Assembly (NCBI RefSeq): GCF_009712035.1
Contig: NZ_VILB01000004.1
Span: 62,001-126,000, forward strand
Length of the DNA: 64,000 nt
Direction: 5' to 3'
From: Anabaena sp. UHCC 0187
Lineage (GTDB): Bacteria > Cyanobacteriota > Cyanobacteriia > Cyanobacteriales > Nostocaceae
A model generated the notes under the pieces. The model was not told the DNA's origin, ran no database searches, and worked only from the letters and a program-made list of their open reading frames with translations. Below, one piece after another: positions 1-64,000 of this stretch. The stretch's first letter is position 1. Every line of letters starts with the position of its first letter. A program made the position numbers and the translations under genes.

Positions 1-1
1 G

Positions 2-1360
2 ATTCGGGATTTAGCACGAAACTTAAATAAACAGATAAAGTTAGAAATTCTCGGCAAATCTACACCTGTTGATCGGGATATTCTCAAAAAATTAGAAGCA
101 CCTTTAACTCATATTCTTAGAAATGCTCTAGATCATGGCATTGAACCTCCAGAAAACCGCATTTCCTCCGGTAAATCCCCTGAAGGGACAATTCGTTTAG
201 AAGCCTTTCATCGTGGGGGAATGTTAGCAATTACTATTAGTGATGATGGCAAAGGTATCAATCATGAAGAATTACGTCAGAAAATCATTCATAAGAATTT
301 ACTCACATTAGATATGGCTGCCCAACTCTCAGATGCAGAGTTGATAGAATTTCTATTTTTACCTGGTTTCTCCACAACTAAACAGGTAACGGAAATTTCT
401 GGACGGGGTGTAGGTTTGGATATTGCCAAAAGTATGGCACAAGATGTAGGGGGAACAGTCCGGGCAACTTCTCAACTGGGAAAAGGCACAAGTTTTCATT
501 TTCAACTGCCGCTGACTTTGTCAGTAGTTAGAACACTATTAGTAGAAATTTCTGGCAAACCCTATGCTATTCCTTTGGCGCGAATTGACCAAATCGTTAC
601 TTTAGAAAGATCCGAAATTACTGATGTAGAAAATCGGCAATATTTCACTATGAATAACCAAAATATTGGATTGATTGCTGCTCATCAGGTGTTAGAATTA
701 CCAACACCAAAACAGCAAAATGGCGCAGTTTCTATTGTTGTGATTAGTGATCAAAATAGTACCTATGGCTTAGTAGTAGATAAGTTTTTAGGTGAGCGAG
801 ATTTAGTTGTTAGACCCCTAGATCCCCGCTTAGGTAAAGTTCCTGATATTAGTGCTACTGCTTTATTAGGAGATGGTTCACCTATTTTGATAGTTGATAT
901 TTCTGATATAGTCCGTTCTATGGATGCCATCCTCAAAGATGGGAATTTATCTAAGGTGATGATGCAAGCTGAATTAGAAAGCTTTACTGAACCGCGCAAA
1001 ATTTTGGTTGTTGATGACTCTATTACTGTGCGAGAAATGGAACGCAAACTATTAGAAAATCGTGGTTATCAAGTAGATACTGCTGTTAATGGTGTGGAAG
1101 GTTGGAATGCAGTTCGTACTAAGGAATATGATTTAGTCATTAGTGATATTGATATGCCCCGAATGAATGGCATTGAATTAGTCAAGCAAATCAAAAATAA
1201 TCCCCGTTTACATGATTTACCTGTGATTATTATTTCTTATCGTGACAGAGAAGAAGATAGAATGCAGGGTTTAGAAGCTGGGGCTGATTATTATTTAACT
1301 AAGAGTAGTTTTCATGACGATACTTTAATTAATGCAGTAATTGATTTAATTGGTCAATAG
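2..1360 (+). CDS. CheA-type hybrid histidine kinase with C-terminal receiver (5' end outside window)
   Basis: The reading frame is open from base 2, so this is the C-terminal 452 residues of a larger protein; the Hpt domain is outside the window. Visible parts in order: a CheA ATPase domain with N box (HILRNALDHGIE, about residue 37), G1 box DDGKGI (81-86) and the F/G2 stretch PGFSTTKQVTEISGRGVGLD; a CheW-like coupling domain (about 175-315); and a receiver domain starting at ILVVDDS with phosphoacceptor Asp in VISDIDMP and the conserved Lys near the end. It should autophosphorylate on its Hpt and pass phosphate to its own receiver and to downstream regulators. The next genes are cheB and a receiver-cyclase, so it probably drives that output. 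The CheA-REC layout is shared with WspE/FrzE/PixL-type kinases. Confidence 0.93.
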   Translation: MRDLARNLNKQIKLEILGKSTPVDRDILKKLEAPLTHILRNALDHGIEPPENRISSGKSPEGTIRLEAFHRGGMLAITISDDGKGINHEELRQKIIHKNLLTLDMAAQLSDAELIEFLFLPGFSTTKQVTEISGRGVGLDIAKSMAQDVGGTVRATSQLGKGTSFHFQLPLTLSVVRTLLVEISGKPYAIPLARIDQIVTLERSEITDVENRQYFTMNNQNIGLIAAHQVLELPTPKQQNGAVSIVVISDQNSTYGLVVDKFLGERDLVVRPLDPRLGKVPDISATALLGDGSPILIVDISDIVRSMDAILKDGNLSKVMMQAELESFTEPRKILVVDDSITVREMERKLLENRGYQVDTAVNGVEGWNAVRTKEYDLVISDIDMPRMNGIELVKQIKNNPRLHDLPVIIISYRDREEDRMQGLEAGADYYLTKSSFHDDTLINAVIDLIGQ

Positions 1361-1414
1361 TCAGTTGTCAGTTGTCAGTTGTTAGTGACCAATTACAAAT
1401 TACTAATTCCCTAT
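1361..1414. repeat. Degenerate heptamer repeat between kinase and cheB
   Basis: TCAGTTG-type units followed by an ACCAATTAC-like tail. The same repeat family recurs at 8195-8309 and 39366-39415. An open frame with a TTG start at 1379 runs through the repeat into cheB, but the repeat is best read as non-coding. Confidence 0.7.
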
Positions 1415-2425
1415 ATGAAAATTGCCATTGTTAATGATACAGTTATCTCTCTAAACACACTACGGCGGATTGTCCAATCTGTACCATACTATCAATTAAT
1501 TTGGACTGCTAAAAATGGTAAAGAAGCTATTAGTAAATGTCAAGAAAATACCCCTGATTTAATCTTGATGGCTTTACTAATGCCGGTGATGGATGGGGTA
1601 GCAGCAACCCAACATATTATGAAATATTCTCCTTGTGCCATTCTTATTGTCACTAAAAGTACAAAAGATAATATTTCGCACGTTTATGCAGCAATGGGTT
1701 ACGGGGCTTTAGATGTTGTTGATACTCCAGTAATGGATACAGAAAAATATGCAGATATGACTGATAAATTACTAAATAAAATAGCTAGAATTGCCAAGTT
1801 AATTAAAAAGAGTTCAACAATCAGCAAAATAAAATCAGGAAGTCAAAATCCAATATTTACATCACTGGAATTAGTGGCAATTGGTTCTTCCACTGGCGGA
1901 CCTAAAGCACTAGCTACGATTTTATCAAAACTACCAACTAATTTTAATGCTGCTGTTGCTATTGTCCAGCACGTTGATGGCCATTTTTCTAGCAGTTTTG
2001 CCGACTGGTTAAACCAGCAAACACCTTTACCAGTAAGGTTAGCAGTAGCAGGCGATCGCTTGCAAAAAGGTACGGTTTTAATAGCAGGAACAAATGATCA
2101 TCTCTGCTTAAAACCAGATTTAACCTTAGCCTATACCAAAAATCCCCTTGATTACCCTTATCGTCCTTCTGTAGATGTATTTTTCCACAGTCTTGCCCAA
2201 CATTGGCAAAAGAAAGGAACAGGAATTTTACTCACAGGTATGGGTAAAGACGGTGCAGAAGGATTAAATGCGTTAAAACTCCAAGGTTGGCATACAATTG
2301 CCCAAAATCAAGAAAGTTGTATTGTCTACGGAATGCCCAAAGCCGCTGTAGAATTAAATGCTGCTGTTCAGGTATTATCTTTAGAGGGGATAGCCACAAA
2401 TTTACAAAAATTTTCAAATAAATGA
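1415..2425 (+). CDS. cheB: CheB-type methylesterase with degenerate receiver domain
   Basis: 336 aa. The start is ATG 1415, because upstream in-frame codons from TTG 1379 lie in a non-coding repeat. Residues 1-125 are a receiver fold but the catalytic set is gone: the acidic pair is N7-D8, the phosphoacceptor position is Ala53 ([13 protein letters not shown]) and the conserved Lys is Asp103 (VVDTP). Residues 150-335 are an intact methylesterase/deamidase domain with the triad Ser159 (GSSTGG), His186 (VQHV) and Asp279 (GMGKDG). Known CheB proteins remove methyl groups from chemoreceptors and are switched on by receiver phosphorylation; that switch cannot work in the usual way here. It lies 54 bp after the hybrid kinase and 34 bp before the cyclase, so all three are probably cotranscribed. 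Confidence 0.93.
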
Positions 2426-2459
2426 CAGATAAATTTTCTTAATTACCAATTACCTAACT

Positions 2460-3971
2460 ATGGAAGAACAAATTACAGTTTTACTCATAGACGATCAATC
2501 TATCATCGGTGAAGCCATTCATCGAATGCTTAAACCTGAATCCGATATCGTTTTTCACTACTGTAACGACCCTACCAAAGCCATCAAAACCGCTAAAGAA
2601 TGTCAGCCTACAGTTATTCTTCAAGATTTAGTAATGCCCCAAATGGAAGGGTTATTATTAGTCAAATTTTTGCGCTCTAAAGATTGTTCTACTGCTCATA
2701 TTCCCTTAATTGTTCTTTCCAGTAAAGAAGATCCAACTATCAAAGCTAAAGCATTTGAATTAGGGGCAAATGACTACTTGGTAAAACTGCCAAATGCCAT
2801 GGAATTAATCGCTCGAATTCGTTATCATTCCAAAGCTTATATTAACTTTCTCAAACGTCAAGAAGCAGAGGCTTTATTTAAAGCAGAAATTATGCGTCAA
2901 GCTGCATATATTGAGCAAGTTGGTAAGGTGACAACTGCCGCTTCTGATGTGGAAAAAGATGCTTTTCAACCTGATATTTTAGAAGAGGTTGCTAAACGTA
3001 GCGACGAATTAGGACAACTAGCCAGGGTGTTTACTAATATGGTGAAAACAGTAAAGACAAGGGAAAAAGAACTCACCAATGCTAACACCCAATTAGAGTC
3101 TTTATTAAAAGCTTATGGACGGTATGTACCTAATGAATATCTACGATTTTTGCGTAAAGAAAGCATTACTGATGTGAAATTAGGTGATCATGTTAGTAAA
3201 AGCATGGCTGTCATGTTTAGTGATATTCGTTCCTTTACCACTCTTTCTGAAGGAATGACACCCCAGGATAATTTTAATTTTGTTAATGCTTACCTCAAAC
3301 GAGTTAGTCCCGAAATTCGTAATAACTATGGATTGATAGTAAAATTTTTAGGTGATGGCATGATGGCAGTTTTTCCTGATGGTGCTGATGATGCTATAGC
3401 TGCTGGTGTTTCTAAACTTAAACGGGTAGAAGAATATAATAAAAAGCGGGTAGAAAATGGTTATATTCCTATTAAAATTGGGATTGGTATTCATGTTGGA
3501 CACATGATGTTAGGAATGGTTGGGGAAGAAAACCGAATGCAGGGAGATGCCTTTTCTGATAATGTGAATTTAACAGCCCGTTTGGAAGGATTGACAAAAT
3601 TTTATGGTGTCTCTTTATTGATTTCTGAACAGGCGTTAGATAATCTCAGTAACCCTGGTAAATACCAAATTCGCTTTTTAGATCAGGTAGTTGTGAAAGG
3701 GAGAAGTGAAGCAATTGCTGTTTATGAAGTATTAGATGCAGAAATTGATACGGTGAGATTTATTAAACTCCAAACTCAGCCAAGTTTTGAACAAGGATTA
3801 GAATATTATCGTACTGGTAATTTTGACAAAGCAAAAGAATATTTTGAAAAGGTTTTAACTATGAATACTGCTGATAAAACCGCCGATTTATATTTAAGTC
3901 GGGTAAATTATTTGTTAGAAAATGGTAAGCCAGAAAATTGGGATGGTATTTGGTACTTTACGGAAAAATAA
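2460..3971 (+). CDS. Receiver - HAMP-like - class III adenylyl cyclase
   Basis: 503 aa, no membrane segment. Residues 1-125 are a complete receiver (D11/D12, phosphoacceptor D56 in ILQDLVMP, Lys in YLVKLP). Residues 172-206 resemble the second helix of a HAMP domain (RSDELGQLARVF). Residues 245-420 are a class III cyclase: metal ligands D255 (MFSDIRSF) and D299 (FLGDGMM), substrate residues K295 and D363, transition-state residues N370 and R374. The Lys/Asp pair predicts ATP, hence cAMP. A TPR-like segment follows (about 433-490). Phosphorylation by the upstream CheA-type kinase would be the natural input. It occupies the place that a receiver-GGDEF protein (WspR) has in Wsp systems. Confidence 0.92.
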   Translation: MEEQITVLLIDDQSIIGEAIHRMLKPESDIVFHYCNDPTKAIKTAKECQPTVILQDLVMPQMEGLLLVKFLRSKDCSTAHIPLIVLSSKEDPTIKAKAFELGANDYLVKLPNAMELIARIRYHSKAYINFLKRQEAEALFKAEIMRQAAYIEQVGKVTTAASDVEKDAFQPDILEEVAKRSDELGQLARVFTNMVKTVKTREKELTNANTQLESLLKAYGRYVPNEYLRFLRKESITDVKLGDHVSKSMAVMFSDIRSFTTLSEGMTPQDNFNFVNAYLKRVSPEIRNNYGLIVKFLGDGMMAVFPDGADDAIAAGVSKLKRVEEYNKKRVENGYIPIKIGIGIHVGHMMLGMVGEENRMQGDAFSDNVNLTARLEGLTKFYGVSLLISEQALDNLSNPGKYQIRFLDQVVVKGRSEAIAVYEVLDAEIDTVRFIKLQTQPSFEQGLEYYRTGNFDKAKEYFEKVLTMNTADKTADLYLSRVNYLLENGKPENWDGIWYFTEK

Positions 3972-4000
3972 CTGCATCTATTTTAGATATTTACCCAATA

Positions 4001-4031
4001 AAAAAACCTAGTTTATTGATAAAACTAGGTT
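4001..4031 (-). terminator. Intrinsic terminator of the GxRPI-repeat gene
   Basis: A perfect 10-bp stem (AACCTAGTTT at 4005-4014 with AAACTAGGTT at 4022-4031) and a 7-base loop. Read on the minus strand it is followed by a run of about seven T, so it fits the gene ending at 4113. On the plus strand the stem lacks a T run, so it would end the cyclase transcript only weakly. Confidence 0.8.
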
Positions 4032-4112
4032 GAGAAAAATATAGTCACAATAATTAGTAATTCCAGAATTCAGAATGTTGGATAATTCACTCCTGAATTC
4101 TTAACTTTGTAA

Positions 4113-4418
4113 CTAATCTAGAAAACCCATCAAAATTTCGGAATCATCAAAGGTATTTGGCGCTATTGGCCGATTTCCGAATACAGAATAGTTGTCAGCA
4201 ACTACCAATGCACTAGAAGCAATGGGACGAATACCAGACAAGTTAATACTATCAACTACTTGAAATGTGTTTGCACCTATGGGACGAATTCCCATCGAGT
4301 TGAAGGTATCAACTACTTGCAATGTCCCGGTGGTAATGGGACGCATTCCAGCAACTATGATAGTTCCCTGAGAAGTTTCTTCAGTATTACCACTCTGATC
4401 CTGATTATTTTCTGTCAC
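4113..4418 (-). CDS. Small GxRPI-repeat protein of unknown function
   Basis: 101 aa, GTG start preceded by a good AAAGGAG site. After a polar Gln/Asn/Glu-rich N-terminus (1-23) it consists of 19-residue repeats starting at residues 24, 43, 62 and 81. Each begins G-[MIN]-R-P-I and most continue with a T/S-x-x-QVVD-like strand; the last is shortened and ends in ILMGFLD. There is no signal peptide, membrane segment or Cys. I believe similar repeats with an LMGxLD ending occur in other cyanobacterial hypothetical proteins, but I know of no function. It has its own terminator and stands alone, convergent with the cyclase. Confidence 0.8.
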   Translation of the reverse strand: MTENNQDQSGNTEETSQGTIIVAGMRPITTGTLQVVDTFNSMGIRPIGANTFQVVDSINLSGIRPIASSALVVADNYSVFGNRPIAPNTFDDSEILMGFLD

Positions 4419-4708
4419 TGTTATTTCTCCTTTGTATTTGATAGCACTGTCTCAAACTAAATCTTTGTTTGTTAAGTGAATTTTACAATAATTAAGGAAA
4501 GAAGTATTTTTTTCCCATATATTTAGAGTCTAACCTTAAACAAGCATATATCACAGGTTAAATCTGAGATTGATATATTTTTTAATGCGGTTAGAATACT
4601 GATCATATCAGCTAATGTACATTTATTTTAATACAAATAGGCTACATCAAGTTATAAAATTATTTTATATTTTTGATAAGATAAATACCATAACCAAAAA
4701 TAATCAAA

Positions 4709-5116
4709 TCAAAGAATTAAGTAACTATGCCATTTTGATTGAGGATCTTGACGGTTTTTTTCTGGTATTAATAACCGCCAACTTTTACCTTCTTTCTGAA
4801 TTTGTAGATAAACTTCAAAGTGTTTTTGAACTTGTTTAAAACTACGTTTTGGTAATTTCACAGTAAAATCATAATTTCCCTGTACCCGATAAGCTGGTAA
4901 GTTTTCAATGGTGAGGGGTTGTTCTTGAGTAATAGATATCCGTTGAATATTAAATTTTTGGAAGTTTAAATCTAGTTGTTGGTTAAGTTGCTGTTGGGTT
5001 TGTTCTAGTTGCAGTGCGATCGCTTTTTGCACTAACTCCGGTGTTGGTAATAAAGCAATACTACTACAAGCTGTTAAGCAAATTATTAAAATTGTTGTAA
5101 AAATCCACTTAATCAT
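4709..5116 (-). CDS. Small lipoprotein of unknown function
   Basis: 135 aa. The N-terminus is a lipoprotein signal: Lys3, hydrophobic stretch 4-15, lipobox LTAC with Cys17. The mature part has a Gln-rich helical segment (about 30-55) followed by a strand-rich region. No known domain recognised. Expected in the periplasm, lipid-anchored. A 37-bp gap separates it from moaD upstream on the same strand. Confidence 0.75.
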   Translation of the reverse strand: MIKWIFTTILIICLTACSSIALLPTPELVQKAIALQLEQTQQQLNQQLDLNFQKFNIQRISITQEQPLTIENLPAYRVQGNYDFTVKLPKRSFKQVQKHFEVYLQIQKEGKSWRLLIPEKNRQDPQSKWHSYLIL

Positions 5117-5153
5117 ATTTTATCTTTTATCAATGTATTTGAATTGATCATCA

Positions 5154-5414
5154 TTAACCACCACTGACAGGAGGAATTAACACAACTTCATCATGATTTT
5201 GTAATATTGTTTGCGGTGACACAAATTGTAAATTGATACCAAATCTGGTAAGATCACGCCAGGGAGTTAGCCGAGGATGTTCATTAATTAAGCGATCGCA
5301 CACAGCTTGAACAGATGTACCATGGGGAAAATCCCACATTAACTCGTTCACCCCATAAACTTCTTGATAAATCGCAAATAACTTTACAGTTACAGTAATT
5401 GCCGCATTAGACAT
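5154..5414 (-). CDS. moaD: MoaD/ThiS-family sulfur carrier, probably molybdopterin synthase small subunit
   Basis: 86 aa, the usual size. Beta-grasp pattern with N-terminal VTVKLFAIYQE and the diagnostic C-terminus VVLIPPVSGG ending in Gly-Gly, where the thiocarboxylate forms. The LFA motif favours MoaD over ThiS. No moaE or other molybdopterin gene is adjacent. Confidence 0.85.
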   Translation of the reverse strand: MSNAAITVTVKLFAIYQEVYGVNELMWDFPHGTSVQAVCDRLINEHPRLTPWRDLTRFGINLQFVSPQTILQNHDEVVLIPPVSGG

Positions 5415-5501
5415 AATATCAACTTGTCCACATTTTTTTATATAATTAATTTATAGCAGAGAATAGGATAAACTTACTTATTTAATTAAAACCCAGAAAC
5501 A

Positions 5502-6833
5502 ATGACAGAACAATTTAACTTTTTTCAACAGTGGTATCCTCTCATCCCCATAGAAGACTTAGAACCCCAAAAACCAAAGCCTATCACATTATTAGGCAAA
5601 AGATTAGTAATTTGGAAACCTAGCAAATCGGAAACATATCGAGTATTTTTAGATCAATGTCCTCACCGTCTCGCACCATTAAGCGAAGGCAGAATCGAAG
5701 ATAAAACAGGTAACTTAATGTGTAGTTATCATGGTTGGGAATTTAATGAAAATGGTATTTGTCAACGCATTCCCCAAGCAGAAAACCCAGAAATTCTCAC
5801 CAAAAATCCAGAAAATTTTTGTGTGATTTCCTTTCCAGTTCGTCAACAACAGGAAATACTTTGGGTTTGGCCAGATGAAACAACAGCAGCAATAGCTGAA
5901 AATACACCTTTACCTTTATCACCACAAATAGACGCAGAAAAAGGATTTGTTTGGTCTAGTTATGTTCGAGATTTAGCATACGATTGGCAAACATTAATAG
6001 AAAATGTAGCAGATCCTGCTCATGTACCCTTTTCTCATCATGGAGTCCAAGGTAATAGAGACAAAGCTAGACCTATACCTATTAACATAGTTAAATCAAC
6101 TATGGATTTAATTGAAGTAGATATTGCGAGAGGTTTACCCACAACAATTACATTTGAACCACCTTGTAGATTAGAATATGCAATTAGTATTGGTAATACG
6201 GGAAAGAAACTAGGTTTAGTTGTTTATTGTATTCCCGTATCTCCTGGTAAATCGAGAATTGTTGCTCAATTTCCCCGCAACTTTGCTAAAACCCTACATC
6301 GGATTATACCCCGTTGGTGGAATCATATTAATGAGAGACATCTAGTATTAGATGGAGATATGATTTTTCTGCAACAACAAGAATACTATTTACAACAAAA
6401 ACAATTAACCCAAAGTTGGAAAACAGCTTATAAATTACCCACAAATGCTGATAAATTAGTAATTGAATTTCGCAATTGGTTTGATAAACATTGTCAAAGT
6501 AAATTACCTTGGCAAGAAATAGGAATTAATGGTAGTGAACCTACAACTATTAATGAAAATCGGGCTGAAGTTCTCGATAGATATAAACAACATACCCAGC
6601 ATTGTAGTAGTTGTAAAACAGCAGTTAAAAATTTAGAACGGTTACAAATAGGACTTTTAGCATATTTTGTAATTATTATATCTGGAGTTGCTGTATTACC
6701 TGATCATTGGCGTTTTCAGCTAGGTTTCCCATTAGTAATTACCGGACTTTTAGGTTTAGCAGCTTACAGTTGGCTGAAATTTTCTCTCATTCCTAAATTC
6801 TATTTTGTAGATTATATCCACGCTGAGAAATAA
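5502..6833 (+). CDS. Rieske non-haem oxygenase of the PaO/Tic55 type
   Basis: 443 aa. The Rieske centre is C53-P-H55 and C74-S-Y-H77. The mononuclear iron site follows as N168, D171, H174, H179 (DPAHVPFSHH). A C-terminal CxxC (C368, C371) is the mark of the pheophorbide a oxygenase/Tic55/chlorophyllide a oxygenase-like group, where it is a redox-responsive pair. Two hydrophobic segments at the end (about 382-430) should anchor it to a membrane. The substrate in cyanobacteria is not evident from sequence; chlorophyll or another tetrapyrrole is a guess from the family. Divergent from moaD with an 87-bp gap. Confidence 0.9.
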   Translation: MTEQFNFFQQWYPLIPIEDLEPQKPKPITLLGKRLVIWKPSKSETYRVFLDQCPHRLAPLSEGRIEDKTGNLMCSYHGWEFNENGICQRIPQAENPEILTKNPENFCVISFPVRQQQEILWVWPDETTAAIAENTPLPLSPQIDAEKGFVWSSYVRDLAYDWQTLIENVADPAHVPFSHHGVQGNRDKARPIPINIVKSTMDLIEVDIARGLPTTITFEPPCRLEYAISIGNTGKKLGLVVYCIPVSPGKSRIVAQFPRNFAKTLHRIIPRWWNHINERHLVLDGDMIFLQQQEYYLQQKQLTQSWKTAYKLPTNADKLVIEFRNWFDKHCQSKLPWQEIGINGSEPTTINENRAEVLDRYKQHTQHCSSCKTAVKNLERLQIGLLAYFVIIISGVAVLPDHWRFQLGFPLVITGLLGLAAYSWLKFSLIPKFYFVDYIHAEK

Positions 6834-6876
6834 AGAATGAATAATAAACTCTTACCAATTACCCATTAACAATTAT

Positions 6877-7482
6877 CTAAAGTTTCAATTCCAAACGTTG
6901 AAAGTCTCGCTGAACTTCATTCCACAAAGCTTTATTATATGGATCGGTTTTCAGGGCTTTTTTCAGATAAATTCTGGCTTTTGGAAGTTGCTTTTCTGTA
7001 ATTAAAGCTCGTCCCCAGATTTGATAAGCGATCGCTAACCATTGACGCACTTCCGCATCTGCTGGTAAACGTGCCATTAAAGCCTCTGCTAGAGCGATCG
7101 CTTGGGGAAAACGTCTTTCCTGTAAAAATCGCTGTAACTGTTCATAAGTCTTCCACTTTAACCGTTGTTCTATATCCTCTAAATTTGGTGGGTGAGATAT
7201 AACCGTTGTTTTTGCTGCTGCTGGTTGAGTTTTAACTTCTGTAGCACTAGAAACATTAATTTTTATCTCACTAGGCTGTGGCTTAATTTCCTCCGGTGGT
7301 AAAACCATTTGCAGAAATTTATAAGCCTCAGTCACCGCAATAAATTTGTCTTTAGCTTTGAGATCATTTGGATTAATATCAGGATGATATTGCTGTACCA
7401 ATCGGCGATAGGACGCTTTAATATCAGCAAAAGAAGCTCCCGACCTTAAACCTAATATCCGGTAATAATCTTGAAGATCCAT
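6877..7482 (-). CDS. J-domain protein with TPR-like C-terminus
   Basis: 201 aa. Residues 4-62 are a J domain with the HPD motif at 33-35. A low-complexity linker (about 65-100) leads to a helical tail (110-195) that looks like two TPR-like units. It lacks the Gly/Phe and zinc-finger regions of DnaJ, so it is a type III J protein, expected to recruit and stimulate a particular DnaK. It lies downstream of clpP3 on the same strand, 104 bp away. Confidence 0.9.
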   Translation of the reverse strand: MDLQDYYRILGLRSGASFADIKASYRRLVQQYHPDINPNDLKAKDKFIAVTEAYKFLQMVLPPEEIKPQPSEIKINVSSATEVKTQPAAAKTTVISHPPNLEDIEQRLKWKTYEQLQRFLQERRFPQAIALAEALMARLPADAEVRQWLAIAYQIWGRALITEKQLPKARIYLKKALKTDPYNKALWNEVQRDFQRLELKL

Positions 7483-7586
7483 GTTGCTTTGCTTGACTCC
7501 AATTCAAAATTCAAAACTAAAAATTCAAAATGAGAAACTCATATTTTTGAACTTTACATCTTGAATTTTGAATCATTTTGCCCTAT

Positions 7587-8180
7587 TTAAATACGTTCTT
7601 CAATCACACGATCAATTAAACCGTATTCCTTAGCCTCTTGAGCAGACATAAAAAAGTCACGATCCATGTCTTTTTCAATCTTGCTTAAAGGTTGAGTAGT
7701 ATTATCAGCATAAATCTGATTTAACTGACTCCGAATTCGCAGAATTTCTCTAGCTTCGATTTCGATATCAGAAGCTTGTCCGCGAGTTCCACCAGAAGGT
7801 TGGTGAATCATAATCCGGGAGTGAGGTAAGGCCATGCGTTTACCCTTTGTTCCCGCAGCCAACAGGAAAGATCCCATGGAAGCAGCTAAACCGACACAGA
7901 TTGTCACCACATCAGACTTGATATGTTGCATGGTGTCATAAATTGCCAAACCAGATGTCACCATCCCACCGGGGGAATTGATATACAAATAAATATCCTT
8001 CCCTGGATCATCGGAATCCAGATACAGCATGACAGCAATGATTTGGTTAGCAATTTCGTCATCTACATCTCTTCCTAGGAAAATAATTCTTTCCCGATAA
8101 AGACGGTCATAAATGCTAATCCAATCTGTATATTGTCCACCGGGCATCCGATAAGGAACTTTAGGCACGCCTATAGGCAT
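7587..8180 (-). CDS. clpP3: Clp protease proteolytic subunit ClpP3
   Basis: 197 aa with the full serine protease triad: S101 (GLAASMGS), H126 (MIHQPSGG) and D175 (DRDFFMSA). It follows clpR on the same strand. In studied cyanobacteria ClpP3 and ClpR form one mixed core that works with ClpC/ClpS, and the order clpR-clpP3 here fits that. A short repeat array separates the two genes. Confidence 0.95.
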
Positions 8181-8194
8181 TTGCGGTACTCCGT

Positions 8195-8309
8195 TTGTAA
8201 TTAGTTAATTGTCAGTGGTCAGTTGTCAGTGGTTAGTGGTTAATGGTCAGATGAAGCTATATCTTCTTACCAATCACCAATTACCCATTACCCATTACCC
8301 ATTACCTAT
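8195..8309. repeat. Heptamer-type repeat array between clpR and clpP3
   Basis: Degenerate units of the TCAGTGG/TCAGTTG type (about 8210-8250), then ACCAATT/ACCCATT units (about 8269-8307). The array sits inside the presumed clpR-clpP3 transcript, so it would be transcribed. Confidence 0.75.
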
Positions 8310-8972
8310 TTAAAGCACACTTGCAGGGAGTGGGGGATTAGCGAGTTCATCCTTCCTAAAAACTCTGTCAATCAAACCATACTCCTTAGCTTCGTCAGGG
8401 GTCATGTAGAACAGACGATCCATGTCCTTGCTAATTTTCGCCATGTCTTGTTCAGTCGTCCGGGCGAGAATTTCCAGCATTGAAGCTTTATTTGCCAAAA
8501 CTTCCTTAGCACGAATTTGAATATCCGTCGCCTGTCCTTGGGCGTAGCTCTTAGGCTGATGCAGGATAATAGAAGAATTGGGCAAACTAGCACGACAGCC
8601 TTTTGTCCCCGCACTAAGAATCATCGCCGCCATACCCATAGCCGAACCAATACAAATGGTGTGGATAGGAGGCTTGATATATTTCATAGTGTCATAGATA
8701 GCGAAGGCTTCGGTTTCAAAACCGATAGGTTCGCCACTGTAACCAGAAGTACCTGTAGAGTTGATGTAGATTTTAATTGGTTTTTCGGGATCATCGGACT
8801 GCAAATACAGCAATTGAGCGACGATTAATTCCGTAACAGACGGAACAAGTGGCATACCCAGATACACAATCCGCTCCTTCAATAGTAGGGACGGTAAATC
8901 TGGCGGCGGTGTCCGGTAGGAACTATCGCCGGAATAGGGGGCTTGCACAGCCTTGAGGTGAGAAATATCCAT
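8310..8972 (-). CDS. clpR: Non-catalytic Clp subunit ClpR
   Basis: 220 aa ClpP homologue. The catalytic Ser position is Gly113 (GSAMGMAAMIL aligned with the ClpP3 motif [11 protein letters not shown]), while the His (ILHQP, H138) remains. It also has a short insertion after INSTGTS (about 74-85), typical of ClpR. It is the structural partner of ClpP3 in the Clp core. ATG start at 8972; first gene of the pair. Confidence 0.94.
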   Translation of the reverse strand: MDISHLKAVQAPYSGDSSYRTPPPDLPSLLLKERIVYLGMPLVPSVTELIVAQLLYLQSDDPEKPIKIYINSTGTSGYSGEPIGFETEAFAIYDTMKYIKPPIHTICIGSAMGMAAMILSAGTKGCRASLPNSSIILHQPKSYAQGQATDIQIRAKEVLANKASMLEILARTTEQDMAKISKDMDRLFYMTPDEAKEYGLIDRVFRKDELANPPLPASVL

Positions 8973-9129
8973 AGCAACTAATCGCCTGAAACTATGCCGT
9001 TAATGTATTACATCCTAGCGCGATGCTCACCCAATTTAGGGTGTGGATTTCTCCCTGATGGTGAAAAAAGCTAAATTTTAAAATATTTGGGTATTGAGTA
9101 CCAATTATGCCAATTACAACAGAATGTAG

Positions 9130-9148
9130 GGGCGCAGGGTCTGCGCCC
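9130..9148. repeat. GC-rich hairpin repeat
   Basis: A perfect 8-bp stem, GGGCGCAG / CTGCGCCC, with a 3-base loop inside an AT-rich gap. It looks like the short dispersed palindromes common in Nostocales intergenic DNA. The flanking 8973-9518 holds no gene I can support apart from the three short elements listed. Confidence 0.6.
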
Positions 9149-9226
9149 TCAATTGTATGGCATCCCACCAAGAACCGCTATATTTTCTCTACCTTTGGGT
9201 GTGGCTAGTTTTTATACCTAAAATTG

Positions 9227-9364
9227 CCAATAAGTAGGTAAACAGAAAAAATTAAATGTATATGACGAAATGTAAATTCAACAAATGCCTTGCAAATATG
9301 TCGTTTCACGGTTTTCACAAAACTAAACATATATCGTTTTTATTATGTTTACCTACTTACTTGG
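9227..9364. mobile_element. MITE-like element with ~18-bp terminal inverted repeats
   Basis: CCAA-TAAGTAGGTAAACA at 9227-9244 is matched in reverse at 9346-9364 (TGTTTACCTACTTAC-TTGG) with one inserted base. Partial complementarity extends a few bases further out. The 100-bp interior is AT-rich and has no convincing gene; a 62-codon frame across it looks random. This could be a non-autonomous transposable element or a large cruciform. I see no clear target duplication. Confidence 0.5.
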
Positions 9365-9416
9365 ATTTTAACCTAATTTCATTAAGCTCAGAATGCAATA
9401 AACAAAGTTTAATCAA

Positions 9417-9455
9417 AATAGCGATCGCATTTGGTGTTAACTAGCGATCGCTATT
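9417..9455. repeat. Inverted repeat built on two HIP1 sites
   Basis: AATAGCGATCGC at 9417-9428 and GCGATCGCTATT at 9444-9455 form a perfect 12-bp stem with a 15-base loop. It lies about 60 bp beyond the hicB stop, so it could help end that transcript, but there is no T run. Confidence 0.5.
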
Positions 9456-9518
9456 AGTATTCATCAAATTTTTGAGAGTGAAAGTTTAACCAAAATCTTA
9501 ACTTAGATCAAAAGATTT

Positions 9519-9920
9519 CTACTTAACATTTACCATTTTCAGAGACTTAACAGCATTTCTTTCACTTAACAAAAACACAAGATATTGATTAAGACTAACT
9601 CCTTCTTTATCTGCATTTTCTGTTAATCTCTCATGCAATGATCGAGGTATACGTAATAAAACCTTACCACTGTATTGAACTTGAGTTGAGGGTAAGGGAA
9701 TTTCATCCCCATATTCGTAGGCTGTTTCTATCCACAAACTACGTGCTTCTTCAATATTAAATAACGTTTCGTCTGTTGTTTCTCCCTGAGTCATACATCC
9801 AGGAAGGTCTTTAACTTCTGCTACATATCCCCCATCAGGATCAGGATAAAGTGTAACTGGATATTTCAAATTCAAGTAAAATTCCAGTGACTCACGTTCA
9901 GTTTTATTTTTCTTAGACAT
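9519..9920 (-). CDS. hicB: HicB-family antitoxin
   Basis: 133 aa. Residues 16-75 are the degenerate RNase H-like HicB domain (YPVTLYPDPDGGYVAEVKDLPGC core). Residues 90-122 are a ribbon-helix-helix/HicB-type DNA-binding helix pair (RIPRSLHERL, GVSLNQYLVFLLSE). It should bind and block HicA and repress the operon. Its start codon lies one base after the hicA stop, with GAGGAG just upstream. Confidence 0.92.
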   Translation of the reverse strand: MSKKNKTERESLEFYLNLKYPVTLYPDPDGGYVAEVKDLPGCMTQGETTDETLFNIEEARSLWIETAYEYGDEIPLPSTQVQYSGKVLLRIPRSLHERLTENADKEGVSLNQYLVFLLSERNAVKSLKMVNVK

Positions 9921-9921
9921 A

Positions 9922-10158
9922 CTACTCCTCTAATCTGAGCAGTTTTACAATCTGCTTAATATAAATTCCTTTTACTTTTTGCCCATCTTTCTTGGGTACA
10001 ACTTGTATCCGTCCATCCTCATGACGGAAAGTATGATGACTTCCTTTAGATCGAACTTCTTCAAAACCGAATGCTATTAAAATACGTCTTACGTCTTCAA
10101 ATCTTATTTCAACAGGATAAGAGAGAAATAATTGAATTAGTTTGTCTAACTGAGTCAT
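9922..10158 (-). CDS. hicA: HicA-family mRNA interferase toxin
   Basis: 78 aa. The double-stranded-RNA-binding-like fold carries the diagnostic GSHH motif (39-42) with catalytic His41, followed by TFRHEDGR and VVPKKDGQKVKGI. First gene of a two-gene toxin-antitoxin operon, in the common hicA-hicB order. Confidence 0.92.
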   Translation of the reverse strand: MTQLDKLIQLFLSYPVEIRFEDVRRILIAFGFEEVRSKGSHHTFRHEDGRIQVVPKKDGQKVKGIYIKQIVKLLRLEE

Positions 10159-10525
10159 AGGTTAAACACCTGGTAATTTTAAATTTTTTCATGTTTGTGT
10201 CCTTCGCTGGCAGGTTTATTTTGCTATTCTGATGATATCATATATAGTATCAATTTCAATATAGAATTTTAATTTATGTTACTTAGGTAAATGTAATTAT
10301 TACAGCATTAATGTTAAGAATACTTAAAGCATCACATCGGTGTTTATCTAAAACGCCGTAAAGTCATGGATGCCTGAATAACTCTTTCCCCGATATATTG
10401 AGGAGATACCATTATTTATCTGCAATATACTCTATGTCATTAACTGATTTTCCGTAGTATAGAGGATGCGGTTTGAAGTTATCTATAAAATTATGTATGT
10501 CTAAACTAGATAGGAAATAGAAATT
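10159..10525. other. Intergenic region upstream of hicAB and the VWA genes
   Basis: 367 bp between divergent genes, so it should hold promoters for both. It includes an AT-rich palindromic stretch near 10235-10260. I see no gene and no element I can name. Confidence 0.5.
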
Positions 10526-11782
10526 ATGAAAGTAAATTTACAACTGGCTTTAAATGATGCAGGTATTGACGCAAATCAAGCCAGCACTCAACGTCAACTA
10601 GCAATTTCCGTTTCTGCTAGTGGTGAAACAATAGATCGGACTGTACCCTTGAACTTATGCTTAATTCTCGATCATAGCGGTTCCATGATGGGGAAATCCG
10701 TGGAAACCGTCAAAAATGCCGCTTGTTTATTAGTAGATCGTTTGACTCCTGAAGATCGTCTCAGTGTAGTTGTTTTTGATCACCGTGCCAAGGTTTTAGT
10801 CCCCAATCAGTTAATTACAGATCGAGAACATATTAAAAAGCAAATTAAACAACTTACCGCTGATGGAGGAACTGCCATTGATGAGGGTTTACGCTTAGGA
10901 ATTGAGGAATTAGCCAAGGGTAAACATGATACCGTTTCCCAAGCATTTTTACTCACTGATGGGGAAAATGAACATGGTGATAATGATCGCTGTTTGAAAT
11001 TTGCCCAATTAGCTGCTGGCTATAACTTAACCCTGAATACATTGGGATTTGGTGACAATTGGAATGATAAAGTTTTAGAAAAAATCGCTGATGCTGGCAT
11101 GGGGACATTGTCTTATATTCAACACCCAGATCAGGCTGTATCGGAATTTGGTCGCTTATTTAGTCGAATGCAAACAGTGGGATTGACTAACGCTCAACTA
11201 TTATTATCCTTAATGCCTAATGTGCGGTTAGCAGAACTCAAACCCATTGCCCAAGTTTCCCCAGATACCATTGAGTTACCAGTACAACCCGAAAGCGATG
11301 GACGGTTGGTGGTGAGGTTGGGCGATTTAATGAAAGACGGGGAACGGGTAGTTTTAGTTAATATTTATGTGGGACAGTTGCCAGAAGGTAAACAGGCGAT
11401 CGCTAATCTGCAAGTCCGCTACGATGACCCCGCCGCTAACCAAATCGGGCTATACTCCCCCAATCTACCAATTTACGTCCACGCCACCAGGGAATACCAA
11501 CCAGCCCCCAATCTCCAGGTGCAACAGTCGGTTTTAGCTTTAGCCAAATATCGTCAAACCCAGTTAGCAGAAACAAGATTACAGCAGGGTGATCGGGCTG
11601 GTGCAGCGACGATGTTACAAACGGCGGCGAAAACTGCTTTGCAAATGGGTGATGCTAATGCGGCAACGGTGTTACAAATTTCTGCCACACGCTTACAAGC
11701 CGGGGAAGAGTTATCAGAAAGCGATCGCAAGAAAACCAGAATTGTCTCAAAAACTATTTTGCAAGATGCTTCTCCTCAATGA
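10526..11782 (+). CDS. Von Willebrand factor A domain protein, copy 1
   Basis: 418 aa, no signal peptide. The VWA domain (about 40-215) has a complete metal-binding MIDAS: D49-x-S51-x-S53 (LDHSGSM), T116 (GGTAID) and D145 (LLTDGEN). A strand-rich domain follows (about 220-330), then a helical tail rich in Gln/Ala (335-395). It resembles cyanobacterial VWA proteins of unknown role. The last four bases overlap the start of a close paralogue, so the two are translationally coupled. Confidence 0.88.
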   Translation: MKVNLQLALNDAGIDANQASTQRQLAISVSASGETIDRTVPLNLCLILDHSGSMMGKSVETVKNAACLLVDRLTPEDRLSVVVFDHRAKVLVPNQLITDREHIKKQIKQLTADGGTAIDEGLRLGIEELAKGKHDTVSQAFLLTDGENEHGDNDRCLKFAQLAAGYNLTLNTLGFGDNWNDKVLEKIADAGMGTLSYIQHPDQAVSEFGRLFSRMQTVGLTNAQLLLSLMPNVRLAELKPIAQVSPDTIELPVQPESDGRLVVRLGDLMKDGERVVLVNIYVGQLPEGKQAIANLQVRYDDPAANQIGLYSPNLPIYVHATREYQPAPNLQVQQSVLALAKYRQTQLAETRLQQGDRAGAATMLQTAAKTALQMGDANAATVLQISATRLQAGEELSESDRKKTRIVSKTILQDASPQ

Positions 11783-13059
11783 AAGTTCAACTAACATCGG
11801 CTCTAAATGATACTAACGTTGATGCTGCCCAACAAAGTAATCAACGTCAACTCTCAATTTCTATTTCCGCCACTCCGTCCGAGTTTGAACAAAATTTGCC
11901 CTTGAATCTCTGCTTGATTCTCGATCAAAGTGGTTCTATGTCCGGTGAACCCATGAATATCGTCATTCAAGCAGTTGAGCAATTATTAGATCAGTTAAAA
12001 GTTGGTGACAGGATTTCCGTCATCGCTTTTGCTGGTACTTCGGGAGTCATTATCCCCAACCAAATCGTCCAAGATATCGAAAGCATCAAAACCCAACTCA
12101 AAGCCAAGCTCAAGGCTGCTGGTGGGACTGTCATTGCCGAGGGTTTATCTTTGGGGATTACAGAACTACTCAAAGGCACAAAGGGGGCTGTTTCCCAAGC
12201 TTTCCTGCTGACAGATGGCCATGGGGATAATGGCTTAAAAATTTGGAAATGGCAAATTGGCCCCAATGACAATAAACGTTGTTTGCAACTTGCCCAAAAA
12301 GCTGCCAAACTCAATCTGACAATCAATACCCTGGGTTTTGGTCATGACTGGAATCCAGATTTATTGGAAAAGATTGCTGATGCTGGTGGTGGGACTCTCG
12401 CTTATATCGAGAACCCCGAACAAGCTGTAACCCAATTTGCCAGGCTGTTTCGGCGCATACAGTCTGTGGGGTTAACAAATGCCCACTTACTTCTATCTTT
12501 CGTGCCGGCTGTGCGTCTAGCGGAACTCAAACCCGTTGCCCAAGTTTCCCCAGATACCATTGAGTTACCAGTAAACACAGATGCCAATGGGACTTTGGTG
12601 GTGCGGTTGGGGGACTTAATGAAAGATGCTGAACGGGTTGTTTTAGCTAATATTTATCTGGGACAATTACCAGAAGGGAAACAAGTTATTGGCCATATCC
12701 AAATTCGCTACGATGACCCATCTTTGAATAAACAGGGTTTACTTTCCCCGTTAGTGCCAATATACGCTAATTTCACCAAGAGCTATGAACCTGCTCTCAA
12801 TTCCCAGGTGCTAAATTCAATTTTGCTATTAGCTAAATATCGCCAAACTCAATTAGCCGAGGCAAAATTAGAACAAGGCGATCGCATTGGTGCAGCCACC
12901 ATGTTACAAACTGCTGCTAACACTGCTTTACAAATCGGTGACACCAATGCAGCCACGGTGTTACAAGTTTCTGCTACTCGCTTACAAGCTGGAGAAGAAC
13001 TAACTGAGAGCGATCGCAAAAAGACAAGAATGGCATCAAAGACTGTTTTGAAAGAATAG
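11779..13059 (+). CDS. Von Willebrand factor A domain protein, copy 2
   Basis: 426 aa, a paralogue of the gene before it along the whole length, including the C-terminal helical tail. MIDAS residues are again complete (LDQSGSM, GGTVIAEG, LLTDGHG). It differs by a short insert after the LLTDG motif (about residues 150-165). ATGA overlap with copy 1 gives coupled translation. The pair looks like a tandem duplication kept as a functional unit, perhaps two subunits of one complex; the partner is not visible here. Confidence 0.88.
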   Translation: MKVQLTSALNDTNVDAAQQSNQRQLSISISATPSEFEQNLPLNLCLILDQSGSMSGEPMNIVIQAVEQLLDQLKVGDRISVIAFAGTSGVIIPNQIVQDIESIKTQLKAKLKAAGGTVIAEGLSLGITELLKGTKGAVSQAFLLTDGHGDNGLKIWKWQIGPNDNKRCLQLAQKAAKLNLTINTLGFGHDWNPDLLEKIADAGGGTLAYIENPEQAVTQFARLFRRIQSVGLTNAHLLLSFVPAVRLAELKPVAQVSPDTIELPVNTDANGTLVVRLGDLMKDAERVVLANIYLGQLPEGKQVIGHIQIRYDDPSLNKQGLLSPLVPIYANFTKSYEPALNSQVLNSILLLAKYRQTQLAEAKLEQGDRIGAATMLQTAANTALQIGDTNAATVLQVSATRLQAGEELTESDRKKTRMASKTVLKE

Positions 13060-13138
13060 CTGGAGGGTGGGCTAAAAGCCTGCCCTTGAGAATATAATAG
13101 GATCATCTTGTGATGTCTAAACAAATCAGGAGTTAATA

Positions 13139-13471
13139 ATGCTTGCTCAAAGTCAAACAATTAATGACTTCTACATAATAGAAAACACTGTTGATGTCAA
13201 CAGATTTTTGCAAAATCATTCAAATCTGATAGATGTAATTCTAGAAGCTCATCCACAAATCAGAAAGTATTTCCCAACCGAGAAATTACGGTTAAAGTTG
13301 TATATTGATCCTGAATCTTCAGAATGGGAATATCTGATTATTTCTATCTGTGCTAGTCCAGAATCTGTTGATGAAGCTTTAAATCAACTAGATGAATTTG
13401 ATGAAAATTGGTGGATAGACGCTTCATTAGGAGTTGCTGTAAATCTTTGTATTCATTTGGAATTTGAATGA
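13139..13471 (+). CDS. Small hypothetical protein paired with a HEPN gene
   Basis: 110 aa, preceded by CAGGAG. Acidic, alpha/beta-looking, with a C-terminal segment QLDEFDENWWIDAS. It does not match the MNT nucleotidyltransferase that usually partners HEPN toxins. Its stop overlaps the start of the HEPN gene (ATGA), so the two are coupled. By position it could be the antitoxin or regulator of the HEPN protein; that is inference. Confidence 0.75.
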   Translation: MLAQSQTINDFYIIENTVDVNRFLQNHSNLIDVILEAHPQIRKYFPTEKLRLKLYIDPESSEWEYLIISICASPESVDEALNQLDEFDENWWIDASLGVAVNLCIHLEFE

Positions 13472-13896
13472 AATTTGATTGGTTAAGTTATTTAGAGGTT
13501 GCACAAACTTTATATAATGAAGTAATTAATACCTCAAATCAGGGAAATAGTGCATCAATTGATGAAGCTAAAATACGCTCTTGTATTAGTAGAGCGTATT
13601 ACTCGGCTTTTTGTTCAACTAGAAACTACTTAAGAGATTTTGAGGGATATAGTAATTTAATAGGACTTACAAGAGGTGTACATGAATATGTAATTCAAGA
13701 ATTAAAAAGTAGTAAAGAACGTGATTTTATAATTTTAGGACAAACTTTAGAACGGTTACGATCGTTAAGAAATGAAGTTGACTATGAAGATAGTATAGTT
13801 TCTTATCGTCTTATTCCTAAAGCAGAACAAGCTCTTAAGAACGCAAAAAACCTATTCCAATTATTAGATAAGTTGACCAGTAATAAAAAAACATGA
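13468..13896 (+). CDS. HEPN-domain protein, possible RNase toxin
   Basis: 142 aa, all helical. It shows the HEPN/UPF0332 pattern: an N-terminal SRAYYSAFCSTRNYL helix (41-55) and a C-terminal LRSLRNEVDYED (98-109) with R101-N102 and D105-Y106. HEPN proteins with such motifs are often metal-independent RNases or their non-catalytic relatives; the strict R-x4-6-H motif is not clear here. It overlaps both neighbours by four bases. Confidence 0.82.
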   Translation: MKFDWLSYLEVAQTLYNEVINTSNQGNSASIDEAKIRSCISRAYYSAFCSTRNYLRDFEGYSNLIGLTRGVHEYVIQELKSSKERDFIILGQTLERLRSLRNEVDYEDSIVSYRLIPKAEQALKNAKNLFQLLDKLTSNKKT

Positions 13897-14285
13897 AAAT
13901 TTCCGGTATTCATCACATTGCTATTATTTGTTCTGATTACAAAAAATCCAAACATTTCTATGTTGAAATTTTAGGATTTGAGATTATTCACGAAACATTT
14001 CGGGCTGAAAGAAATTCCTATAAATTAGATTTAAAAGTAGGAAATACCCAAATTGAACTTTTTTCTTTTCCTAATCCTCCTAAAAGAGTTGGTTATCCTG
14101 AAGCCTGTGGTTTAAGACATTTGGCTTTTGCAGTTGAGGAAATTGAAGAAAGTGTAAATTACTTAAACTCTCATCATATCGAAGTTGAAAATGTCAGAGT
14201 TGATGAAATTACAGGCAAAAAGTTTACCTTCTTTCAAGACCCTGATAATTTACCCTTAGAAATTTATGAATTTAGTGCAATTTAA
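13893..14285 (+). CDS. VOC/glyoxalase-family protein, YaeR-like
   Basis: 130 aa with one vicinal-oxygen-chelate domain: metal-ligand His in GIHHIAIIC, Glu in IELFSFP, His in GLRHLAFAV and Glu in LEIYEF. The size and motif set match the YaeR/SMU1112c group of small lyase- or dioxygenase-like proteins whose substrate is unknown. The start overlaps the HEPN gene by four bases, an odd association for a toxin-antitoxin pair. Confidence 0.87.
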   Translation: MKISGIHHIAIICSDYKKSKHFYVEILGFEIIHETFRAERNSYKLDLKVGNTQIELFSFPNPPKRVGYPEACGLRHLAFAVEEIEESVNYLNSHHIEVENVRVDEITGKKFTFFQDPDNLPLEIYEFSAI

Positions 14286-14331
14286 TCCGAATTCAGGATT
14301 ACCAATTACCAATTACCCAATCCCCAATTAC

Positions 14332-16110
14332 CTATTTTTTAGCAAAATGTTTTTCCATTATTTCTAAAATCATAGGTGCAGCAACACTACCACCACCACC
14401 ACCAGAGTGTTCAGCAAAAGCCACCACTAAAATTTCTGGCTTATCCGCAGGTGCATAAGCGCCAAACCAAGCATGATTTTCTTTAACTCTTCCCCTCCAA
14501 GCTTCAGCAGTGCCACTTTTACCAGCTATAGGAGGAAGAGAAGGGACATTTAATACCTTACCCGTACCTTCAGTAATTACCTTCCGCAAGCCATCACGCA
14601 AAATTTTAATGGTTATGGGTTTGAGGTTTAATGATTCTCTCCAGCTTCTAGCTTCTTCATTATCCTTAAGTAAATGGGGTTGAACTCGATAACCACCATT
14701 GGCAGGTACAGCAAACATCACAGCGACTTGTAAAGGACTAGCTTGTAAAGCCCCCTGGCCAATAGACATATTCACGGTGTCACCAACACTCCAAGGTATC
14801 TTCCATGTTTTCTGTTTCCATTTATCATCAGGAACTAAACCTTTGGCTTCTTCCGTTGTAAATTCAAACCCGGTTTTTTGACCAAATCCATATTTACGAG
14901 TCCATTCAATCAGTGTTGGTCCACCAACTCGCTTGGCAACTTGATAAAAGAAAGTATCGCTACTCCACTGCATCGCTCCTACAAAACCCAATGGTCCAAA
15001 ACCAGCATGATTCCATTCACCAAACCTAGTCCCACCAATAGTTAAAGAACCGTAGGTTTGCAATACTGTATCAGGAGAAAATTTACCTGATTCTAGTGCA
15101 GCCGTTGTCGTGACGATTTTAAAGGTACTCGCTGGAGGAAAGACGCTAATAGCCCGGTTAACTAAAGGATGTTCAGAACCTTGGACGCTTTTCCAATCTT
15201 TTTGAGAAAGTTTTTGTTTAGAAAAGATATTGGGGTCAAAGGTAGGATGAGACACCATTGCTAAAACAGCCCCATTTTTGGGGTCAAGTGCAACTATTGA
15301 ACCATTACGATTACCCAAAGCTTTTTCTGCGGCCATTTGCATATCTAAATCTATGGTCAGGTGCAGATCATTTCCAGCTTTAGCTTGTTTGCTTCCCAAT
15401 ACGCGTAATGGTCTACCGCTACCATCTACTTCTACTTGTTGTCCTCCCCATTCACCTCTTAATAATTTTTCATAAGCTTTTTCTACCCCCATTTGACCCA
15501 TAACATCTCCCAATCGGTAGCCATCAGCTTTCTTTTTTTCTAACTGTTCGGCAGTGATTTCACGAGTGTATCCAAGTATATGTGCTAACTCTTTACCATG
15601 GGGATAATAACGAACAGCTTCCGTATTTATTTCTACTCCTGGTAGTTCATTTTCATACTCTCTTAATGCTGTAATTTGTGCTTCATTTAAGTTGCGAGCA
15701 ATGCGAATTAGGGAGGAAGGATTGACAGCAGATTGTTCAAGGATTTTTTCAATATCTTCTTGGGGCGTGTCGAGTATTTTTGCTAGACGTGGGCCAACCA
15801 CCGACCATGAGGGTTTTGTATGTGCCATTGGCCACAAATATACAGACCGAGGATAACGGGTGCTGGCTAATAATTTACCATTCCTGTCAAAAATATTACC
15901 TCTTTCTGGTTGTTTAGGAATAATCCGAATGCGGTTGGATTCTGCGCGAAGTCTGTGGTTTTTTCCTTCCACAATTTGTAAATAAATTAACCGAGCGCCA
16001 ATTCCAGATAACATTAATAATGTGAATAAAATTACAAATGTAGATTGGACACCACGTCCAACTGTGCGTGTATTTTTTTGACTACTAAGTAATGGTGGTA
16101 AAATAGCCAT
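14332..16110 (-). CDS. mrdA: Penicillin-binding protein 2 (peptidoglycan transpeptidase)
   Basis: 592 aa with start ATG 16110. One N-terminal membrane anchor (about 22-45), the class B dimerisation region (60-220), then the transpeptidase domain with S328-T-F-K331, S383-S-D385 and K531-S-G-T. It cross-links peptidoglycan in the periplasm for cell elongation. A longer frame would start at 16161, but the extra 17 residues ([13 protein letters not shown]...) are a translated GGGGACT repeat, so I reject that start. Confidence 0.94.
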
Positions 16111-16155
16111 AGGGACTTGGGGACTGGGGACTGGGGACTGGGGACTAGGGACAAC
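16111..16155. repeat. GGGGACT heptamer array
   Basis: Five to six units of GGGGACT with small variants, lying between mrdA and potA (divergent). The same unit occurs at 30825-30870 and 35366-35402. Confidence 0.85.
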
Positions 16156-16192
16156 TGACAATATTAAATATCAGGGCATTCTACTGAAGATT

Positions 16193-17329
16193 ATGGCTCA
16201 AACTGTGATGCAGAATCAAAGAGGTTTAAAAACATTACAGCCACTTGATGTTGAATTGCGTAATGTATTCAAGTTTTTTAACCAAGAACCCGCAGTACAC
16301 GGAGTGGATTTAGATGTTAGACAGGGGGAGTTTTTTAGTATTTTAGGCCCTTCTGGTTGTGGAAAGACAACCACACTTCGTTTAATTGCTGGGTTTGAGA
16401 AGGTTGACGCTGGGAAGTTACTAATTCAAGGTCAGTTAATGACCGATGTTCCTCCTTATCAACGACCTGTGAATACTGTATTTCAAAGTTACGCTTTATT
16501 TAATCATTTGAATGTCTGGGAAAACATTGCTTTTGGACTGCGATTAAAAAAAATATCCAAATCAGAAATTGCTAGTCGAGTTACGGAAGCTTTAAAGCTC
16601 GTAAAAATGGAAAGTTTGCGATCGCGTGTTCCCAGTCAACTATCAGGTGGTCAACAACAACGGGTAGCCTTAGCCAGGGCTTTGGTTAATCGTCCCGCAG
16701 TTATCCTTCTAGATGAACCTTTGGGAGCATTAGATTTGAAACTTCGCAAGGAGATGCAAGTTGAATTATCCAATCTTCACAAAGATTTAGGGTTAACCTT
16801 TGTTATGGTGACACATGATCAGGAAGAAGCACTATGTTTATCTGATCGCATTGCCGTAATGAATCAAGGCAAAATAGAACAAATTGGTACTCCCAGCCAA
16901 ATTTATGACCGTCCCCAAACAACTTTCGTCGCTGATTTTATTGGTGATACCAATCTATTTAGTGGTGAAATTGCGGAAGTAGATGCAGAATGTGTCAAAA
17001 TTTCTACTAAAACTGGATTAACCATTATTGTGAGACGCTGTGAACAAACACCCCTAGAAATATCCCAAAGTGTTGTTGTCAGTGTCCGTCCTGAGAAAAT
17101 TCAACTTTCTCTCTATCAACCTAATATACCAATAAACTGTTTTGAAGGACGATTAATTAATGTCATGTATTTAGGTGCTTATGTTAATTATGTTGTGCAA
17201 TTAATCAACGGTATTAACATCAATGTTTTACAACCTAATACATTCGGTAACTTACCAGACCGGAATACAACTATTTATGCTTGGTGGGAAACAACTGACT
17301 GTTTAGCTATTAGTCAAGATGCAAATTAG
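16193..17329 (+). CDS. potA: Spermidine/putrescine ABC transporter ATPase
   Basis: 378 aa. ATPase domain with Walker [10 protein letters not shown] (about 53-61), signature LSGGQQQR, Walker B VILLDEP and switch His in [12 protein letters not shown]-terminal TOBE-like domain (about 290-375) is typical of PotA/MalK-type subunits. Its stop is directly followed by the potD start. It powers polyamine import through PotB. Confidence 0.92.
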
Positions 17330-18412
17330 ATGACTAACAGACGTAAATTTCTCAAAAAGATGGCGGCTTTTTCTACCTTATCTTTAGGTAGTTGTGGCTG
17401 GCGACTGGCTAATGTAGGGTCTAACTATATTAGCTCTAACCAAAGCGACCAACTATATATTTATACCTGGACGCAATATACAGATAAAGAATTACTAACT
17501 ACCTTTACTACTCAAACGGGGATGAAAGTAATAGCTGATGTATATGAATCCAATGATGTGATGTTGGCTAAGTTGCAAGCTGGAGGTGCTGGTACTTATA
17601 GCATCATCTACCCATCTGACTATATGGTCCAGAAAATGGCAGAAAAAGGTTTATTAACAGAAATAAATCATAGCCGCTTAATTGGCTTAGATAATTTATT
17701 TCCACAATTTAATAATCCTACTTATGACCCTAATAACCGTTATAGTATTCCCTTTAATTGGGGAACAACGGGTTTATTATATAACTCAGAAAAACTGCCA
17801 AATCCACCTGAAGATTGGGAATATCTTTGGCAAAACACAGATAAGCTAAATAAACGCATTACCTTACTCAATGATGTGCGGGAGGTAATGGGGGCAACAT
17901 TGCGGATGTTGGGTTATTCCTATAATTCACAAAATGAAAATGAAGTTAAAGAAGCATATGAGAAATTAAAATTATTAAAACCTGCCATTGCTGCCTTTGA
18001 TACTGATGCTTGGCAAAATAAAATTCTGGCAGGGGATTTATCAATTGCTATGTGTTATTCTGCTGATGCAGTCAAAATTTCTCAAGAAAACCCCAAACTG
18101 AAATTTGTAATTCCTCGCAGTGGTTCTTCATTATGGACTGATACTATTGTCATTCCTAAATCTAATCCTAATATAGCTGGTGCTTATGCCTGGATTAATT
18201 TAATTTTGGAACCAGAAATAGCAGCGAAAATTTCCGAAAGACTATATATTTCTACTCCTAATCGAGCAGGATTTGAACAATTACCAAAGACAATTCAAGA
18301 AAATACTAATTTATTTCCCCCTGAATCAATTTTAGCCAAGTGTGAACGGCTGACTCCTCTGGGAAAATTTGAAGAAGTTTATGACCGCTATTGGACTCAA
18401 TTACTAACTTAA
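17330..18412 (+). CDS. potD: Polyamine-binding protein of the Pot transporter
   Basis: 360 aa. The N-terminus has a twin-arginine signal (N-R-R-K-F-L-K at 3-9) and a possible lipobox LGSC (Cys22), so it is probably exported folded and lipid-anchored. The mature part is a type II periplasmic binding protein (LYIYTWTQYTDKEL near the start), as in PotD. Starts at the base after the potA stop. Confidence 0.9.
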   Translation: MTNRRKFLKKMAAFSTLSLGSCGWRLANVGSNYISSNQSDQLYIYTWTQYTDKELLTTFTTQTGMKVIADVYESNDVMLAKLQAGGAGTYSIIYPSDYMVQKMAEKGLLTEINHSRLIGLDNLFPQFNNPTYDPNNRYSIPFNWGTTGLLYNSEKLPNPPEDWEYLWQNTDKLNKRITLLNDVREVMGATLRMLGYSYNSQNENEVKEAYEKLKLLKPAIAAFDTDAWQNKILAGDLSIAMCYSADAVKISQENPKLKFVIPRSGSSLWTDTIVIPKSNPNIAGAYAWINLILEPEIAAKISERLYISTPNRAGFEQLPKTIQENTNLFPPESILAKCERLTPLGKFEEVYDRYWTQLLT

Positions 18413-18445
18413 AAAAGGGGTAATTGGTAATTAAAAATGAAGATG

Positions 18446-18510
18446 GACGGGCAGGATGCCCACACCACAATAAATATATAACTCTTGTGGGGTTGGCTTC
18501 TAGCCCGCCC
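18446..18510. repeat. Dispersed GGGCA..TGCCC / TTGTGGGGTTGGC repeat
   Basis: GACGGGCAGGATGCCCAC followed by CACAA, then TTGTGGGG and TAGCCCGCCC about 15 bases later, so the whole can fold on itself. A related copy (GCGGGCAAGATGCCCACCCC, then ACAAGAG) lies at 62621-62650. A common type of Nostocales intergenic repeat, here inside the pot operon. Confidence 0.6.
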
Positions 18511-18541
18511 TAGTAAACAATCACCAATCCCTAATTCTTAA

Positions 18542-19432
18542 ATGGAATCTCCTAGCAATCTCAACAAAACAAATAAATTAGCTCATGTCTGGGCAAATTG
18601 GCTACCTCCCTTCGCATTACTAGCACCATCTGGTATTTGGTTATTAATATTGTTAGTTTTGCCAACACTAATAATTTTTGAGTTAAGTTTAGTACCGGAT
18701 ATTCGCCCAGGTGATCTAGTAAATCCTAGTGGTTTTAGTAACTATATTCGCATTTTTGAACCGCTTTATTTAAAAGTTATCTTCAATTCACTTTTCTTGG
18801 CATTTGGTACTACTATTATTACTTTAATTCTAGGTTTTCCTGTTGCCTATTGGATTGCTCAGATCGTGCCAAAGCGGTGGCAAAATTTGTTGGTATTAGC
18901 TTTTGTTTTGCCTTTATGGACTTCTTCTTTATTGCGTTCTTACGCATGGATTACAATTTTACGTCCCACGGGATTATTAAATAGTTTATTAACTTCTGTC
19001 GGTTTACCTACGTTAGATATTCTCAACAGTAATTCAGCGGTATTAATTGGCATGAGTTACAGCTTGTTACCCTACATGGTGTTAATTTTATATGCTTCTT
19101 TAGAAAAGTTAGATAAACAGTTATTAGAAGCTGCTGCTGATTTGGGTGCAAATCCAGTACAAACTTTTTTGAAAGTGACTGTACCCCAAGTTTTACCAGG
19201 AATTGCTGCTGGTTCGCTGCTAGTTTTTATTACTGGATTGGGGGATTTTATAGACCCTGAATTACTTGGTGGTGCGTCGAGTATGACAGCAGCAAGGTTA
19301 GTTTATAACCAGTTTCTGGGTGCTACTCAAAATTGGGGTTTTGGTTCGGCTTTGAGTATGACATTGATTTTAATGGTGAGTATGGCTATCACTCTGGTGA
19401 TTAAATTTGGTGAAGCAACACCGAAAAAATAA
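18542..19432 (+). CDS. potB: Polyamine ABC transporter permease PotB
   Basis: 296 aa, about six membrane helices. The binding-protein-dependent transport signature is visible in EAAADLGANPVQTFLKVTVPQ (split as EAAADLGANP + VQTFLKVTVP). It is the first of the two permeases expected in a PotABCD importer. The usual second permease, PotC, does not follow: the next gene belongs to a different cluster. Confidence 0.9.
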   Translation: MESPSNLNKTNKLAHVWANWLPPFALLAPSGIWLLILLVLPTLIIFELSLVPDIRPGDLVNPSGFSNYIRIFEPLYLKVIFNSLFLAFGTTIITLILGFPVAYWIAQIVPKRWQNLLVLAFVLPLWTSSLLRSYAWITILRPTGLLNSLLTSVGLPTLDILNSNSAVLIGMSYSLLPYMVLILYASLEKLDKQLLEAAADLGANPVQTFLKVTVPQVLPGIAAGSLLVFITGLGDFIDPELLGGASSMTAARLVYNQFLGATQNWGFGSALSMTLILMVSMAITLVIKFGEATPKK

Positions 19433-19483
19433 AAATTATTTGCAATAATTGGAAAATTTGAATTTTATAAATGGAGACGGAGA

Positions 19484-20719
19484 TTGCACAATTTAACTGT
19501 TGAAACTGCATTATCACAGACCAGTATTGAAATTGAGGTACTGCTTTGCTGTGCCAAAACCGTCATAGAATCAGAAACTGCTGATCATATTAGAGAACTT
19601 CTGGCAAAAAATATAAATTGGGATAAATTGATAGAAATAGCGCAACAGCAACGAGTGTTGCCTCTATTGTATTCTAGTCTTTCCAAAAATTTTTCAGAAG
19701 TAGTTCCCAAAGCGATTTTGAGCAAATTACGACTTGATTTTTTAGCTCAAACTCGGCGTAGTTTACTTTTAAGCGGGGAATTGGTACGGCTACTAAATTT
19801 ATTTGCAGAAGAAAAAATATCAGTTCTTCCCTTTAAAGGACCAGTTTTAGCTGCGAGTGCCTATGGCAATTTATCACTACGACAGTTTAGTGATTTAGAT
19901 ATTTTAGTTCACCCCAAAGATGTGGAAAAGGCCAAACAAATTTTCCTGTCTCAGGGGTATAACATGAAAATTGAACGCATCGAAGTTACTCAAGAGCAAA
20001 AAGCTGCATTTGTGCGATCGCAAAGTATTCATAAATTGGTTCGTGAAGCTGCTTATCCTTTTATTCATCCCGAAACAGAATTGGTGGTAGAACTCCACTG
20101 GGGAGTAATGCCAAACTATTTTTCCTTCCCCATTGATTCTGAGGCATTGTGGCAAGATTTAGAGCCAGTTACTATTGCTGGTAAAAGTGTTCCCAATCTT
20201 TCTCCAGAAAATACGCTGTTGATGTTAGCTGGACATGGAACGAAAGACTGTTGGACAAATTTGGCTCGCATTTGTGATGTGGCTGAATTAATTCGCTCTC
20301 ATCCCCAATTAAATTGGCAGAAATTGATGGAGATAGCAAGAATTAAAGGTGGTCAAAGAATCTTATTTTTAGCTTTAACACTAGCGCGAAATATTTTAGG
20401 AACTGCTTTACCTAATGAAGTTTGGCAGAAAATCCAGACAGATCCAAAAGTTAGTTTACTGGCAGTTGAAGTTAGCCAAAATCTGTTCCAAAATACTGAT
20501 GACTCATTGAAAGATGGGAAAGTAACTCGCTTTCATTTGAGTATCAGAGAACGTGTACAAGATAAAATACTTTATTCTTTGCGTTTAGCCACAACGCCAA
20601 CTACTTCGGATTGGTTAGTATTGCCTTTGGTAGAGTTCCCCGCTTTTGTTTACTATTTATTGCGACCAATACGCTTAGTGGGAGGGCAATTGTTAAAAAA
20701 AATTAACCACAATTCCTGA
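19484..20719 (+). CDS. NTP_transf_5-type nucleotidyltransferase family protein (intact active site)
   Basis: 411 aa, TTG start at 19484 after GGAGACGGAG; no ATG is available near the N-terminus. The nucleotidyltransferase core lies around 95-240: FKGP (117-120), R133 and the metal-binding D137-L-D139 (FSDLDILV). It resembles the uncharacterised nucleotidyltransferase family (PF14907 type) found beside PqqD, HprK-like kinases and lasso-peptide genes. It opens the accessory cluster, 214 bp before the PqqD gene. In lasso pathways such enzymes have been linked to modification of the peptide tail; the substrate here is unknown. Confidence 0.85.
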   Translation: MHNLTVETALSQTSIEIEVLLCCAKTVIESETADHIRELLAKNINWDKLIEIAQQQRVLPLLYSSLSKNFSEVVPKAILSKLRLDFLAQTRRSLLLSGELVRLLNLFAEEKISVLPFKGPVLAASAYGNLSLRQFSDLDILVHPKDVEKAKQIFLSQGYNMKIERIEVTQEQKAAFVRSQSIHKLVREAAYPFIHPETELVVELHWGVMPNYFSFPIDSEALWQDLEPVTIAGKSVPNLSPENTLLMLAGHGTKDCWTNLARICDVAELIRSHPQLNWQKLMEIARIKGGQRILFLALTLARNILGTALPNEVWQKIQTDPKVSLLAVEVSQNLFQNTDDSLKDGKVTRFHLSIRERVQDKILYSLRLATTPTTSDWLVLPLVEFPAFVYYLLRPIRLVGGQLLKKINHNS

Positions 20720-20758
20720 TTTTTCCATAGCAATTTTGAACAACAATATCCCTGAATT

Positions 20759-20773
20759 CCCTAGCAATTAGGG
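20759..20773. terminator. Weak hairpin after the first nucleotidyltransferase
   Basis: CCCTA / TAGGG with a 5-base loop, followed by CATTTTAG. It is too short and T-poor for a confident terminator, but the 214-bp gap here suggests that the PqqD gene has its own promoter. Confidence 0.3.
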
Positions 20774-20933
20774 CATTTTAGCATGAGTCAGGAATATACA
20801 AATCAAATTGCTATATTATCTATCTTTAAGAAAATGTAAACTTCTTTATTAAATCTTTAAAAAAGATGTGATCGAATTTACATTATGATTAAATCTGGAT
20901 TAAGCAAACAATCTCATTCCGTTTCAAAGCACA

Positions 20934-21386
20934 ATGAATTTATCTGAAAAATTTAAAATCAATGTCCCAAAGGTTGTCCACGAAATGATTGAGGGTGAAG
21001 TAGTCATCGTCAATCTAGATGGGGGAGAGTATTATAGTTTGGTGACAGTCGGAGCAGATATTTGGGAAAAACTAGCTAGAGGTCTTTCCAGAGGTGAGAT
21101 TTTGGCAGAAATGGTTAGTTGCTACGACAGTAACAGCGAAACAATTGCCACCGCTGTTAACAATTTGATTACAGAATTGCAGCGCGAAAGTTTGATTAGT
21201 ATTGACGCAACAGATTCAGAAAATCAAACGCATACAAATAATGATGATCTGCCAACTCAAGCTATAGAAAAGCTGAAATTTGAACCACCAACTTTAAACA
21301 AATATACAGACATGGAAGAATTGCTGGCTTTAGATCCTATCCATGATGTAGAGCCAGAAATGGGTTGGCCAAGTGCTAAGGTCTAA
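20934..21386 (+). CDS. PqqD-like (RRE) protein with leader-like C-terminal tail
   Basis: 150 aa. Residues 8-90 are a PqqD/RiPP-recognition-element domain (VVIVNLDGGEYYSL; ADIWEKLARGLSRGEI; NNLITELQRESLI). A polar linker (91-112) leads to an extension: F116-E-P-P119-T-L121-N-K-Y124, M127, then LALDPIHDVEPEMGWP and a last SAKV. The 116-127 segment matches the lasso leader pattern Y-x-x-P-x-L, which PqqD/RRE domains bind, with Phe for Tyr and Thr for the usual Gly. The tail may therefore be a substrate or a self-binding arm. The HprK-like kinase gene follows 80 bp downstream. No separate precursor gene is seen nearby. Confidence 0.88.
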   Translation: MNLSEKFKINVPKVVHEMIEGEVVIVNLDGGEYYSLVTVGADIWEKLARGLSRGEILAEMVSCYDSNSETIATAVNNLITELQRESLISIDATDSENQTHTNNDDLPTQAIEKLKFEPPTLNKYTDMEELLALDPIHDVEPEMGWPSAKV

Positions 21387-21409
21387 ATTAGTAAATAGCA
21401 TTTGTATAG

Positions 21410-21435
21410 GTTGGGTTGAGATCACAAAACCCAAC
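21410..21435. repeat. Hairpin repeat between the PqqD and kinase genes
   Basis: GTTGGGTT / AACCCAAC, an 8-bp perfect stem with a 10-base loop. It resembles a dispersed cyanobacterial repeat. Without a T run it is not a clear terminator, but it could lower or separate expression of the downstream genes. Confidence 0.5.
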
Positions 21436-21466
21436 ATGATCAGGGTAAAAATACCAATAAAACAAA

Positions 21467-22555
21467 ATGATTAAAACTGATATTGAAGAATCAGAAAATT
21501 CAATTCAAACAGAGCAAAAAGACCCAATTGCTTTTTTTAATTCAATTTATAAACTATACGAAAAAGCGGAAGCATCTGTAGGGGGTGCGGTTAATCGGTT
21601 TTATAATATTGGTGGGTTTAAAATTCAGTTGCGGTTTGCAGGTTCGGCTTTAATTCCTTATCAAACTCCGGCTTTAGGACATTTAGAAATTGAGCCTGTT
21701 GTTAATCCCGATTTAACAGTTTGTTTGTGGGATAGCACCTCAACCAATACTATTATGCCTCCTCCACCTTGGGGGAGAAATCATCATCATCCCAAGCGCG
21801 GAGAAATTCACGGATTTAATACTGATCGCATTCATACGAGTTTTCAATGGGGTGCATTTGCATTGAGTCTGTTGGATAGCGATCGCAATTTAGGTATTTA
21901 TTGGGTAGATACAACGGAACAAATTCCCTATTGGGAAACAGGTTCACCATTAAGGACAATTTTAAATGTCTGGATGAGTAAACGGGGAATACAACTGGTT
22001 CATGGTGGTGCTGTGGGACTCCCTAGCGGGGGTGTGTTGTTGGTAGGAAAGGGAGGATCTGGAAAATCAACAACGGCTTTAACCTGTATTAATTCAGAGC
22101 TTTTTTATGCCAGTGACGATTACAGTTTGATTACCTGTGAACCAACACCAACAGTTTTTAGTATTTACAACACAGGCAAAAAAAATGCCGATGATGTAAA
22201 TAGATTACCATTTTTGGCTGAAGCTATCAGTAATAGCGATCGCTTGGATTCAGAAAAAGCCGTTTATTTTATTAACGAGCATTTTCCTGAAAAAATATTG
22301 AAAAGTTGTCCCATTCGTGCAGTTTTAGTTCCGCGTATTACGGGAAAAACAGATACTTCTTTAACAGCTACTTCTGCTGCTGCTGCTTTAGCTTCACTCG
22401 TACCAAGTACGATGATTCAATTAGCGGGTGCAGGGAAAGAAGCTTGTCAAATAATGATGCAAGTCTTGAAACAAGTTCCTTGTTATTATTTAGAACTGGG
22501 GACTGATTTAGAGCAAATTCCTCAAGTGATTTTTAATCTGCTTACAAAACAATAG
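21467..22555 (+). CDS. HprK-like serine kinase
   Basis: 362 aa. The C-terminal half is an HPr kinase-like P-loop domain: VHGGAV (178-183), Walker A G194-K-G-G-S-G-K-S-T202, acidic pair D217-D218 (YASDDYS). The N-terminal half (about 40-160) is unlike canonical HprK and matches HprK-related kinases found beside PqqD genes. In lasso-peptide clusters such kinases phosphorylate a C-terminal Ser of the peptide. Here the likely target is the PqqD tail, which ends GWPSAKV; this is inference. GT2 gene 1 starts 3 bp after the stop. Confidence 0.88.
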   Translation: MIKTDIEESENSIQTEQKDPIAFFNSIYKLYEKAEASVGGAVNRFYNIGGFKIQLRFAGSALIPYQTPALGHLEIEPVVNPDLTVCLWDSTSTNTIMPPPPWGRNHHHPKRGEIHGFNTDRIHTSFQWGAFALSLLDSDRNLGIYWVDTTEQIPYWETGSPLRTILNVWMSKRGIQLVHGGAVGLPSGGVLLVGKGGSGKSTTALTCINSELFYASDDYSLITCEPTPTVFSIYNTGKKNADDVNRLPFLAEAISNSDRLDSEKAVYFINEHFPEKILKSCPIRAVLVPRITGKTDTSLTATSAAAALASLVPSTMIQLAGAGKEACQIMMQVLKQVPCYYLELGTDLEQIPQVIFNLLTKQ

Positions 22556-22558
22556 AAA

Positions 22559-23311
22559 ATGGAAAATCAGAAATTATTTATTAGCGTTATTATCCCAGTT
22601 TACAACGGAGAAAAATATCTAGCTGAAGCCATTGAAAATGTCAAAAATCAGGATTATCAACCATTAGAAATTATTGTCATTGATGATGGTTCTACAGATA
22701 AAACTGGGGAAGTTGCTGCCGAATTTAAAGATAATATCCGCTATATTTATCAGGAAAATAGTGGTCCATCTGCGGCAAGAAACCGTGGGATAAAGATGGC
22801 AAAAGGTGATGTAATTGCTTTTTTGGATGTTGACGATCTTTGGTCGGATGATAAACTGCAACTACAAACAAATTACTTAGTAGAGAATCCGTTGATAGAT
22901 ATTGTTCAAGGGTTAATTCAACAAATGAATTTATCACAACTAACATCTGCGGAAAAACCTACTTTTGAACCTGTCTATAAACCTTACAACTATATTAATT
23001 TAGGAAGTGCAATTTATCGAAAATCAGTATTTGAGAAAATTGGTTATTTTGACGAAACTCTCAACTATGCTGAAGATGTTGATTGGTTTGTCAGAGCCTG
23101 GGAAAATGGTATACCTAAACTTCTTATAGATCAGGTAATGCTATTTTATCGAAAGCATCAAAAAAATATGACCGGGGGTAAAAATTTAGTTGAACTGGGA
23201 TTCATCAAAATATACAAAAAACGTTTAGATAGAATCCGAAAAAAAGAACTATCTCCAACCAATTTTTTATTAGATATGCCAATTAATGAATACATTGGTA
23301 ATCCTCCTTAA
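22559..23311 (+). CDS. GT2 family glycosyltransferase, copy 1
   Basis: 250 aa GT-A fold enzyme: ISVIIPVYNGEKYL near the start, VIDDGSTD (about 40-47), SGPSAARNRGI, and the metal-binding FLDVDDLW. No membrane segments, so a soluble transferase using a nucleotide sugar. It lies 3 bp after the kinase gene and is a paralogue of the next gene. Confidence 0.92.
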   Translation: MENQKLFISVIIPVYNGEKYLAEAIENVKNQDYQPLEIIVIDDGSTDKTGEVAAEFKDNIRYIYQENSGPSAARNRGIKMAKGDVIAFLDVDDLWSDDKLQLQTNYLVENPLIDIVQGLIQQMNLSQLTSAEKPTFEPVYKPYNYINLGSAIYRKSVFEKIGYFDETLNYAEDVDWFVRAWENGIPKLLIDQVMLFYRKHQKNMTGGKNLVELGFIKIYKKRLDRIRKKELSPTNFLLDMPINEYIGNPP

Positions 23312-23371
23312 ATTCAACTGCTAAAAGATTATGAAACAATCAATTGAACGTAAAGAAAATCAAAAATAAGT

Positions 23372-24061
23372 ATGAAAAATAATCCTTTAATCAGCGTCAT
23401 TATTCCCGTTTACAATTGTGAAAAATATCTATCCCAAGCCATCGAAAGTGTACTAGCTCAAACCTATCAACCCCTAGAAATTATCGTCATAGATGATGGT
23501 TCAACTGATGCTAGTGCAGAAATAGCCAAGGGATTTGGTTCTGCGGTGCAATATTGTTGTCAAGTCAACAGTGGTACTGCTGCGGCTCGTAATCGCGGCA
23601 TAGAATTAGCCAAAGGTGATTTTTTTGCCTTTCTTGATGCAGATGACCTTTGGGTAGATGATAAATTAACGCGCCAAATGCTAACGTTTATAAATAACCC
23701 CAATCTTGATGTTGTATTCGGACAAGTTGAACAGTTTATTAGTCCAGAATTGGCAGAAAATCTCAAAGCCAAACTGTACGTCCCTAATAAGTTAATGCCG
23801 GGACATATTCCTTCAGCACTGCTGATAAAAAAGGACTCCTTTTTTCGGGTTGGTTTATTTGAAACTCATTGGAAATTAGCCGAATTTGCTAGTTGGCAAG
23901 TGCGTCTTACAGAGATAGGACTCCAAACAATGATGTTACCCGATTTAGTAGCAAAGCGAAGACTACATGAAACCAATAAAGGAATTCAGAAAAAACAATA
24001 TCAAACTGAATATATTCAGATTCTCAAAGCATCACTAGATCGCCGACGCGCTAAGAGTTAG
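23372..24061 (+). CDS. GT2 family glycosyltransferase, copy 2
   Basis: 229 aa, with the same motifs as copy 1 (SVIIPVYNCEKYL, VIDDGSTD, GTAAARNRGI, FLDADDLW). Its second half differs (PGHIPSALLIKK), which suggests a different acceptor. Located 60 bp after copy 1 and 13 bp before the SDR gene. Confidence 0.92.
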   Translation: MKNNPLISVIIPVYNCEKYLSQAIESVLAQTYQPLEIIVIDDGSTDASAEIAKGFGSAVQYCCQVNSGTAAARNRGIELAKGDFFAFLDADDLWVDDKLTRQMLTFINNPNLDVVFGQVEQFISPELAENLKAKLYVPNKLMPGHIPSALLIKKDSFFRVGLFETHWKLAEFASWQVRLTEIGLQTMMLPDLVAKRRLHETNKGIQKKQYQTEYIQILKASLDRRRAKS

Positions 24062-24074
24062 GATATTCAAGATT

Positions 24075-24968
24075 ATGATAAAGACTAAGCTAAACAACAT
24101 TAAAACTCGTTTCAAAGCCGCATTACAAGCCTTCCTTGACCCAGTTCCTACTCTCAAACCAAAAGTCTTTGTCAAAATAGTAGAGCCTTCAGTAGTTTTA
24201 GATAATCAGCTTTTAGCTGGAAAAAATGTCCTAATTACCGGAGCGGCAAAAAATATTGGCAGAAGTATCGCTATTGAAATGGCTAAACAAGGTGCAAATA
24301 TTTTCTTTACCGATATCCATGAGGAAGGATGTTTAAACTTAGAAAAAGAATTAAATACCTATGCAGTTAAGGTAAGAGGCTTTGTTTCAGACATATCAAA
24401 ACCTGAAGATATTGATTATTTATATAGCATTTTGGAAGAAAACAAAATCATAATTGATATTCTTGTCAATAATGTAGGCATTCAATTTGAAACAATGGGA
24501 ATCAATAACTTAGATTTAGGAGAATGGCATCAAACTTTTCAAACTAATATATTTGGTCCTATGTATCTCACTAAACTTATCTCTAAAATGATGGTGAATA
24601 ATTCTATTCAGGGTTCTATTATTTTTATGACTTCTATCCACCAAGAAACCGTTGTTCGTTGGCCTAGTTATAGTTCTTCAAAAGCAGCATTAGGCATGAT
24701 TATCAAGGAATTAGCAGTAGACTTAGCCGCAGACAAAATAAGAGTCAATGGAATTGCTCCCGCTTGGGTAGCAGAAGATGAGCAAAAACAACCATTGAAT
24801 ATTAAGTATAGCCTGTTGCATGGTTGTAGTATCTCTCCTTGTTATATAGGTAGAGCGGCTGTTTATTTAGCCTCAGATTACTTTTCAAAATTTACGACGG
24901 GAACAGTTCTTAAAATTGATGGTGGCACAACATTATATAATTATCGTGTTGCTCAAAATCCACTTTAA
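24075..24968 (+). CDS. Short-chain dehydrogenase/reductase
   Basis: 297 aa. A 45-residue N-terminal extension precedes a classical SDR: cofactor motif T55-G-A-A-K-N-I-G62, NNVG (132-135), catalytic S187 and Y199-S-S-S-K203. The acidic residue after the second strand (FFTDIH) points to NAD rather than NADP. It oxidises or reduces an alcohol or ketone; the substrate may be a sugar or the modified peptide of this cluster, but nothing in the sequence shows which. Confidence 0.9.
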   Translation: MIKTKLNNIKTRFKAALQAFLDPVPTLKPKVFVKIVEPSVVLDNQLLAGKNVLITGAAKNIGRSIAIEMAKQGANIFFTDIHEEGCLNLEKELNTYAVKVRGFVSDISKPEDIDYLYSILEENKIIIDILVNNVGIQFETMGINNLDLGEWHQTFQTNIFGPMYLTKLISKMMVNNSIQGSIIFMTSIHQETVVRWPSYSSSKAALGMIIKELAVDLAADKIRVNGIAPAWVAEDEQKQPLNIKYSLLHGCSISPCYIGRAAVYLASDYFSKFTTGTVLKIDGGTTLYNYRVAQNPL

Positions 24969-25001
24969 TAAAAAACTATTTATGGTCTTTTTCTAAACAT
25001 A

Positions 25002-25946
25002 ATGTTTCATTTTATTCAACGAATTAATAGAAAAATAAAACGAATAGCTGCAATTTTGCCCAAAAAATTAGCATCAGGTAGATTAGAGGCAAAATCTCCA
25101 ACATTTAAAACCCTCTTTCCTAAAAATGCGAAAATTGAGCGCGTAGCTACAGGATTTAAATTTACAGAAGGCCCGATTTGGTTTTGTGAAGAAAAATATC
25201 TGCTATTTAGCGATATTCCTGCTAATAAAATATATAAGCTTAACCCTAATGGTCAATTAAGAATATTTAGAGAACCTAGCCATAATTCTAACGGTTTAAC
25301 TAAAGATAAACAAGAACGATTGATTGCTTGTGAACACGGCACACGTCGAGTTACTCGCACAGAAAAAGATGGCTCAATTACTATTTTAGCTGATACATTT
25401 CAAGGGAAAAAATTTAATAGTCCTAATGATGTTGTTGTTAAAAGTGACGGGTTTATTTATTTTACAGATCCACCTTATGGTATCAAACCCGAACAACAGG
25501 AGCAACCAATTCAAGGAGTATATCAAATTTCACCAGATAACAATGAAATTATTATTGTTGCTGATGATTTTATCAAACCAAATGGTTTAGCATTTTCACC
25601 TGATGAAAAAAAGCTGTATATAGATGATTCAGAACGTCGTCATATCCGAGTTTTCGATGTTCAACCTGATGGAAAACTTACCAATGGACGGATTTTTTAT
25701 GATATGAAAGTCGAAAAACCCGGTTTACCAGATGGAATGAAAGTAGACACACAAGGAAACATTTACTGCACAGGTGGTGGTGGTGTGTGGGTATTCAATC
25801 CTGAAGGTAATCATTTAGGAACAATTGTCACTCCAGAAGTACCTGCAAATTGTGCTTGGGGAGATGAAGATTACCAAAGTCTTTATATTACAGCTTCTAC
25901 CTCTGTTTACAAAATTAGAGTTAATATTCCAGGTGTCAAAATATGA
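25002..25946 (+). CDS. SMP-30/gluconolactonase-family hydrolase
   Basis: 314 aa, six-bladed propeller of the SMP-30/gluconolactonase/LRE family. Metal ligands of the family are visible: E56 (FTEGPIW), N142 (SPNDVVV), N194 (KPNGLAFSP) and D208/D209 (YIDDSE). Such enzymes open lactones. The N-terminus is basic and not a clear signal peptide. The next gene starts inside its stop (ATGA), so the two are coupled. Confidence 0.9.
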   Translation: MFHFIQRINRKIKRIAAILPKKLASGRLEAKSPTFKTLFPKNAKIERVATGFKFTEGPIWFCEEKYLLFSDIPANKIYKLNPNGQLRIFREPSHNSNGLTKDKQERLIACEHGTRRVTRTEKDGSITILADTFQGKKFNSPNDVVVKSDGFIYFTDPPYGIKPEQQEQPIQGVYQISPDNNEIIIVADDFIKPNGLAFSPDEKKLYIDDSERRHIRVFDVQPDGKLTNGRIFYDMKVEKPGLPDGMKVDTQGNIYCTGGGGVWVFNPEGNHLGTIVTPEVPANCAWGDEDYQSLYITASTSVYKIRVNIPGVKI

Positions 25947-27070
25947 TCATGAATAAGCAAGAAAAATCTGGACTTTCCCATGAGAAAATATGGCTTTTGC
26001 AAGCAGCATTATTGTCAGATAAAACGGGTTTAAATTCCTGGCAACAATGGAGAGAAACCGTTGATATTGAAAATATAGATACTGAATCTTATCGCTTATT
26101 ACCTTTACTTTATCGGAATTTATCTGCACAAGAAGTGATAGATGTGCATATAGCCAGACTCAAGGGAGTTTACCGACGGACTTGGGTAGAAAACCAAGTT
26201 CTATTTCAAGTGATTACTCCCATTTTAAAATCTTTTCAAGACAAAGGAATTAAATCTTTATTGCTTAAAGATGCAGCGTTAAATCTTCATTATTACTGCG
26301 ATAATGGATTACGAATGATTTCTAATTTAGAACTGTTGATTCAGCCATCAGATGCTTTAATAGGGATTAATTTATTGCAGAATCTTGGTTGGCAAGTAAC
26401 AGGAAAAGTACCTCAAGAAATTCTTCCATTTTCCCAAGCGATAGGATTTAAAAACAGTTCCAATCAATCTTTTATTTTGCGGTGGCATTTATTCGCAGAT
26501 GGGTTTGCAGAAAAAGCCGAACATGATTTCTGGAAAAATACAATAATTACTCAATTGGGGGAATTATCAATACATATTTTAAATCCAACAGATCAATTAT
26601 TGTATATTTGTGGGGCTTTGAAAAATCAGGTGATCTCAAGTAATAGACTAGCTGATGCGGCAATTATTATCAATACTTCAGAAAATCAAATTGACTGGAA
26701 GCAATTAATTATCAAAGCTCAAGAATACCGCTTGGTTTTAGTGCTAAAAAATATGATCACAGCTTTACAGGAAATTTTAAATATTTCTATACCGTCTTCG
26801 ATTTTGACAGAGATAATGAACTTATCAATTTCCCGCTTTGAAGATCGTGAATATCAGATTATGACTCAGGAGAATAATAGCGTATTAGATCGTTTGAATC
26901 TAAGATACTACCAATATGCAAGAATGGTATCTGATGAAAATGGGAAATCAAATTTTTTAGGATTTACTCAATATTTACAATATCTTTGGGGTTTAGAAAA
27001 TTTGTGGCAAGTTCCTTACCATGCAACGATTAAAGGTATAAAAAGGCTAGTAGAAAAGGCTGAATCATAA
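25943..27070 (+). CDS. NTP_transf_5-type family protein with degenerate active site
   Basis: 375 aa, same family and layout as the gene at 19484. The catalytic signature is altered: FKGP becomes LLKDA (107-111), and the metal-binding Asp-Leu-Asp becomes N128-L-E130 (ISNLELLIQP), while R124 is kept. It is probably not an active transferase and may be a binding or scaffold partner for the intact copy. It closes the cluster, overlapping the SMP-30 gene by four bases and facing pixL tail to tail. Confidence 0.82.
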   Translation: MIMNKQEKSGLSHEKIWLLQAALLSDKTGLNSWQQWRETVDIENIDTESYRLLPLLYRNLSAQEVIDVHIARLKGVYRRTWVENQVLFQVITPILKSFQDKGIKSLLLKDAALNLHYYCDNGLRMISNLELLIQPSDALIGINLLQNLGWQVTGKVPQEILPFSQAIGFKNSSNQSFILRWHLFADGFAEKAEHDFWKNTIITQLGELSIHILNPTDQLLYICGALKNQVISSNRLADAAIIINTSENQIDWKQLIIKAQEYRLVLVLKNMITALQEILNISIPSSILTEIMNLSISRFEDREYQIMTQENNSVLDRLNLRYYQYARMVSDENGKSNFLGFTQYLQYLWGLENLWQVPYHATIKGIKRLVEKAES

Positions 27071-27115
27071 AATAAAGAAACTGATAATTCAACCTTTTTG
27101 TGATTTATCCTAAAT

Positions 27116-30100
27116 TTACTTACCTGCTGTTATTAAACCCTGATTTAAATCTTCCTTATTTCTATTAACCAAACTATTAACAGTAGAGAGAAACTCATGC
27201 TCCAAATAAGGCTTAGTTAAATAATAATTTGCCCCTAATTCATAAGCTAACTGACGATGTTTCTCCGCGCTGCGAGAAGTGAGAACCACAACTGGTTTTT
27301 TAGCAATATCTGGGTTTTGACGGATATGGCTTAATAATTCAAATCCGTTCATCCTTGGCATCTCTAAATCAGAGATAATTACTTCAATTTCTGGATGTAA
27401 TTGCAATTGTTCTAAAGCCTCTACACCATTTTGCGCTTGTAATACTTGATAGCCAGATTTTTGCAAAGTCAGAGAGAGAGTTTGCCGCAGACTAATAGCA
27501 TCATCTACCACTAAAATTACTTTTGGTAATTTGCTATTTCCTGACACATTAGCAGTTAGCTGTTTTTGGCTATTAGTTGCGGGAGTAGATGTAGTAATTA
27601 GAGGTGTAGAGGCAATTGCCTCTTCTGACATTGGCAAAGCTTGTTGAGTTGATGGGGGTGTCATGGGTAGCTTCATGACATCCAATGTGGCTTGCATTTC
27701 CTTAGTATCAATCAACAGAGTGCCATCAATAATTAAGATCAAGTTACCATTAGCTAAACTGCTACAACCGTAAACATATTTTGGTGGAGTAATGGAACTG
27801 CCTAAAGGTCTAATTACTAATTCTTGTTCCCCAATAATTTGGTCAACTTCTACTCCCACCATTCCCTGATTACGACGGAGTAAAATGATGGGATTTTTCA
27901 ACATTCCTGCTTCTGAATTATCGGGTAAATTTTGCAGATTATTTGTACTTAGAACTGCACCATTGTAATACATTAAATTTTCTAATTTTTGCAGATTTAC
28001 CATCAATTCATCGTCATCTGTATGCCAATGTAAAAATTGTTTGCCTTCAAATTCTTTGATTTGTTGAGCAGAGGGAATAACTATTTTTTCAATACTATCT
28101 TGTAGTAAAGCATAAATAACACCACCTGCCTGAACTAACATGAGTTTATCTGTAGTCATAGAAAAAGGAATTTTGAGGATAAATGTTGTTCCCTGATGAG
28201 GAGATGATTGCACAGAAATTGAGCCATTCAGTGATTGCATTTGGGTACGCACAATATCTAAACCCATACCCCGTCCAGAGATTTCACTGACTTTACCGGC
28301 TGTAGAAAATCCCGGAGCAAACATCATTTCTATCAGTTCAGACTCGCTGAGATGATGAACATAATCTTTACTATTATCATCGGGAATCAGATTCAGTTCT
28401 ATGGCTCTACTGCGAACCTTTTCTAAGTTTAAACCTTGTCCATCATCATGGATTTCAATAACAGTTTGACTACCTTGATTATAGGCACGAATTTCAATAA
28501 TACCTTGTGCAGATTTACCTCTTTCATGACGAATTTCTGGAAGTTCAATCCCATGATCAAAAGAATTACGTACCAGTTGTAATAGAGGATCATACAGCTT
28601 TTCCGCGATCGCTTTATCAACTAGAACCTGTGTACCAGTAAGCTTTAATTCTACCTGTTTTCCATAAACATTGGCTAAATTCTGCACCATTTGGGGAAAG
28701 CGACTCAGAATAGTTCCTAAAGGTAACATTCTCGCTTCTACCAAGTTATCTATAATATTTAGGGTTAAAGTCTGTTTTTTCTCACTGATTTGAGCAGCTT
28801 GTCTCATCAATAATTCCAGAGATTCAGAAGTTTCTTGGATTTGCAAAGTTTCTTCCATTGCTGAGTGCAATGTTAATTGAAACTCTGAATATACATCCAT
28901 TTCCAAAGAATCAAAATTTACTGTACTGACTGCTTGGGTGTTGTGAGATGTGACATGATTCCCTTGTAATGGTAAATCACGTAATTGATATAAAGTAAGT
29001 TGGTGTTGGTTAAGTTGCTGACTTAATCTATCAATTAATTCTACAATTTGATCATCGTATAAAGTCCGTCTTTTTTGGTAAATTAGTAATTCACCTGTGA
29101 GGTAATTCAGCCTTTGTAGTCCTTCAACATCTACCCGCACAAAGGAAGCTTGACGGGAACTTCTATTCACAGCATCAGTAGTTTTTTCTTCTACTTGCTG
29201 ATTAATATTTGGAGTATCATCTGCTGTGATTACCTCTTCACTGACTGCTGATGATGTGACACTTTCTAAATAACTATTATTTTTAACAGCTTCTCCTGTT
29301 TCTACAATTGGTATTGCGACTATTTCATCATCAGCATCTAAGATAACGTCCCCTCCCCATATTGATTCTAGAAGATTATTATTATCTTCAATTAACAAGG
29401 AAGGAACTATTTCTTTGATCACTAACAAATCCTGTAACTTAGGATGATCAAGCCAGTTTTTTTCAGCCTCAGTCACTGGTGGGTAATTTTTATATTTTTT
29501 ACCTAATTCACGGATTTGCTGTCTTAAGTTTTTTATAATGGGGATAGCACTATTATAGTGTTCAACAGTATATTGGAATTTGGCAATTGCTAGAAGAATA
29601 ATTAAAATGACACCACGACGATAAAGACATAAAGCTTGGTTATCTCCTTCATTTTCTATAAAGTAAAGAAATTGTTGTAGCCAATCTTCTAAATAATTTA
29701 CGGGATATTTTTGAGTAAGTGGAGGAATTAATAAAGATAGATTCAGTTCTAATTCTGGTATTTCTTTGTAGTGGTTAAACCAGCCAAAAATATAGCGAAT
29801 TACTTTTAAATAAAACTTGGCATGAACTGGTTTTAAAGGTTCATGATTACCATTACTAAGTGTAATTAGAAACTGATAGAATTCAGTGGTAATATTAAAA
29901 AATCTCTCAGCATAAGATTTATCTATAGATGTAATTGCCGACTCATGTTTTGGTATTCTTGCCAAAGAACTGGTTGTTGTGACAGAAGACGAATAATCAT
30001 CGTTGACATTTACCAGCGCTTGCAATTCTAGAGATGGTGAGCCTCCAGAGGTACGATCTCCTTCTAAAACAGCTATTTGTGCGGCTTTTAAATCAGTAAA

Positions 30101-30790
30101 AGCGATTTTTGCAATTTCTAATATATTTTGGGGATTTGCATCTACAGCCGCCATAATTGTGCGTGCTAGTGATTGCAATCCTGGGAGATTTAAAGATTCT
30201 GCCAAACCGATAAATACTTCACTTTGAGAATGTAATAATTCACAAAACTCAGGATTATTTGGTGGATGACTAAGAGCTTGACTCAGAATATCTAGACGTT
30301 GTTTTACTCCAACTTCAAAAATAGATTTAACAATATCAAATCCCAACTCTTCCGATGTCGGAATATGGGTTTCAGTCCCAAAAGCATCCCCTAACTTTTC
30401 TTGAATTTGGGCAAATGCTGTAGTAGCTCGATTTAAAAGCCCGTCAGCATTAATATTACTGTTGGTAAGTTCGGCTGTAACTGCTAATTGCAAACATTCA
30501 TAACCTTCTACAAGCATAGCTTGTAATTCACCATCAATAACTACATTGGGATTATATAAAGCCTTAAATATATCTTCTAAAGAATGGGCAATTGTCATGA
30601 TGGTATCGAGTCCAACATTGGCTGCTCCACCCTTAATTGTGTGTGTTGCCCGCATTAAATTATGTACTTTAGCTGTACTAGAACTTTCAACTAAAGTAAA
30701 TAAATCTTGTTCAATAGTTTGTAACAATTCTGGTGCTTCACCCAGGAAATAGGCATAGCCTTGTTCACGAATTGCTGGATCTGTAATCAT
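27116..30790 (-). CDS. pixL: PixL: CheA-type hybrid histidine kinase of phototaxis
   Basis: 1224 aa. Hpt domain with phosphorylated H50 (RATHTIKGGAANVGL), a long middle region (about 135-560), dimerisation helices, the CheA ATPase domain (VRNSFDHGIE, HDDGQGLN, PGFSTAGKVSEISGRGMGLD), a CheW-like domain and a C-terminal receiver (VILVVDDAIS, phosphoacceptor in IISDLEMP, Lys in YLTKPY). Last gene of the minus-strand pix operon; it receives the signal from PixJ through PixI and should phosphorylate PixG and PixH. This is the positive-phototaxis kinase in Synechocystis (PixL/TaxAY1). Confidence 0.93.
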   Translation of the reverse strand: MITDPAIREQGYAYFLGEAPELLQTIEQDLFTLVESSSTAKVHNLMRATHTIKGGAANVGLDTIMTIAHSLEDIFKALYNPNVVIDGELQAMLVEGYECLQLAVTAELTNSNINADGLLNRATTAFAQIQEKLGDAFGTETHIPTSEELGFDIVKSIFEVGVKQRLDILSQALSHPPNNPEFCELLHSQSEVFIGLAESLNLPGLQSLARTIMAAVDANPQNILEIAKIAFTDLKAAQIAVLEGDRTSGGSPSLELQALVNVNDDYSSSVTTTSSLARIPKHESAITSIDKSYAERFFNITTEFYQFLITLSNGNHEPLKPVHAKFYLKVIRYIFGWFNHYKEIPELELNLSLLIPPLTQKYPVNYLEDWLQQFLYFIENEGDNQALCLYRRGVILIILLAIAKFQYTVEHYNSAIPIIKNLRQQIRELGKKYKNYPPVTEAEKNWLDHPKLQDLLVIKEIVPSLLIEDNNNLLESIWGGDVILDADDEIVAIPIVETGEAVKNNSYLESVTSSAVSEEVITADDTPNINQQVEEKTTDAVNRSSRQASFVRVDVEGLQRLNYLTGELLIYQKRRTLYDDQIVELIDRLSQQLNQHQLTLYQLRDLPLQGNHVTSHNTQAVSTVNFDSLEMDVYSEFQLTLHSAMEETLQIQETSESLELLMRQAAQISEKKQTLTLNIIDNLVEARMLPLGTILSRFPQMVQNLANVYGKQVELKLTGTQVLVDKAIAEKLYDPLLQLVRNSFDHGIELPEIRHERGKSAQGIIEIRAYNQGSQTVIEIHDDGQGLNLEKVRSRAIELNLIPDDNSKDYVHHLSESELIEMMFAPGFSTAGKVSEISGRGMGLDIVRTQMQSLNGSISVQSSPHQGTTFILKIPFSMTTDKLMLVQAGGVIYALLQDSIEKIVIPSAQQIKEFEGKQFLHWHTDDDELMVNLQKLENLMYYNGAVLSTNNLQNLPDNSEAGMLKNPIILLRRNQGMVGVEVDQIIGEQELVIRPLGSSITPPKYVYGCSSLANGNLILIIDGTLLIDTKEMQATLDVMKLPMTPPSTQQALPMSEEAIASTPLITTSTPATNSQKQLTANVSGNSKLPKVILVVDDAISLRQTLSLTLQKSGYQVLQAQNGVEALEQLQLHPEIEVIISDLEMPRMNGFELLSHIRQNPDIAKKPVVVLTSRSAEKHRQLAYELGANYYLTKPYLEHEFLSTVNSLVNRNKEDLNQGLITAGK

Positions 30791-30821
30791 AATTTTTGCT
30801 TTTAGATTTTAGTAATTATTT

Positions 30822-30926
30822 TAAATTGGGGACTGGGGGACTGGGGACTGGGGACTGGGGATTGGGGATTGGTAATAATTTCTTACCAATTACCAATTAC
30901 CCATTACCAATTACCAATTACCCAAT
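30822..30926. repeat. Heptamer arrays between pixJ and pixL
   Basis: GGGGACT-type units (about 30825-30870), then ACCAATT/ACCCATT units (about 30883-30925). They lie within the presumed operon transcript. Confidence 0.8.
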
Positions 30927-30929
30927 CCC

Positions 30930-33900
30930 TTACTTGACTTTAAACTTACTAGCAGTTGCTAATAAATCCTGTGCCATTCCGGTTAAGCTTTGGAAGACAT
31001 GGGCAATTTCTTGAGATTCTCCAAAGGTTTTGTTAGCAATTTCAGCCACATCATTCATGGATTTAGTAACTGTACCAGATTGCTGCATTTGGATTTGGGT
31101 GGCTTCAGTAATGCGTTCAATTAATTGACTAATTTCCGCAGTAGCTGAAACGATAGCATTAAGGTTTTGGCGAGTTTCATTAACTAAGTTTGTTCCTTCG
31201 ACAACTTGCTGAATCCCTGTTTCCATTGCCACTGCAACTTCCCCAGTTTCTGCTTGAATCTCCTGAACTAATTTTTCAATTTCGATGGTTGCTGATGCTG
31301 ACTGACGAGATAAAGACCGCACTTCATCAGCTACCACTGCAAAGCCTTTACCATATTCACCAGCCCTAGTGGCTTCAATAGCCGCATTCAAAGCCAGAAC
31401 GTTGGTTTGAGTCGCAAAGCTACTAATCAAATTTACCACTTTGGAGATTTTTTGAGATGACTCACTCAGCCGTTTAATCTTTTTGCTGGTTTGAGCTACG
31501 GTTTCTCGAATGGCTTGAATAGCATTGACTGTTTCATTCATAGCGGTATCGCCAGAATCTACAGTTTTGTTGGCTTGTTGAACAGCTATCTGCACTAATT
31601 GGGCGTTGTTAACTACCCCTTGGGTAGAGTTTACCATCTGTTGCAAATCACTCAAAGCCTTAGTGATTTCGTCAGATTGTTGTTTAGCTAAACCAGTCAA
31701 TCCTACTAGGGAGGTACTGCTGTTAGTAGAGGTTTCGGCTACTTTTTGGGAAGATGACTGTACCTGAATAACGATTTGCTGTAGTGCTTTGAGAGTCCCG
31801 TTATAAGCATCAGCAATTGTTCCTATTTCGTCCTCTGTAATGGGAGCGCGGACTGTTAAATCTCCTTTGAGAGCAGGGCTGACAGCCATGAGCAGTTGAA
31901 TGGAACGTTGTTGGAGTAGTTCTTTAGCTGCTTTTTCTCTAGTTGCTGCGTCTGATAGTTTGGCGGATTGGGTTTGTAGTTGTTGCAAGAATTCTGTTTG
32001 TTGCAAAGCTAATCCTAATTGATCACCAATCCGCGCTAACAAGTTGGTTTCTGACTCTTGCCAATGACGGGTACTAGAGTTTTGATAAACCGCCAATAAT
32101 CCCCAAAGTTTTTCCCCAAATAGGATGGGGACAATTGCATAGGCTTTGGCTTCAAACCCTTCGAGGATTTCAATGTAGCAAGTATCAAAGCTGGCTTGAT
32201 AAATGTCACTGACTATTAATTTTTGACCTTTCTTATAATCACCGCCGTTCATTGCTTGTAAACAGGGGTCATCAAAGGCGGTTTTATGTTCAGGTGTAAC
32301 TAGTTTTATCCAACCTGTAGCGACTGATTCAGCGACAAAGTGACCACCCCAATCAGATGTGAATTTATAGACAGCGGTGCGATCACATTTGAATAGTTGG
32401 CGGATATCCTGAGTTGTGGATTTGAAAATTTCCTCAATTCCTGAAGTTAAGGATTGACGAATTTGGTTAACTATCTTGGAGAAAGTTTTTTCCTGTTCAA
32501 GTATTTGAGCGATTTTTGCAGATTGCTGCTTTAATCTATCTAAATAATCAACTTGGGATTTAGCCAGGCTAAATTGTAACCCGATTTGAATTAAAAAGTT
32601 GACTTCTGAAGGTTGCCATTCACGGGGTGCAGAATTTTGATAAGCTGCTAATAAGCCCCATAATTTTTCTTCAAAGAAGATTGGCACGATCATGTAGGCT
32701 TTAGCTTCAATCTGTTCTAAAATTTCCACGTGACATTGAGCATGGCCGACTTGGTAGATGTCATTCACAACAAAGGTTTCACCCTTAGCATATCTACCAC
32801 CTTGGGTTTCTTGCAGGTGGGTATCTGGCCACACCATTTGGAATTCTGGTGTAACTATTTTTGTCCAACCACTAGCCACTGATTCAGCGATAAATATACC
32901 ACTCCAATCAGGGTGAAATTGATAGACTCCGACGCGATCGCATTTTAACGCTTGACGAATTTCTTGAGTGGTGTTTCTGAAGATTTCTTCTACATTTGTC
33001 GCTTGTCTAATCCGGTTAACAATTTTATTAACCGCTTTTTCTTGTTCGACTAATTTAGCTAATTCTTCTGATTGATCCTGTACTTTTTGCACAAAATCAA
33101 CTTGTGATTTTGCTAGGCTAAATTGCAAGCCAATTTGATTCAAAAAGTTAACTTCTGAGGTTTTCCATTCACGAACACCAGTATTTTGATACGCTGCTAA
33201 CAAACCCCATAATTTATCACCAAAGATAATAGGGACAATCACATAAGCTTTGGCTTCAAATTGTTCCAATATCTGAATATGGCAATCAGCCAACCCTATG
33301 GCATAGGTGTCATTGACAACAAAGGTTTCGCCCTTGGCATATCTACCACCTTTAGTGTCCTGTAAGTAAGTATCGTCCAAAACCGTTTTGATATTTGGTC
33401 CGACTAATTGCGTCCAACCCACACCTACTGACTCGTAGACAAATTCACCACCCCAGTCTGGTTTAAATTGATAGACTGCGACACGATCACATTGCAGAGC
33501 CTGGCGAATTTCTTGGGTAGTTGTTTTGAATATTTCTTCTACATCTAAGGATTGACGAATGCGGTTAACAATCCTATTGATGGCTTTTTCCTGTTCAGCC
33601 GCTCGTGCTAATTTTTGTACATAATCTATTTGGGTTTTAGCCTGGCTAAATTGCAAACTGACTTGAGATAAAAAGCTAACTTCTGAAGGTTGCCATTCAC
33701 GAGGTTCAAAGTTTTGATAAGCTGCCAATAAACCCCACAATTGATCCTCAAAGAAAATCGGCACATTGATATAGGCTTTGGCTTCAAACTGCTCTAATAA
33801 TTCCAAGTAGCAAGGGGTAATATTTGCTGTGTAGATATCATTGACTGCAATGGTTTCCCCTTTAGCAAACCGCGCTCCTTTGGTTTCTTGAAAATAAGTA

Positions 33901-35333
33901 TCTTCGATGATATCTTTGGGGTCTGTAGTAACTAATTTATTCCAACCACTACTAACTGATTCCGCCACAAACTTACCGCTAAAGTCAGGGTGAAATTGAT
34001 AAACTGCAACCCGATCACACCGCAAAGCTTGACGCATTTCCTGGGTAGCAATTTTAAAGATTTCCCCCATATCGGAAGACTGACGGATGCGGTTAACAAT
34101 CTTAGTTAAAGCCTTTTCTTGTTTGCTAATCTGAGTTATTTGTTCATTTTGCTTTTGTACTTGTCCCAGATATTCACCTTGGGAAACAGCCACACCAAAC
34201 TGTGAACCAATCTGATTTAAAAAGCTAACTTCCCAATCTTGCCATTCCCGCGCTCCAGTATTTTGATAAGCTGCGAGTAAACCCCATAATTTTTCCCCAG
34301 AGAAGATGGGAGAAATTATATAAGCTTTGGCTTCAAACTGTTCTAAAATATCAATGTGACATTGGGCTAAACCTACTTTATAGGTGTCATTAACAACAAA
34401 GGTTTCTCCTTGAGCATATCTGCCACCTTTGGTTTCTTGCAGGTGGGTATCTTCCCAGACCATTTTATAACCGGGAGTTACCACTTTTACCCAATTATTT
34501 CCCACTGCTTCGGAGACAAATTGACCACTCCAATCATCATTAAAACGATAGACACCAACGCGATCACATTTCAACAATTGGCGGACTTCTTGAGTGGTGG
34601 TTTGAAAGATTTTTTCTACATCTGGCTGTTGTAAAATCTTGGTAATAACTTTCGCTGCTGATTGCTTGGCTAGGGAAGATTGTTTGAGTTCTTTTTGTAA
34701 CTTAAATCCCTGGACTCTATAAGTAATTTCTGTGGCAATTTGTGATAAAAGTGTGGTTTCTGTTTCTTGCCATTGTCGGGGTAATCCACAACTATGAACT
34801 ACCAATAAACCCCAAACTTTACTATCAACAAAAATTGGTAAACTTAAACTAGCTCTAACTTGAAATTTTTCTAGTAGCTGCTTTTGGTAGGGGGTAACTT
34901 GAATTTGATTGATATCGTCAATAACTACAGGTTCTAGATAATCTAGACTTGTATAAACACCAAACAAAATAGCTGCCAGATTTTCATTAATAGCCGGAGT
35001 CCAACCGGTGGCTCTTGATTCAGCTAATACTGTTCCGATATCATCTGTGGTAAACTGATAAATTAAGACGCGATCGCACAATAATTTCTCTCTAACTTCT
35101 GCCACTGTTACAGGTAATAACTTCTCGATATCTGCAACTTGACGCATTCGGGTTGTTATTTCCTGAAACCGCTGTCTCCAGATTTTGAATTCTTGAGCAA
35201 TTAAACTTTTACTAGATGAATCATAATTAGCACCGTTGCCTAAATTGCCATTATCTTTTTTCTTTTCTTCGCTTTGTGCTGTACTAAAAACATTTCCAGC
35301 ATCTTCATTTTGATTTTGATATAAAGTCGTCAT
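30930..35333 (-). CDS. pixJ: PixJ: methyl-accepting phototaxis receptor with six GAF domains
   Basis: 1467 aa, no membrane segment evident. Six GAF domains start with the CDRV-type motif near residues 86, 256, 439, 615, 798 and 983. GAF2-GAF6 each have a Cys where cyanobacteriochromes bind bilin: C325, C508, C684, C867, C1052 (C-H in GAF2, 4, 5; C-Y in GAF3, 6); GAF1 has Tyr there. GAF2 and GAF5 also have the W-x-D pair (W293/D295, W835/D837) typical of red/green types. Coiled linkers join the units. A HAMP-like segment (about 1155-1200) leads to the MCP signalling domain (tip QTNVLALNAAIEATRAGE). It should pass light signals to PixI and PixL. PixJ proteins usually have fewer GAF domains. Confidence 0.92.
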   Translation of the reverse strand: MTTLYQNQNEDAGNVFSTAQSEEKKKDNGNLGNGANYDSSSKSLIAQEFKIWRQRFQEITTRMRQVADIEKLLPVTVAEVREKLLCDRVLIYQFTTDDIGTVLAESRATGWTPAINENLAAILFGVYTSLDYLEPVVIDDINQIQVTPYQKQLLEKFQVRASLSLPIFVDSKVWGLLVVHSCGLPRQWQETETTLLSQIATEITYRVQGFKLQKELKQSSLAKQSAAKVITKILQQPDVEKIFQTTTQEVRQLLKCDRVGVYRFNDDWSGQFVSEAVGNNWVKVVTPGYKMVWEDTHLQETKGGRYAQGETFVVNDTYKVGLAQCHIDILEQFEAKAYIISPIFSGEKLWGLLAAYQNTGAREWQDWEVSFLNQIGSQFGVAVSQGEYLGQVQKQNEQITQISKQEKALTKIVNRIRQSSDMGEIFKIATQEMRQALRCDRVAVYQFHPDFSGKFVAESVSSGWNKLVTTDPKDIIEDTYFQETKGARFAKGETIAVNDIYTANITPCYLELLEQFEAKAYINVPIFFEDQLWGLLAAYQNFEPREWQPSEVSFLSQVSLQFSQAKTQIDYVQKLARAAEQEKAINRIVNRIRQSLDVEEIFKTTTQEIRQALQCDRVAVYQFKPDWGGEFVYESVGVGWTQLVGPNIKTVLDDTYLQDTKGGRYAKGETFVVNDTYAIGLADCHIQILEQFEAKAYVIVPIIFGDKLWGLLAAYQNTGVREWKTSEVNFLNQIGLQFSLAKSQVDFVQKVQDQSEELAKLVEQEKAVNKIVNRIRQATNVEEIFRNTTQEIRQALKCDRVGVYQFHPDWSGIFIAESVASGWTKIVTPEFQMVWPDTHLQETQGGRYAKGETFVVNDIYQVGHAQCHVEILEQIEAKAYMIVPIFFEEKLWGLLAAYQNSAPREWQPSEVNFLIQIGLQFSLAKSQVDYLDRLKQQSAKIAQILEQEKTFSKIVNQIRQSLTSGIEEIFKSTTQDIRQLFKCDRTAVYKFTSDWGGHFVAESVATGWIKLVTPEHKTAFDDPCLQAMNGGDYKKGQKLIVSDIYQASFDTCYIEILEGFEAKAYAIVPILFGEKLWGLLAVYQNSSTRHWQESETNLLARIGDQLGLALQQTEFLQQLQTQSAKLSDAATREKAAKELLQQRSIQLLMAVSPALKGDLTVRAPITEDEIGTIADAYNGTLKALQQIVIQVQSSSQKVAETSTNSSTSLVGLTGLAKQQSDEITKALSDLQQMVNSTQGVVNNAQLVQIAVQQANKTVDSGDTAMNETVNAIQAIRETVAQTSKKIKRLSESSQKISKVVNLISSFATQTNVLALNAAIEATRAGEYGKGFAVVADEVRSLSRQSASATIEIEKLVQEIQAETGEVAVAMETGIQQVVEGTNLVNETRQNLNAIVSATAEISQLIERITEATQIQMQQSGTVTKSMNDVAEIANKTFGESQEIAHVFQSLTGMAQDLLATASKFKVK

Positions 35334-35359
35334 GCCATTAACCTCAATAATTATATTAG

Positions 35360-35455
35360 TGAACTGGGGATTGGGGACTGGGGACTGGGAACTGGGGACT
35401 GGTAGTTTTATTCCTTCTTCTTCCTCTTTCTTTCTCCTGACTCCTGACTCCTTCT
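35360..35455. repeat. Heptamer arrays between pixI and pixJ
   Basis: GGGGACT units (about 35366-35402), a T/C-rich run, then CTCCTGA units (about 35435-35453). Confidence 0.75.
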
Positions 35456-35974
35456 TCAGTTATGTGTTGTCCACATAGCAGTTTGCAGAATTGCTGAAGC
35501 ATCTAAATTGAAAATCATTTGTTCAGAATCATTAATAAAATACCCCCGCAAGAATGGTGTCATTTCTGGATAGAATACCTCTCCAGATGGTTGTTTCATT
35601 TGCTGAGTATCCAACCAATCAATATCTATGAGTTGACGGATTAATATTCCCAAATACTTGCCTTCATTCTCTAAAACTAACACCATCATTTTTGAGAGAA
35701 AATTTGACCCTTGTAAAAGTGGTGGATAACCTAGCATTTCTTCTAAATCAACCAACCACAACATTTCACCCCGCCAGTTATAAATCCCCACAACACAATT
35801 AGGCATTTGTGGAACACCACATATTTCTGTTAGTGGTATTTGCACAACTTCTGTAATTTGTTCTAGGGGAATTATCGCTGTATCTCTGACTCCCAAAGAA
35901 AAGCTTAAAAATTTTTGTTTGGTTTCCAAAATTAATTTCCCTTGCCCTAGATAATTCTTTTTAGTCACTATCAA
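35456..35974 (-). CDS. pixI: PixI: CheW-type coupling protein
   Basis: 172 aa, a single CheW domain (KFLSFSLGVRDTAIIPLEQI; VGIYNWRGEMLWLVDL; IRQLIDIDWL). It bridges the PixJ receptor and the PixL kinase. It lies between pixH and pixJ on the minus strand, 19 bp from pixH. Confidence 0.93.
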   Translation of the reverse strand: MIVTKKNYLGQGKLILETKQKFLSFSLGVRDTAIIPLEQITEVVQIPLTEICGVPQMPNCVVGIYNWRGEMLWLVDLEEMLGYPPLLQGSNFLSKMMVLVLENEGKYLGILIRQLIDIDWLDTQQMKQPSGEVFYPEMTPFLRGYFINDSEQMIFNLDASAILQTAMWTTHN

Positions 35975-35993
35975 TTAGTGACTAATCAACAAT

Positions 35994-36359
35994 TTACGAT
36001 TTAATCAATCCTTTCAAAGTCCGCATCAATTCTTCCTTATCTACTGGTTTAGCTAAATAAGCATCTGCACCTAACATATTTCCCCACATTTTATCTACAT
36101 CACTACTTTTAGTAGAACAAAAAACTATAGGAATGTTTCTAGTTTCGGCATTATCTTTTAATTCCCGACAAATTTCATAACCGCTTTTGTCAGGTAAAAT
36201 TACATCTAAAACTATTACATCTGGTTTAGTGCTACCTAGTTTAGATTGTGCTTCTGCACTACTCGTGGCACAAACCACAGAATAACCAGCCTTTTGTAAG
36301 TATAGACTGATAACTTCCATATCAGTTATGCCATCTTCCACCACTAGAACCGTACTCAT
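35994..36359 (-). CDS. pixH: PixH: CheY-like response regulator
   Basis: 121 aa, a single receiver with acidic residues E8/D9 (VVEDG), phosphoacceptor in VIVLDVILPDKSG, Thr in STKSSD and Lys in YLAKPV. The order pixG-H-I-J-L matches the known phototaxis operon, where PixH is the CheY-like regulator acting on type IV pilus motility. Confidence 0.92.
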   Translation of the reverse strand: MSTVLVVEDGITDMEVISLYLQKAGYSVVCATSSAEAQSKLGSTKPDVIVLDVILPDKSGYEICRELKDNAETRNIPIVFCSTKSSDVDKMWGNMLGADAYLAKPVDKEELMRTLKGLIKS

Positions 36360-36739
36360 GATAATTACCTATTTAATTCTTTTAAGAATGTTAACAAAAA
36401 TTGAAATATGTCCTTAGACAGATCAAATATACACTCTTTAGTGTTTTATTCTATCCCATTTTATACATTGTATAGATATTTCTCCATTAGAGATAAGTAT
36501 TCAACATAAATTAACACACCTAATCATGAATTTAGGTTTGATAAATTATTCTTAAAAAGACTTGATGCTGGTTGTAACCAGGAAAATTATCACTAATTAA
36601 CACTGTTAATCTTAACACCATTTTATCAGGACTATCTCCGTAAAAATCATGATTTTTTCCAGATATCTAAAATATAAAAGATAAAAGTCTGTAAATACTG
36701 ACCATCAGGTATATTGCCTACTGTAGAGAATGATTAAGG
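36360..36739. other. Intergenic region between pixG and pixH
   Basis: 380 bp, AT-rich, unusually long for an operon junction. I see no gene in it. It may hold a promoter for pixH-I-J-L, so pixG could be transcribed separately. Confidence 0.5.
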
Positions 36740-37954
36740 TTATAAATTGTTTTCACTGGCAATTTCTACATTAGCTTCATTGTTATTGTTTGATAAAGTC
36801 GGCATACGTAAATATTTACGGACTACATTCATAACCCGATCAGCCACTATTGGTTTAGAAATAAAGTCTGTGGAACCAACCACTTTGGCACGCACCCGAT
36901 CTACTAAGCCATCATTACCAGTTAAGATAACTACTGGTGTCTCCGCAAAGGCGGAAATTCGGCGTAATTGTGTACAAATTTCATAACCACTGGCTATGGG
37001 CATAATTAAATCCAGGAAAATCAAATCTGGCTTTTCTTGGATAATAATCGGTAAGGCTTGGACAGCGTCTTGAATTTTAATAAATCTCAGTCCATGAGCC
37101 GTCATAATTTCTTCTAAAATTTTACACACCTGGGGACTGTCATCAACACAGGCTACCAGCGGCGGAACTTCATTTCTGCGACGCTTGGGGGTGGAACTAC
37201 CAGGTTCAGTAACTATTAAGGGTAAATCAGGTACTTTTACTAATTCAATGATGCCTTTCAGGATATAGGGAAGCAGGGAGCGAGCAACAGGCATCACATC
37301 TTGTTTCATTCTCAGTGCTAACTCCCGCAAGGTGAATTTACCATTGATTAAACTGACAAAATTCCTGTATACGGATGGATTTACCAGTTGCTGTAGTTGT
37401 TCAGGTCGGCGTAGAATTGGCGAGAAATTGGGAGAAATATTTGCTAATCCAGCTTGTGACCAAATTGACCATGTTTCTTGCATTTGCTTGATGGACATAT
37501 CGGCACTTGTGAAGCTCATAGGCATTTCTAAGATTACCTCCTGACTGCGACTACAAGTCATCGAGGCAAAATCTACTTCCTGGGCGAGATCAAAAAATAA
37601 CTCGGCTATAGTGCTTTCGACAATGGCATGAATTTTTTCTCTTTGGATTTTCTGTCTTTTGTATAAAATCTCTAAAAGATTATAATCCCAATAGTCTATG
37701 GCTATGTCTTCATAACGACAGCGCATTTTATCTAAATCAATCCCAGGAGAATATTGAGCTATATTTCTGCGCCAACGTCTGAAGGGGTGATCGCTACCTG
37801 TAGCCCAGACTATTCGTCCCAGACGATAATAAAAAGTCCATCGCCGCCCTTTAGAACTCTGGATATTTAATTGTCCGTTGTATTGTAACTGAGTACACTT
37901 TTTAAACTCATTGAATAGGTTTTGCGTTTCTATTACATCTAGGTTGGTCATCAT
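36740..37954 (-). CDS. pixG: PixG: PatA-type response regulator
   Basis: 404 aa. An N-terminal domain (about 8-120, YNGQLNIQSSKGRRWTFYYR) and a PATAN-like middle (120-250) are followed by a C-terminal receiver (about 268-388: LVACVDDSPQVCK, phosphoacceptor in LIFLDLIMP, Lys in FISKPI). This is the PatA/PixG family; in phototaxis PixG is thought to act on pilus extension motors. A short Asn-rich tail ends the protein. Confidence 0.92.
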   Translation of the reverse strand: MMTNLDVIETQNLFNEFKKCTQLQYNGQLNIQSSKGRRWTFYYRLGRIVWATGSDHPFRRWRRNIAQYSPGIDLDKMRCRYEDIAIDYWDYNLLEILYKRQKIQREKIHAIVESTIAELFFDLAQEVDFASMTCSRSQEVILEMPMSFTSADMSIKQMQETWSIWSQAGLANISPNFSPILRRPEQLQQLVNPSVYRNFVSLINGKFTLRELALRMKQDVMPVARSLLPYILKGIIELVKVPDLPLIVTEPGSSTPKRRRNEVPPLVACVDDSPQVCKILEEIMTAHGLRFIKIQDAVQALPIIIQEKPDLIFLDLIMPIASGYEICTQLRRISAFAETPVVILTGNDGLVDRVRAKVVGSTDFISKPIVADRVMNVVRKYLRMPTLSNNNNEANVEIASENNL

Positions 37955-38425
37955 TATTTTCCTAAGAATTTACTGATTAATTTTTGGTAGAAATAAATAC
38001 TGAATTTTTGAGTGAAAATCTGATAATTTAATCAAGGTATTAACAACACCCAACTGAACTGTCATCTAGATTTTGCTTATATATAACATTCTCTAACCTT
38101 TAGGATACCAGTAAATATTAAAAAGTATAAGAAAGTATAACATTGATATAATCCTTGACACTTAGTGTGCTAATGTGGCAGATAGCAACAGGAAGATACA
38201 CTGATTTATAATTTATTTTACTAAATTCCCATGTAACATTATATTCATTTTTGCCCTGGGATTATATCCGTAAAAATGCTTATTTTGAAACCTTGGGGCA
38301 TGGGGACACAGAGTAAAATGATTACAGACAGTGATCATAAAACATAGCTCTAGCCTAAGCTGTCGCAGATATACGCCATCCTGCGCTATTAAACGCCCTG
38401 ATATCTTGTAACTCTGTCCCCTGTT
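37955..38425. other. Intergenic region upstream of pixG
   Basis: 471 bp. It should hold the pix promoter. An imperfect inverted repeat, GGGGACACAGAGT (38302-38314) and ACTCTGTCCCC (38411-38421), encloses about 100 bp and ends just before the murQ stop. No gene seen. Confidence 0.5.
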
Positions 38426-39352
38426 CTAGTTATTCAAATCATGATTATAGGTGGTAACAGCTAGTCTGAGATTGCCCAGATGATCGGCTAGTAGTTGTTT
38501 TCCAGCTTCTTGGTCTAAACCAGTCCAGTGCATTAATAATGCTAACTTAACCCATTTACCACTACGTTCTAGTAAAAAACCAGCGGCTTCTCTACTTAAA
38601 CCCGTGAGGTCTTGTAAGATACGCAAGGCGCGATCGCGTAATTTTTGATTAGTGACAGCGACATCAACCATCCGATTACCATACACCTTGCCTAGTTTCA
38701 CCATTACCCCTGTCGAAAGGGTATTTAAAGCTAATTTTGTGACTGTTCCCGCTTTTAAGCGAGTAGAACCAGCTAAAATTTCTGGCCCTGTTAACAAGCG
38801 AATGTCAATATCAGCTTCGATACTAACTTGTTCTGCGGGAACACAGGCTATAAAAATAGTGATTGCCCCCCGTTGACGAGCCGCATTAATAGCACCGTGA
38901 ACAAAAGGCGTTGTTCCCCCAGCCGTGATGCCAACGACTACATCCAGTTGGGTGATTTGTCGTTGAGCGATCGCTGTTTCCCCATCTTCCGACCGATCTT
39001 CTAAATCCTCGGAACTGCGGACTAATGCTCCAGCACCACCGGCAATAATCCCTTGGACTAATTCGCTCGGAGTGCAGAAAGTAGGGGGACACTCGGCAGC
39101 ATCTAATACCCCTAATCTCCCACTTGTTCCTGCACCCACATAAAATAACCGTCCCCCTTGACGCAGCCTTGCCGCTGTCAGGTCAATAGCTGCTGCTAAC
39201 TGAACTTTAGCTCCTGCTACCGCTGCTACAGCTTTTTGGTCTTCGCTATTAAATAACTCCACCAATTCTAAAGAGTTGAGTTGGTCTAAATTGAGACTAT
39301 TGGGATTAACTTGTTCGGTGAGCAGATGCCCGCGTTCCTGGAAATTTGTCAT
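38426..39352 (-). CDS. murQ: N-acetylmuramic acid 6-phosphate etherase
   Basis: 308 aa, SIS-fold enzyme. The phosphosugar-binding motif is GAGTSGRLGVLDAAECPPTF; a second conserved stretch is ITAGGTTPFVHGA and the family signature LAGSTRLKAGTVTK is present. A UBA-like helical C-terminus (about 245-300) is typical. It cleaves the lactyl ether of MurNAc-6-phosphate in wall recycling. It lies 76 bp after the DUF3110 gene on the same strand. Confidence 0.95.
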   Translation of the reverse strand: MTNFQERGHLLTEQVNPNSLNLDQLNSLELVELFNSEDQKAVAAVAGAKVQLAAAIDLTAARLRQGGRLFYVGAGTSGRLGVLDAAECPPTFCTPSELVQGIIAGGAGALVRSSEDLEDRSEDGETAIAQRQITQLDVVVGITAGGTTPFVHGAINAARQRGAITIFIACVPAEQVSIEADIDIRLLTGPEILAGSTRLKAGTVTKLALNTLSTGVMVKLGKVYGNRMVDVAVTNQKLRDRALRILQDLTGLSREAAGFLLERSGKWVKLALLMHWTGLDQEAGKQLLADHLGNLRLAVTTYNHDLNN

Positions 39353-39428
39353 GTCTTATGTATCCTCTGTCAGTGGTCAGTAGTCATTTGTCATTTGCCC
39401 ATGACTAGTGACTAATGACAAATTAAAA

Positions 39429-39848
39429 TTATAATAAGCCTTCTAGCTGGCGACGAATGCTGTCTAAATCAGAATTAGCAACTTCTGGAGCAGACGGAAT
39501 GGGAGGGAAGAAGTCTTCATTAGTATCCTCTATTTCTGGTTCAGCTTGCCAATCTGTTTGTTCTACATTCGTTTCTGGTGGAATCACTAATTCACTGTTT
39601 TCATTGACAATTTCCCATTCATAGCCAGTGCTTTCGCAAAATTCCTTCACATCATCAGCATTCATCATCTCCACTGTAGGGACAGCGAAGTCTTGAGCTT
39701 CTAACATCAAAGCATAGCGAGTGGCATCGTCTTCTGTTTCAAACATGAGGATTTTATTGCCTTCTATCCCTTGAGCATTGCTAATCCGAATGCTGTGAAT
39801 CCCCTCATTATCAGTACCAGCATTGAAAATCAGTACAAAAACACGCAT
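39429..39848 (-). CDS. DUF3110 family protein
   Basis: 139 aa. Residues 1-85 match the cyanobacterial and plant DUF3110 family (MRVFVLIFNAGTDNEGIHSI; FETEDDATRYALMLEAQDF). The C-terminal half is acidic and looks disordered. Function unknown. ATG start at 39848. Confidence 0.85.
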   Translation of the reverse strand: MRVFVLIFNAGTDNEGIHSIRISNAQGIEGNKILMFETEDDATRYALMLEAQDFAVPTVEMMNADDVKEFCESTGYEWEIVNENSELVIPPETNVEQTDWQAEPEIEDTNEDFFPPIPSAPEVANSDLDSIRRQLEGLL

Positions 39849-39889
39849 TATCCATCCTTTAATCAGTTCTATAACTTATAAGAAACTAG

Positions 39890-40384
39890 GCTGAAAACCC
39901 CGGAATTGACACCTGAAAATCCAAAAAGTTTTTAGGTGTCAATGTCTTTTAAGCCGGGGATGAAAGCCAATTAGAGGCTTTAGCCTCCAGTGACTTGTGT
40001 TATACTATTTGTAACAGGAAAGGTAATCAACCTGTCTAAAAACCTAACTGCTTAACGGCAATCTGTACCTTGACAATTAAATCTATGCGGTTCTACTGCA
40101 TTATTCTAGTTTCCTCCTAGCAGTAGGTAAAAGATTTATAGGGGCTAGACGAATCAGAATTTTGAAACAGGAAAGTTTCATCCTCAACAGGACTTGCAGT
40201 CATGCAACTACGGTCGGGCAGACCGAAAGTTAACGCTTGGAAGCCAGTGCGTTGGGCGGGTTTCCCGACTTGAAGCAACTGGCGTGGAGAGTCCCACCTC
40301 TGAGCTAGATAACGCAAGGAGTCTAGTTTAAGTGGTCTCGTTGAACCAAGAATCCCCGTTTCTTTAGACCGGGGAGTGTCAAAT
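39890..40384. mobile_element. Remnant with IS200/IS605-like ends and no transposase gene
   Basis: The left side has a nested palindrome: CCCCGG (39898-39903) with CCGGGG (39954-39959), enclosing ATTGACACCT / AGGTGTCAAT. A hairpin GAGGCT-TT-AGCCTC follows at about 39974. The right side has a chain of GC-rich hairpins (40211-40300) and ends CCAAGAATCCCCG...CGGGGAGTGTCAA with a TCCCCG/CGGGGA hairpin (40353-40375). This right end resembles that of cyanobacterial IS605-group elements, whose last ~150 bases encode the TnpB guide (omega) RNA. No tnpA or tnpB frame remains. Identification is from memory of such ends. Confidence 0.6.
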
Positions 40385-40651
40385 TAAAGTTCTAGGTTGT
40401 CCATTCATGAAAATCTCCAAATAATTTTTGTGCGCTTGTCGAAAATTAGGCATAGACCAAAAGATATAATTCTCCGCTTTTACAAAAATCCCGGCGGCAA
40501 TTTTTGCCATCATGCCGCTATACTCTAATAGTTAAACGCAAAATGATGTCAAAATTAATTTATATCCCCAGCACTGTAGACAAAACTGAGTGTTGTATTG
40601 TTCCAGTATTTTGTATTTTGCCGGGTATCTGCTAATCAAAGAGCGAAAACC

Positions 40652-43600
40652 ATGTCTAACTCTCCTAGTCAACATCCTCGTCCGGCAAATTCTGGGATTC
40701 AGCGCCTATTATTCATGATATTTAGCCGTGGTGGACTGGCTATAGGTGCTTTGTTGCTGCTGGGAATTATTGCTGGTATTTGGCGATTAAGGAATTTTGT
40801 TTACCAGGAGTTAGTACCATTAGCAAGCCAAAGTCTCACTACTACTCTTAACCGTCCAGTAAAACTGGGAGCAGTTAAGTCGTTTTCCCTGACTGGGGTA
40901 AAATTTGCCGCTTCAGAAATTCCCCCTACAGCTACGGATCCAGATCGGGCGAGTATCAAAGCAGTAGATGTAGGATTTGATATTTGGAAGTTAGTTACTA
41001 ACCGCAATCTTCGATTAGATGTAACTTTAATTAATCCCGATGTTTATGTTGAACAGGATCGTCAAGGGAGTTGGTTAACGACTACTATCGCCCCAGCTAC
41101 GGGTGAGGGATTGATTAAAACTGATTTGGATAAGTTGCGGTTTCGGGATGCTAATTTGGTATTAGTTCCAAAAGTCCGTGAGGGGGAGAAAAATTCTTTA
41201 CGAGTTCCTGTAGAATTTTCAGGCATTAATGGGACGGCTCAACTCTTAAATAAAAATAAACTAATTAAATTAGAATTGGCTGGGAAGGCAGTAAGTGGGG
41301 GTGATATTTCCATTGTTGGAGATTTGATTCCTCAGAAAACTTTAGCTGGAGATTTTCGACTAAAGGCACAAAATCTTCTCGCCGCAGATATTACCCGGAT
41401 TGTAACTTTACCACTGGCTTTACAAACTGGGAGAGTGAATGGTGATTTGCAAATTAAGGTAGTACCCCGGCAAAAAACCTTAATATACGGTAATGCTGCC
41501 ATGGAAGGGGTGACGGTGCAAATCCCTAAAATCCCCCAATTATTCAATAATAGTCAGGGGAATCTCAGTTTTGACGGACTGATCATTAAATTAGATAATA
41601 TAGTTACCAACTACGGACAAATCCCTGTTACAGCATCGGGTATTATTGATCAGCAAGCAGGATTTAATTTAAAAGCCCGTGTGAATGCGGTAAGTTTAGC
41701 CAATGCCCAAGCAACTCTGAAGGTAAAGTTACCAGTTCCCGTGAGTGGAATAGCTGAAGCTGATTTGCAGATATTGGGAGGAATTGCTCAACCAGTGCTA
41801 TCGGGTAATGTTAGTACCCGGAAAACTGCCCGAATTGATAAAGTTGATTTTCAGAAAGTTAGTAGTAAATTTGAGCTAATCAGTAGTAAATCTCTCCTGA
41901 GAATTACGGATATTCAAGGGCAAACTATTTATGGTGGTGAGGTTAAAGGTGCGGGAATAATTAAACTTGGTAAAGTATCCGCACTGAATTTTCAACTCCG
42001 CGCCGAAAATATGCCGGGGGATGCCATCGCTCAAGCATATAATATCAAAATGGGATTCCCCATTGGCAAAATGACAGCCACCGCAGAGGTAAAAGGTGTG
42101 GCTGATGATACCCGTACTGTAGTTAAATGGCAAGCACCCCAAGCCAAATACCCAGCGACAGGGGTAGCTATTATTAATCCCGACCGGACAGTTTCTTTCC
42201 GTGATACAGTTGCCAGTGTGGGTGGTGGTGTAGTTAGGGGTAGTGGTAGTTATCGTCATGATAATGGGCGTTGGCAAGCTTTAGCCCAAGCTGACAGGAT
42301 TAAATTAACATCTTTTGTTGATGAGAAACAACAGGAAAATATTTCTTTAGCTGGGGCAGAATTTAACGGTGATTTGCGGTTATCAGGCAATTCTTCACCA
42401 TTTCAAATAGAGACAATTATTCCTAACAATGCCAATGTCAACATTGCTGGTGGTAAAGTTAATATTTCTCAAATCAATTTACAAAACAAAAACTTTACAG
42501 CCCTATTGGTAGGCAAAGATTTACGTTTAGGAACAATATTAAAACGAGCTAACCCGGTTTTAAATAATCCCCTGGCAGGTAATTTCATGATTGCCGGTAA
42601 TCAGGAAAATTTCAGCCTCAAAACCTTTTCAGGAATTGGTGAAGCCTTTCTATCTGTGGGTAGGGGGACAATTAAAGCTGCGAATATTCAGGTTGCTGAG
42701 GGTCGCTATCAGGCGAAAATTCAAGCTGATAATGTACCTTTGACAAAGTTAGCATCTGTACCAACTCAATTACAAGGAAATATAGTTGGTGAGTTGCAGG
42801 TAAATGGTTCGCTAGAGTCATTTCAACCGGAAACTATTCAAGGTTTGGGTGAAGGTAGGTTAAAACTTTCCAGTGGTATAGTTACAGCTTCTTATATTCA
42901 ACTTAATCAGGGAAGCTATCAAGCATTGTTGGCTACTTCTGGTTTGGAATTGCGTCCTTTTAATGAGCAGTTACAAGGACAGTTGGGAGGAAAGTTACAA
43001 GTATCAGGAACTTTAGATTCTACTAAATTAGCAGATGTGGCTGCTGTTGGTCAGGTGCGATTTAGTCGCGGTTTACAAGGAATGGATTTACCTATTCAAG
43101 CTGATATTGGTTGGAATGGAGAAAAGCTGACTATTGATAGTTCTAATAACGCAAAATTTCAAGCGAAAGGTTATTTATTAGCTAATGCTAAAAAAGCAGG
43201 TATCCCAGAAATTACTAATGTCAATCTGAATGTCCAAACCAAAAATTATAGTCTTCAACAATTGCCAATTAAACTCCCTAATACTGGAGATATTGCTGGT
43301 AATCTAGATTTTAATGGACAGTTAACCGGAAAACCTACCGCACTTAATATTATAGGTAAGTTGGGGTTACGGGATTTCAAAGTTCAGGAATTTGCTTTTG
43401 AACCGTTGTTAACTGGTAATGTTAATTCTATATCAGGACAGGGTTTAAGTTTAGATGTTAGAGGCAAAAGTGAACGCATAGCAGTTAATTTAGATAGTAA
43501 AAATCGCCCCAAATCATTTTTAGTGCAGTGGCAACAAGCATTATTATCAGGTGTAGCAACGGGAGTTAACTGGGCAGTAAATGTGACTAATTTCCCCTTA

Positions 43601-46081
43601 CAAGCTGTAAATATAGCTTTACCTGCGAATACTCCTTTAAGTCCAGGAGGAGTGACAGGATTATTAACTGGAAATTTGCAATTTAATTCGCAGACATTAG
43701 CCACAGCCGGAAATATAGCCGTTGACAAACCAGAAATTGGCCGCATTAAAGGCGATCGCTTTACTACTCAATTCCGTTACAATCATGATACAGCCACCCT
43801 CATGAATAGTGAATTCCTCAAGGGTGAAAGTAGATATACCGGGAATGCAAGCATCAAACAAGCAACAAAAAAACCCCAACTACAAGCAAACATCAATATT
43901 GATAAAGGTAATATTCAAGACGTTCTTAATGCGGCTCAAATTTTTGATATTCAAGACTTGCAACGGGGTTTAAAAGCACCTATTTATGGTACATCTGCGG
44001 ATTTAACCACCAACTCCCAAGGATTACCGACAGAGTCCCTATTCACCCAAATTCAACGGTTATCGGAAATTGATTCCCTCCTGACTACCCAAGAACAACA
44101 ACGAGCTAATGCTAATCCTATACCAGATTTAAGAGACTTAAAGGGAATTTTTAATGGTGATATTGCTATTAATACTGCCACAAACAACGAACCAACGATA
44201 ACATTTAACCTGCAAGGACAAAATTTTATTTGGGGTAAACCAACAGAACCCAGCCGTTTTTATCGTGCAGAAGAAATTCTAGCCAAAGGTAGTTTTGAAC
44301 AAGGAATTTTGCGTTTACAACCTTTACGGTTTCAATCTCAAGATAAGCTAATTGCCTTTACAGGTAACATTGGGGGTAAGCAACAATCGGGTCAATTAAA
44401 AATCGAAAACTTTTTGATTGAAAGATTGAATAATTTAGTCAAACTCCCAGTGGGAATTACAGGTAAACTGAATCTGACAGCAGCCATAGCTGGTAGTATT
44501 AGCAATCCTCAAACTACAGGAGAATTAAATATTACAGAAGGAAAAATTGATCAAAAATCAGTAGAATCAGCTACTGCTAGTTTCAGTTATGCTAATGGAC
44601 GTTTGAACTTTGGTAGCAACGTCTTAGGAGTGGGAGATGAACCTGCAAAGATTAATGCTAGTATTCCCTATCAATTACCCTTTGCTTCTCAAAAATCAGA
44701 CAGTGATCAAATTACTTTAGATGTTAAAGTCAAAAATGAAGGGTTAGCACTTTTAAATCTCTTTACTAATGAAATAGCTTTTGAAAATGGACAAGGAGAA
44801 TTAAATTTAAAAGTTGCGGGAACTAAAGAACAACCAGAGGTTGTAGGTATTGCTTCTTTAAATAATGCTACTTTTAGCGCCCAAGCCTTACCAGGAAAGT
44901 TGACAAATGTGACTGGTAGTGCCAAGTTCGATTTAAATCGTGTGTTTGTAGAAAGTCTTGAAGGTAGATTTAGTGATGGTAAAGTTGAGGCTGTTGGTGA
45001 ATTGCCAATTTTTAGTCAAGATATTCAAATAGATCAGCCTCTGACTGTTAATTTAGAACAATTGGCTTTGAATCTTAAGGGATTATATCAAGGAGGTGCT
45101 AGTGGTAATTTAGAAATTACTGGCTCTCTTCTTAAACCAATAATTGGCGGTAATATTGAATTATTTGATGGTCAAGTATTGTTAGCAGAATCTACAAATG
45201 GTAATTCATCAAATACTAAAATTGGCAATCCCGATAAAACAGATATAGAAAATAAAATTACCAGGTTAAATAAGTTAGAATTAAAATTAGGTAAAAATGT
45301 CCAAATTGCCAGACCACCAGTTTTTAAATTTCAAGCTACTGGGGATTTAATTGTTAATGGTTCTGTCGCTGAACCCATACCAGAAGGAACTATCAAGTTA
45401 ACTAAAGGTGGAGTGAATTTGTTCACGACTCAATTAAATTTAGCACGAAATTATCAACACACTGCTACTTTTAGCTCCCGTGAACCCCGTGATCCTAACT
45501 TGGATATTCGGCTATTTACAAAGATTCTCGATATAACTCAAAATAGTGATATTAGCAGACAAGGTTCTACAGGTTTAGCAGGGTTAGAAACAGTCCGAGT
45601 CGAAGCAAGTATTAATGGTTTAGCTAGTCAAATCAATGAGAATTTACAACTAAAAAGCATTCCTTCCCGTTCAGAAACCCAAATTGTCACTTTGTTAGGA
45701 GGTGGATTTGTTGATACTCAAGGACGTGGTGACAGTACCCTGGGTTTAATTAATATTGCTGGTTCGGCTGTTTTTAGTAATTTTCAAGGTGCATTTAATC
45801 AAATTGGTGATGCTTTTGGTTTAAGTGAACTGCGGATATTTCCCACTATTCTTTCTGAAAGACCAGAAGCAGGGAGAAATAACTCATCTTTAGAATTAGC
45901 TTTAGAAGCAGGAATTGATATTTCTCCAAAATTTTCTATTTCTACTATCAAGATTTTGACAGCGGGTGATCCTTTACAGTTGGGGATTAATTACCGGATA
46001 AATAATGAATTTCGTCTGCGTTCTTCTACTAATTTCACTGATGATAGTCGCGCTGTACTTGAGTTTGAACGGAGATTTTGA
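40652..46081 (+). CDS. tamB: TamB/DUF490-type translocation and assembly protein
   Basis: 1809 aa with start ATG 40652; the frame extends back to TTG 40598 but that part has no sense as a signal. One N-terminal membrane anchor (about residues 28-50) is followed by a very long repetitive beta-rich region of AsmA/TamB type, then the conserved C-terminal TamB domain (about 1500-1809), ending in a beta strand pattern with terminal Phe (FERRF). TamB-like proteins span the periplasm and help move lipids or outer-membrane proteins. Single gene, codirectional with nothing nearby. Confidence 0.92.
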   Translation: MSNSPSQHPRPANSGIQRLLFMIFSRGGLAIGALLLLGIIAGIWRLRNFVYQELVPLASQSLTTTLNRPVKLGAVKSFSLTGVKFAASEIPPTATDPDRASIKAVDVGFDIWKLVTNRNLRLDVTLINPDVYVEQDRQGSWLTTTIAPATGEGLIKTDLDKLRFRDANLVLVPKVREGEKNSLRVPVEFSGINGTAQLLNKNKLIKLELAGKAVSGGDISIVGDLIPQKTLAGDFRLKAQNLLAADITRIVTLPLALQTGRVNGDLQIKVVPRQKTLIYGNAAMEGVTVQIPKIPQLFNNSQGNLSFDGLIIKLDNIVTNYGQIPVTASGIIDQQAGFNLKARVNAVSLANAQATLKVKLPVPVSGIAEADLQILGGIAQPVLSGNVSTRKTARIDKVDFQKVSSKFELISSKSLLRITDIQGQTIYGGEVKGAGIIKLGKVSALNFQLRAENMPGDAIAQAYNIKMGFPIGKMTATAEVKGVADDTRTVVKWQAPQAKYPATGVAIINPDRTVSFRDTVASVGGGVVRGSGSYRHDNGRWQALAQADRIKLTSFVDEKQQENISLAGAEFNGDLRLSGNSSPFQIETIIPNNANVNIAGGKVNISQINLQNKNFTALLVGKDLRLGTILKRANPVLNNPLAGNFMIAGNQENFSLKTFSGIGEAFLSVGRGTIKAANIQVAEGRYQAKIQADNVPLTKLASVPTQLQGNIVGELQVNGSLESFQPETIQGLGEGRLKLSSGIVTASYIQLNQGSYQALLATSGLELRPFNEQLQGQLGGKLQVSGTLDSTKLADVAAVGQVRFSRGLQGMDLPIQADIGWNGEKLTIDSSNNAKFQAKGYLLANAKKAGIPEITNVNLNVQTKNYSLQQLPIKLPNTGDIAGNLDFNGQLTGKPTALNIIGKLGLRDFKVQEFAFEPLLTGNVNSISGQGLSLDVRGKSERIAVNLDSKNRPKSFLVQWQQALLSGVATGVNWAVNVTNFPLQAVNIALPANTPLSPGGVTGLLTGNLQFNSQTLATAGNIAVDKPEIGRIKGDRFTTQFRYNHDTATLMNSEFLKGESRYTGNASIKQATKKPQLQANINIDKGNIQDVLNAAQIFDIQDLQRGLKAPIYGTSADLTTNSQGLPTESLFTQIQRLSEIDSLLTTQEQQRANANPIPDLRDLKGIFNGDIAINTATNNEPTITFNLQGQNFIWGKPTEPSRFYRAEEILAKGSFEQGILRLQPLRFQSQDKLIAFTGNIGGKQQSGQLKIENFLIERLNNLVKLPVGITGKLNLTAAIAGSISNPQTTGELNITEGKIDQKSVESATASFSYANGRLNFGSNVLGVGDEPAKINASIPYQLPFASQKSDSDQITLDVKVKNEGLALLNLFTNEIAFENGQGELNLKVAGTKEQPEVVGIASLNNATFSAQALPGKLTNVTGSAKFDLNRVFVESLEGRFSDGKVEAVGELPIFSQDIQIDQPLTVNLEQLALNLKGLYQGGASGNLEITGSLLKPIIGGNIELFDGQVLLAESTNGNSSNTKIGNPDKTDIENKITRLNKLELKLGKNVQIARPPVFKFQATGDLIVNGSVAEPIPEGTIKLTKGGVNLFTTQLNLARNYQHTATFSSREPRDPNLDIRLFTKILDITQNSDISRQGSTGLAGLETVRVEASINGLASQINENLQLKSIPSRSETQIVTLLGGGFVDTQGRGDSTLGLINIAGSAVFSNFQGAFNQIGDAFGLSELRIFPTILSERPEAGRNNSSLELALEAGIDISPKFSISTIKILTAGDPLQLGINYRINNEFRLRSSTNFTDDSRAVLEFERRF

Positions 46082-46084
46082 AGA

Positions 46085-46248
<164 letters not shown>

Positions 46249-46524
46249 TTACAAATAATATCTAACAGTTGTGACAATGCGACTTTTTTTCGCTCGTAAA
46301 GCATTCTTCAAAAACAAAGTGGTTTGGAGAGACAAGCCAAGAGCGCCACTACCTGCTGCCACTAAAACTAGTAAAATCTCTTCCGTTGCATAAGCTACAG
46401 AGGAAAGAGCATCAGAAGAAAGCACCGCTAAAGCCGCGCCATTACTCAATCGCTCTTCGCTATGGGCACTAGTTGGTAAGGATTTACCGAGGAAAAATTG
46501 CTTAATCTGGGGGTAGAAGGACAT
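46249..46524 (-). pseudogene. N-terminal remnant of an APC-family permease
   Basis: From ATG 46524, 66 residues (SFYPQIKQFFLGKSLP..., ALAVLSSDALSSVAYATEEI) match the N-terminus of large cyanobacterial APC-superfamily permeases up to GSGALGLSL. From about 46326 the frame continues with 25 unrelated residues and stops. The remaining membrane helices are absent from the neighbouring DNA, which is a repeat array and then tamB. I read it as a 3'-deleted pseudogene. Confidence 0.75.
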
Positions 46525-46732
46525 AAAGAGTCCACCTGACAATTGTATTTATTTTTACTCAGTTGAGAATAAACTCAAATCTAAGGTTTATAGAATATAG
46601 CAATTTTGGCAGCTTTGTTACAAATTAAAATATTGACGGCGAATATATTCGCCGTTGGCACTTACATCCTAGGATAGTGATAAAACAAAAGACAAAAATA
46701 AACTTTCAACTCAGTCATCTGCTACCACCTGA

Positions 46733-46870
46733 TCAATCCTCGTGATCATCAAAGGGATCATCTAATTCCTGGCTCGGTGGTCCAAAAGATGTGTAAATTG
46801 CCATACCAGTAATAGCAACTAGTGCCGAACAAAAGCAAATTCCAAGCACCGTAGCGGGTTCTAAGTCCAT
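46733..46870 (-). CDS. psbN: Photosystem II protein PsbN
   Basis: 45 aa, too short for most gene callers. MDLEPATVLGICF, one membrane helix (about 7-27), then IYTSFGPPSQEL and the acidic end DDPFDDHED: the standard PsbN pattern. It is encoded opposite to psbH, as in other cyanobacteria and plastids, and acts in photosystem II assembly rather than as a stable subunit. Confidence 0.96.
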   Translation of the reverse strand: MDLEPATVLGICFCSALVAITGMAIYTSFGPPSQELDDPFDDHED

Positions 46871-47104
46871 AAATTTAGATACATATTATCAAAGCTATGT
46901 TTATAGAATATTACAAAATTTAACTTAAAAAACATTTCCATAATTATCGAATTCAGACAAACTAGCCAAGCAATGGTATTCTAGTGAAAATTGAACCATA
47001 AGCATCAAAGTAGTACTGCAGTATTAGTTCAGGAAAAATAGTGTATTTTTGTAAATGTAGCGAAAACCTCCATCAATATAGCTAAACAAAGATCACAAAC
47101 TGCG

Positions 47105-47303
47105 ATAATTTAAGAAAAGCTTTTGGATTAATCCGCGTACCGTGAGACAAACGGGAACTTATCCGCCAACGGATAAAAGCTTGGGTAATTATTCGTGAAA
47201 ATTACACGAGTAAGCACGAACTGTTAAACCTGTGATTAGTCCAATCTAAAACAGGTAAGTTCAATCCAAGAATCCCCAGCCCAAACAGGCTGAGGAATGT
47301 CTA
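47105..47303 (+). ncRNA. Structured remnant resembling a TnpB omega-RNA / IS605 right end
   Basis: A chain of hairpins: TTATCCG-CCAA-CGGATAA (47159-47176), TCGTG/CACGA (47193-47209), ACCTGT/ACAGGT (47228-47256) with an inner GATT/AATC, and a last TCCCCAGCC/GGCTGAGGA hairpin (47273-47296, one mismatch). The end CCAAGAATCCCC is shared with the remnant at 40346-40357. The layout fits the 3' end of an IS605-group tnpB with its guide RNA, but no tnpB remains. It sits in the psbN-psbH gap, 42 bp before psbH. Function as an RNA is unproven. The rest of 46871-47344 holds no gene I can support. Confidence 0.55.
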
Positions 47304-47344
47304 AAAAAATTAAAAAAGCTTTGGCAACTGATCTTAGGTGAACT

Positions 47345-47548
47345 ATGGCACAACGGACTAGGTTGGGAGATATTCTCAGACCCTTAAATGCTGAGTATGG
47401 TAAAGTATCTCCAGGTTGGGGAACAACACCTTTAATGGGTGGGTTTATGGGTTTATTTCTGGTATTTCTGTTAATTATCCTCCAAGTTTATAACAAGTCA
47501 CTGTTAATTCAGGATGTCCTTGTTGATTGGCGCAGTTTAGGCGGCTAA
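47345..47548 (+). CDS. psbH: Photosystem II protein PsbH
   Basis: 67 aa. [16 protein letters not shown]-terminus, stromal loop ending [10 protein letters not shown], then one membrane helix (about 30-50) and [10 protein letters not shown] tail. A small photosystem II core subunit needed for stability of the quinone side. Followed by a strong terminator. Confidence 0.97.
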
Positions 47549-47580
47549 TAGCTATCCAGCTATCATGACAATTAGCTTTT

Positions 47581-47605
47581 ACCCGGCTTGTCCGGGTTTT
47601 TTTAT
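47581..47605 (+). terminator. Intrinsic terminator of psbH
   Basis: ACCCGG / CCGGGT stem with a CTTGT loop (47581-47597), directly followed by seven T. Confidence 0.92.
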
Positions 47606-47698
47606 TATTCAGAAAAAACGCCGGAAAATAGCGATAAAATTAGCCTATATAACAGTTGCTGTGTCAGTTTTAAGTCTATAAGTCTACAGGAGAGCAAA

Positions 47699-47959
47699 AT
47701 GAATATATTTGGCATCGGTTTACCCGAAATGGGTGTAATTATGGTAGTAGCATTATTAATCTTTGGCCCGAAAAAGTTACCAGAAATTGGGCGCAGTCTA
47801 GGGAAAACCATTCGCAGTTTTCAAGAAGCTTCTAATGAATTTCAGAATGAGTTTAAGCGGGAAGCCGAACAATTGAAAGAAACCGTACAAACAACCGCTG
47901 AACTAGAAAATAAACACATTGAAGCTGGAAAACACCAGCAGGAAAATATACAAGGATGA
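47699..47959 (+). CDS. tatA: TatA/E-type twin-arginine translocase subunit
   Basis: 86 aa from ATG 47699, with AGGAGAGC upstream; the longer frame from GTG 47588 starts inside the psbH terminator and is rejected. One N-terminal membrane helix (about 5-20), the hinge FGPKKLPEIGRSLGK and an amphipathic helix (25-45), then a charged tail. It forms the Tat pore that exports folded proteins such as the potD product. Its stop overlaps the pth start. Confidence 0.93.
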   Translation: MNIFGIGLPEMGVIMVVALLIFGPKKLPEIGRSLGKTIRSFQEASNEFQNEFKREAEQLKETVQTTAELENKHIEAGKHQQENIQG

Positions 47960-48600
47960 AGGATGAATTAGTCAAACAACCGCCATTGGTGATTCCCCAG
48001 CTAATTGTCGGACTGGGAAACCCAGAACCTAAATATGATCAAACTCGCCACAATATTGGTTTTGCAGCCATAGATACCCTAGCCAGGGCTTGGCAAATTT
48101 CTCTAGCTGAAAATCGCAAATTTCAAGGAGAGTTTGGTGAAGGGACTGCACCAGGTAGCGGTAAAATTCGCTTACTTAAACCCTTAACCTACATGAATCG
48201 CTCAGGACAATCCATACAGGCTGTAACCAATTGGTACAAATTACCGCCTGAATCAGTATTAGTCATTTATGATGATTTGGATTTACCCTTGGGCAAAACT
48301 CGCTTACGTCTATCTGGTTCTGCCGGTGGACATAACGGCATGAAAAGCATTATTTCCCACCTGAGTACCCAAAACTTTCCCCGGTTACGAATTGGGATAG
48401 GTAAACCGAAAGGTGCCATAGATGGGGATAATTCTCATACTGTCTCTCATGTTTTAGGACGATTTTCTGCCACTGAAAACAAAGTCATGTCTCAAGTTTT
48501 AGGCTTTGTGGTTGAGTGCGTAGAATTTAGTTTCAAACAGGGCGTAGAAAAAGCGATGAATCGTTGTAATACCCAGAATTTTGAAGGTGTTGAGTCTTAA
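47956..48600 (+). CDS. pth: Peptidyl-tRNA hydrolase
   Basis: 214 aa. LIVGLGNPEPKYDQTRHNIGF holds the catalytic His region (split: LIVGLGNPEPKYD, TRHNIGF); further conserved motifs are KPLTYMNRSG and DDLDLPLGKTRLRLSGSAGG with HNG following. It releases tRNA from dropped-off peptidyl-tRNAs. ATGA overlap with tatA gives coupling. Confidence 0.95.
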   Translation: MKDELVKQPPLVIPQLIVGLGNPEPKYDQTRHNIGFAAIDTLARAWQISLAENRKFQGEFGEGTAPGSGKIRLLKPLTYMNRSGQSIQAVTNWYKLPPESVLVIYDDLDLPLGKTRLRLSGSAGGHNGMKSIISHLSTQNFPRLRIGIGKPKGAIDGDNSHTVSHVLGRFSATENKVMSQVLGFVVECVEFSFKQGVEKAMNRCNTQNFEGVES

Positions 48601-48671
48601 CTGAACTTATTTTATATTCATGGGCAAAGATTCATCCCCATTGCTCTTAATTTGTCAATAACAGGACAAAA

Positions 48672-48743
48672 AGCGGGCGATGGGACTCGAACCCACGACG
48701 TTCACCATGGGAAGATGACATTCTACCACTGAATTACACCCGC
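48672..48743 (-). tRNA. trnG: tRNA-Gly (anticodon CCC)
   Basis: A full cloverleaf reads on the minus strand: acceptor GCGGGTG/CGCCCGC, D arm ATTC..GAAT, anticodon stem TCATC/GGTGA with loop TTCCCAT, T arm GTGGG-TTCGAGT-CCCAT. No CCA encoded; discriminator T. Confidence 0.93.
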
Positions 48744-48977
48744 ATATATCGGCTATTATACCATAACTGAGTAAATATTCAACTTCCAGTAGAAACAGCC
48801 GTGATCAAGAATTGCGAATTATCCATCACTAATCGGGTTAGTCAGGTTAAATTGGTCAAAACTAAAGAAAATCATGTAAGCTGGGGACATAACTGTTAAT
48901 CAGTTATTGATATTGATTTTCCTAAAGTGTCAGCCAAAAACCTGAATATATTAAACATATAGTTTTGAGAATCCCGT

Positions 48978-49853
48978 ATGTTCAATACCACTGAAATTAT
49001 AATTGATGCTTTCGTCAGTCAAGTTCGAGAAGGATACCGACGCACCTATGGTGGCTTAAACACCAATTATCAAGACATCATTGCCTGGGCTGGTAATATG
49101 GCCTTGGAAAATATCGCCAACAGTGATGCTCTCTACCATAACGTTGAACATTCTGTTTTGGTGACGCTGGTGGGACAAGAAATTTTGCGAGGTAAACAAA
49201 TCCGCGAAGGTGGTGTTTCCTGCGAAGATTGGCTTCATTGCATTATCTCCCTCCTCTGTCATGATATTGGTTATGTCAAGGGAGTTTGTCGCCAAGATCA
49301 AGAAGCTGAAGGTTTATATGCTACTGGTCAAGATGGTGGCATGGTTTCACTTCCCTTTGGGGCTTCTGATGCTAGTCTAACTCCCTATCATGTAGACAGA
49401 GCTAAACAGTTTATTGATGAACGTTTTGGTGGTCATCCTCTGATTGATGCAGAAGTCATTAAGAGTAATATTGAATTAACTAGATTCCCTGTACCTGCGG
49501 TAGATGATCATCACGATTCCCAAAATTTTGCTGGTTTAGTCCGTGCTGCTGATTTAATTGGTCAACTTAGTGACCCCCGTTATTTAAGAAAAATCACCAG
49601 TTTATACTATGAGTTTGAAGAAACAGGGGTAACTAAAGTTTTAGGATATCAAAATCCTGGAGATCTACGCAAAAACTACGCCAAGTTTTATTGGAATAGC
49701 GTTTATCCCTATATTACAGATGGCTTGCGTTATCTCTCTTTAACTCAGCAAGGTAAACAAGTTATCGCCAATCTTTACTCGAATGTGTTTGTGATTGAAC
49801 ATGAAAAATCGCAACGAGAACCACAGTATTTTGCTGAACAATTCAAGTCTTAA
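48978..49853 (+). CDS. HD-domain metal-dependent phosphohydrolase
   Basis: 291 aa. HD-type ligands: H in YHNVEHS, the H-D pair in LLCHDIGYVKG, and a later D in VRAADLIGQLSD. The protein matches the Npun_R2479-type HD hydrolases known from cyanobacteria (structure solved, substrate unclear). Probably hydrolyses a nucleotide or cyclic nucleotide. Stands alone. Confidence 0.85.
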   Translation: MFNTTEIIIDAFVSQVREGYRRTYGGLNTNYQDIIAWAGNMALENIANSDALYHNVEHSVLVTLVGQEILRGKQIREGGVSCEDWLHCIISLLCHDIGYVKGVCRQDQEAEGLYATGQDGGMVSLPFGASDASLTPYHVDRAKQFIDERFGGHPLIDAEVIKSNIELTRFPVPAVDDHHDSQNFAGLVRAADLIGQLSDPRYLRKITSLYYEFEETGVTKVLGYQNPGDLRKNYAKFYWNSVYPYITDGLRYLSLTQQGKQVIANLYSNVFVIEHEKSQREPQYFAEQFKS

Positions 49854-49970
49854 TTATTTAGCAAAGCTAATTTTTTGGCTTTGCTGTTTCTTACTTAGTC
49901 ATGAAAAATATACGTGATTTAGTCGTTCCAGCTACTTCCAGATCCTTTGAATTCTTGTTAGCTTAAAAGG

Positions 49971-51413
49971 ATGTTAATTAATGCTCAACTTTTACTACAA
50001 TTTCAACGCTGTCAGCGACGACCTTTTTTAGACGTTCATGGTGATTACCTGCAACGAGAAATTCCTAATGAGTTAGTGCTGAAGGTACAACAGGATAAAA
50101 TTGCTCATCATCAGCGAATAGTCAAAAAGTTAAGTTACTATGAACCTGATTATCCTTCAGGCAATTGGCAAGCAGGAGCAGCAGCTACCCTAGAATTGAT
50201 GCAGCAAGGAGTTAATTACATTCGTCGTGGTGTGCTATTAACTACTTATGGTGAAAAATATACCTTGCTGAGTCGTCCAGATTTACTTGTCAAACAGCCA
50301 GGAAAATCCCGTTTTGGTAATTGGAACTATGTCCCAGTCAATATTGAATTGGGTAAACGTCCTAAACAAGAATATCAAGTAGTTATTGCTTTTCATGCCC
50401 AAGTTTTAGCCACAGTTCAGGATGTGATTCTGAGTAAAGCTGGACTGATATTGCGAGATAAAGATAAAACCTATGTGGTGGATTTAGATAAATGGACACC
50501 ACAAATGTTAGATATTTTACATGAATACACCCAAGTAATTGAGTCAGCAGCACCACCAGAAATTTTTATTTCTCGGCAAAAATGTAATCTTTGTCCTTGG
50601 TATAATTACTGTTATGCGAAAGCGAGATCCCAGGAACACCTTTCTCTGTTGCCAGGGGTAACACCAATTCGCTACACTCAACTGCAAAATCTAGCTATTA
50701 CCACATTAGAAGCACTTGCTCAGACCCATGCCAGCACTTTAGAAAACTTGACAGGATTTGACAGTAATGTGGCGGCTAAATTAGTTGTTCAAGCCCAATC
50801 TGTATTCACCAAACAACCTTTAATTCTTCCTAATCCCTGTTCTCCAGAATATCTGACTTTTACAGCCCCTATTGAACTTTATTTTGATATTGAAGCCCAG
50901 CCAGATTTAAATTTAAATTATCTTTTAGGTGTTTTAGTGGTGGATAGAGTTACCAACACCGAACAATTTTATTCTTTTTTAGCCGAAACACCAGAGGCAG
51001 AACCATTAATTTGGCAGCAATTTCTGAATTTAGTGGATCAATATCCCCAAGCACCAATTTATCATTTTTGTGCTTATGAAGTAGATACCGTTAAACGCCT
51101 TGCTAAACTTTACCGCACACCACACTCCCACATTCAGCCCGTACTAAATCGGTTTATAGACATATATGAACAATTAATTCAAAGTGTAGCCTTACCAATA
51201 GACAGTTATGCCTTAAAAGCTATTGCCCGTTGGCTAGGATTTGCATGGCGTGATCAAGAAGCCAATGGTGCTAAATGTATTTATTGGTATGATAAATGGT
51301 TAGAAACAGGCGATCGCACCTTATTAAAAATTATTCAAGACTACAACGAAGATGATTGTCGCGCCACTCGTACCGTCAAAGATTGGCTAGTCAACTTTTT
51401 TATAAGTGCATAA
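49971..51413 (+). CDS. TM0106-type RecB-like nuclease with DEDD-like domain
   Basis: 480 aa. The N-terminal half is RecB/Cas4-like: one Cys at FQRCQRRPF, a nuclease core with DLL...VNIELGKRPKQEYQ, and three more Cys in QKCNLCPWYNYC, together an Fe-S cluster set as in AddB/Cas4. The C-terminal half (about 290-478) is an RNase H-like exonuclease: ELYFDIEAQPDLN (D-x-E) and YNEDDCRATRTVKDWL (final Asp). The family is a predicted single-strand nuclease; its biological role is poorly known. Confidence 0.88.
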   Translation: MLINAQLLLQFQRCQRRPFLDVHGDYLQREIPNELVLKVQQDKIAHHQRIVKKLSYYEPDYPSGNWQAGAAATLELMQQGVNYIRRGVLLTTYGEKYTLLSRPDLLVKQPGKSRFGNWNYVPVNIELGKRPKQEYQVVIAFHAQVLATVQDVILSKAGLILRDKDKTYVVDLDKWTPQMLDILHEYTQVIESAAPPEIFISRQKCNLCPWYNYCYAKARSQEHLSLLPGVTPIRYTQLQNLAITTLEALAQTHASTLENLTGFDSNVAAKLVVQAQSVFTKQPLILPNPCSPEYLTFTAPIELYFDIEAQPDLNLNYLLGVLVVDRVTNTEQFYSFLAETPEAEPLIWQQFLNLVDQYPQAPIYHFCAYEVDTVKRLAKLYRTPHSHIQPVLNRFIDIYEQLIQSVALPIDSYALKAIARWLGFAWRDQEANGAKCIYWYDKWLETGDRTLLKIIQDYNEDDCRATRTVKDWLVNFFISA

Positions 51414-51446
51414 TATATTCATAAAACTCCTGACTCCTACTATAAT

Positions 51447-52631
51447 ATGCTCCGTCTCCCAAAACCTCGCAAACTATCCCTAATCCTTCTCTTCACTATT
51501 CCACTAATTCTCATTAGTTTCTTTTTTAGTAATTTCGCTTCTGCCTCTTTCATCATCAGTAGTGTAGAGTTTATTGGACAAGCTACTTTACCGACCGGCT
51601 TATCTTTCCAAAAAACTGAAGTTGGTGGTTTATCGGGAATTACTTATGATGCCAGAAATAACCTATACTACGCAATTTCCGATGATAGAGGGCAAAAAGC
51701 ACCTGCACGTTTTTACACATTATCAATTGATCTGAGCCAAGGTAAATTAACCAATAACGGTGTTATTCCCGTAGGTGTAACCAACTTATTAAATACAGAT
51801 AATCAACCTTTTTTACCTAATACCACTGATACAGAAGGGATAGCCCTCACCAATCAAGATACCATATTTGTTGCTTCTGAAGGTGATGTAGACAAACTCA
51901 TCAACCCCTTTATTAAAGAATTTGCTTTGGCTTCTGGACAAACAATTAGCACCCTACCCATACCAGATAAATTTTTACCAGATCCCCAAAAGCAAAAAGG
52001 TATCCGCAATAACTTAGCCTTTGAAAGTCTCACCATTACACCCAATCAGAAATTCCTATTTACAGCCAGCGAAAACGCCCTAATTCAAGATGGTACAGCA
52101 GCTAAATCCGGTGTTGGTACTTCTTGCCGTATTTTGCAATATAACCTCTTCACCAAACAGCCAGAACAGGAATTTCTCTACCAAACACAACCAATCACAC
52201 CGTTGTTTAATCCTACTGGTAAATTTGCCAGCGGCTTACCCGATTTACTAGCCCTCGATAATGAAGGACACTTTCTCAGTATAGAAAGAAGTTTTACAGG
52301 TTTGGGATTTACAGTTTTTTTATTTCAGGTTTCCTTAGACAAAGCTACCGACATTCATAGCCTGGAAAGCATTGTAAAAATTAATACTGACAGCATCAAG
52401 CCAGTAGAGAAAAAACTCCTCTTAGATTTACGAACTTTAGATGTATCATTAGATAATATTGAGGGATTGACCTTGGGCGCAAAACTACCCGACGGACAAC
52501 CATCACTGATTCTCATCAGCGATAATAATTTCAATGGGTTACAACAGACCCAAATTCTAGCCTTTAAACTGAAAATTGAATCACCGATGACTAGATTATT
52601 ACGCCGATTGAGAATACCGAACGTTCAATAA
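51447..52631 (+). CDS. Secreted esterase-like phytase family protein
   Basis: 394 aa with an N-terminal signal (basic start, hydrophobic 12-32, FASAS). The rest matches the phytase-like esterase family (PF13449 type): GLSGITYDARNNLYYAISDD, TDTEGIAL, NLAFESLTI, SIERSF, NIEGLTLG. A propeller-fold enzyme expected in the periplasm or outside the cell, possibly a phosphoesterase. It follows the nuclease gene after 33 bp. Confidence 0.85.
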   Translation: MLRLPKPRKLSLILLFTIPLILISFFFSNFASASFIISSVEFIGQATLPTGLSFQKTEVGGLSGITYDARNNLYYAISDDRGQKAPARFYTLSIDLSQGKLTNNGVIPVGVTNLLNTDNQPFLPNTTDTEGIALTNQDTIFVASEGDVDKLINPFIKEFALASGQTISTLPIPDKFLPDPQKQKGIRNNLAFESLTITPNQKFLFTASENALIQDGTAAKSGVGTSCRILQYNLFTKQPEQEFLYQTQPITPLFNPTGKFASGLPDLLALDNEGHFLSIERSFTGLGFTVFLFQVSLDKATDIHSLESIVKINTDSIKPVEKKLLLDLRTLDVSLDNIEGLTLGAKLPDGQPSLILISDNNFNGLQQTQILAFKLKIESPMTRLLRRLRIPNVQ

Positions 52632-52932
52632 TTATCAAGATTTTCCTATTACCGCATATTCACGTATATAATATATACATCTATTTTCCTTGCAGTCTGC
52701 TCCCATATAATCATCAATAGGCAACAGTCACAACAACTAAAAATAATGTGGCATTATGTTGTCTTCATTTTAGCCTGTCAGTAATTATAAATGTGATATC
52801 AATCTTAGATTTAAAATCTCATCAAAATTATTGAAGTTGATGGATTTTTATAAACTTGATACCGACAACTTTGTGAAAATATTCAGAAGCAAATATACTA
52901 ACACTTTTTAGTAGCTAAAATCAATTTAAAAT
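52632..52932. other. Intergenic region upstream of kinase 1
   Basis: 301 bp, AT-rich, no gene or clear element seen. Presumably holds the kinase promoter. Confidence 0.5.
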
Positions 52933-54582
52933 ATGAATAACAAAACACCTAAATCAGACATTTTTATTGACAAGCTATTAAATAACCGCTATTTAATCAA
53001 ATATTTACTCGGACAAGGGGGCATGGGAAAAGTTTACCTAGCCGAAGATGTTTCTAAAGGATGTATGCTAGTAGCCGTGAAAATTCTCACCTTGCGTCTT
53101 ACTAATCAGCAGGTAGCAGAACGGTTTGGGAGAGAAATTTTTGTATCGGCTCAACTGGGTAAGAAAAGTAAAAATATTGTCCGCTTATTAAGCTATGGTG
53201 TAACTGAGAATAAAGTTCCCTTTTATGTAATGGAATATCTCAGAGGTAGACCATTAAACGTAATTATTAAAAAAAATTATTTAAATCTGCCAATATTTTT
53301 AGAAATTTGTCAACAAATCTGTTTAGGACTGCATTTTGCTCATCAAGGTGTTCACCTCAAAGGGAAAATTTATCCTATAGTTCATAGAGATATAAAACCA
53401 GAAAATATATTTATTAATGAAACCGGACAAAAATCAGAGATGGTGAAAATTCTCGATTTTGGGATTGCTAAATTTTTAACAGAAACTGGGGGAATGACAC
53501 TAACAGAATCTTTTGTGGGTAGTTTACCTTACTCATCTCCAGAACACATGGAAGGACAAAAACACATAGATGCCCGTTCTGATATTTATAGCTTGGGACT
53601 GTTAATGTTTGAAATGCTGACGGGGAAACATCCCTTCCATAATACCAGTAAATCTTTTGGTACTTGGTATCACCTCCATCATTTTCAAAACCCTCCAACT
53701 TTTACAGAGGTAAATCCCCAAGTTGAAGTTCCCGATAAATTACAAAAATTAGTCATCAGTTGTTTAGCTAAAAATCCAAATAAAAGACCTCAGAACGTTA
53801 AAGAAATATTATCTAATTTAGAAGAGATTAAAACACAAATAGATAAAAAAAATCATCTATTAGTTAATTCTAAAACGACTGATAGTCAGGAATTTATGCC
53901 CACACCAGCAGTAGAATTAATCCTGGTTACAGCCATTACTGAAAAAGAATGTGTGCAAAAAAAATGGCCTAAAAGTAAACCAGTTGCACTAATTGGATTT
54001 CCTCATCTTTTATATACACAACAAGGTTTTATCCCAACTTTTTGGGCTATGCTACCCCAGCAAGAAATTGATAAATTCATTAACAATAAACATCATACTG
54101 AGTTGATTAGCCAAATGCAGATATATCCAATGGTATTATGGATAACAATGCTATATGATGAAAAATCTTCTCTGACTAGATGGTTATCCCACTATTTAGA
54201 TATAAAAAATGAATTCGGGCAAAAAATTATCAAATCTTTAGAAAGAGTAGGTTATTATCATCTACTATTTTTTAGCGTGGAAAACCCAAATCATCAACCC
54301 AAAGTCATGACTTTGACTTTAAGTGCTATACAACGTCAATATTTGACTGACTGTATAAACGTAAATTATGTAGAAAATATCAATATTTCACCCCAGCAAG
54401 CTAAAAATTTACTTAAAATTGACTATGAAAAAGTTAAATTACAAATAGCAGAGAATTTAAATCGAGACGAACAAAAAATTACAGGTTGTGCAAAATCATG
54501 GATAGCTAAGATATTTGATAGTTTCTTAAGAAAAAATTCAGCGATAAATCGTGATCATTCAGAGTCAATAACCCCACCATGA
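52933..54582 (+). CDS. Ser/Thr protein kinase with a novel C-terminal domain, copy 1
   Basis: 549 aa. Hanks-type kinase domain (about 17-300): G-loop GQGGMG, Lys50 (VAVK), HRD Asp153 (VHRDIKPEN), DFG Asp175, then SLPYSSPE and DIYSLGLLMFEMLTG. After a linker comes a C-terminal region (about 335-490) that I do not recognise, with WPKSKPVALIGFPHLL, FWAMLPQQEI, YPMVLWITMLYD and YHLLFFSVENP. The same region is present in the next gene. No membrane segment. A cytosolic signalling kinase whose output is unknown. Confidence 0.9.
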   Translation: MNNKTPKSDIFIDKLLNNRYLIKYLLGQGGMGKVYLAEDVSKGCMLVAVKILTLRLTNQQVAERFGREIFVSAQLGKKSKNIVRLLSYGVTENKVPFYVMEYLRGRPLNVIIKKNYLNLPIFLEICQQICLGLHFAHQGVHLKGKIYPIVHRDIKPENIFINETGQKSEMVKILDFGIAKFLTETGGMTLTESFVGSLPYSSPEHMEGQKHIDARSDIYSLGLLMFEMLTGKHPFHNTSKSFGTWYHLHHFQNPPTFTEVNPQVEVPDKLQKLVISCLAKNPNKRPQNVKEILSNLEEIKTQIDKKNHLLVNSKTTDSQEFMPTPAVELILVTAITEKECVQKKWPKSKPVALIGFPHLLYTQQGFIPTFWAMLPQQEIDKFINNKHHTELISQMQIYPMVLWITMLYDEKSSLTRWLSHYLDIKNEFGQKIIKSLERVGYYHLLFFSVENPNHQPKVMTLTLSAIQRQYLTDCINVNYVENINISPQQAKNLLKIDYEKVKLQIAENLNRDEQKITGCAKSWIAKIFDSFLRKNSAINRDHSESITPP

Positions 54583-54810
54583 AGAAGATAAGCTAGTCAG
54601 AAAGCAAATCTTAAGGTTAGGACTCGTACCCACAAAAGATTAATGCGGATACGCACTTCTAAATCGTCATGCTATGCCTACAGCACACTACGTGAACGCT
54701 ATCGGACACATTCCTTGGCTATTTATTGAGTCGTTGGATGAAATTTGTTTTAGTTCTGACTCCTGACTGCTAAATTTTGTAATATTTACCTATATCTAGA
54801 GGTTATCGAA

Positions 54811-56283
54811 GTGAATAATAGCCCATACCTATCTCCACAAAATCAGGAGTTGGTGGCCAACCGTTATCAAATCAAAACATTAATTGACAGGGGTAGCATG
54901 GGTGAGGTGTTTCTAGCAGAAGATATGTTGCTAGGAGGAACACCAGTTGCCATTAAGTTTTTATCTCAAACTGTTACTGATCCTCAAATACAAGAAAGCT
55001 TTAACCGAGAAGCTCTCCTTAGTGCAGCTTTAAGTCAAAAAAGTATTCATATTGTCCGTGCTTATGATTATGGTGTAACTAATAATGGCAACCCATATTA
55101 TGTCATGGAATATTTATCTGGACAGAGTTTAAAGGAATTAATTCCCCTGCCGATCCCAATGTTTCTGAATCTATCACGTCAAATTTGTTTAGGCTTAAAA
55201 TGCGCTCATCAAGGTGTGAATATTGACGGAAAAGTTCATCCCTTAGTTCATAGAGATATTAAGCCAGCTAACATTATTGTCACCCCTGACCCCATATTAG
55301 GTAAATTAGCCAAAATATTGGATTTTGGGATTGCTAAATTCCTCAATAATACAGGAGTCATTACTGCTAGCCAAGGATTTCATGGGACTTTACCATACTG
55401 TTCTCCTGAACAATTAGAAGGAGGAAATTTAGATAGTCGCTCAGATATTTATAGTTTGGGAGTGATGATGTTTGAAATGTTGACAGGGCAAAAACCTTGG
55501 CAACCAGAAACAGATGGCTTTGGAGCTTGGTATCGAGTGCATTTATTTGAACCACCAAAACATATATCTGATATTAATCCCCATCTCCAAATTCCCCAGC
55601 AGCTAAATGATTTAATTATGAATTGTTTAGCAAAAAAGCCAGAGCAGCGTCCCCAAAATATGGCAAAAATTCTCCAAGTTTTGGAGAATATAGAACAATC
55701 TACTGACCAGATATCTTTAGCTTCAGGTCTTAGGAATACTGTATCATCAAAACAAAGAATCATCCCTGATCAACAGTTCATTTGGCCTGAAAGTAAACCA
55801 ATTCAAGAAATTGTTTTTCCACAGCTAATCACTGAAGAAAAAGTACATAAAGCTTCTTTGTGGTTAATGTTGCCTCAATCAGAAATTCAAAATTATGCCT
55901 ATACTACCCGTTACACTCGATTTATTTTTATTACACATCCCCATCCAATGTTGTTATGGATAACACTACTTTACGACCGTGACCTGACTCCTAAGTGGCT
56001 ACCATGCTATTTAGATATGAAAAATTCCCAAAATCTAAAATTGATGTGGACATTGGCGGAAACTGAGTGCTATTCCTTGCTGTTCTTTGCCTTAGAACCC
56101 CCCCATCACTGCACTAATATTTTCAGTCTCAGCATTTCTCCCCCACAAACACAAAACCTCAAAAGTTGGGTGCAACAAAGTCTGAAATTAACAGACTCTA
56201 ACCAAACCCTAATTAGTAAAAACTGGTTGAAGCAGCAATACAAGGAGATACAATTAAAAATATTAAAACATCTAGAAGCGTAA
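54811..56283 (+). CDS. Ser/Thr protein kinase with a novel C-terminal domain, copy 2
   Basis: 490 aa, GTG start with AGAGG upstream. Kinase motifs are intact (DRGSMGEVFLAED, VAIKFL, VHRDIKPANI, LDFGIAKF, SDIYSLGVMMFEMLTG). The C-terminal region (about 320-450) parallels copy 1: WPESKPIQEIVFPQL, LWLMLPQSEI, PMLLWITLLYDRD, YSLLFFALEPP. Likely a tandem duplicate of copy 1. The 228-bp gap between them holds a short dispersed repeat and no gene. Confidence 0.9.
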   Translation: MNNSPYLSPQNQELVANRYQIKTLIDRGSMGEVFLAEDMLLGGTPVAIKFLSQTVTDPQIQESFNREALLSAALSQKSIHIVRAYDYGVTNNGNPYYVMEYLSGQSLKELIPLPIPMFLNLSRQICLGLKCAHQGVNIDGKVHPLVHRDIKPANIIVTPDPILGKLAKILDFGIAKFLNNTGVITASQGFHGTLPYCSPEQLEGGNLDSRSDIYSLGVMMFEMLTGQKPWQPETDGFGAWYRVHLFEPPKHISDINPHLQIPQQLNDLIMNCLAKKPEQRPQNMAKILQVLENIEQSTDQISLASGLRNTVSSKQRIIPDQQFIWPESKPIQEIVFPQLITEEKVHKASLWLMLPQSEIQNYAYTTRYTRFIFITHPHPMLLWITLLYDRDLTPKWLPCYLDMKNSQNLKLMWTLAETECYSLLFFALEPPHHCTNIFSLSISPPQTQNLKSWVQQSLKLTDSNQTLISKNWLKQQYKEIQLKILKHLEA

Positions 56284-56382
56284 ATTTTCTCATGTAAGTA
56301 GCAACTGAAATTGAGGAAGCAGATACTTTTTCCTAATTATCCTGTTCCTAATTCCCCTCAAAAAAAATTTTTCGCAAACTAC

Positions 56383-56411
56383 TTGACAACTAGAAAAGGA
56401 ATAGGCATAAT
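56383..56411 (+). promoter_or_regulatory. Sigma-70-type promoter for tRNA-Asp
   Basis: TTGACA (56383-56388), 17-bp spacer, CATAAT (56406-56411), ending 29 bp before the tRNA. Near-consensus, so strong constitutive expression is expected. Confidence 0.8.
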
Positions 56412-56440
56412 AGTGAGAGTGCAAGTAACGAAGCAATCGA

Positions 56441-56514
56441 GGGACTGTAGTTCAATTGGTTAGAGCACCGCCCTGTCACGGCGGAAGTTGCGGGTTCGAG
56501 CCCCGTCAGTCCCG
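56441..56514 (+). tRNA. trnD: tRNA-Asp (anticodon GTC)
   Basis: Cloverleaf: acceptor GGGACTG/CAGTCCC, D arm GTTC..GAGC, anticodon stem CCGCC/GGCGG with loop CTGTCAC, T arm GCGGG-TTCGAGC-CCCGT; discriminator G, a known AspRS identity base. gltX follows 98 bp downstream and may share its transcript. Confidence 0.96.
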
Positions 56515-56612
56515 TTCTAAAATGCTGAATAGAAAATACTGAGGTTATGAAAAAGACTCACAGGTTCTTATTCAGTAGGTGTAATCATGATTTGTAAAAG
56601 AGAGAATCAACT

Positions 56613-58055
56613 GTGACCGTTAGAGTCCGTATAGCTCCGAGTCCTACCGGAAATTTACACATTGGTACAGCGAGAACCGCTGTATTTAATTATTTGTTCG
56701 CCCGTCACCATGATGGGAAATTTATTTTAAGAATCGAAGATACAGATTTAGAGCGATCGCGTCCAGAATACACAGATAATATTTTGGCTGGACTCCGCTG
56801 GTTAGGATTGAACTGGGATGAAGGTCCATTTTTCCAATCTCAACGCCTCCATCTTTACAAAGAAGCAGTTCAAAAATTACTAGATCAAGGGTTAGCTTAC
56901 CGCTGCTACACCACATCCGAAGAATTAGATGCACTGCGAGAAGGGCAAAAAGCCAGAGGGGAAGCGCCTCGCTATGATAACCGTCACCGTCATCTTACCC
57001 CAGAACAAAGGGCTGAGTTTGAAGCTCAAGGGCGTTCTTCTGTAATTCGTTTCCAAATCGCCGATGATCGGGAAATTGTTTGGAATGATTTAGTGCGGGG
57101 GAAAATGAGTTGGCGCGGTAGCGATTTGGGTGGTGATATGGTCATTGCTCGCGCCGCTACTGATGGTACTGGTCAACCACTATATAATTTTGTGGTGGTT
57201 GTGGATGACATTGATATGGAAATTAGTCATGTCATTCGTGGTGAAGACCATATCTCTAATACTCCTAAACAAATTTTGTTGTATGAAGCTTTGGGGGGGA
57301 AAATTCCCGAATTTGCTCACACACCTTTGATTTTGAATCAAGAAGGGCGGAAACTATCGAAGCGAGATGGAGTAACTTCCATTTGTGACTTTCAAGAAAT
57401 GGGCTTTGTTGCGGAAGGTTTAGTCAACTATATGACTTTGCTGGGATGGTCACCAGCGGATTCTACTCAAGAAATCTTCAATTTAGAATCAGCAGCTAAA
57501 GATTTTGGCTTTGAGCGGGTAAATAAAGCTGGTGCTAAATTTGACTGGGATAAATTGGATTGGTTGAATAGTCAATATCTCCACAGTATGCCAGTTGATA
57601 AGCTAACAGATTTAGTTGTTCCCTTCTGGTCAAAAGCTGGGTTTCAATTTACTGGTGGGAGAGAACGGCCTTGGTTAGAGCAGCTAGTGGCGTTAATTGC
57701 GGCTAGTTTGACTCGATTGGTGGATGCTGTGGACATGACCAAAGTATTTTTTACTGAGGGGGTAGAATTGACTGAAGAAGGCAGTCAACAACTACAGCAA
57801 GAAGGTGTGAAGACTGTACTGCAAGCAATTATCACAGCTTTAGAAAGTCAACCAGAGTTAACTGCCGATGTTGCCCAGGATATTATTAAGCAAGTTGTGA
57901 AATCAGAAAAGGTGAAAAAAGGCTTAGTCATGCGATCGCTCAGAGCCGCCTTGACCGGGGATGTACACGGACCAGACCTAATCCAATCTTGGCTACTATT
58001 AAATCAAATTGGTTTAGACAAAGCCCGTTTAAATCAGGCAATTAGTAATCACTAA
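56613..58055 (+). CDS. gltX: Glutamyl-tRNA synthetase
   Basis: 480 aa, GTG start. Class I motifs: HIGH as LHIG in [12 protein letters not shown] and KMSKS as LSKRDG in [19 protein letters not shown] and the stem-contact and anticodon domains follow at full length. In cyanobacteria, which form Gln-tRNA by amidation, a non-discriminating GluRS is expected. It charges tRNA for protein and tetrapyrrole synthesis. Confidence 0.96.
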
Positions 58056-58187
58056 TTATTGGGTATTGGGTAAGAGTTTTCTGAAATTTTAAATTCCCCC
58101 CCTGCGGTACTCAAGTCTTTTCTGCAAAGGAACTTGAGACCGTAAATTAATGTCTTTAAAGATATTTAGGAATCTTCTCTAATTGCA

Positions 58188-58670
58188 ATGTCAAAAATAG
58201 CTTTTACCACAGAAATCATAGTTATACTCTGCATTACAGCCGGATTTAATTCAGTCGCTAATGCTCAAACAGCTTCACCGATTTTTGGAGATATGACCAT
58301 TCAGCATCCATTTTCTCCAGATCCATTAACAGTAAGGGGAATGAGTGGTGGTTCCATACCAGGAAGCAAAATAGCTGGAAAAGCAGAAACAGCGCCAACA
58401 GGTCCATGTAAAGGATTTGTGGATGAAACACCAGACCATACCCTAAAACTCACAAGTAAATTTGACTACCTGAAATTAGTAGTTCAAAGTCCTGCGGACA
58501 CGACCATGATTGTCAAAGGACCCGGTGGAACTTGGTGTAATGATGACTTTGACGGTAAAAATCCCGGTATTGTTGGGGAATGGCTACCAGGTACTTATCA
58601 AATTTGGATTGGTTCTTATCAAGAAAATGAATCCCTACCTTATACCTTAAAAATTACGGAAGTTAAGTAA
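58188..58670 (+). CDS. Secreted protein of unknown function
   Basis: 160 aa with a signal peptide (hydrophobic about 8-20, cleavage near SVANA-QT at about 26). The mature part has two Cys (GPCKGF, TWCNDDF) that could form a disulfide, and ends in a beta-sandwich-like stretch with LPGTYQIWIGSY. This C-terminal pattern resembles bacterial pre-peptidase or jelly-roll modules. The role is not clear. Confidence 0.75.
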   Translation: MSKIAFTTEIIVILCITAGFNSVANAQTASPIFGDMTIQHPFSPDPLTVRGMSGGSIPGSKIAGKAETAPTGPCKGFVDETPDHTLKLTSKFDYLKLVVQSPADTTMIVKGPGGTWCNDDFDGKNPGIVGEWLPGTYQIWIGSYQENESLPYTLKITEVK

Positions 58671-58968
58671 GAAGAGGGTTTCGACCTTTTTTAGATCAGC
58701 TTTTTCCCCTGGACTTGTGCTTGTAGGGCAACTTTGTATTAGAATTAAGTTAAGTTTAATTAAGATTCTTGATAAAAATCGTGGGTCTGCCATAAAACAT
58801 CTCATTCTCAGACTGAAATTAAACAAAATCGTCTGAAACTGTGATTTTTGTGATGTTTATGATTAACTGTGATGACAGACTAATTAATCATCTAAATCAA
58901 ATTAATCACGTAACTCATAGTTTAGACATTCCCTATAGAGCATATTGACATTTAGAGGCAAATTAAAG

Positions 58969-60855
58969 ATGAAATTCTCTTGGAGAGTCGTAGCACTCTG
59001 GTCAGTGCTGGCTTTGGTAATCGGCTTTTTCTTTTGGCAAGGAGCTTTTGCAGGCGCTCCTGCGGATACAACTAAAAATGCAGCCAATACCCGCATGACC
59101 TATGGTCGCTTTCTAGAATACTTGGATGCAAATCGTGTTACCAATGTGGATCTTTACGATGGTGGTAGAACAGCAATTATTGAAGCTAATGACCAAGACA
59201 TCGAAAACCGCGTTCAACACTGGCGGGTAGATTTACCTGTAAACGCTCCCGAATTAATCCAAAAGCTCAAAGAAAAGCAAGTTAGCTTTGATGCCCATCC
59301 CATGCGAAATGATGGCGCAATCTGGGGACTTTTGGGGAATTTGATTTTCCCAGTTTTATTGATTACCGGCTTATTCTTTTTGTTCCGTCGTTCTAATAAT
59401 CTTCCCGGTGGTCCTGGACAAGCGATGAATTTCGGCAAATCCCGCGCTCGTTTCCAAATGGAAGCGAAAACTGGAGTCAAGTTTGACGACGTAGCCGGAA
59501 TCGAAGAAGCAAAGGAAGAATTACAAGAAGTTGTCACTTTCCTCAAACAACCTGAAAAATTCACTGCTGTTGGCGCTCGCATTCCTAAGGGTGTACTGTT
59601 AGTGGGACCGCCGGGAACTGGTAAAACTTTACTCGCAAAAGCGATCGCTGGTGAAGCTGGTGTGCCTTTCTTCTCCATCTCTGGTTCGGAATTCGTGGAA
59701 ATGTTCGTGGGTGTGGGAGCTTCCCGTGTCCGTGACTTGTTTAAGAAAGCTAAAGATAACGCTCCCTGTATCATCTTTATTGATGAAATTGATGCTGTGG
59801 GTCGTCAACGGGGTGCGGGTATTGGTGGTGGGAACGATGAACGGGAACAAACCCTCAACCAATTATTAACAGAAATGGATGGTTTTGAAGGCAATACTGG
59901 CATTATTATTATTGCTGCCACCAACCGTCCTGATGTCCTCGATGCGGCTTTGTTACGTCCCGGTCGTTTTGATAGACAAGTCAATGTAGATGCACCAGAC
60001 ATTAAAGGACGTTTGGAAGTATTACAAGTTCATGCTAGAAATAAGAAATTAGATGCTAGTGTTTCTTTAGAAGCGATCGCTCGCCGAACTCCTGGATTTA
60101 CTGGTGCAGATTTAGCTAACCTCCTCAATGAAGCTGCTATTCTCACAGCGAGAAGACGCAAAGAAGGCATTACTTTACTAGAAATTGATGATGCTGTAGA
60201 CCGGGTAGTTGCCGGGATGGAAGGTACTCCCTTGGTAGACAGCAAGAGTAAGCGTTTAATTGCTTACCATGAAGTCGGACACGCTTTGGTAGGGACTTTA
60301 CTTAAAGACCATGATCCCGTACAAAAAGTGACTTTGATTCCTAGAGGACAGGCACAGGGTTTAACTTGGTTTATGCCTAATGAAGAACAAGGTTTAATTA
60401 GCCGTTCTCAGTTAAAGGCTAGAATTACAGGTGCTTTGGGTGGTCGTGCGGCTGAAGAAGTAATTTTTGGTGCAGCAGAAGTGACAACTGGTGCGGGTGG
60501 AGACTTACAGCAATTGTCAGGAATGGCACGACAAATGGTAACTCGATTTGGAATGTCTGATTTAGGGCCTTTATCCCTGGAAAGCCAACAGGGTGAAGTG
60601 TTCCTGGGTCGGGACTGGACAACCCGTTCCGAGTATTCCGAAGCCATCGCCTGTCGCATTGATGCCCAAGTGAGAATGATTGTGGAAGAATGCTATACCA
60701 ACGCGAAGAAGATCATGCGTGATCATCGTAGTCTCGCAGATCGTTTGGTTGACTTATTGATTGAAAAAGAAACCATTGATGGTGAAGAATTCCGTCAAAT
60801 TGTGGCTGAGTATGCTGAAGTACCTGATAAGTCTCAGTTTGTACCCATTCTGTAA
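58969..60855 (+). CDS. ftsH: FtsH membrane protease (thylakoid FtsH2 type)
   Basis: 628 aa from ATG 58969 ([11 protein letters not shown]); a TTG 24 bases upstream is rejected. Two membrane segments (about 7-27 and 115-135) frame a luminal domain. AAA domain: Walker A GPPGTGKT, Walker [11 protein letters not shown], pore loop FVGVGA, second-region LRPGRFDRQ. Zinc protease site HEVGH with the later Asp ligand. The N-terminus fits the FtsH2 (Slr0228-like) group that removes damaged D1 protein from photosystem II. A 298-bp leader region without a gene precedes it. Confidence 0.95.
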
Positions 60856-60883
60856 GGTTTTGAATACATAGCAAAAGCCTCAT

Positions 60884-60919
60884 ATCCCCGACTTCTTAAA
60901 GAAGTCGGGGATTTTGTTA
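60884..60919 (+). terminator. Intrinsic terminator of ftsH
   Basis: A perfect 12-bp stem, ATCCCCGACTTC / GAAGTCGGGGAT, with a 5-base loop, followed by TTTGTT. Confidence 0.9.
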
Positions 60920-61043
60920 TTTACAAGCAACTGCACAGACGCTGCTGCCACCCGCTATGAATATAACAAACAATTTCTCCTTCCCTACACCCCCACACCC
61001 CTGTTTCTTGAAATTTGCTGAAAAAGTTTTTGGGTTACTCCTA

Positions 61044-62540
61044 CTACAAGAACGGTGTTAAATCTAAATGTTCTTCAATTTGAGTAGCTAAAGAATCTAA
61101 AAGCTGTTCTCGCTGTTCTCGGTAGTTAGATACACCTGTTGGTAAAGATTTCAAACCTCGTTGTTGACGAAGACGATTTACCCAAGCCCGTCGCCAAGGG
61201 CCATTATCAAAAATTCCATGCAAATAAGTTCCCCAAACTGATTGGCAACTATCTACTAACCCTAAATTAGCATCATCAAATAGAGGTTGACAGGATTTTT
61301 GATCCGCTAAGTTTTCTATGCGTGATAGCGAAGGACTGCTGAAAGTAGTTTTCCCTTGGTGGATTTCAAACCCGGTGACAGGTAAACCCGCTTGGGGATA
61401 ATTGGAGGTAACTTGACGCTGACGGGCAATTTTTTGACCTGTAATTATTGTTTTTACTGATAATAAATTCAACCCTGGATATTTACCAACTTGTCCTTCC
61501 ATACCTTCGGGATCGGCTATAGTCTGCCCCAGCATTTGGAAACCACCACAAATGCCTAAAACTGTGCCACCAGAAGCCGCATAGTTTTGAATTGCTTCTG
61601 CCATGCCGCTTTTTTGTAAGACTGTTAAATCAGCAATGGTGGTTTTTGTTCCTGGGATAATTACTGCATCTGGATGTCCTAATTCTTGCTTAGGATGTAA
61701 ATAATTTACTGTCACCGATGGTTCTGATTCTAGAGGATCAAAATCGGTAAAATTGGCAATTCTTGGTAAACGAATCACCGCAATATTCAGTTCAGAGTTA
61801 GCTTTTGCTGGTTTCCGTTCTAGTAGATCTAGGGAATCTTCCGCTGGGAAGACTTGTTCTAAATAGGGAATCACACCCACAACAGGTATCCCTGTCCGTT
61901 CTTCTAACCATTTGATTCCTGGTTCGAGAATTGAGCGCTGTCCTCGGAATTTATTAATGACTACACCTTTAATTAAGGCGCGTTCGTCTGGGTCTAATAG
62001 TTCTAATGTTCCTACTACATGAGCAAAAGCCCCGCCTCTATCAATGTCAACAACTAATAATGTAGGTGCATTCAAGTGTTTCGCCACCCGCATATTAGTT
62101 AAATCCCGGTGTTTGAGATTAATTTCTGCGGGACTACCAGCACCTTCACAAACTAGGGCATCAAACTCTGTAGATAGGTATTCTAGACATTCTTTAATAG
62201 TCTGCCAACCAAGTTCAAAATATTGTTCATAATAGTCTGTGGCACTAACTTTACCTATGGCTTTACCTTTGAGGATGATTTGGGATGTCATATCCCCTTG
62301 GGGCTTAAGTAAAATTGGATTCATTTCTACCAGCGGTGCTACTCCTGCTGCCCAAGCTTGCACTGCTTGAGCATAGCCAATTTCTCCCCCACTGGCAGTA
62401 ACATAGGCATTTAAAGCCATATTTTGACCTTTGAAGGGGGCTACTCGCCAGCCGCGCCGCGCTAGAATTCGACAAATAGCTGTGGTGATCAGTGATTTAC
62501 CTGCGTGGGATGTTGTTCCCACCACCATGATTGATTTCAT
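61044..62540 (-). CDS. cobQ: Cobyric acid synthase
   Basis: 498 aa. ATP-binding N-terminus (VVGTTSHAGKS), substrate motif GQNMALNAYVT, CEGAGSPAEINL, and a C-terminal class I glutamine amidotransferase with Cys in GICGGFQMLG and His in YLHGIFDN. It amidates four side chains of adenosylcobyric acid in B12 or pseudo-B12 synthesis. No cobalamin riboswitch is visible upstream (62541-62640). Confidence 0.95.
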   Translation of the reverse strand: MKSIMVVGTTSHAGKSLITTAICRILARRGWRVAPFKGQNMALNAYVTASGGEIGYAQAVQAWAAGVAPLVEMNPILLKPQGDMTSQIILKGKAIGKVSATDYYEQYFELGWQTIKECLEYLSTEFDALVCEGAGSPAEINLKHRDLTNMRVAKHLNAPTLLVVDIDRGGAFAHVVGTLELLDPDERALIKGVVINKFRGQRSILEPGIKWLEERTGIPVVGVIPYLEQVFPAEDSLDLLERKPAKANSELNIAVIRLPRIANFTDFDPLESEPSVTVNYLHPKQELGHPDAVIIPGTKTTIADLTVLQKSGMAEAIQNYAASGGTVLGICGGFQMLGQTIADPEGMEGQVGKYPGLNLLSVKTIITGQKIARQRQVTSNYPQAGLPVTGFEIHQGKTTFSSPSLSRIENLADQKSCQPLFDDANLGLVDSCQSVWGTYLHGIFDNGPWRRAWVNRLRQQRGLKSLPTGVSNYREQREQLLDSLATQIEEHLDLTPFL

Positions 62541-62620
62541 GTTTAATTATAATTTAGTGTATTGAGATTTAGTAGTGCATCGGTGAATAAGCTGTTATTT
62601 TTTTAACTTGCATAAGTATG

Positions 62621-62650
62621 GCGGGCAAGATGCCCACCCCACAAGAGTTT
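62621..62650. repeat. Dispersed GGGCAAGATGCCC repeat
   Basis: GGGCA-AGA-TGCCC palindrome followed by ACCCCACAAGAG. Related to the repeat at 18446-18510. Confidence 0.6.
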
Positions 62651-62691
62651 TAACGGCAATTAATTGGTTAGTTACTAATCAATAACATCTA

Positions 62692-63096
62692 TCAAAAGGG
62701 TAAACGTAACCAACGAGTCATAAAATCATTGTAGCGATCGCTCAGTGAAGGACTACGCCAATGGTGATCTTGTAATTTTCCGATCAATTGATGACCCAGG
62801 GGTGTGAGCCGAAAACTATCTGTAATCCCCTGTCCATCAACTTCTCGCCGCAATACTCCTACATCAATTAACCAGGCTAAAGCATTTTCACAGGTTAATT
62901 CTGATAATGGGCGGTTGGTGTAATTTTGCCTAATGCCTTTATCCATTGCTATAGCACCTAATTGGATACTTTGGCTAGTCATGGCTACAAACAAATTCAG
63001 GTTAAAGGGCGAACAAATTAGCGATCGCTCGGCTCTTTCTAAGGCTTTATCAGTATAAACTAAGGGTTTCAGGTTTGGGGAATCAATGACAGACAT
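62692..63096 (-). CDS. Npun_F0494-type conserved cyanobacterial protein
   Basis: 134 aa. Helical, with a C-terminal winged-helix-like stretch (LAWLIDVGVLRREVDGQG; FRLTPLGHQLIGKL) that could bind nucleic acid. It matches what I recall of a conserved cyanobacterial family of unknown function. Divergent from the peroxiredoxin gene. Confidence 0.7.
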   Translation of the reverse strand: MSVIDSPNLKPLVYTDKALERAERSLICSPFNLNLFVAMTSQSIQLGAIAMDKGIRQNYTNRPLSELTCENALAWLIDVGVLRREVDGQGITDSFRLTPLGHQLIGKLQDHHWRSPSLSDRYNDFMTRWLRLPF

Positions 63097-63243
63097 TTTT
63101 TGTTACTCTAATTTGTACTTTTTGTCAAGGCTTTGGCAATAGATACTTCTTTGGGAGAATATTCATAAGCAAGTTATTTAAATATTGTAAATTATTGTAA
63201 AATCTTGATTGCATAAAGATTTTTAAACAGGACAAGGTGAATC

Positions 63244-63681
63244 ATGGCTCTAGCAGTTGGTACAGTTGCACCTGCATTTACCACTAAAGACACTAACGGT
63301 AATACAGTTTCATTATCTGATTTTGCTGGTAAAACAGTAGTTCTCTACTTTTACCCCAAGGATGACACACCAGGTTGCACCAAACAAGCTTGTAGCTTCC
63401 GGGATGCCCAGACAGAATATACAAGCAAAGGGATTGTGGTGCTAGGTGTGAGCGCTGATGATGAAACAGCCCACCAAGCATTTACCTCTAAATATAGTCT
63501 CAATTTCCCTTTATTAGCTGATACCAATAAAAGCATCATCAGTTCCTATGACGTTGATGGTGGTGGTTATGCCAAGCGTGTTACCTACATCATTGATGGT
63601 GATGGCAAAATCATTCATGTGGATACAGCAGTGAATACACCTACCCATGCCAGTGATGTTTTAGCAAAACTTGGGTTGTAA
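63244..63681 (+). CDS. Thiol peroxidase of the BCP/PrxQ type
   Basis: 145 aa. The peroxidatic Cys45 and the resolving Cys50 lie in TPGCTKQACSF, the five-residue spacing that defines PrxQ; APAF and YPKDDTPGC motifs are standard. It reduces peroxides using thioredoxin. AACAGGACAAGG upstream gives a plausible ribosome site. Confidence 0.95.
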   Translation: MALAVGTVAPAFTTKDTNGNTVSLSDFAGKTVVLYFYPKDDTPGCTKQACSFRDAQTEYTSKGIVVLGVSADDETAHQAFTSKYSLNFPLLADTNKSIISSYDVDGGGYAKRVTYIIDGDGKIIHVDTAVNTPTHASDVLAKLGL

Positions 63682-63732
63682 GAGTTAAGGAGTATGGCCT
63701 TAGCCATACTTCTGCAAGTCCTTCTTCAGGTT

Positions 63733-64000
63733 TTATTTACCTGATGAGGGTAGGATTTGTAAAGGCAATGTATTTTGACCAGATGTAATTCCCGACATAC
63801 CTGGGTTTTGTTGTTGCTGACTCTGAAGACGTTGATTTTGTGCAGCTTTAAATGCGGCTGTGGCTTGATCTAACTGTTGATTTTTTTCTTCAGGATTCCA
63901 TTGGATAGTTCCCATTTGTGCTTGATGAATCAGGTTAAACATATTGAAATCTGAAGCATTATTGGACAAAGGATTACTATTCCTATCACTTTCCAAACTA
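63733..64000 (-). CDS. C-terminal fragment of a Gln/Asn-rich protein (5' end outside window)
   Basis: The frame is open through the window edge; a TTG at 63996 is not a convincing start. The visible 88 or so residues are polar (QSQQQQNPGMSGI) with no domain I recognise and no membrane segment. It converges with the peroxiredoxin gene, with the stop 51 bp from it. Confidence 0.6.
   Translation of the reverse strand, partial: SLESDRNSNPLSNNASDFNMFNLIHQAQMGTIQWNPEEKNQQLDQATAAFKAAQNQRLQSQQQQNPGMSGITSGQNTLPLQILPSSGK

Follow-up and report, generated by a model that had tools for sequence, protein, structure and literature searches.

A lasso-leader-like tail fused to a PqqD-like recognition domain beside lasso-type tailoring enzymes in Anabaena

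We describe a family of proteins, represented in Anabaena sp. UHCC 0187, in which a PqqD-like recognition domain (RRE) is followed by a conserved tail. The tail is fused to the RRE at every locus checked, except for one transposon-split gene, and it is linked to an HprK-like kinase by co-occurrence and by one gene fusion. Our best reading, which we place a little short of an even chance, is that the protein is a self-liganded RRE adaptor whose invariant motif would recruit lasso-type tailoring enzymes.

The window analyzed here is a stretch of 64,000 nucleotides (contig NZ_VILB01000004.1, positions 62,001 to 126,000). The ORF at 20934-21386 (+) codes for 150 aa, which consist of a PqqD domain, a variable linker and then the tail LKFEPPTLNKYTDMEELLALDPIHDVEPEMGWPSAKV; within the tail, residues 116-127 read FEPPTLNKYTDM and are followed by EELLALDPIHDVEPEMGWPSAKV. 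The gene stands second in a series on one strand, in the order NTP_transf_5, PqqD gene, HprK-like kinase, two GT2s, SDR, SMP-30-like and second NTP_transf_5. The features are as follows.

19484..20719, + strand: NTP_transf_5 nucleotidyltransferase (223 bits, cut-off 31.2)
20934..21386, + strand: 150-aa PqqD/RRE protein that ends in the conserved tail (ORF, Pfam, homologues, tail profile)
20997..21197, + strand: PqqD (RRE) domain, residues 22-88 (Pfam; nearest solved folds 5v1v, 5v1u, 6jx3)
21204..21272, + strand: variable linker, residues 91-113 (codon and identity comparison; model pLDDT <50 for 94-110)
21273..21326, + strand: lasso-leader-like stretch, residues 114-131, LKFEPPTLNKYTDMEELL (leader fit; modelled strand 121-124, helix 127-131)
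21303..21380, + strand: two-phylum motif, residues 124-149, Y-x-D-...-L-L-x-x-D-P-I-H-[DE]-V-...-G-W-...-K (conservation; modelled disordered from 135)
21467..22555, + strand: HprK-like kinase whose H, K and DD residues resemble those of lasso tailoring kinases (co-occurrence with the tail)
22559..23311, + strand: GT2 glycosyltransferase (Pfam)
23372..24061, + strand: GT2 glycosyltransferase (Pfam)
24075..24968, + strand: short-chain dehydrogenase (SDR), recurs in related clusters
25002..25946, + strand: SMP-30/gluconolactonase-like protein, recurs in related clusters
25943..27070, + strand: second NTP_transf_5 nucleotidyltransferase (84 bits, cut-off 31.2)

The Pfam PqqD match (PF05402, residues 22-88) reached 47.6 bits against a curated cut-off of 23.4, and among solved folds the nearest are leader-bound lasso B1 proteins (5v1v, 5v1u, 6jx3); the score and the RRE fold together place the protein in the PqqD/RRE family. 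Against the lasso PqqD chaperone family NF033536 it scored 48.7 bits, under the cut-off of 80, and it is not assigned to that family. No match was found for the protein in PADLOC or PHROGs, and the 5.1-Mb genome holds no other match to it better than E 0.5. An earlier note, made from the letters of this DNA, had described a PqqD/RRE protein with a C-terminal tail flanked by a kinase, a nucleotidyltransferase and glycosyltransferases, and both the gene and its neighbours are as it described them, with the kinase falling under its Pfam cut-off.

Because only two non-CDS ORFs of at least 25 aa occur in 18.5-27.2 kb, neither of them leader-like, the window locus has no room for a separate precursor. 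Small ORFs with a lasso-type leader were found in 0/23 tailed loci versus 15/19 lasso loci, a count that is partly circular in that 14 of the 19 lasso loci supplied the leader profile. The earlier observation that no separate precursor gene is visible therefore stands for the window operon and, as regards lasso-type precursors, for the 23 tailed loci. The window locus is likewise without a B2 and, among the ten proteins scanned in 17330-27070, without an asparagine-synthetase-like cyclase (C), so that it does not qualify as a lasso cluster; indeed, B2 (PF13471) had no match at E 0.001 anywhere in the window's genome. Across 33 tailed genomes, B2 exceeded its cut-off in two (G125, G197), each time on a contig without the tailed gene, and was weak and under cut-off in two more (G198, G359), also away from the tailed gene's contig. 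In the tail-less genomes tested, B2 was over cut-off in 16/16 and adjoins PqqD in 15 (G047 excepted). One genome, G197, holds both a tailed and a tail-less PqqD, and the tail-less copy lies beside B2.

Region by region, conservation was compared among 36 tailed proteins. Fourteen of these are from the window's class (Anabaena, Crinalium and further genomes, presumably photosynthetic) and are referred to as the window's branch; the other 22 comprise 20 of family f31, which has small genomes and is probably a gut lineage, and two of Bacillota. Identity between the groups is 0.22 in the PqqD domain, 0.09 in the linker, 0.07 in leader-like residues 114-123 and 0.51 in motif 124-149 ([YF]xDxxELLxxDPIH[ED]V...GW..K), which is common to cyanobacteria and Bacillota. 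Changed codons relative to the Anabaena relatives gave synonymous:nonsynonymous counts of 8:1 for the tail against 4:6 and 4:9 for the linker (Fisher p 0.057 and 0.011). The comparison of tail and linker that had been proposed as a check thus shows the tail to be far more conserved, and chance or a frame artefact was rejected on the basis of this codon pattern and of the conservation in distant phyla. PqqD residues G31 and Y33 are kept in 36/36 tailed proteins.

In 64 distinct tailed proteins, D134, P135 and W145 are invariant, H137, G144, D126 and L131 are each present in 63, and K149 is present in 59; apart from L091, which was included manually, the proteins were selected with a pattern that demands D, then P or A, then H or M, and G/P-W, so that the counts in the D, P, H and G-W columns are biased by it. 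L147 and L149, tailed proteins that fall outside this pattern, likewise have D-P-[IL]-H-D-V and GWP. Position 147 is Ser/Thr in 12/64, position 125 is Ser/Thr in 43/64 and position 124 is Tyr in 55/64, and no Ser, Thr or Tyr of the tail is invariant among the 64. Since no hydroxyl residue is invariant, Ser147, which had been put forward as the acceptor, cannot be a common modification site of the family and was rejected as such. Nor does the segment after the leader-like stretch behave as the short core that had been suggested: a RiPP core is variable cargo, whereas this segment is the most conserved part of the protein. Autocleavage at D134-P135, a known chemistry of Asp-Pro bonds, was also considered and found unsupported.

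The resemblance of the tail to lasso leaders was assessed with a profile of 17 leaders, which came from 14 lasso loci in the cyanobacterial sample (roughly K-x-Y-x-x-P-x-L-x-x-Y-G-x-V-E-x-L-T). In 13/14 members of the window's branch (L054 fails), the profile, tried along the full length of the protein, fits best at the tail and in the register expected, against 2/22 members outside the branch; the leader-like segment expected of a RiPP precursor is therefore found in the window's branch. When the columns of the leader profile were permuted, 0/2000 profiles reached the mean fit of ten representatives (25 offsets) and 2/2000 reached the score of the window protein itself. The conserved Gly and Thr of the lasso leader are replaced in the window tail (T125, L131), and in an hmmsearch with the leader profile the tail, at 3.6 bits, was not distinguished from background, four background ORFs ranking above it. 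The resemblance is consequently short and visible only as a register-fixed, family-wide signal, and by the permutation test it exceeds chance. The likeness to lasso leaders claimed in the earlier note is thus borne out for the window's branch, but not for most members beyond it and not by a profile search.

The tailed family occurs in two phyla. The closest named relatives of the window protein are from Anabaena (91% and 87% identical). A homologue from an Oscillospiraceae MAG (goat colon) is 29% identical overall, yet it has DPVHDVEPEMGWP nearly letter for letter, and its gene adjoins NTP_transf_5, a kinase and two GT2s; in the family of this MAG, a tailed protein occurs in 2/148 genomes, the MAG included. 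A tail-only profile found 31 strong places in 28 of 386 cyanobacterial genomes, all in frames also matched by the PqqD-containing profile, and 2 strong places in 398 genomes of the Oscillospiraceae phylum; weak matches (E above 1e-3) numbered 6 and 4, respectively. A further 45 strong places were found in 388 genomes of the window's order, a sample that shares 7 tailed genomes with the first cyanobacterial one and in which G954 and G1209 repeat the Crinalium sequence and one Anabaena sequence. Of these places, 32 were examined as loci, eight had already turned up in the first sample, and five were left out of the locus examination (G1187, G1164, G1028, G1087 and the second place of G1050; frames of 151-187 aa). 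PqqD is present in 31 of the 32 loci, and in the remaining one (L141:6977-8649, - strand) an ISL3-family transposase lies between the PqqD part and the tail, leaving the tail as a 49-aa frame in G1123. This split gene accounts for the sole short frame with a strong tail match; no stand-alone tail peptide was found in the tail-only searches of the genome samples. The fusion of recognition domain and tail that the earlier note had seen in one protein thus holds at all loci checked but the split one. A match of 21 aa (G1010:C68, E 1e-5) is located at a contig edge. Among plasmids there is one tailed record, from Crinalium, with an annotated cluster of PqqD, nucleotidyltransferase, HPr kinase, FkbM methyltransferase, two glycosyltransferases, oxidoreductase, SMP-30, TPR and nucleotidyltransferase, and no relative of the tailed PqqD was found in viral contigs.

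The window kinase scored 20.1 bits against Hpr_kinase_C (PF07475), under the cut-off of 33.3, and is not assigned to that family; solved HPr kinases were matched at E 0.005-0.024 by a profile of eight. Its motifs are VHGGAVG, GKST and ASDD, in our own assignment of the motif named in the available text of PMC9266682. The aligned tailed-locus kinases retain the H, K and DD residues, with ED in the kinase of the MAG. A profile of 13 tailed-locus kinases gave 37, 27 and 24 bits on proteins of the Priestia, Azospirillum and Butyrivibrio lasso clusters (13 proteins searched), and the tailed-locus nucleotidyltransferases are related to those of the Azospirillum and Butyrivibrio clusters. The H-K-D-D residues and the similarity to kinases of lasso clusters make the kinase PadeK-type, a likeness that, as for PsmN, is drawn from relatives in annotated lasso clusters. 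As a side observation, positions 6526-15135 of a Butyrivibrio plasmid (L115) hold a lasso cluster with two NTP_transf_5 relatives, a GT2, a B2 and a kinase relative that carries no annotation; this cluster is the lasso equivalent of the tailoring set seen at the tailed loci.

Across 33 tailed neighbourhoods, the kinase is present in 31, GT2s in 32 and NTP_transf_5 in 29. The kinase is not seen in L147 (18 kb) and L148 (10 kb, contig end), and it lies 4.5-4.9 kb away in L042, L047 and L052. In 44 chosen genomes, the kinase occurs in 8/8 tailed versus 0/36 tail-less ones, nine of the latter being of the window's own genus; since the 44 genomes are related to each other, these counts are not independent. 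In L053:8170-10119 (-), PqqD, tail and kinase form one 649-aa frame in which the tail is internal, so the tail need not be a C-terminal, releasable peptide. By eye, a second PqqD-like stretch lies between tail and kinase in this fusion, although Pfam detects the first one alone. In the f31/Bacillota group, seven kinases (about 490-515 aa; L049:9778-11307, L050:8397-9941, L051:8370-9899, L055:1357-2847, L057:9994-11505, L058:8296-9804 and L059:9488-10951) have their own C-terminal PqqD, followed by a stretch that lacks DPIH and resembles a degenerate tail. The set of glycosyltransferases differs between clusters while the tail is constant, and cluster neighbours include GT2s, FkbM methyltransferases, sulfotransferase-like proteins, ABC transporters and nucleotide-sugar enzymes.

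AlphaFold was confident in one of five models of the window protein, built on a 4-sequence alignment. In that model, the leader-like stretch is predicted at fair confidence beside a confidently predicted RRE, with a strand at 121-124, a helix at 127-131 and disorder from residue 135. Two structure matches, 8vpo and 5wgg, extend over the model as far as residue 131 or 130, but such ranges give end points only and support no conclusion, and nothing follows from other folds being missing from the list. For a Bacillota homologue, the mean pLDDT was 39.6.

Based on these results, our current hypothesis is that the window protein serves as RRE subunit in a conserved kinase/nucleotidyltransferase/glycosyltransferase system made up of relatives of lasso tailoring enzymes, with neither a B2 nor a separate lasso-type precursor alongside. 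The leader-like stretch 114-131 would bend back to occupy the groove of the RRE to which it is fused, much as lasso leaders do in trans; such a placement is suggested by the strong divergence of both parts between the groups, which the motif does not share. The docked leader would then hold the motif at about 124-149 (D-P-I-H-[DE]-V...G-W...K) as a fixed docking platform, which may recruit the kinase and, through the kinase, the nucleotidyltransferase and glycosyltransferases. An adaptor of this kind is favoured over a consumed RiPP precursor because the 'core' is invariable, has no invariant hydroxyl acceptor and can be internal. The hypothesis sits less well with the rarity of the leader fit outside the window's branch (2/22) and its failure in L054 within it, with the single confident model and the low pLDDT of the Bacillota homologue, and with the two neighbourhoods without a visible kinase and the three in which it is 4.5-4.9 kb off. 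It also does not account for D134, P135 and W145 never being replaced.

An amended form of the earlier model, in which the protein is a self-presenting substrate whose leader docks in cis and whose invariant tail part is phosphorylated and glycosylated as a fixed acceptor, with or without release, seems to us rather unlikely, though a modification of the tail is possible and an acceptor role keeps some weight because no other substrate was found. It would fit the lack of a lasso-type precursor in 23 tailed loci, the varying glycosyltransferases beside a fixed tail, and the phosphorylation of a lasso peptide by PsmK and the need for PsmN in its hexosylation, as given in the available text of PMC9266682, the window kinase and nucleotidyltransferase being related to lasso-cluster proteins. 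Its difficulty lies in the residues: the hydroxyls of the tail are not invariant (positions 147, 125 and 124, as above), only D134, P135 and W145 are. We know of no chemistry of kinase, nucleotidyltransferase or GT enzymes that uses any of these three. In addition, the tail is internal in L053, and no protease or exporter stood out among the labelled neighbourhood genes. A related and more speculative idea, which we regard as unlikely, is precursor-less RiPP-like priming, in which a cis-leader RRE would present an invariant acceptor on which the lasso-type kinase and nucleotidyltransferase start, and varying GTs extend, a protein-bound glycan.

Instead, the leader-like tail could act as an autoinhibitory mimic that fills the RRE groove until a true, non-lasso-like precursor encoded elsewhere displaces it. 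The fair confidence with which the leader-like stretch is modelled would suit this, as would the binding of real lasso leaders by B1 proteins homologous to the window RRE (5v1v, 6jx3; PadeB1 in the available text of PMC5067487); conservation, however, peaks in the motif after the leader-like part, not within it, and the 23 tailed neighbourhoods contain no lasso-like small ORF, and we consider the mimic quite improbable. The protein might also be a relict RRE in an ordinary surface-glycan locus, with the tail serving as a short motif for stability or localisation, in keeping with the neighbours named above, from GT2s to nucleotide-sugar enzymes. Given the co-occurrence of the tailed PqqD with one kinase family, the kinase fusion and the retention of G31 and Y33 in 36/36 proteins, we judge a relict very unlikely.

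Compared with known systems, the parts are of familiar kinds. For lasso B1 and PqqD-like RREs (the kind of TbiB1 and PadeB1), all 18 aligned PqqDs beside B2 end at most 8 aa past the domain, whereas the window protein has no B2 beside it and adds, in cis, both the leader-like stretch and the invariant motif. Homologues lacking the tail, which had been named as a finding that would count against the earlier model, thus exist in these 18 lasso-associated PqqDs, but they belong to another system with B2 adjoining and mostly a separate precursor. The window locus resembles the paeninodin (PadeK) and pseudomycoidin (PsmK/PsmN) systems in its HprK-like kinase and NTP_transf_5; those enzymes act on a separate precursor that is later cyclised by B2 and C, while the window locus has no B2 or separate lasso-type precursor. 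The NCBIfam HprK-related kinases A/B (TIGR04352, TIGR04355) show weak similarity to the window kinase (18-20 bits, far under the 200-bit cut-offs), and their PqqD partner model is absent from the four families that match the window PqqD at E 0.01. Borosins are precursor-enzyme fusions in which the fused partner is the modifying enzyme; in the window protein, the substrate-like segment is fused to a recognition domain instead. According to the available text of PMC5067487, PadeB1 binds its leader with a Kd of about 5 nM. That of PMC9266682 reports a lasso peptide whose C-terminal Ser is phosphorylated by PsmK and whose hexosylation depends on PsmN, a host glycosyltransferase not being excluded. 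No description of the tailed family was found in the titles and abstract openings of the open-licence literature, and the same holds for the arrangement as a whole, in which an RRE carries in cis what may be its own leader together with an invariant motif, among lasso-type tailoring enzymes but with no lasso.

In a tree built from 61 PqqD domains over 86 columns, without the tail, two changes of the tailed/tail-less state are needed to account for the 36 tailed rows. Of the three tailed rows of G268, two fall together with the lasso B1s (97/95), and the f31/Bacillota rows and kinase-borne PqqDs stand apart. The tree has long branches (L053, L032, L054) and cannot date the tail, which may either be old and have been lost as lasso B1s arose or have been gained twice. 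Because tail-less lasso B1s sit among tailed proteins, the split arrangement of lasso B1 and precursor might derive from a fused tailed protein, or the reverse.

RRE domains are often used to flag RiPP clusters. Many discrete PqqD-like RREs occur without lasso enzymes; in the available text of the RRE-Finder paper, hits of this sort are regarded either as potential false positives or as RREs from RiPP classes that are not yet characterised (PMC7470986). The tailed family gives one such group a testable identity, with a leader-like, invariant tail and a fixed kinase partner in two phyla. If the leader does sit in its own RRE, one small protein could serve the study of leader recognition in cis and offer a route to the role of lasso-type kinases and NTP_transf_5 enzymes where there is no lasso peptide.

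Directly upstream of the cluster, at 16193-19432, lie potA-, potD- and potB-like spermidine/putrescine transporter genes, with the potA assignment (16193-17329) made by eye; the strongest potC-like match sits on a different contig (G000:C56:137284-138021). Downstream, a CheA-like hybrid kinase (by eye, 27116-30790) adjoins a gene for a 1467-aa protein (30930-35333, - strand) in which many GAF-like repeats and then a methyl-accepting chemotaxis end can be seen by eye.
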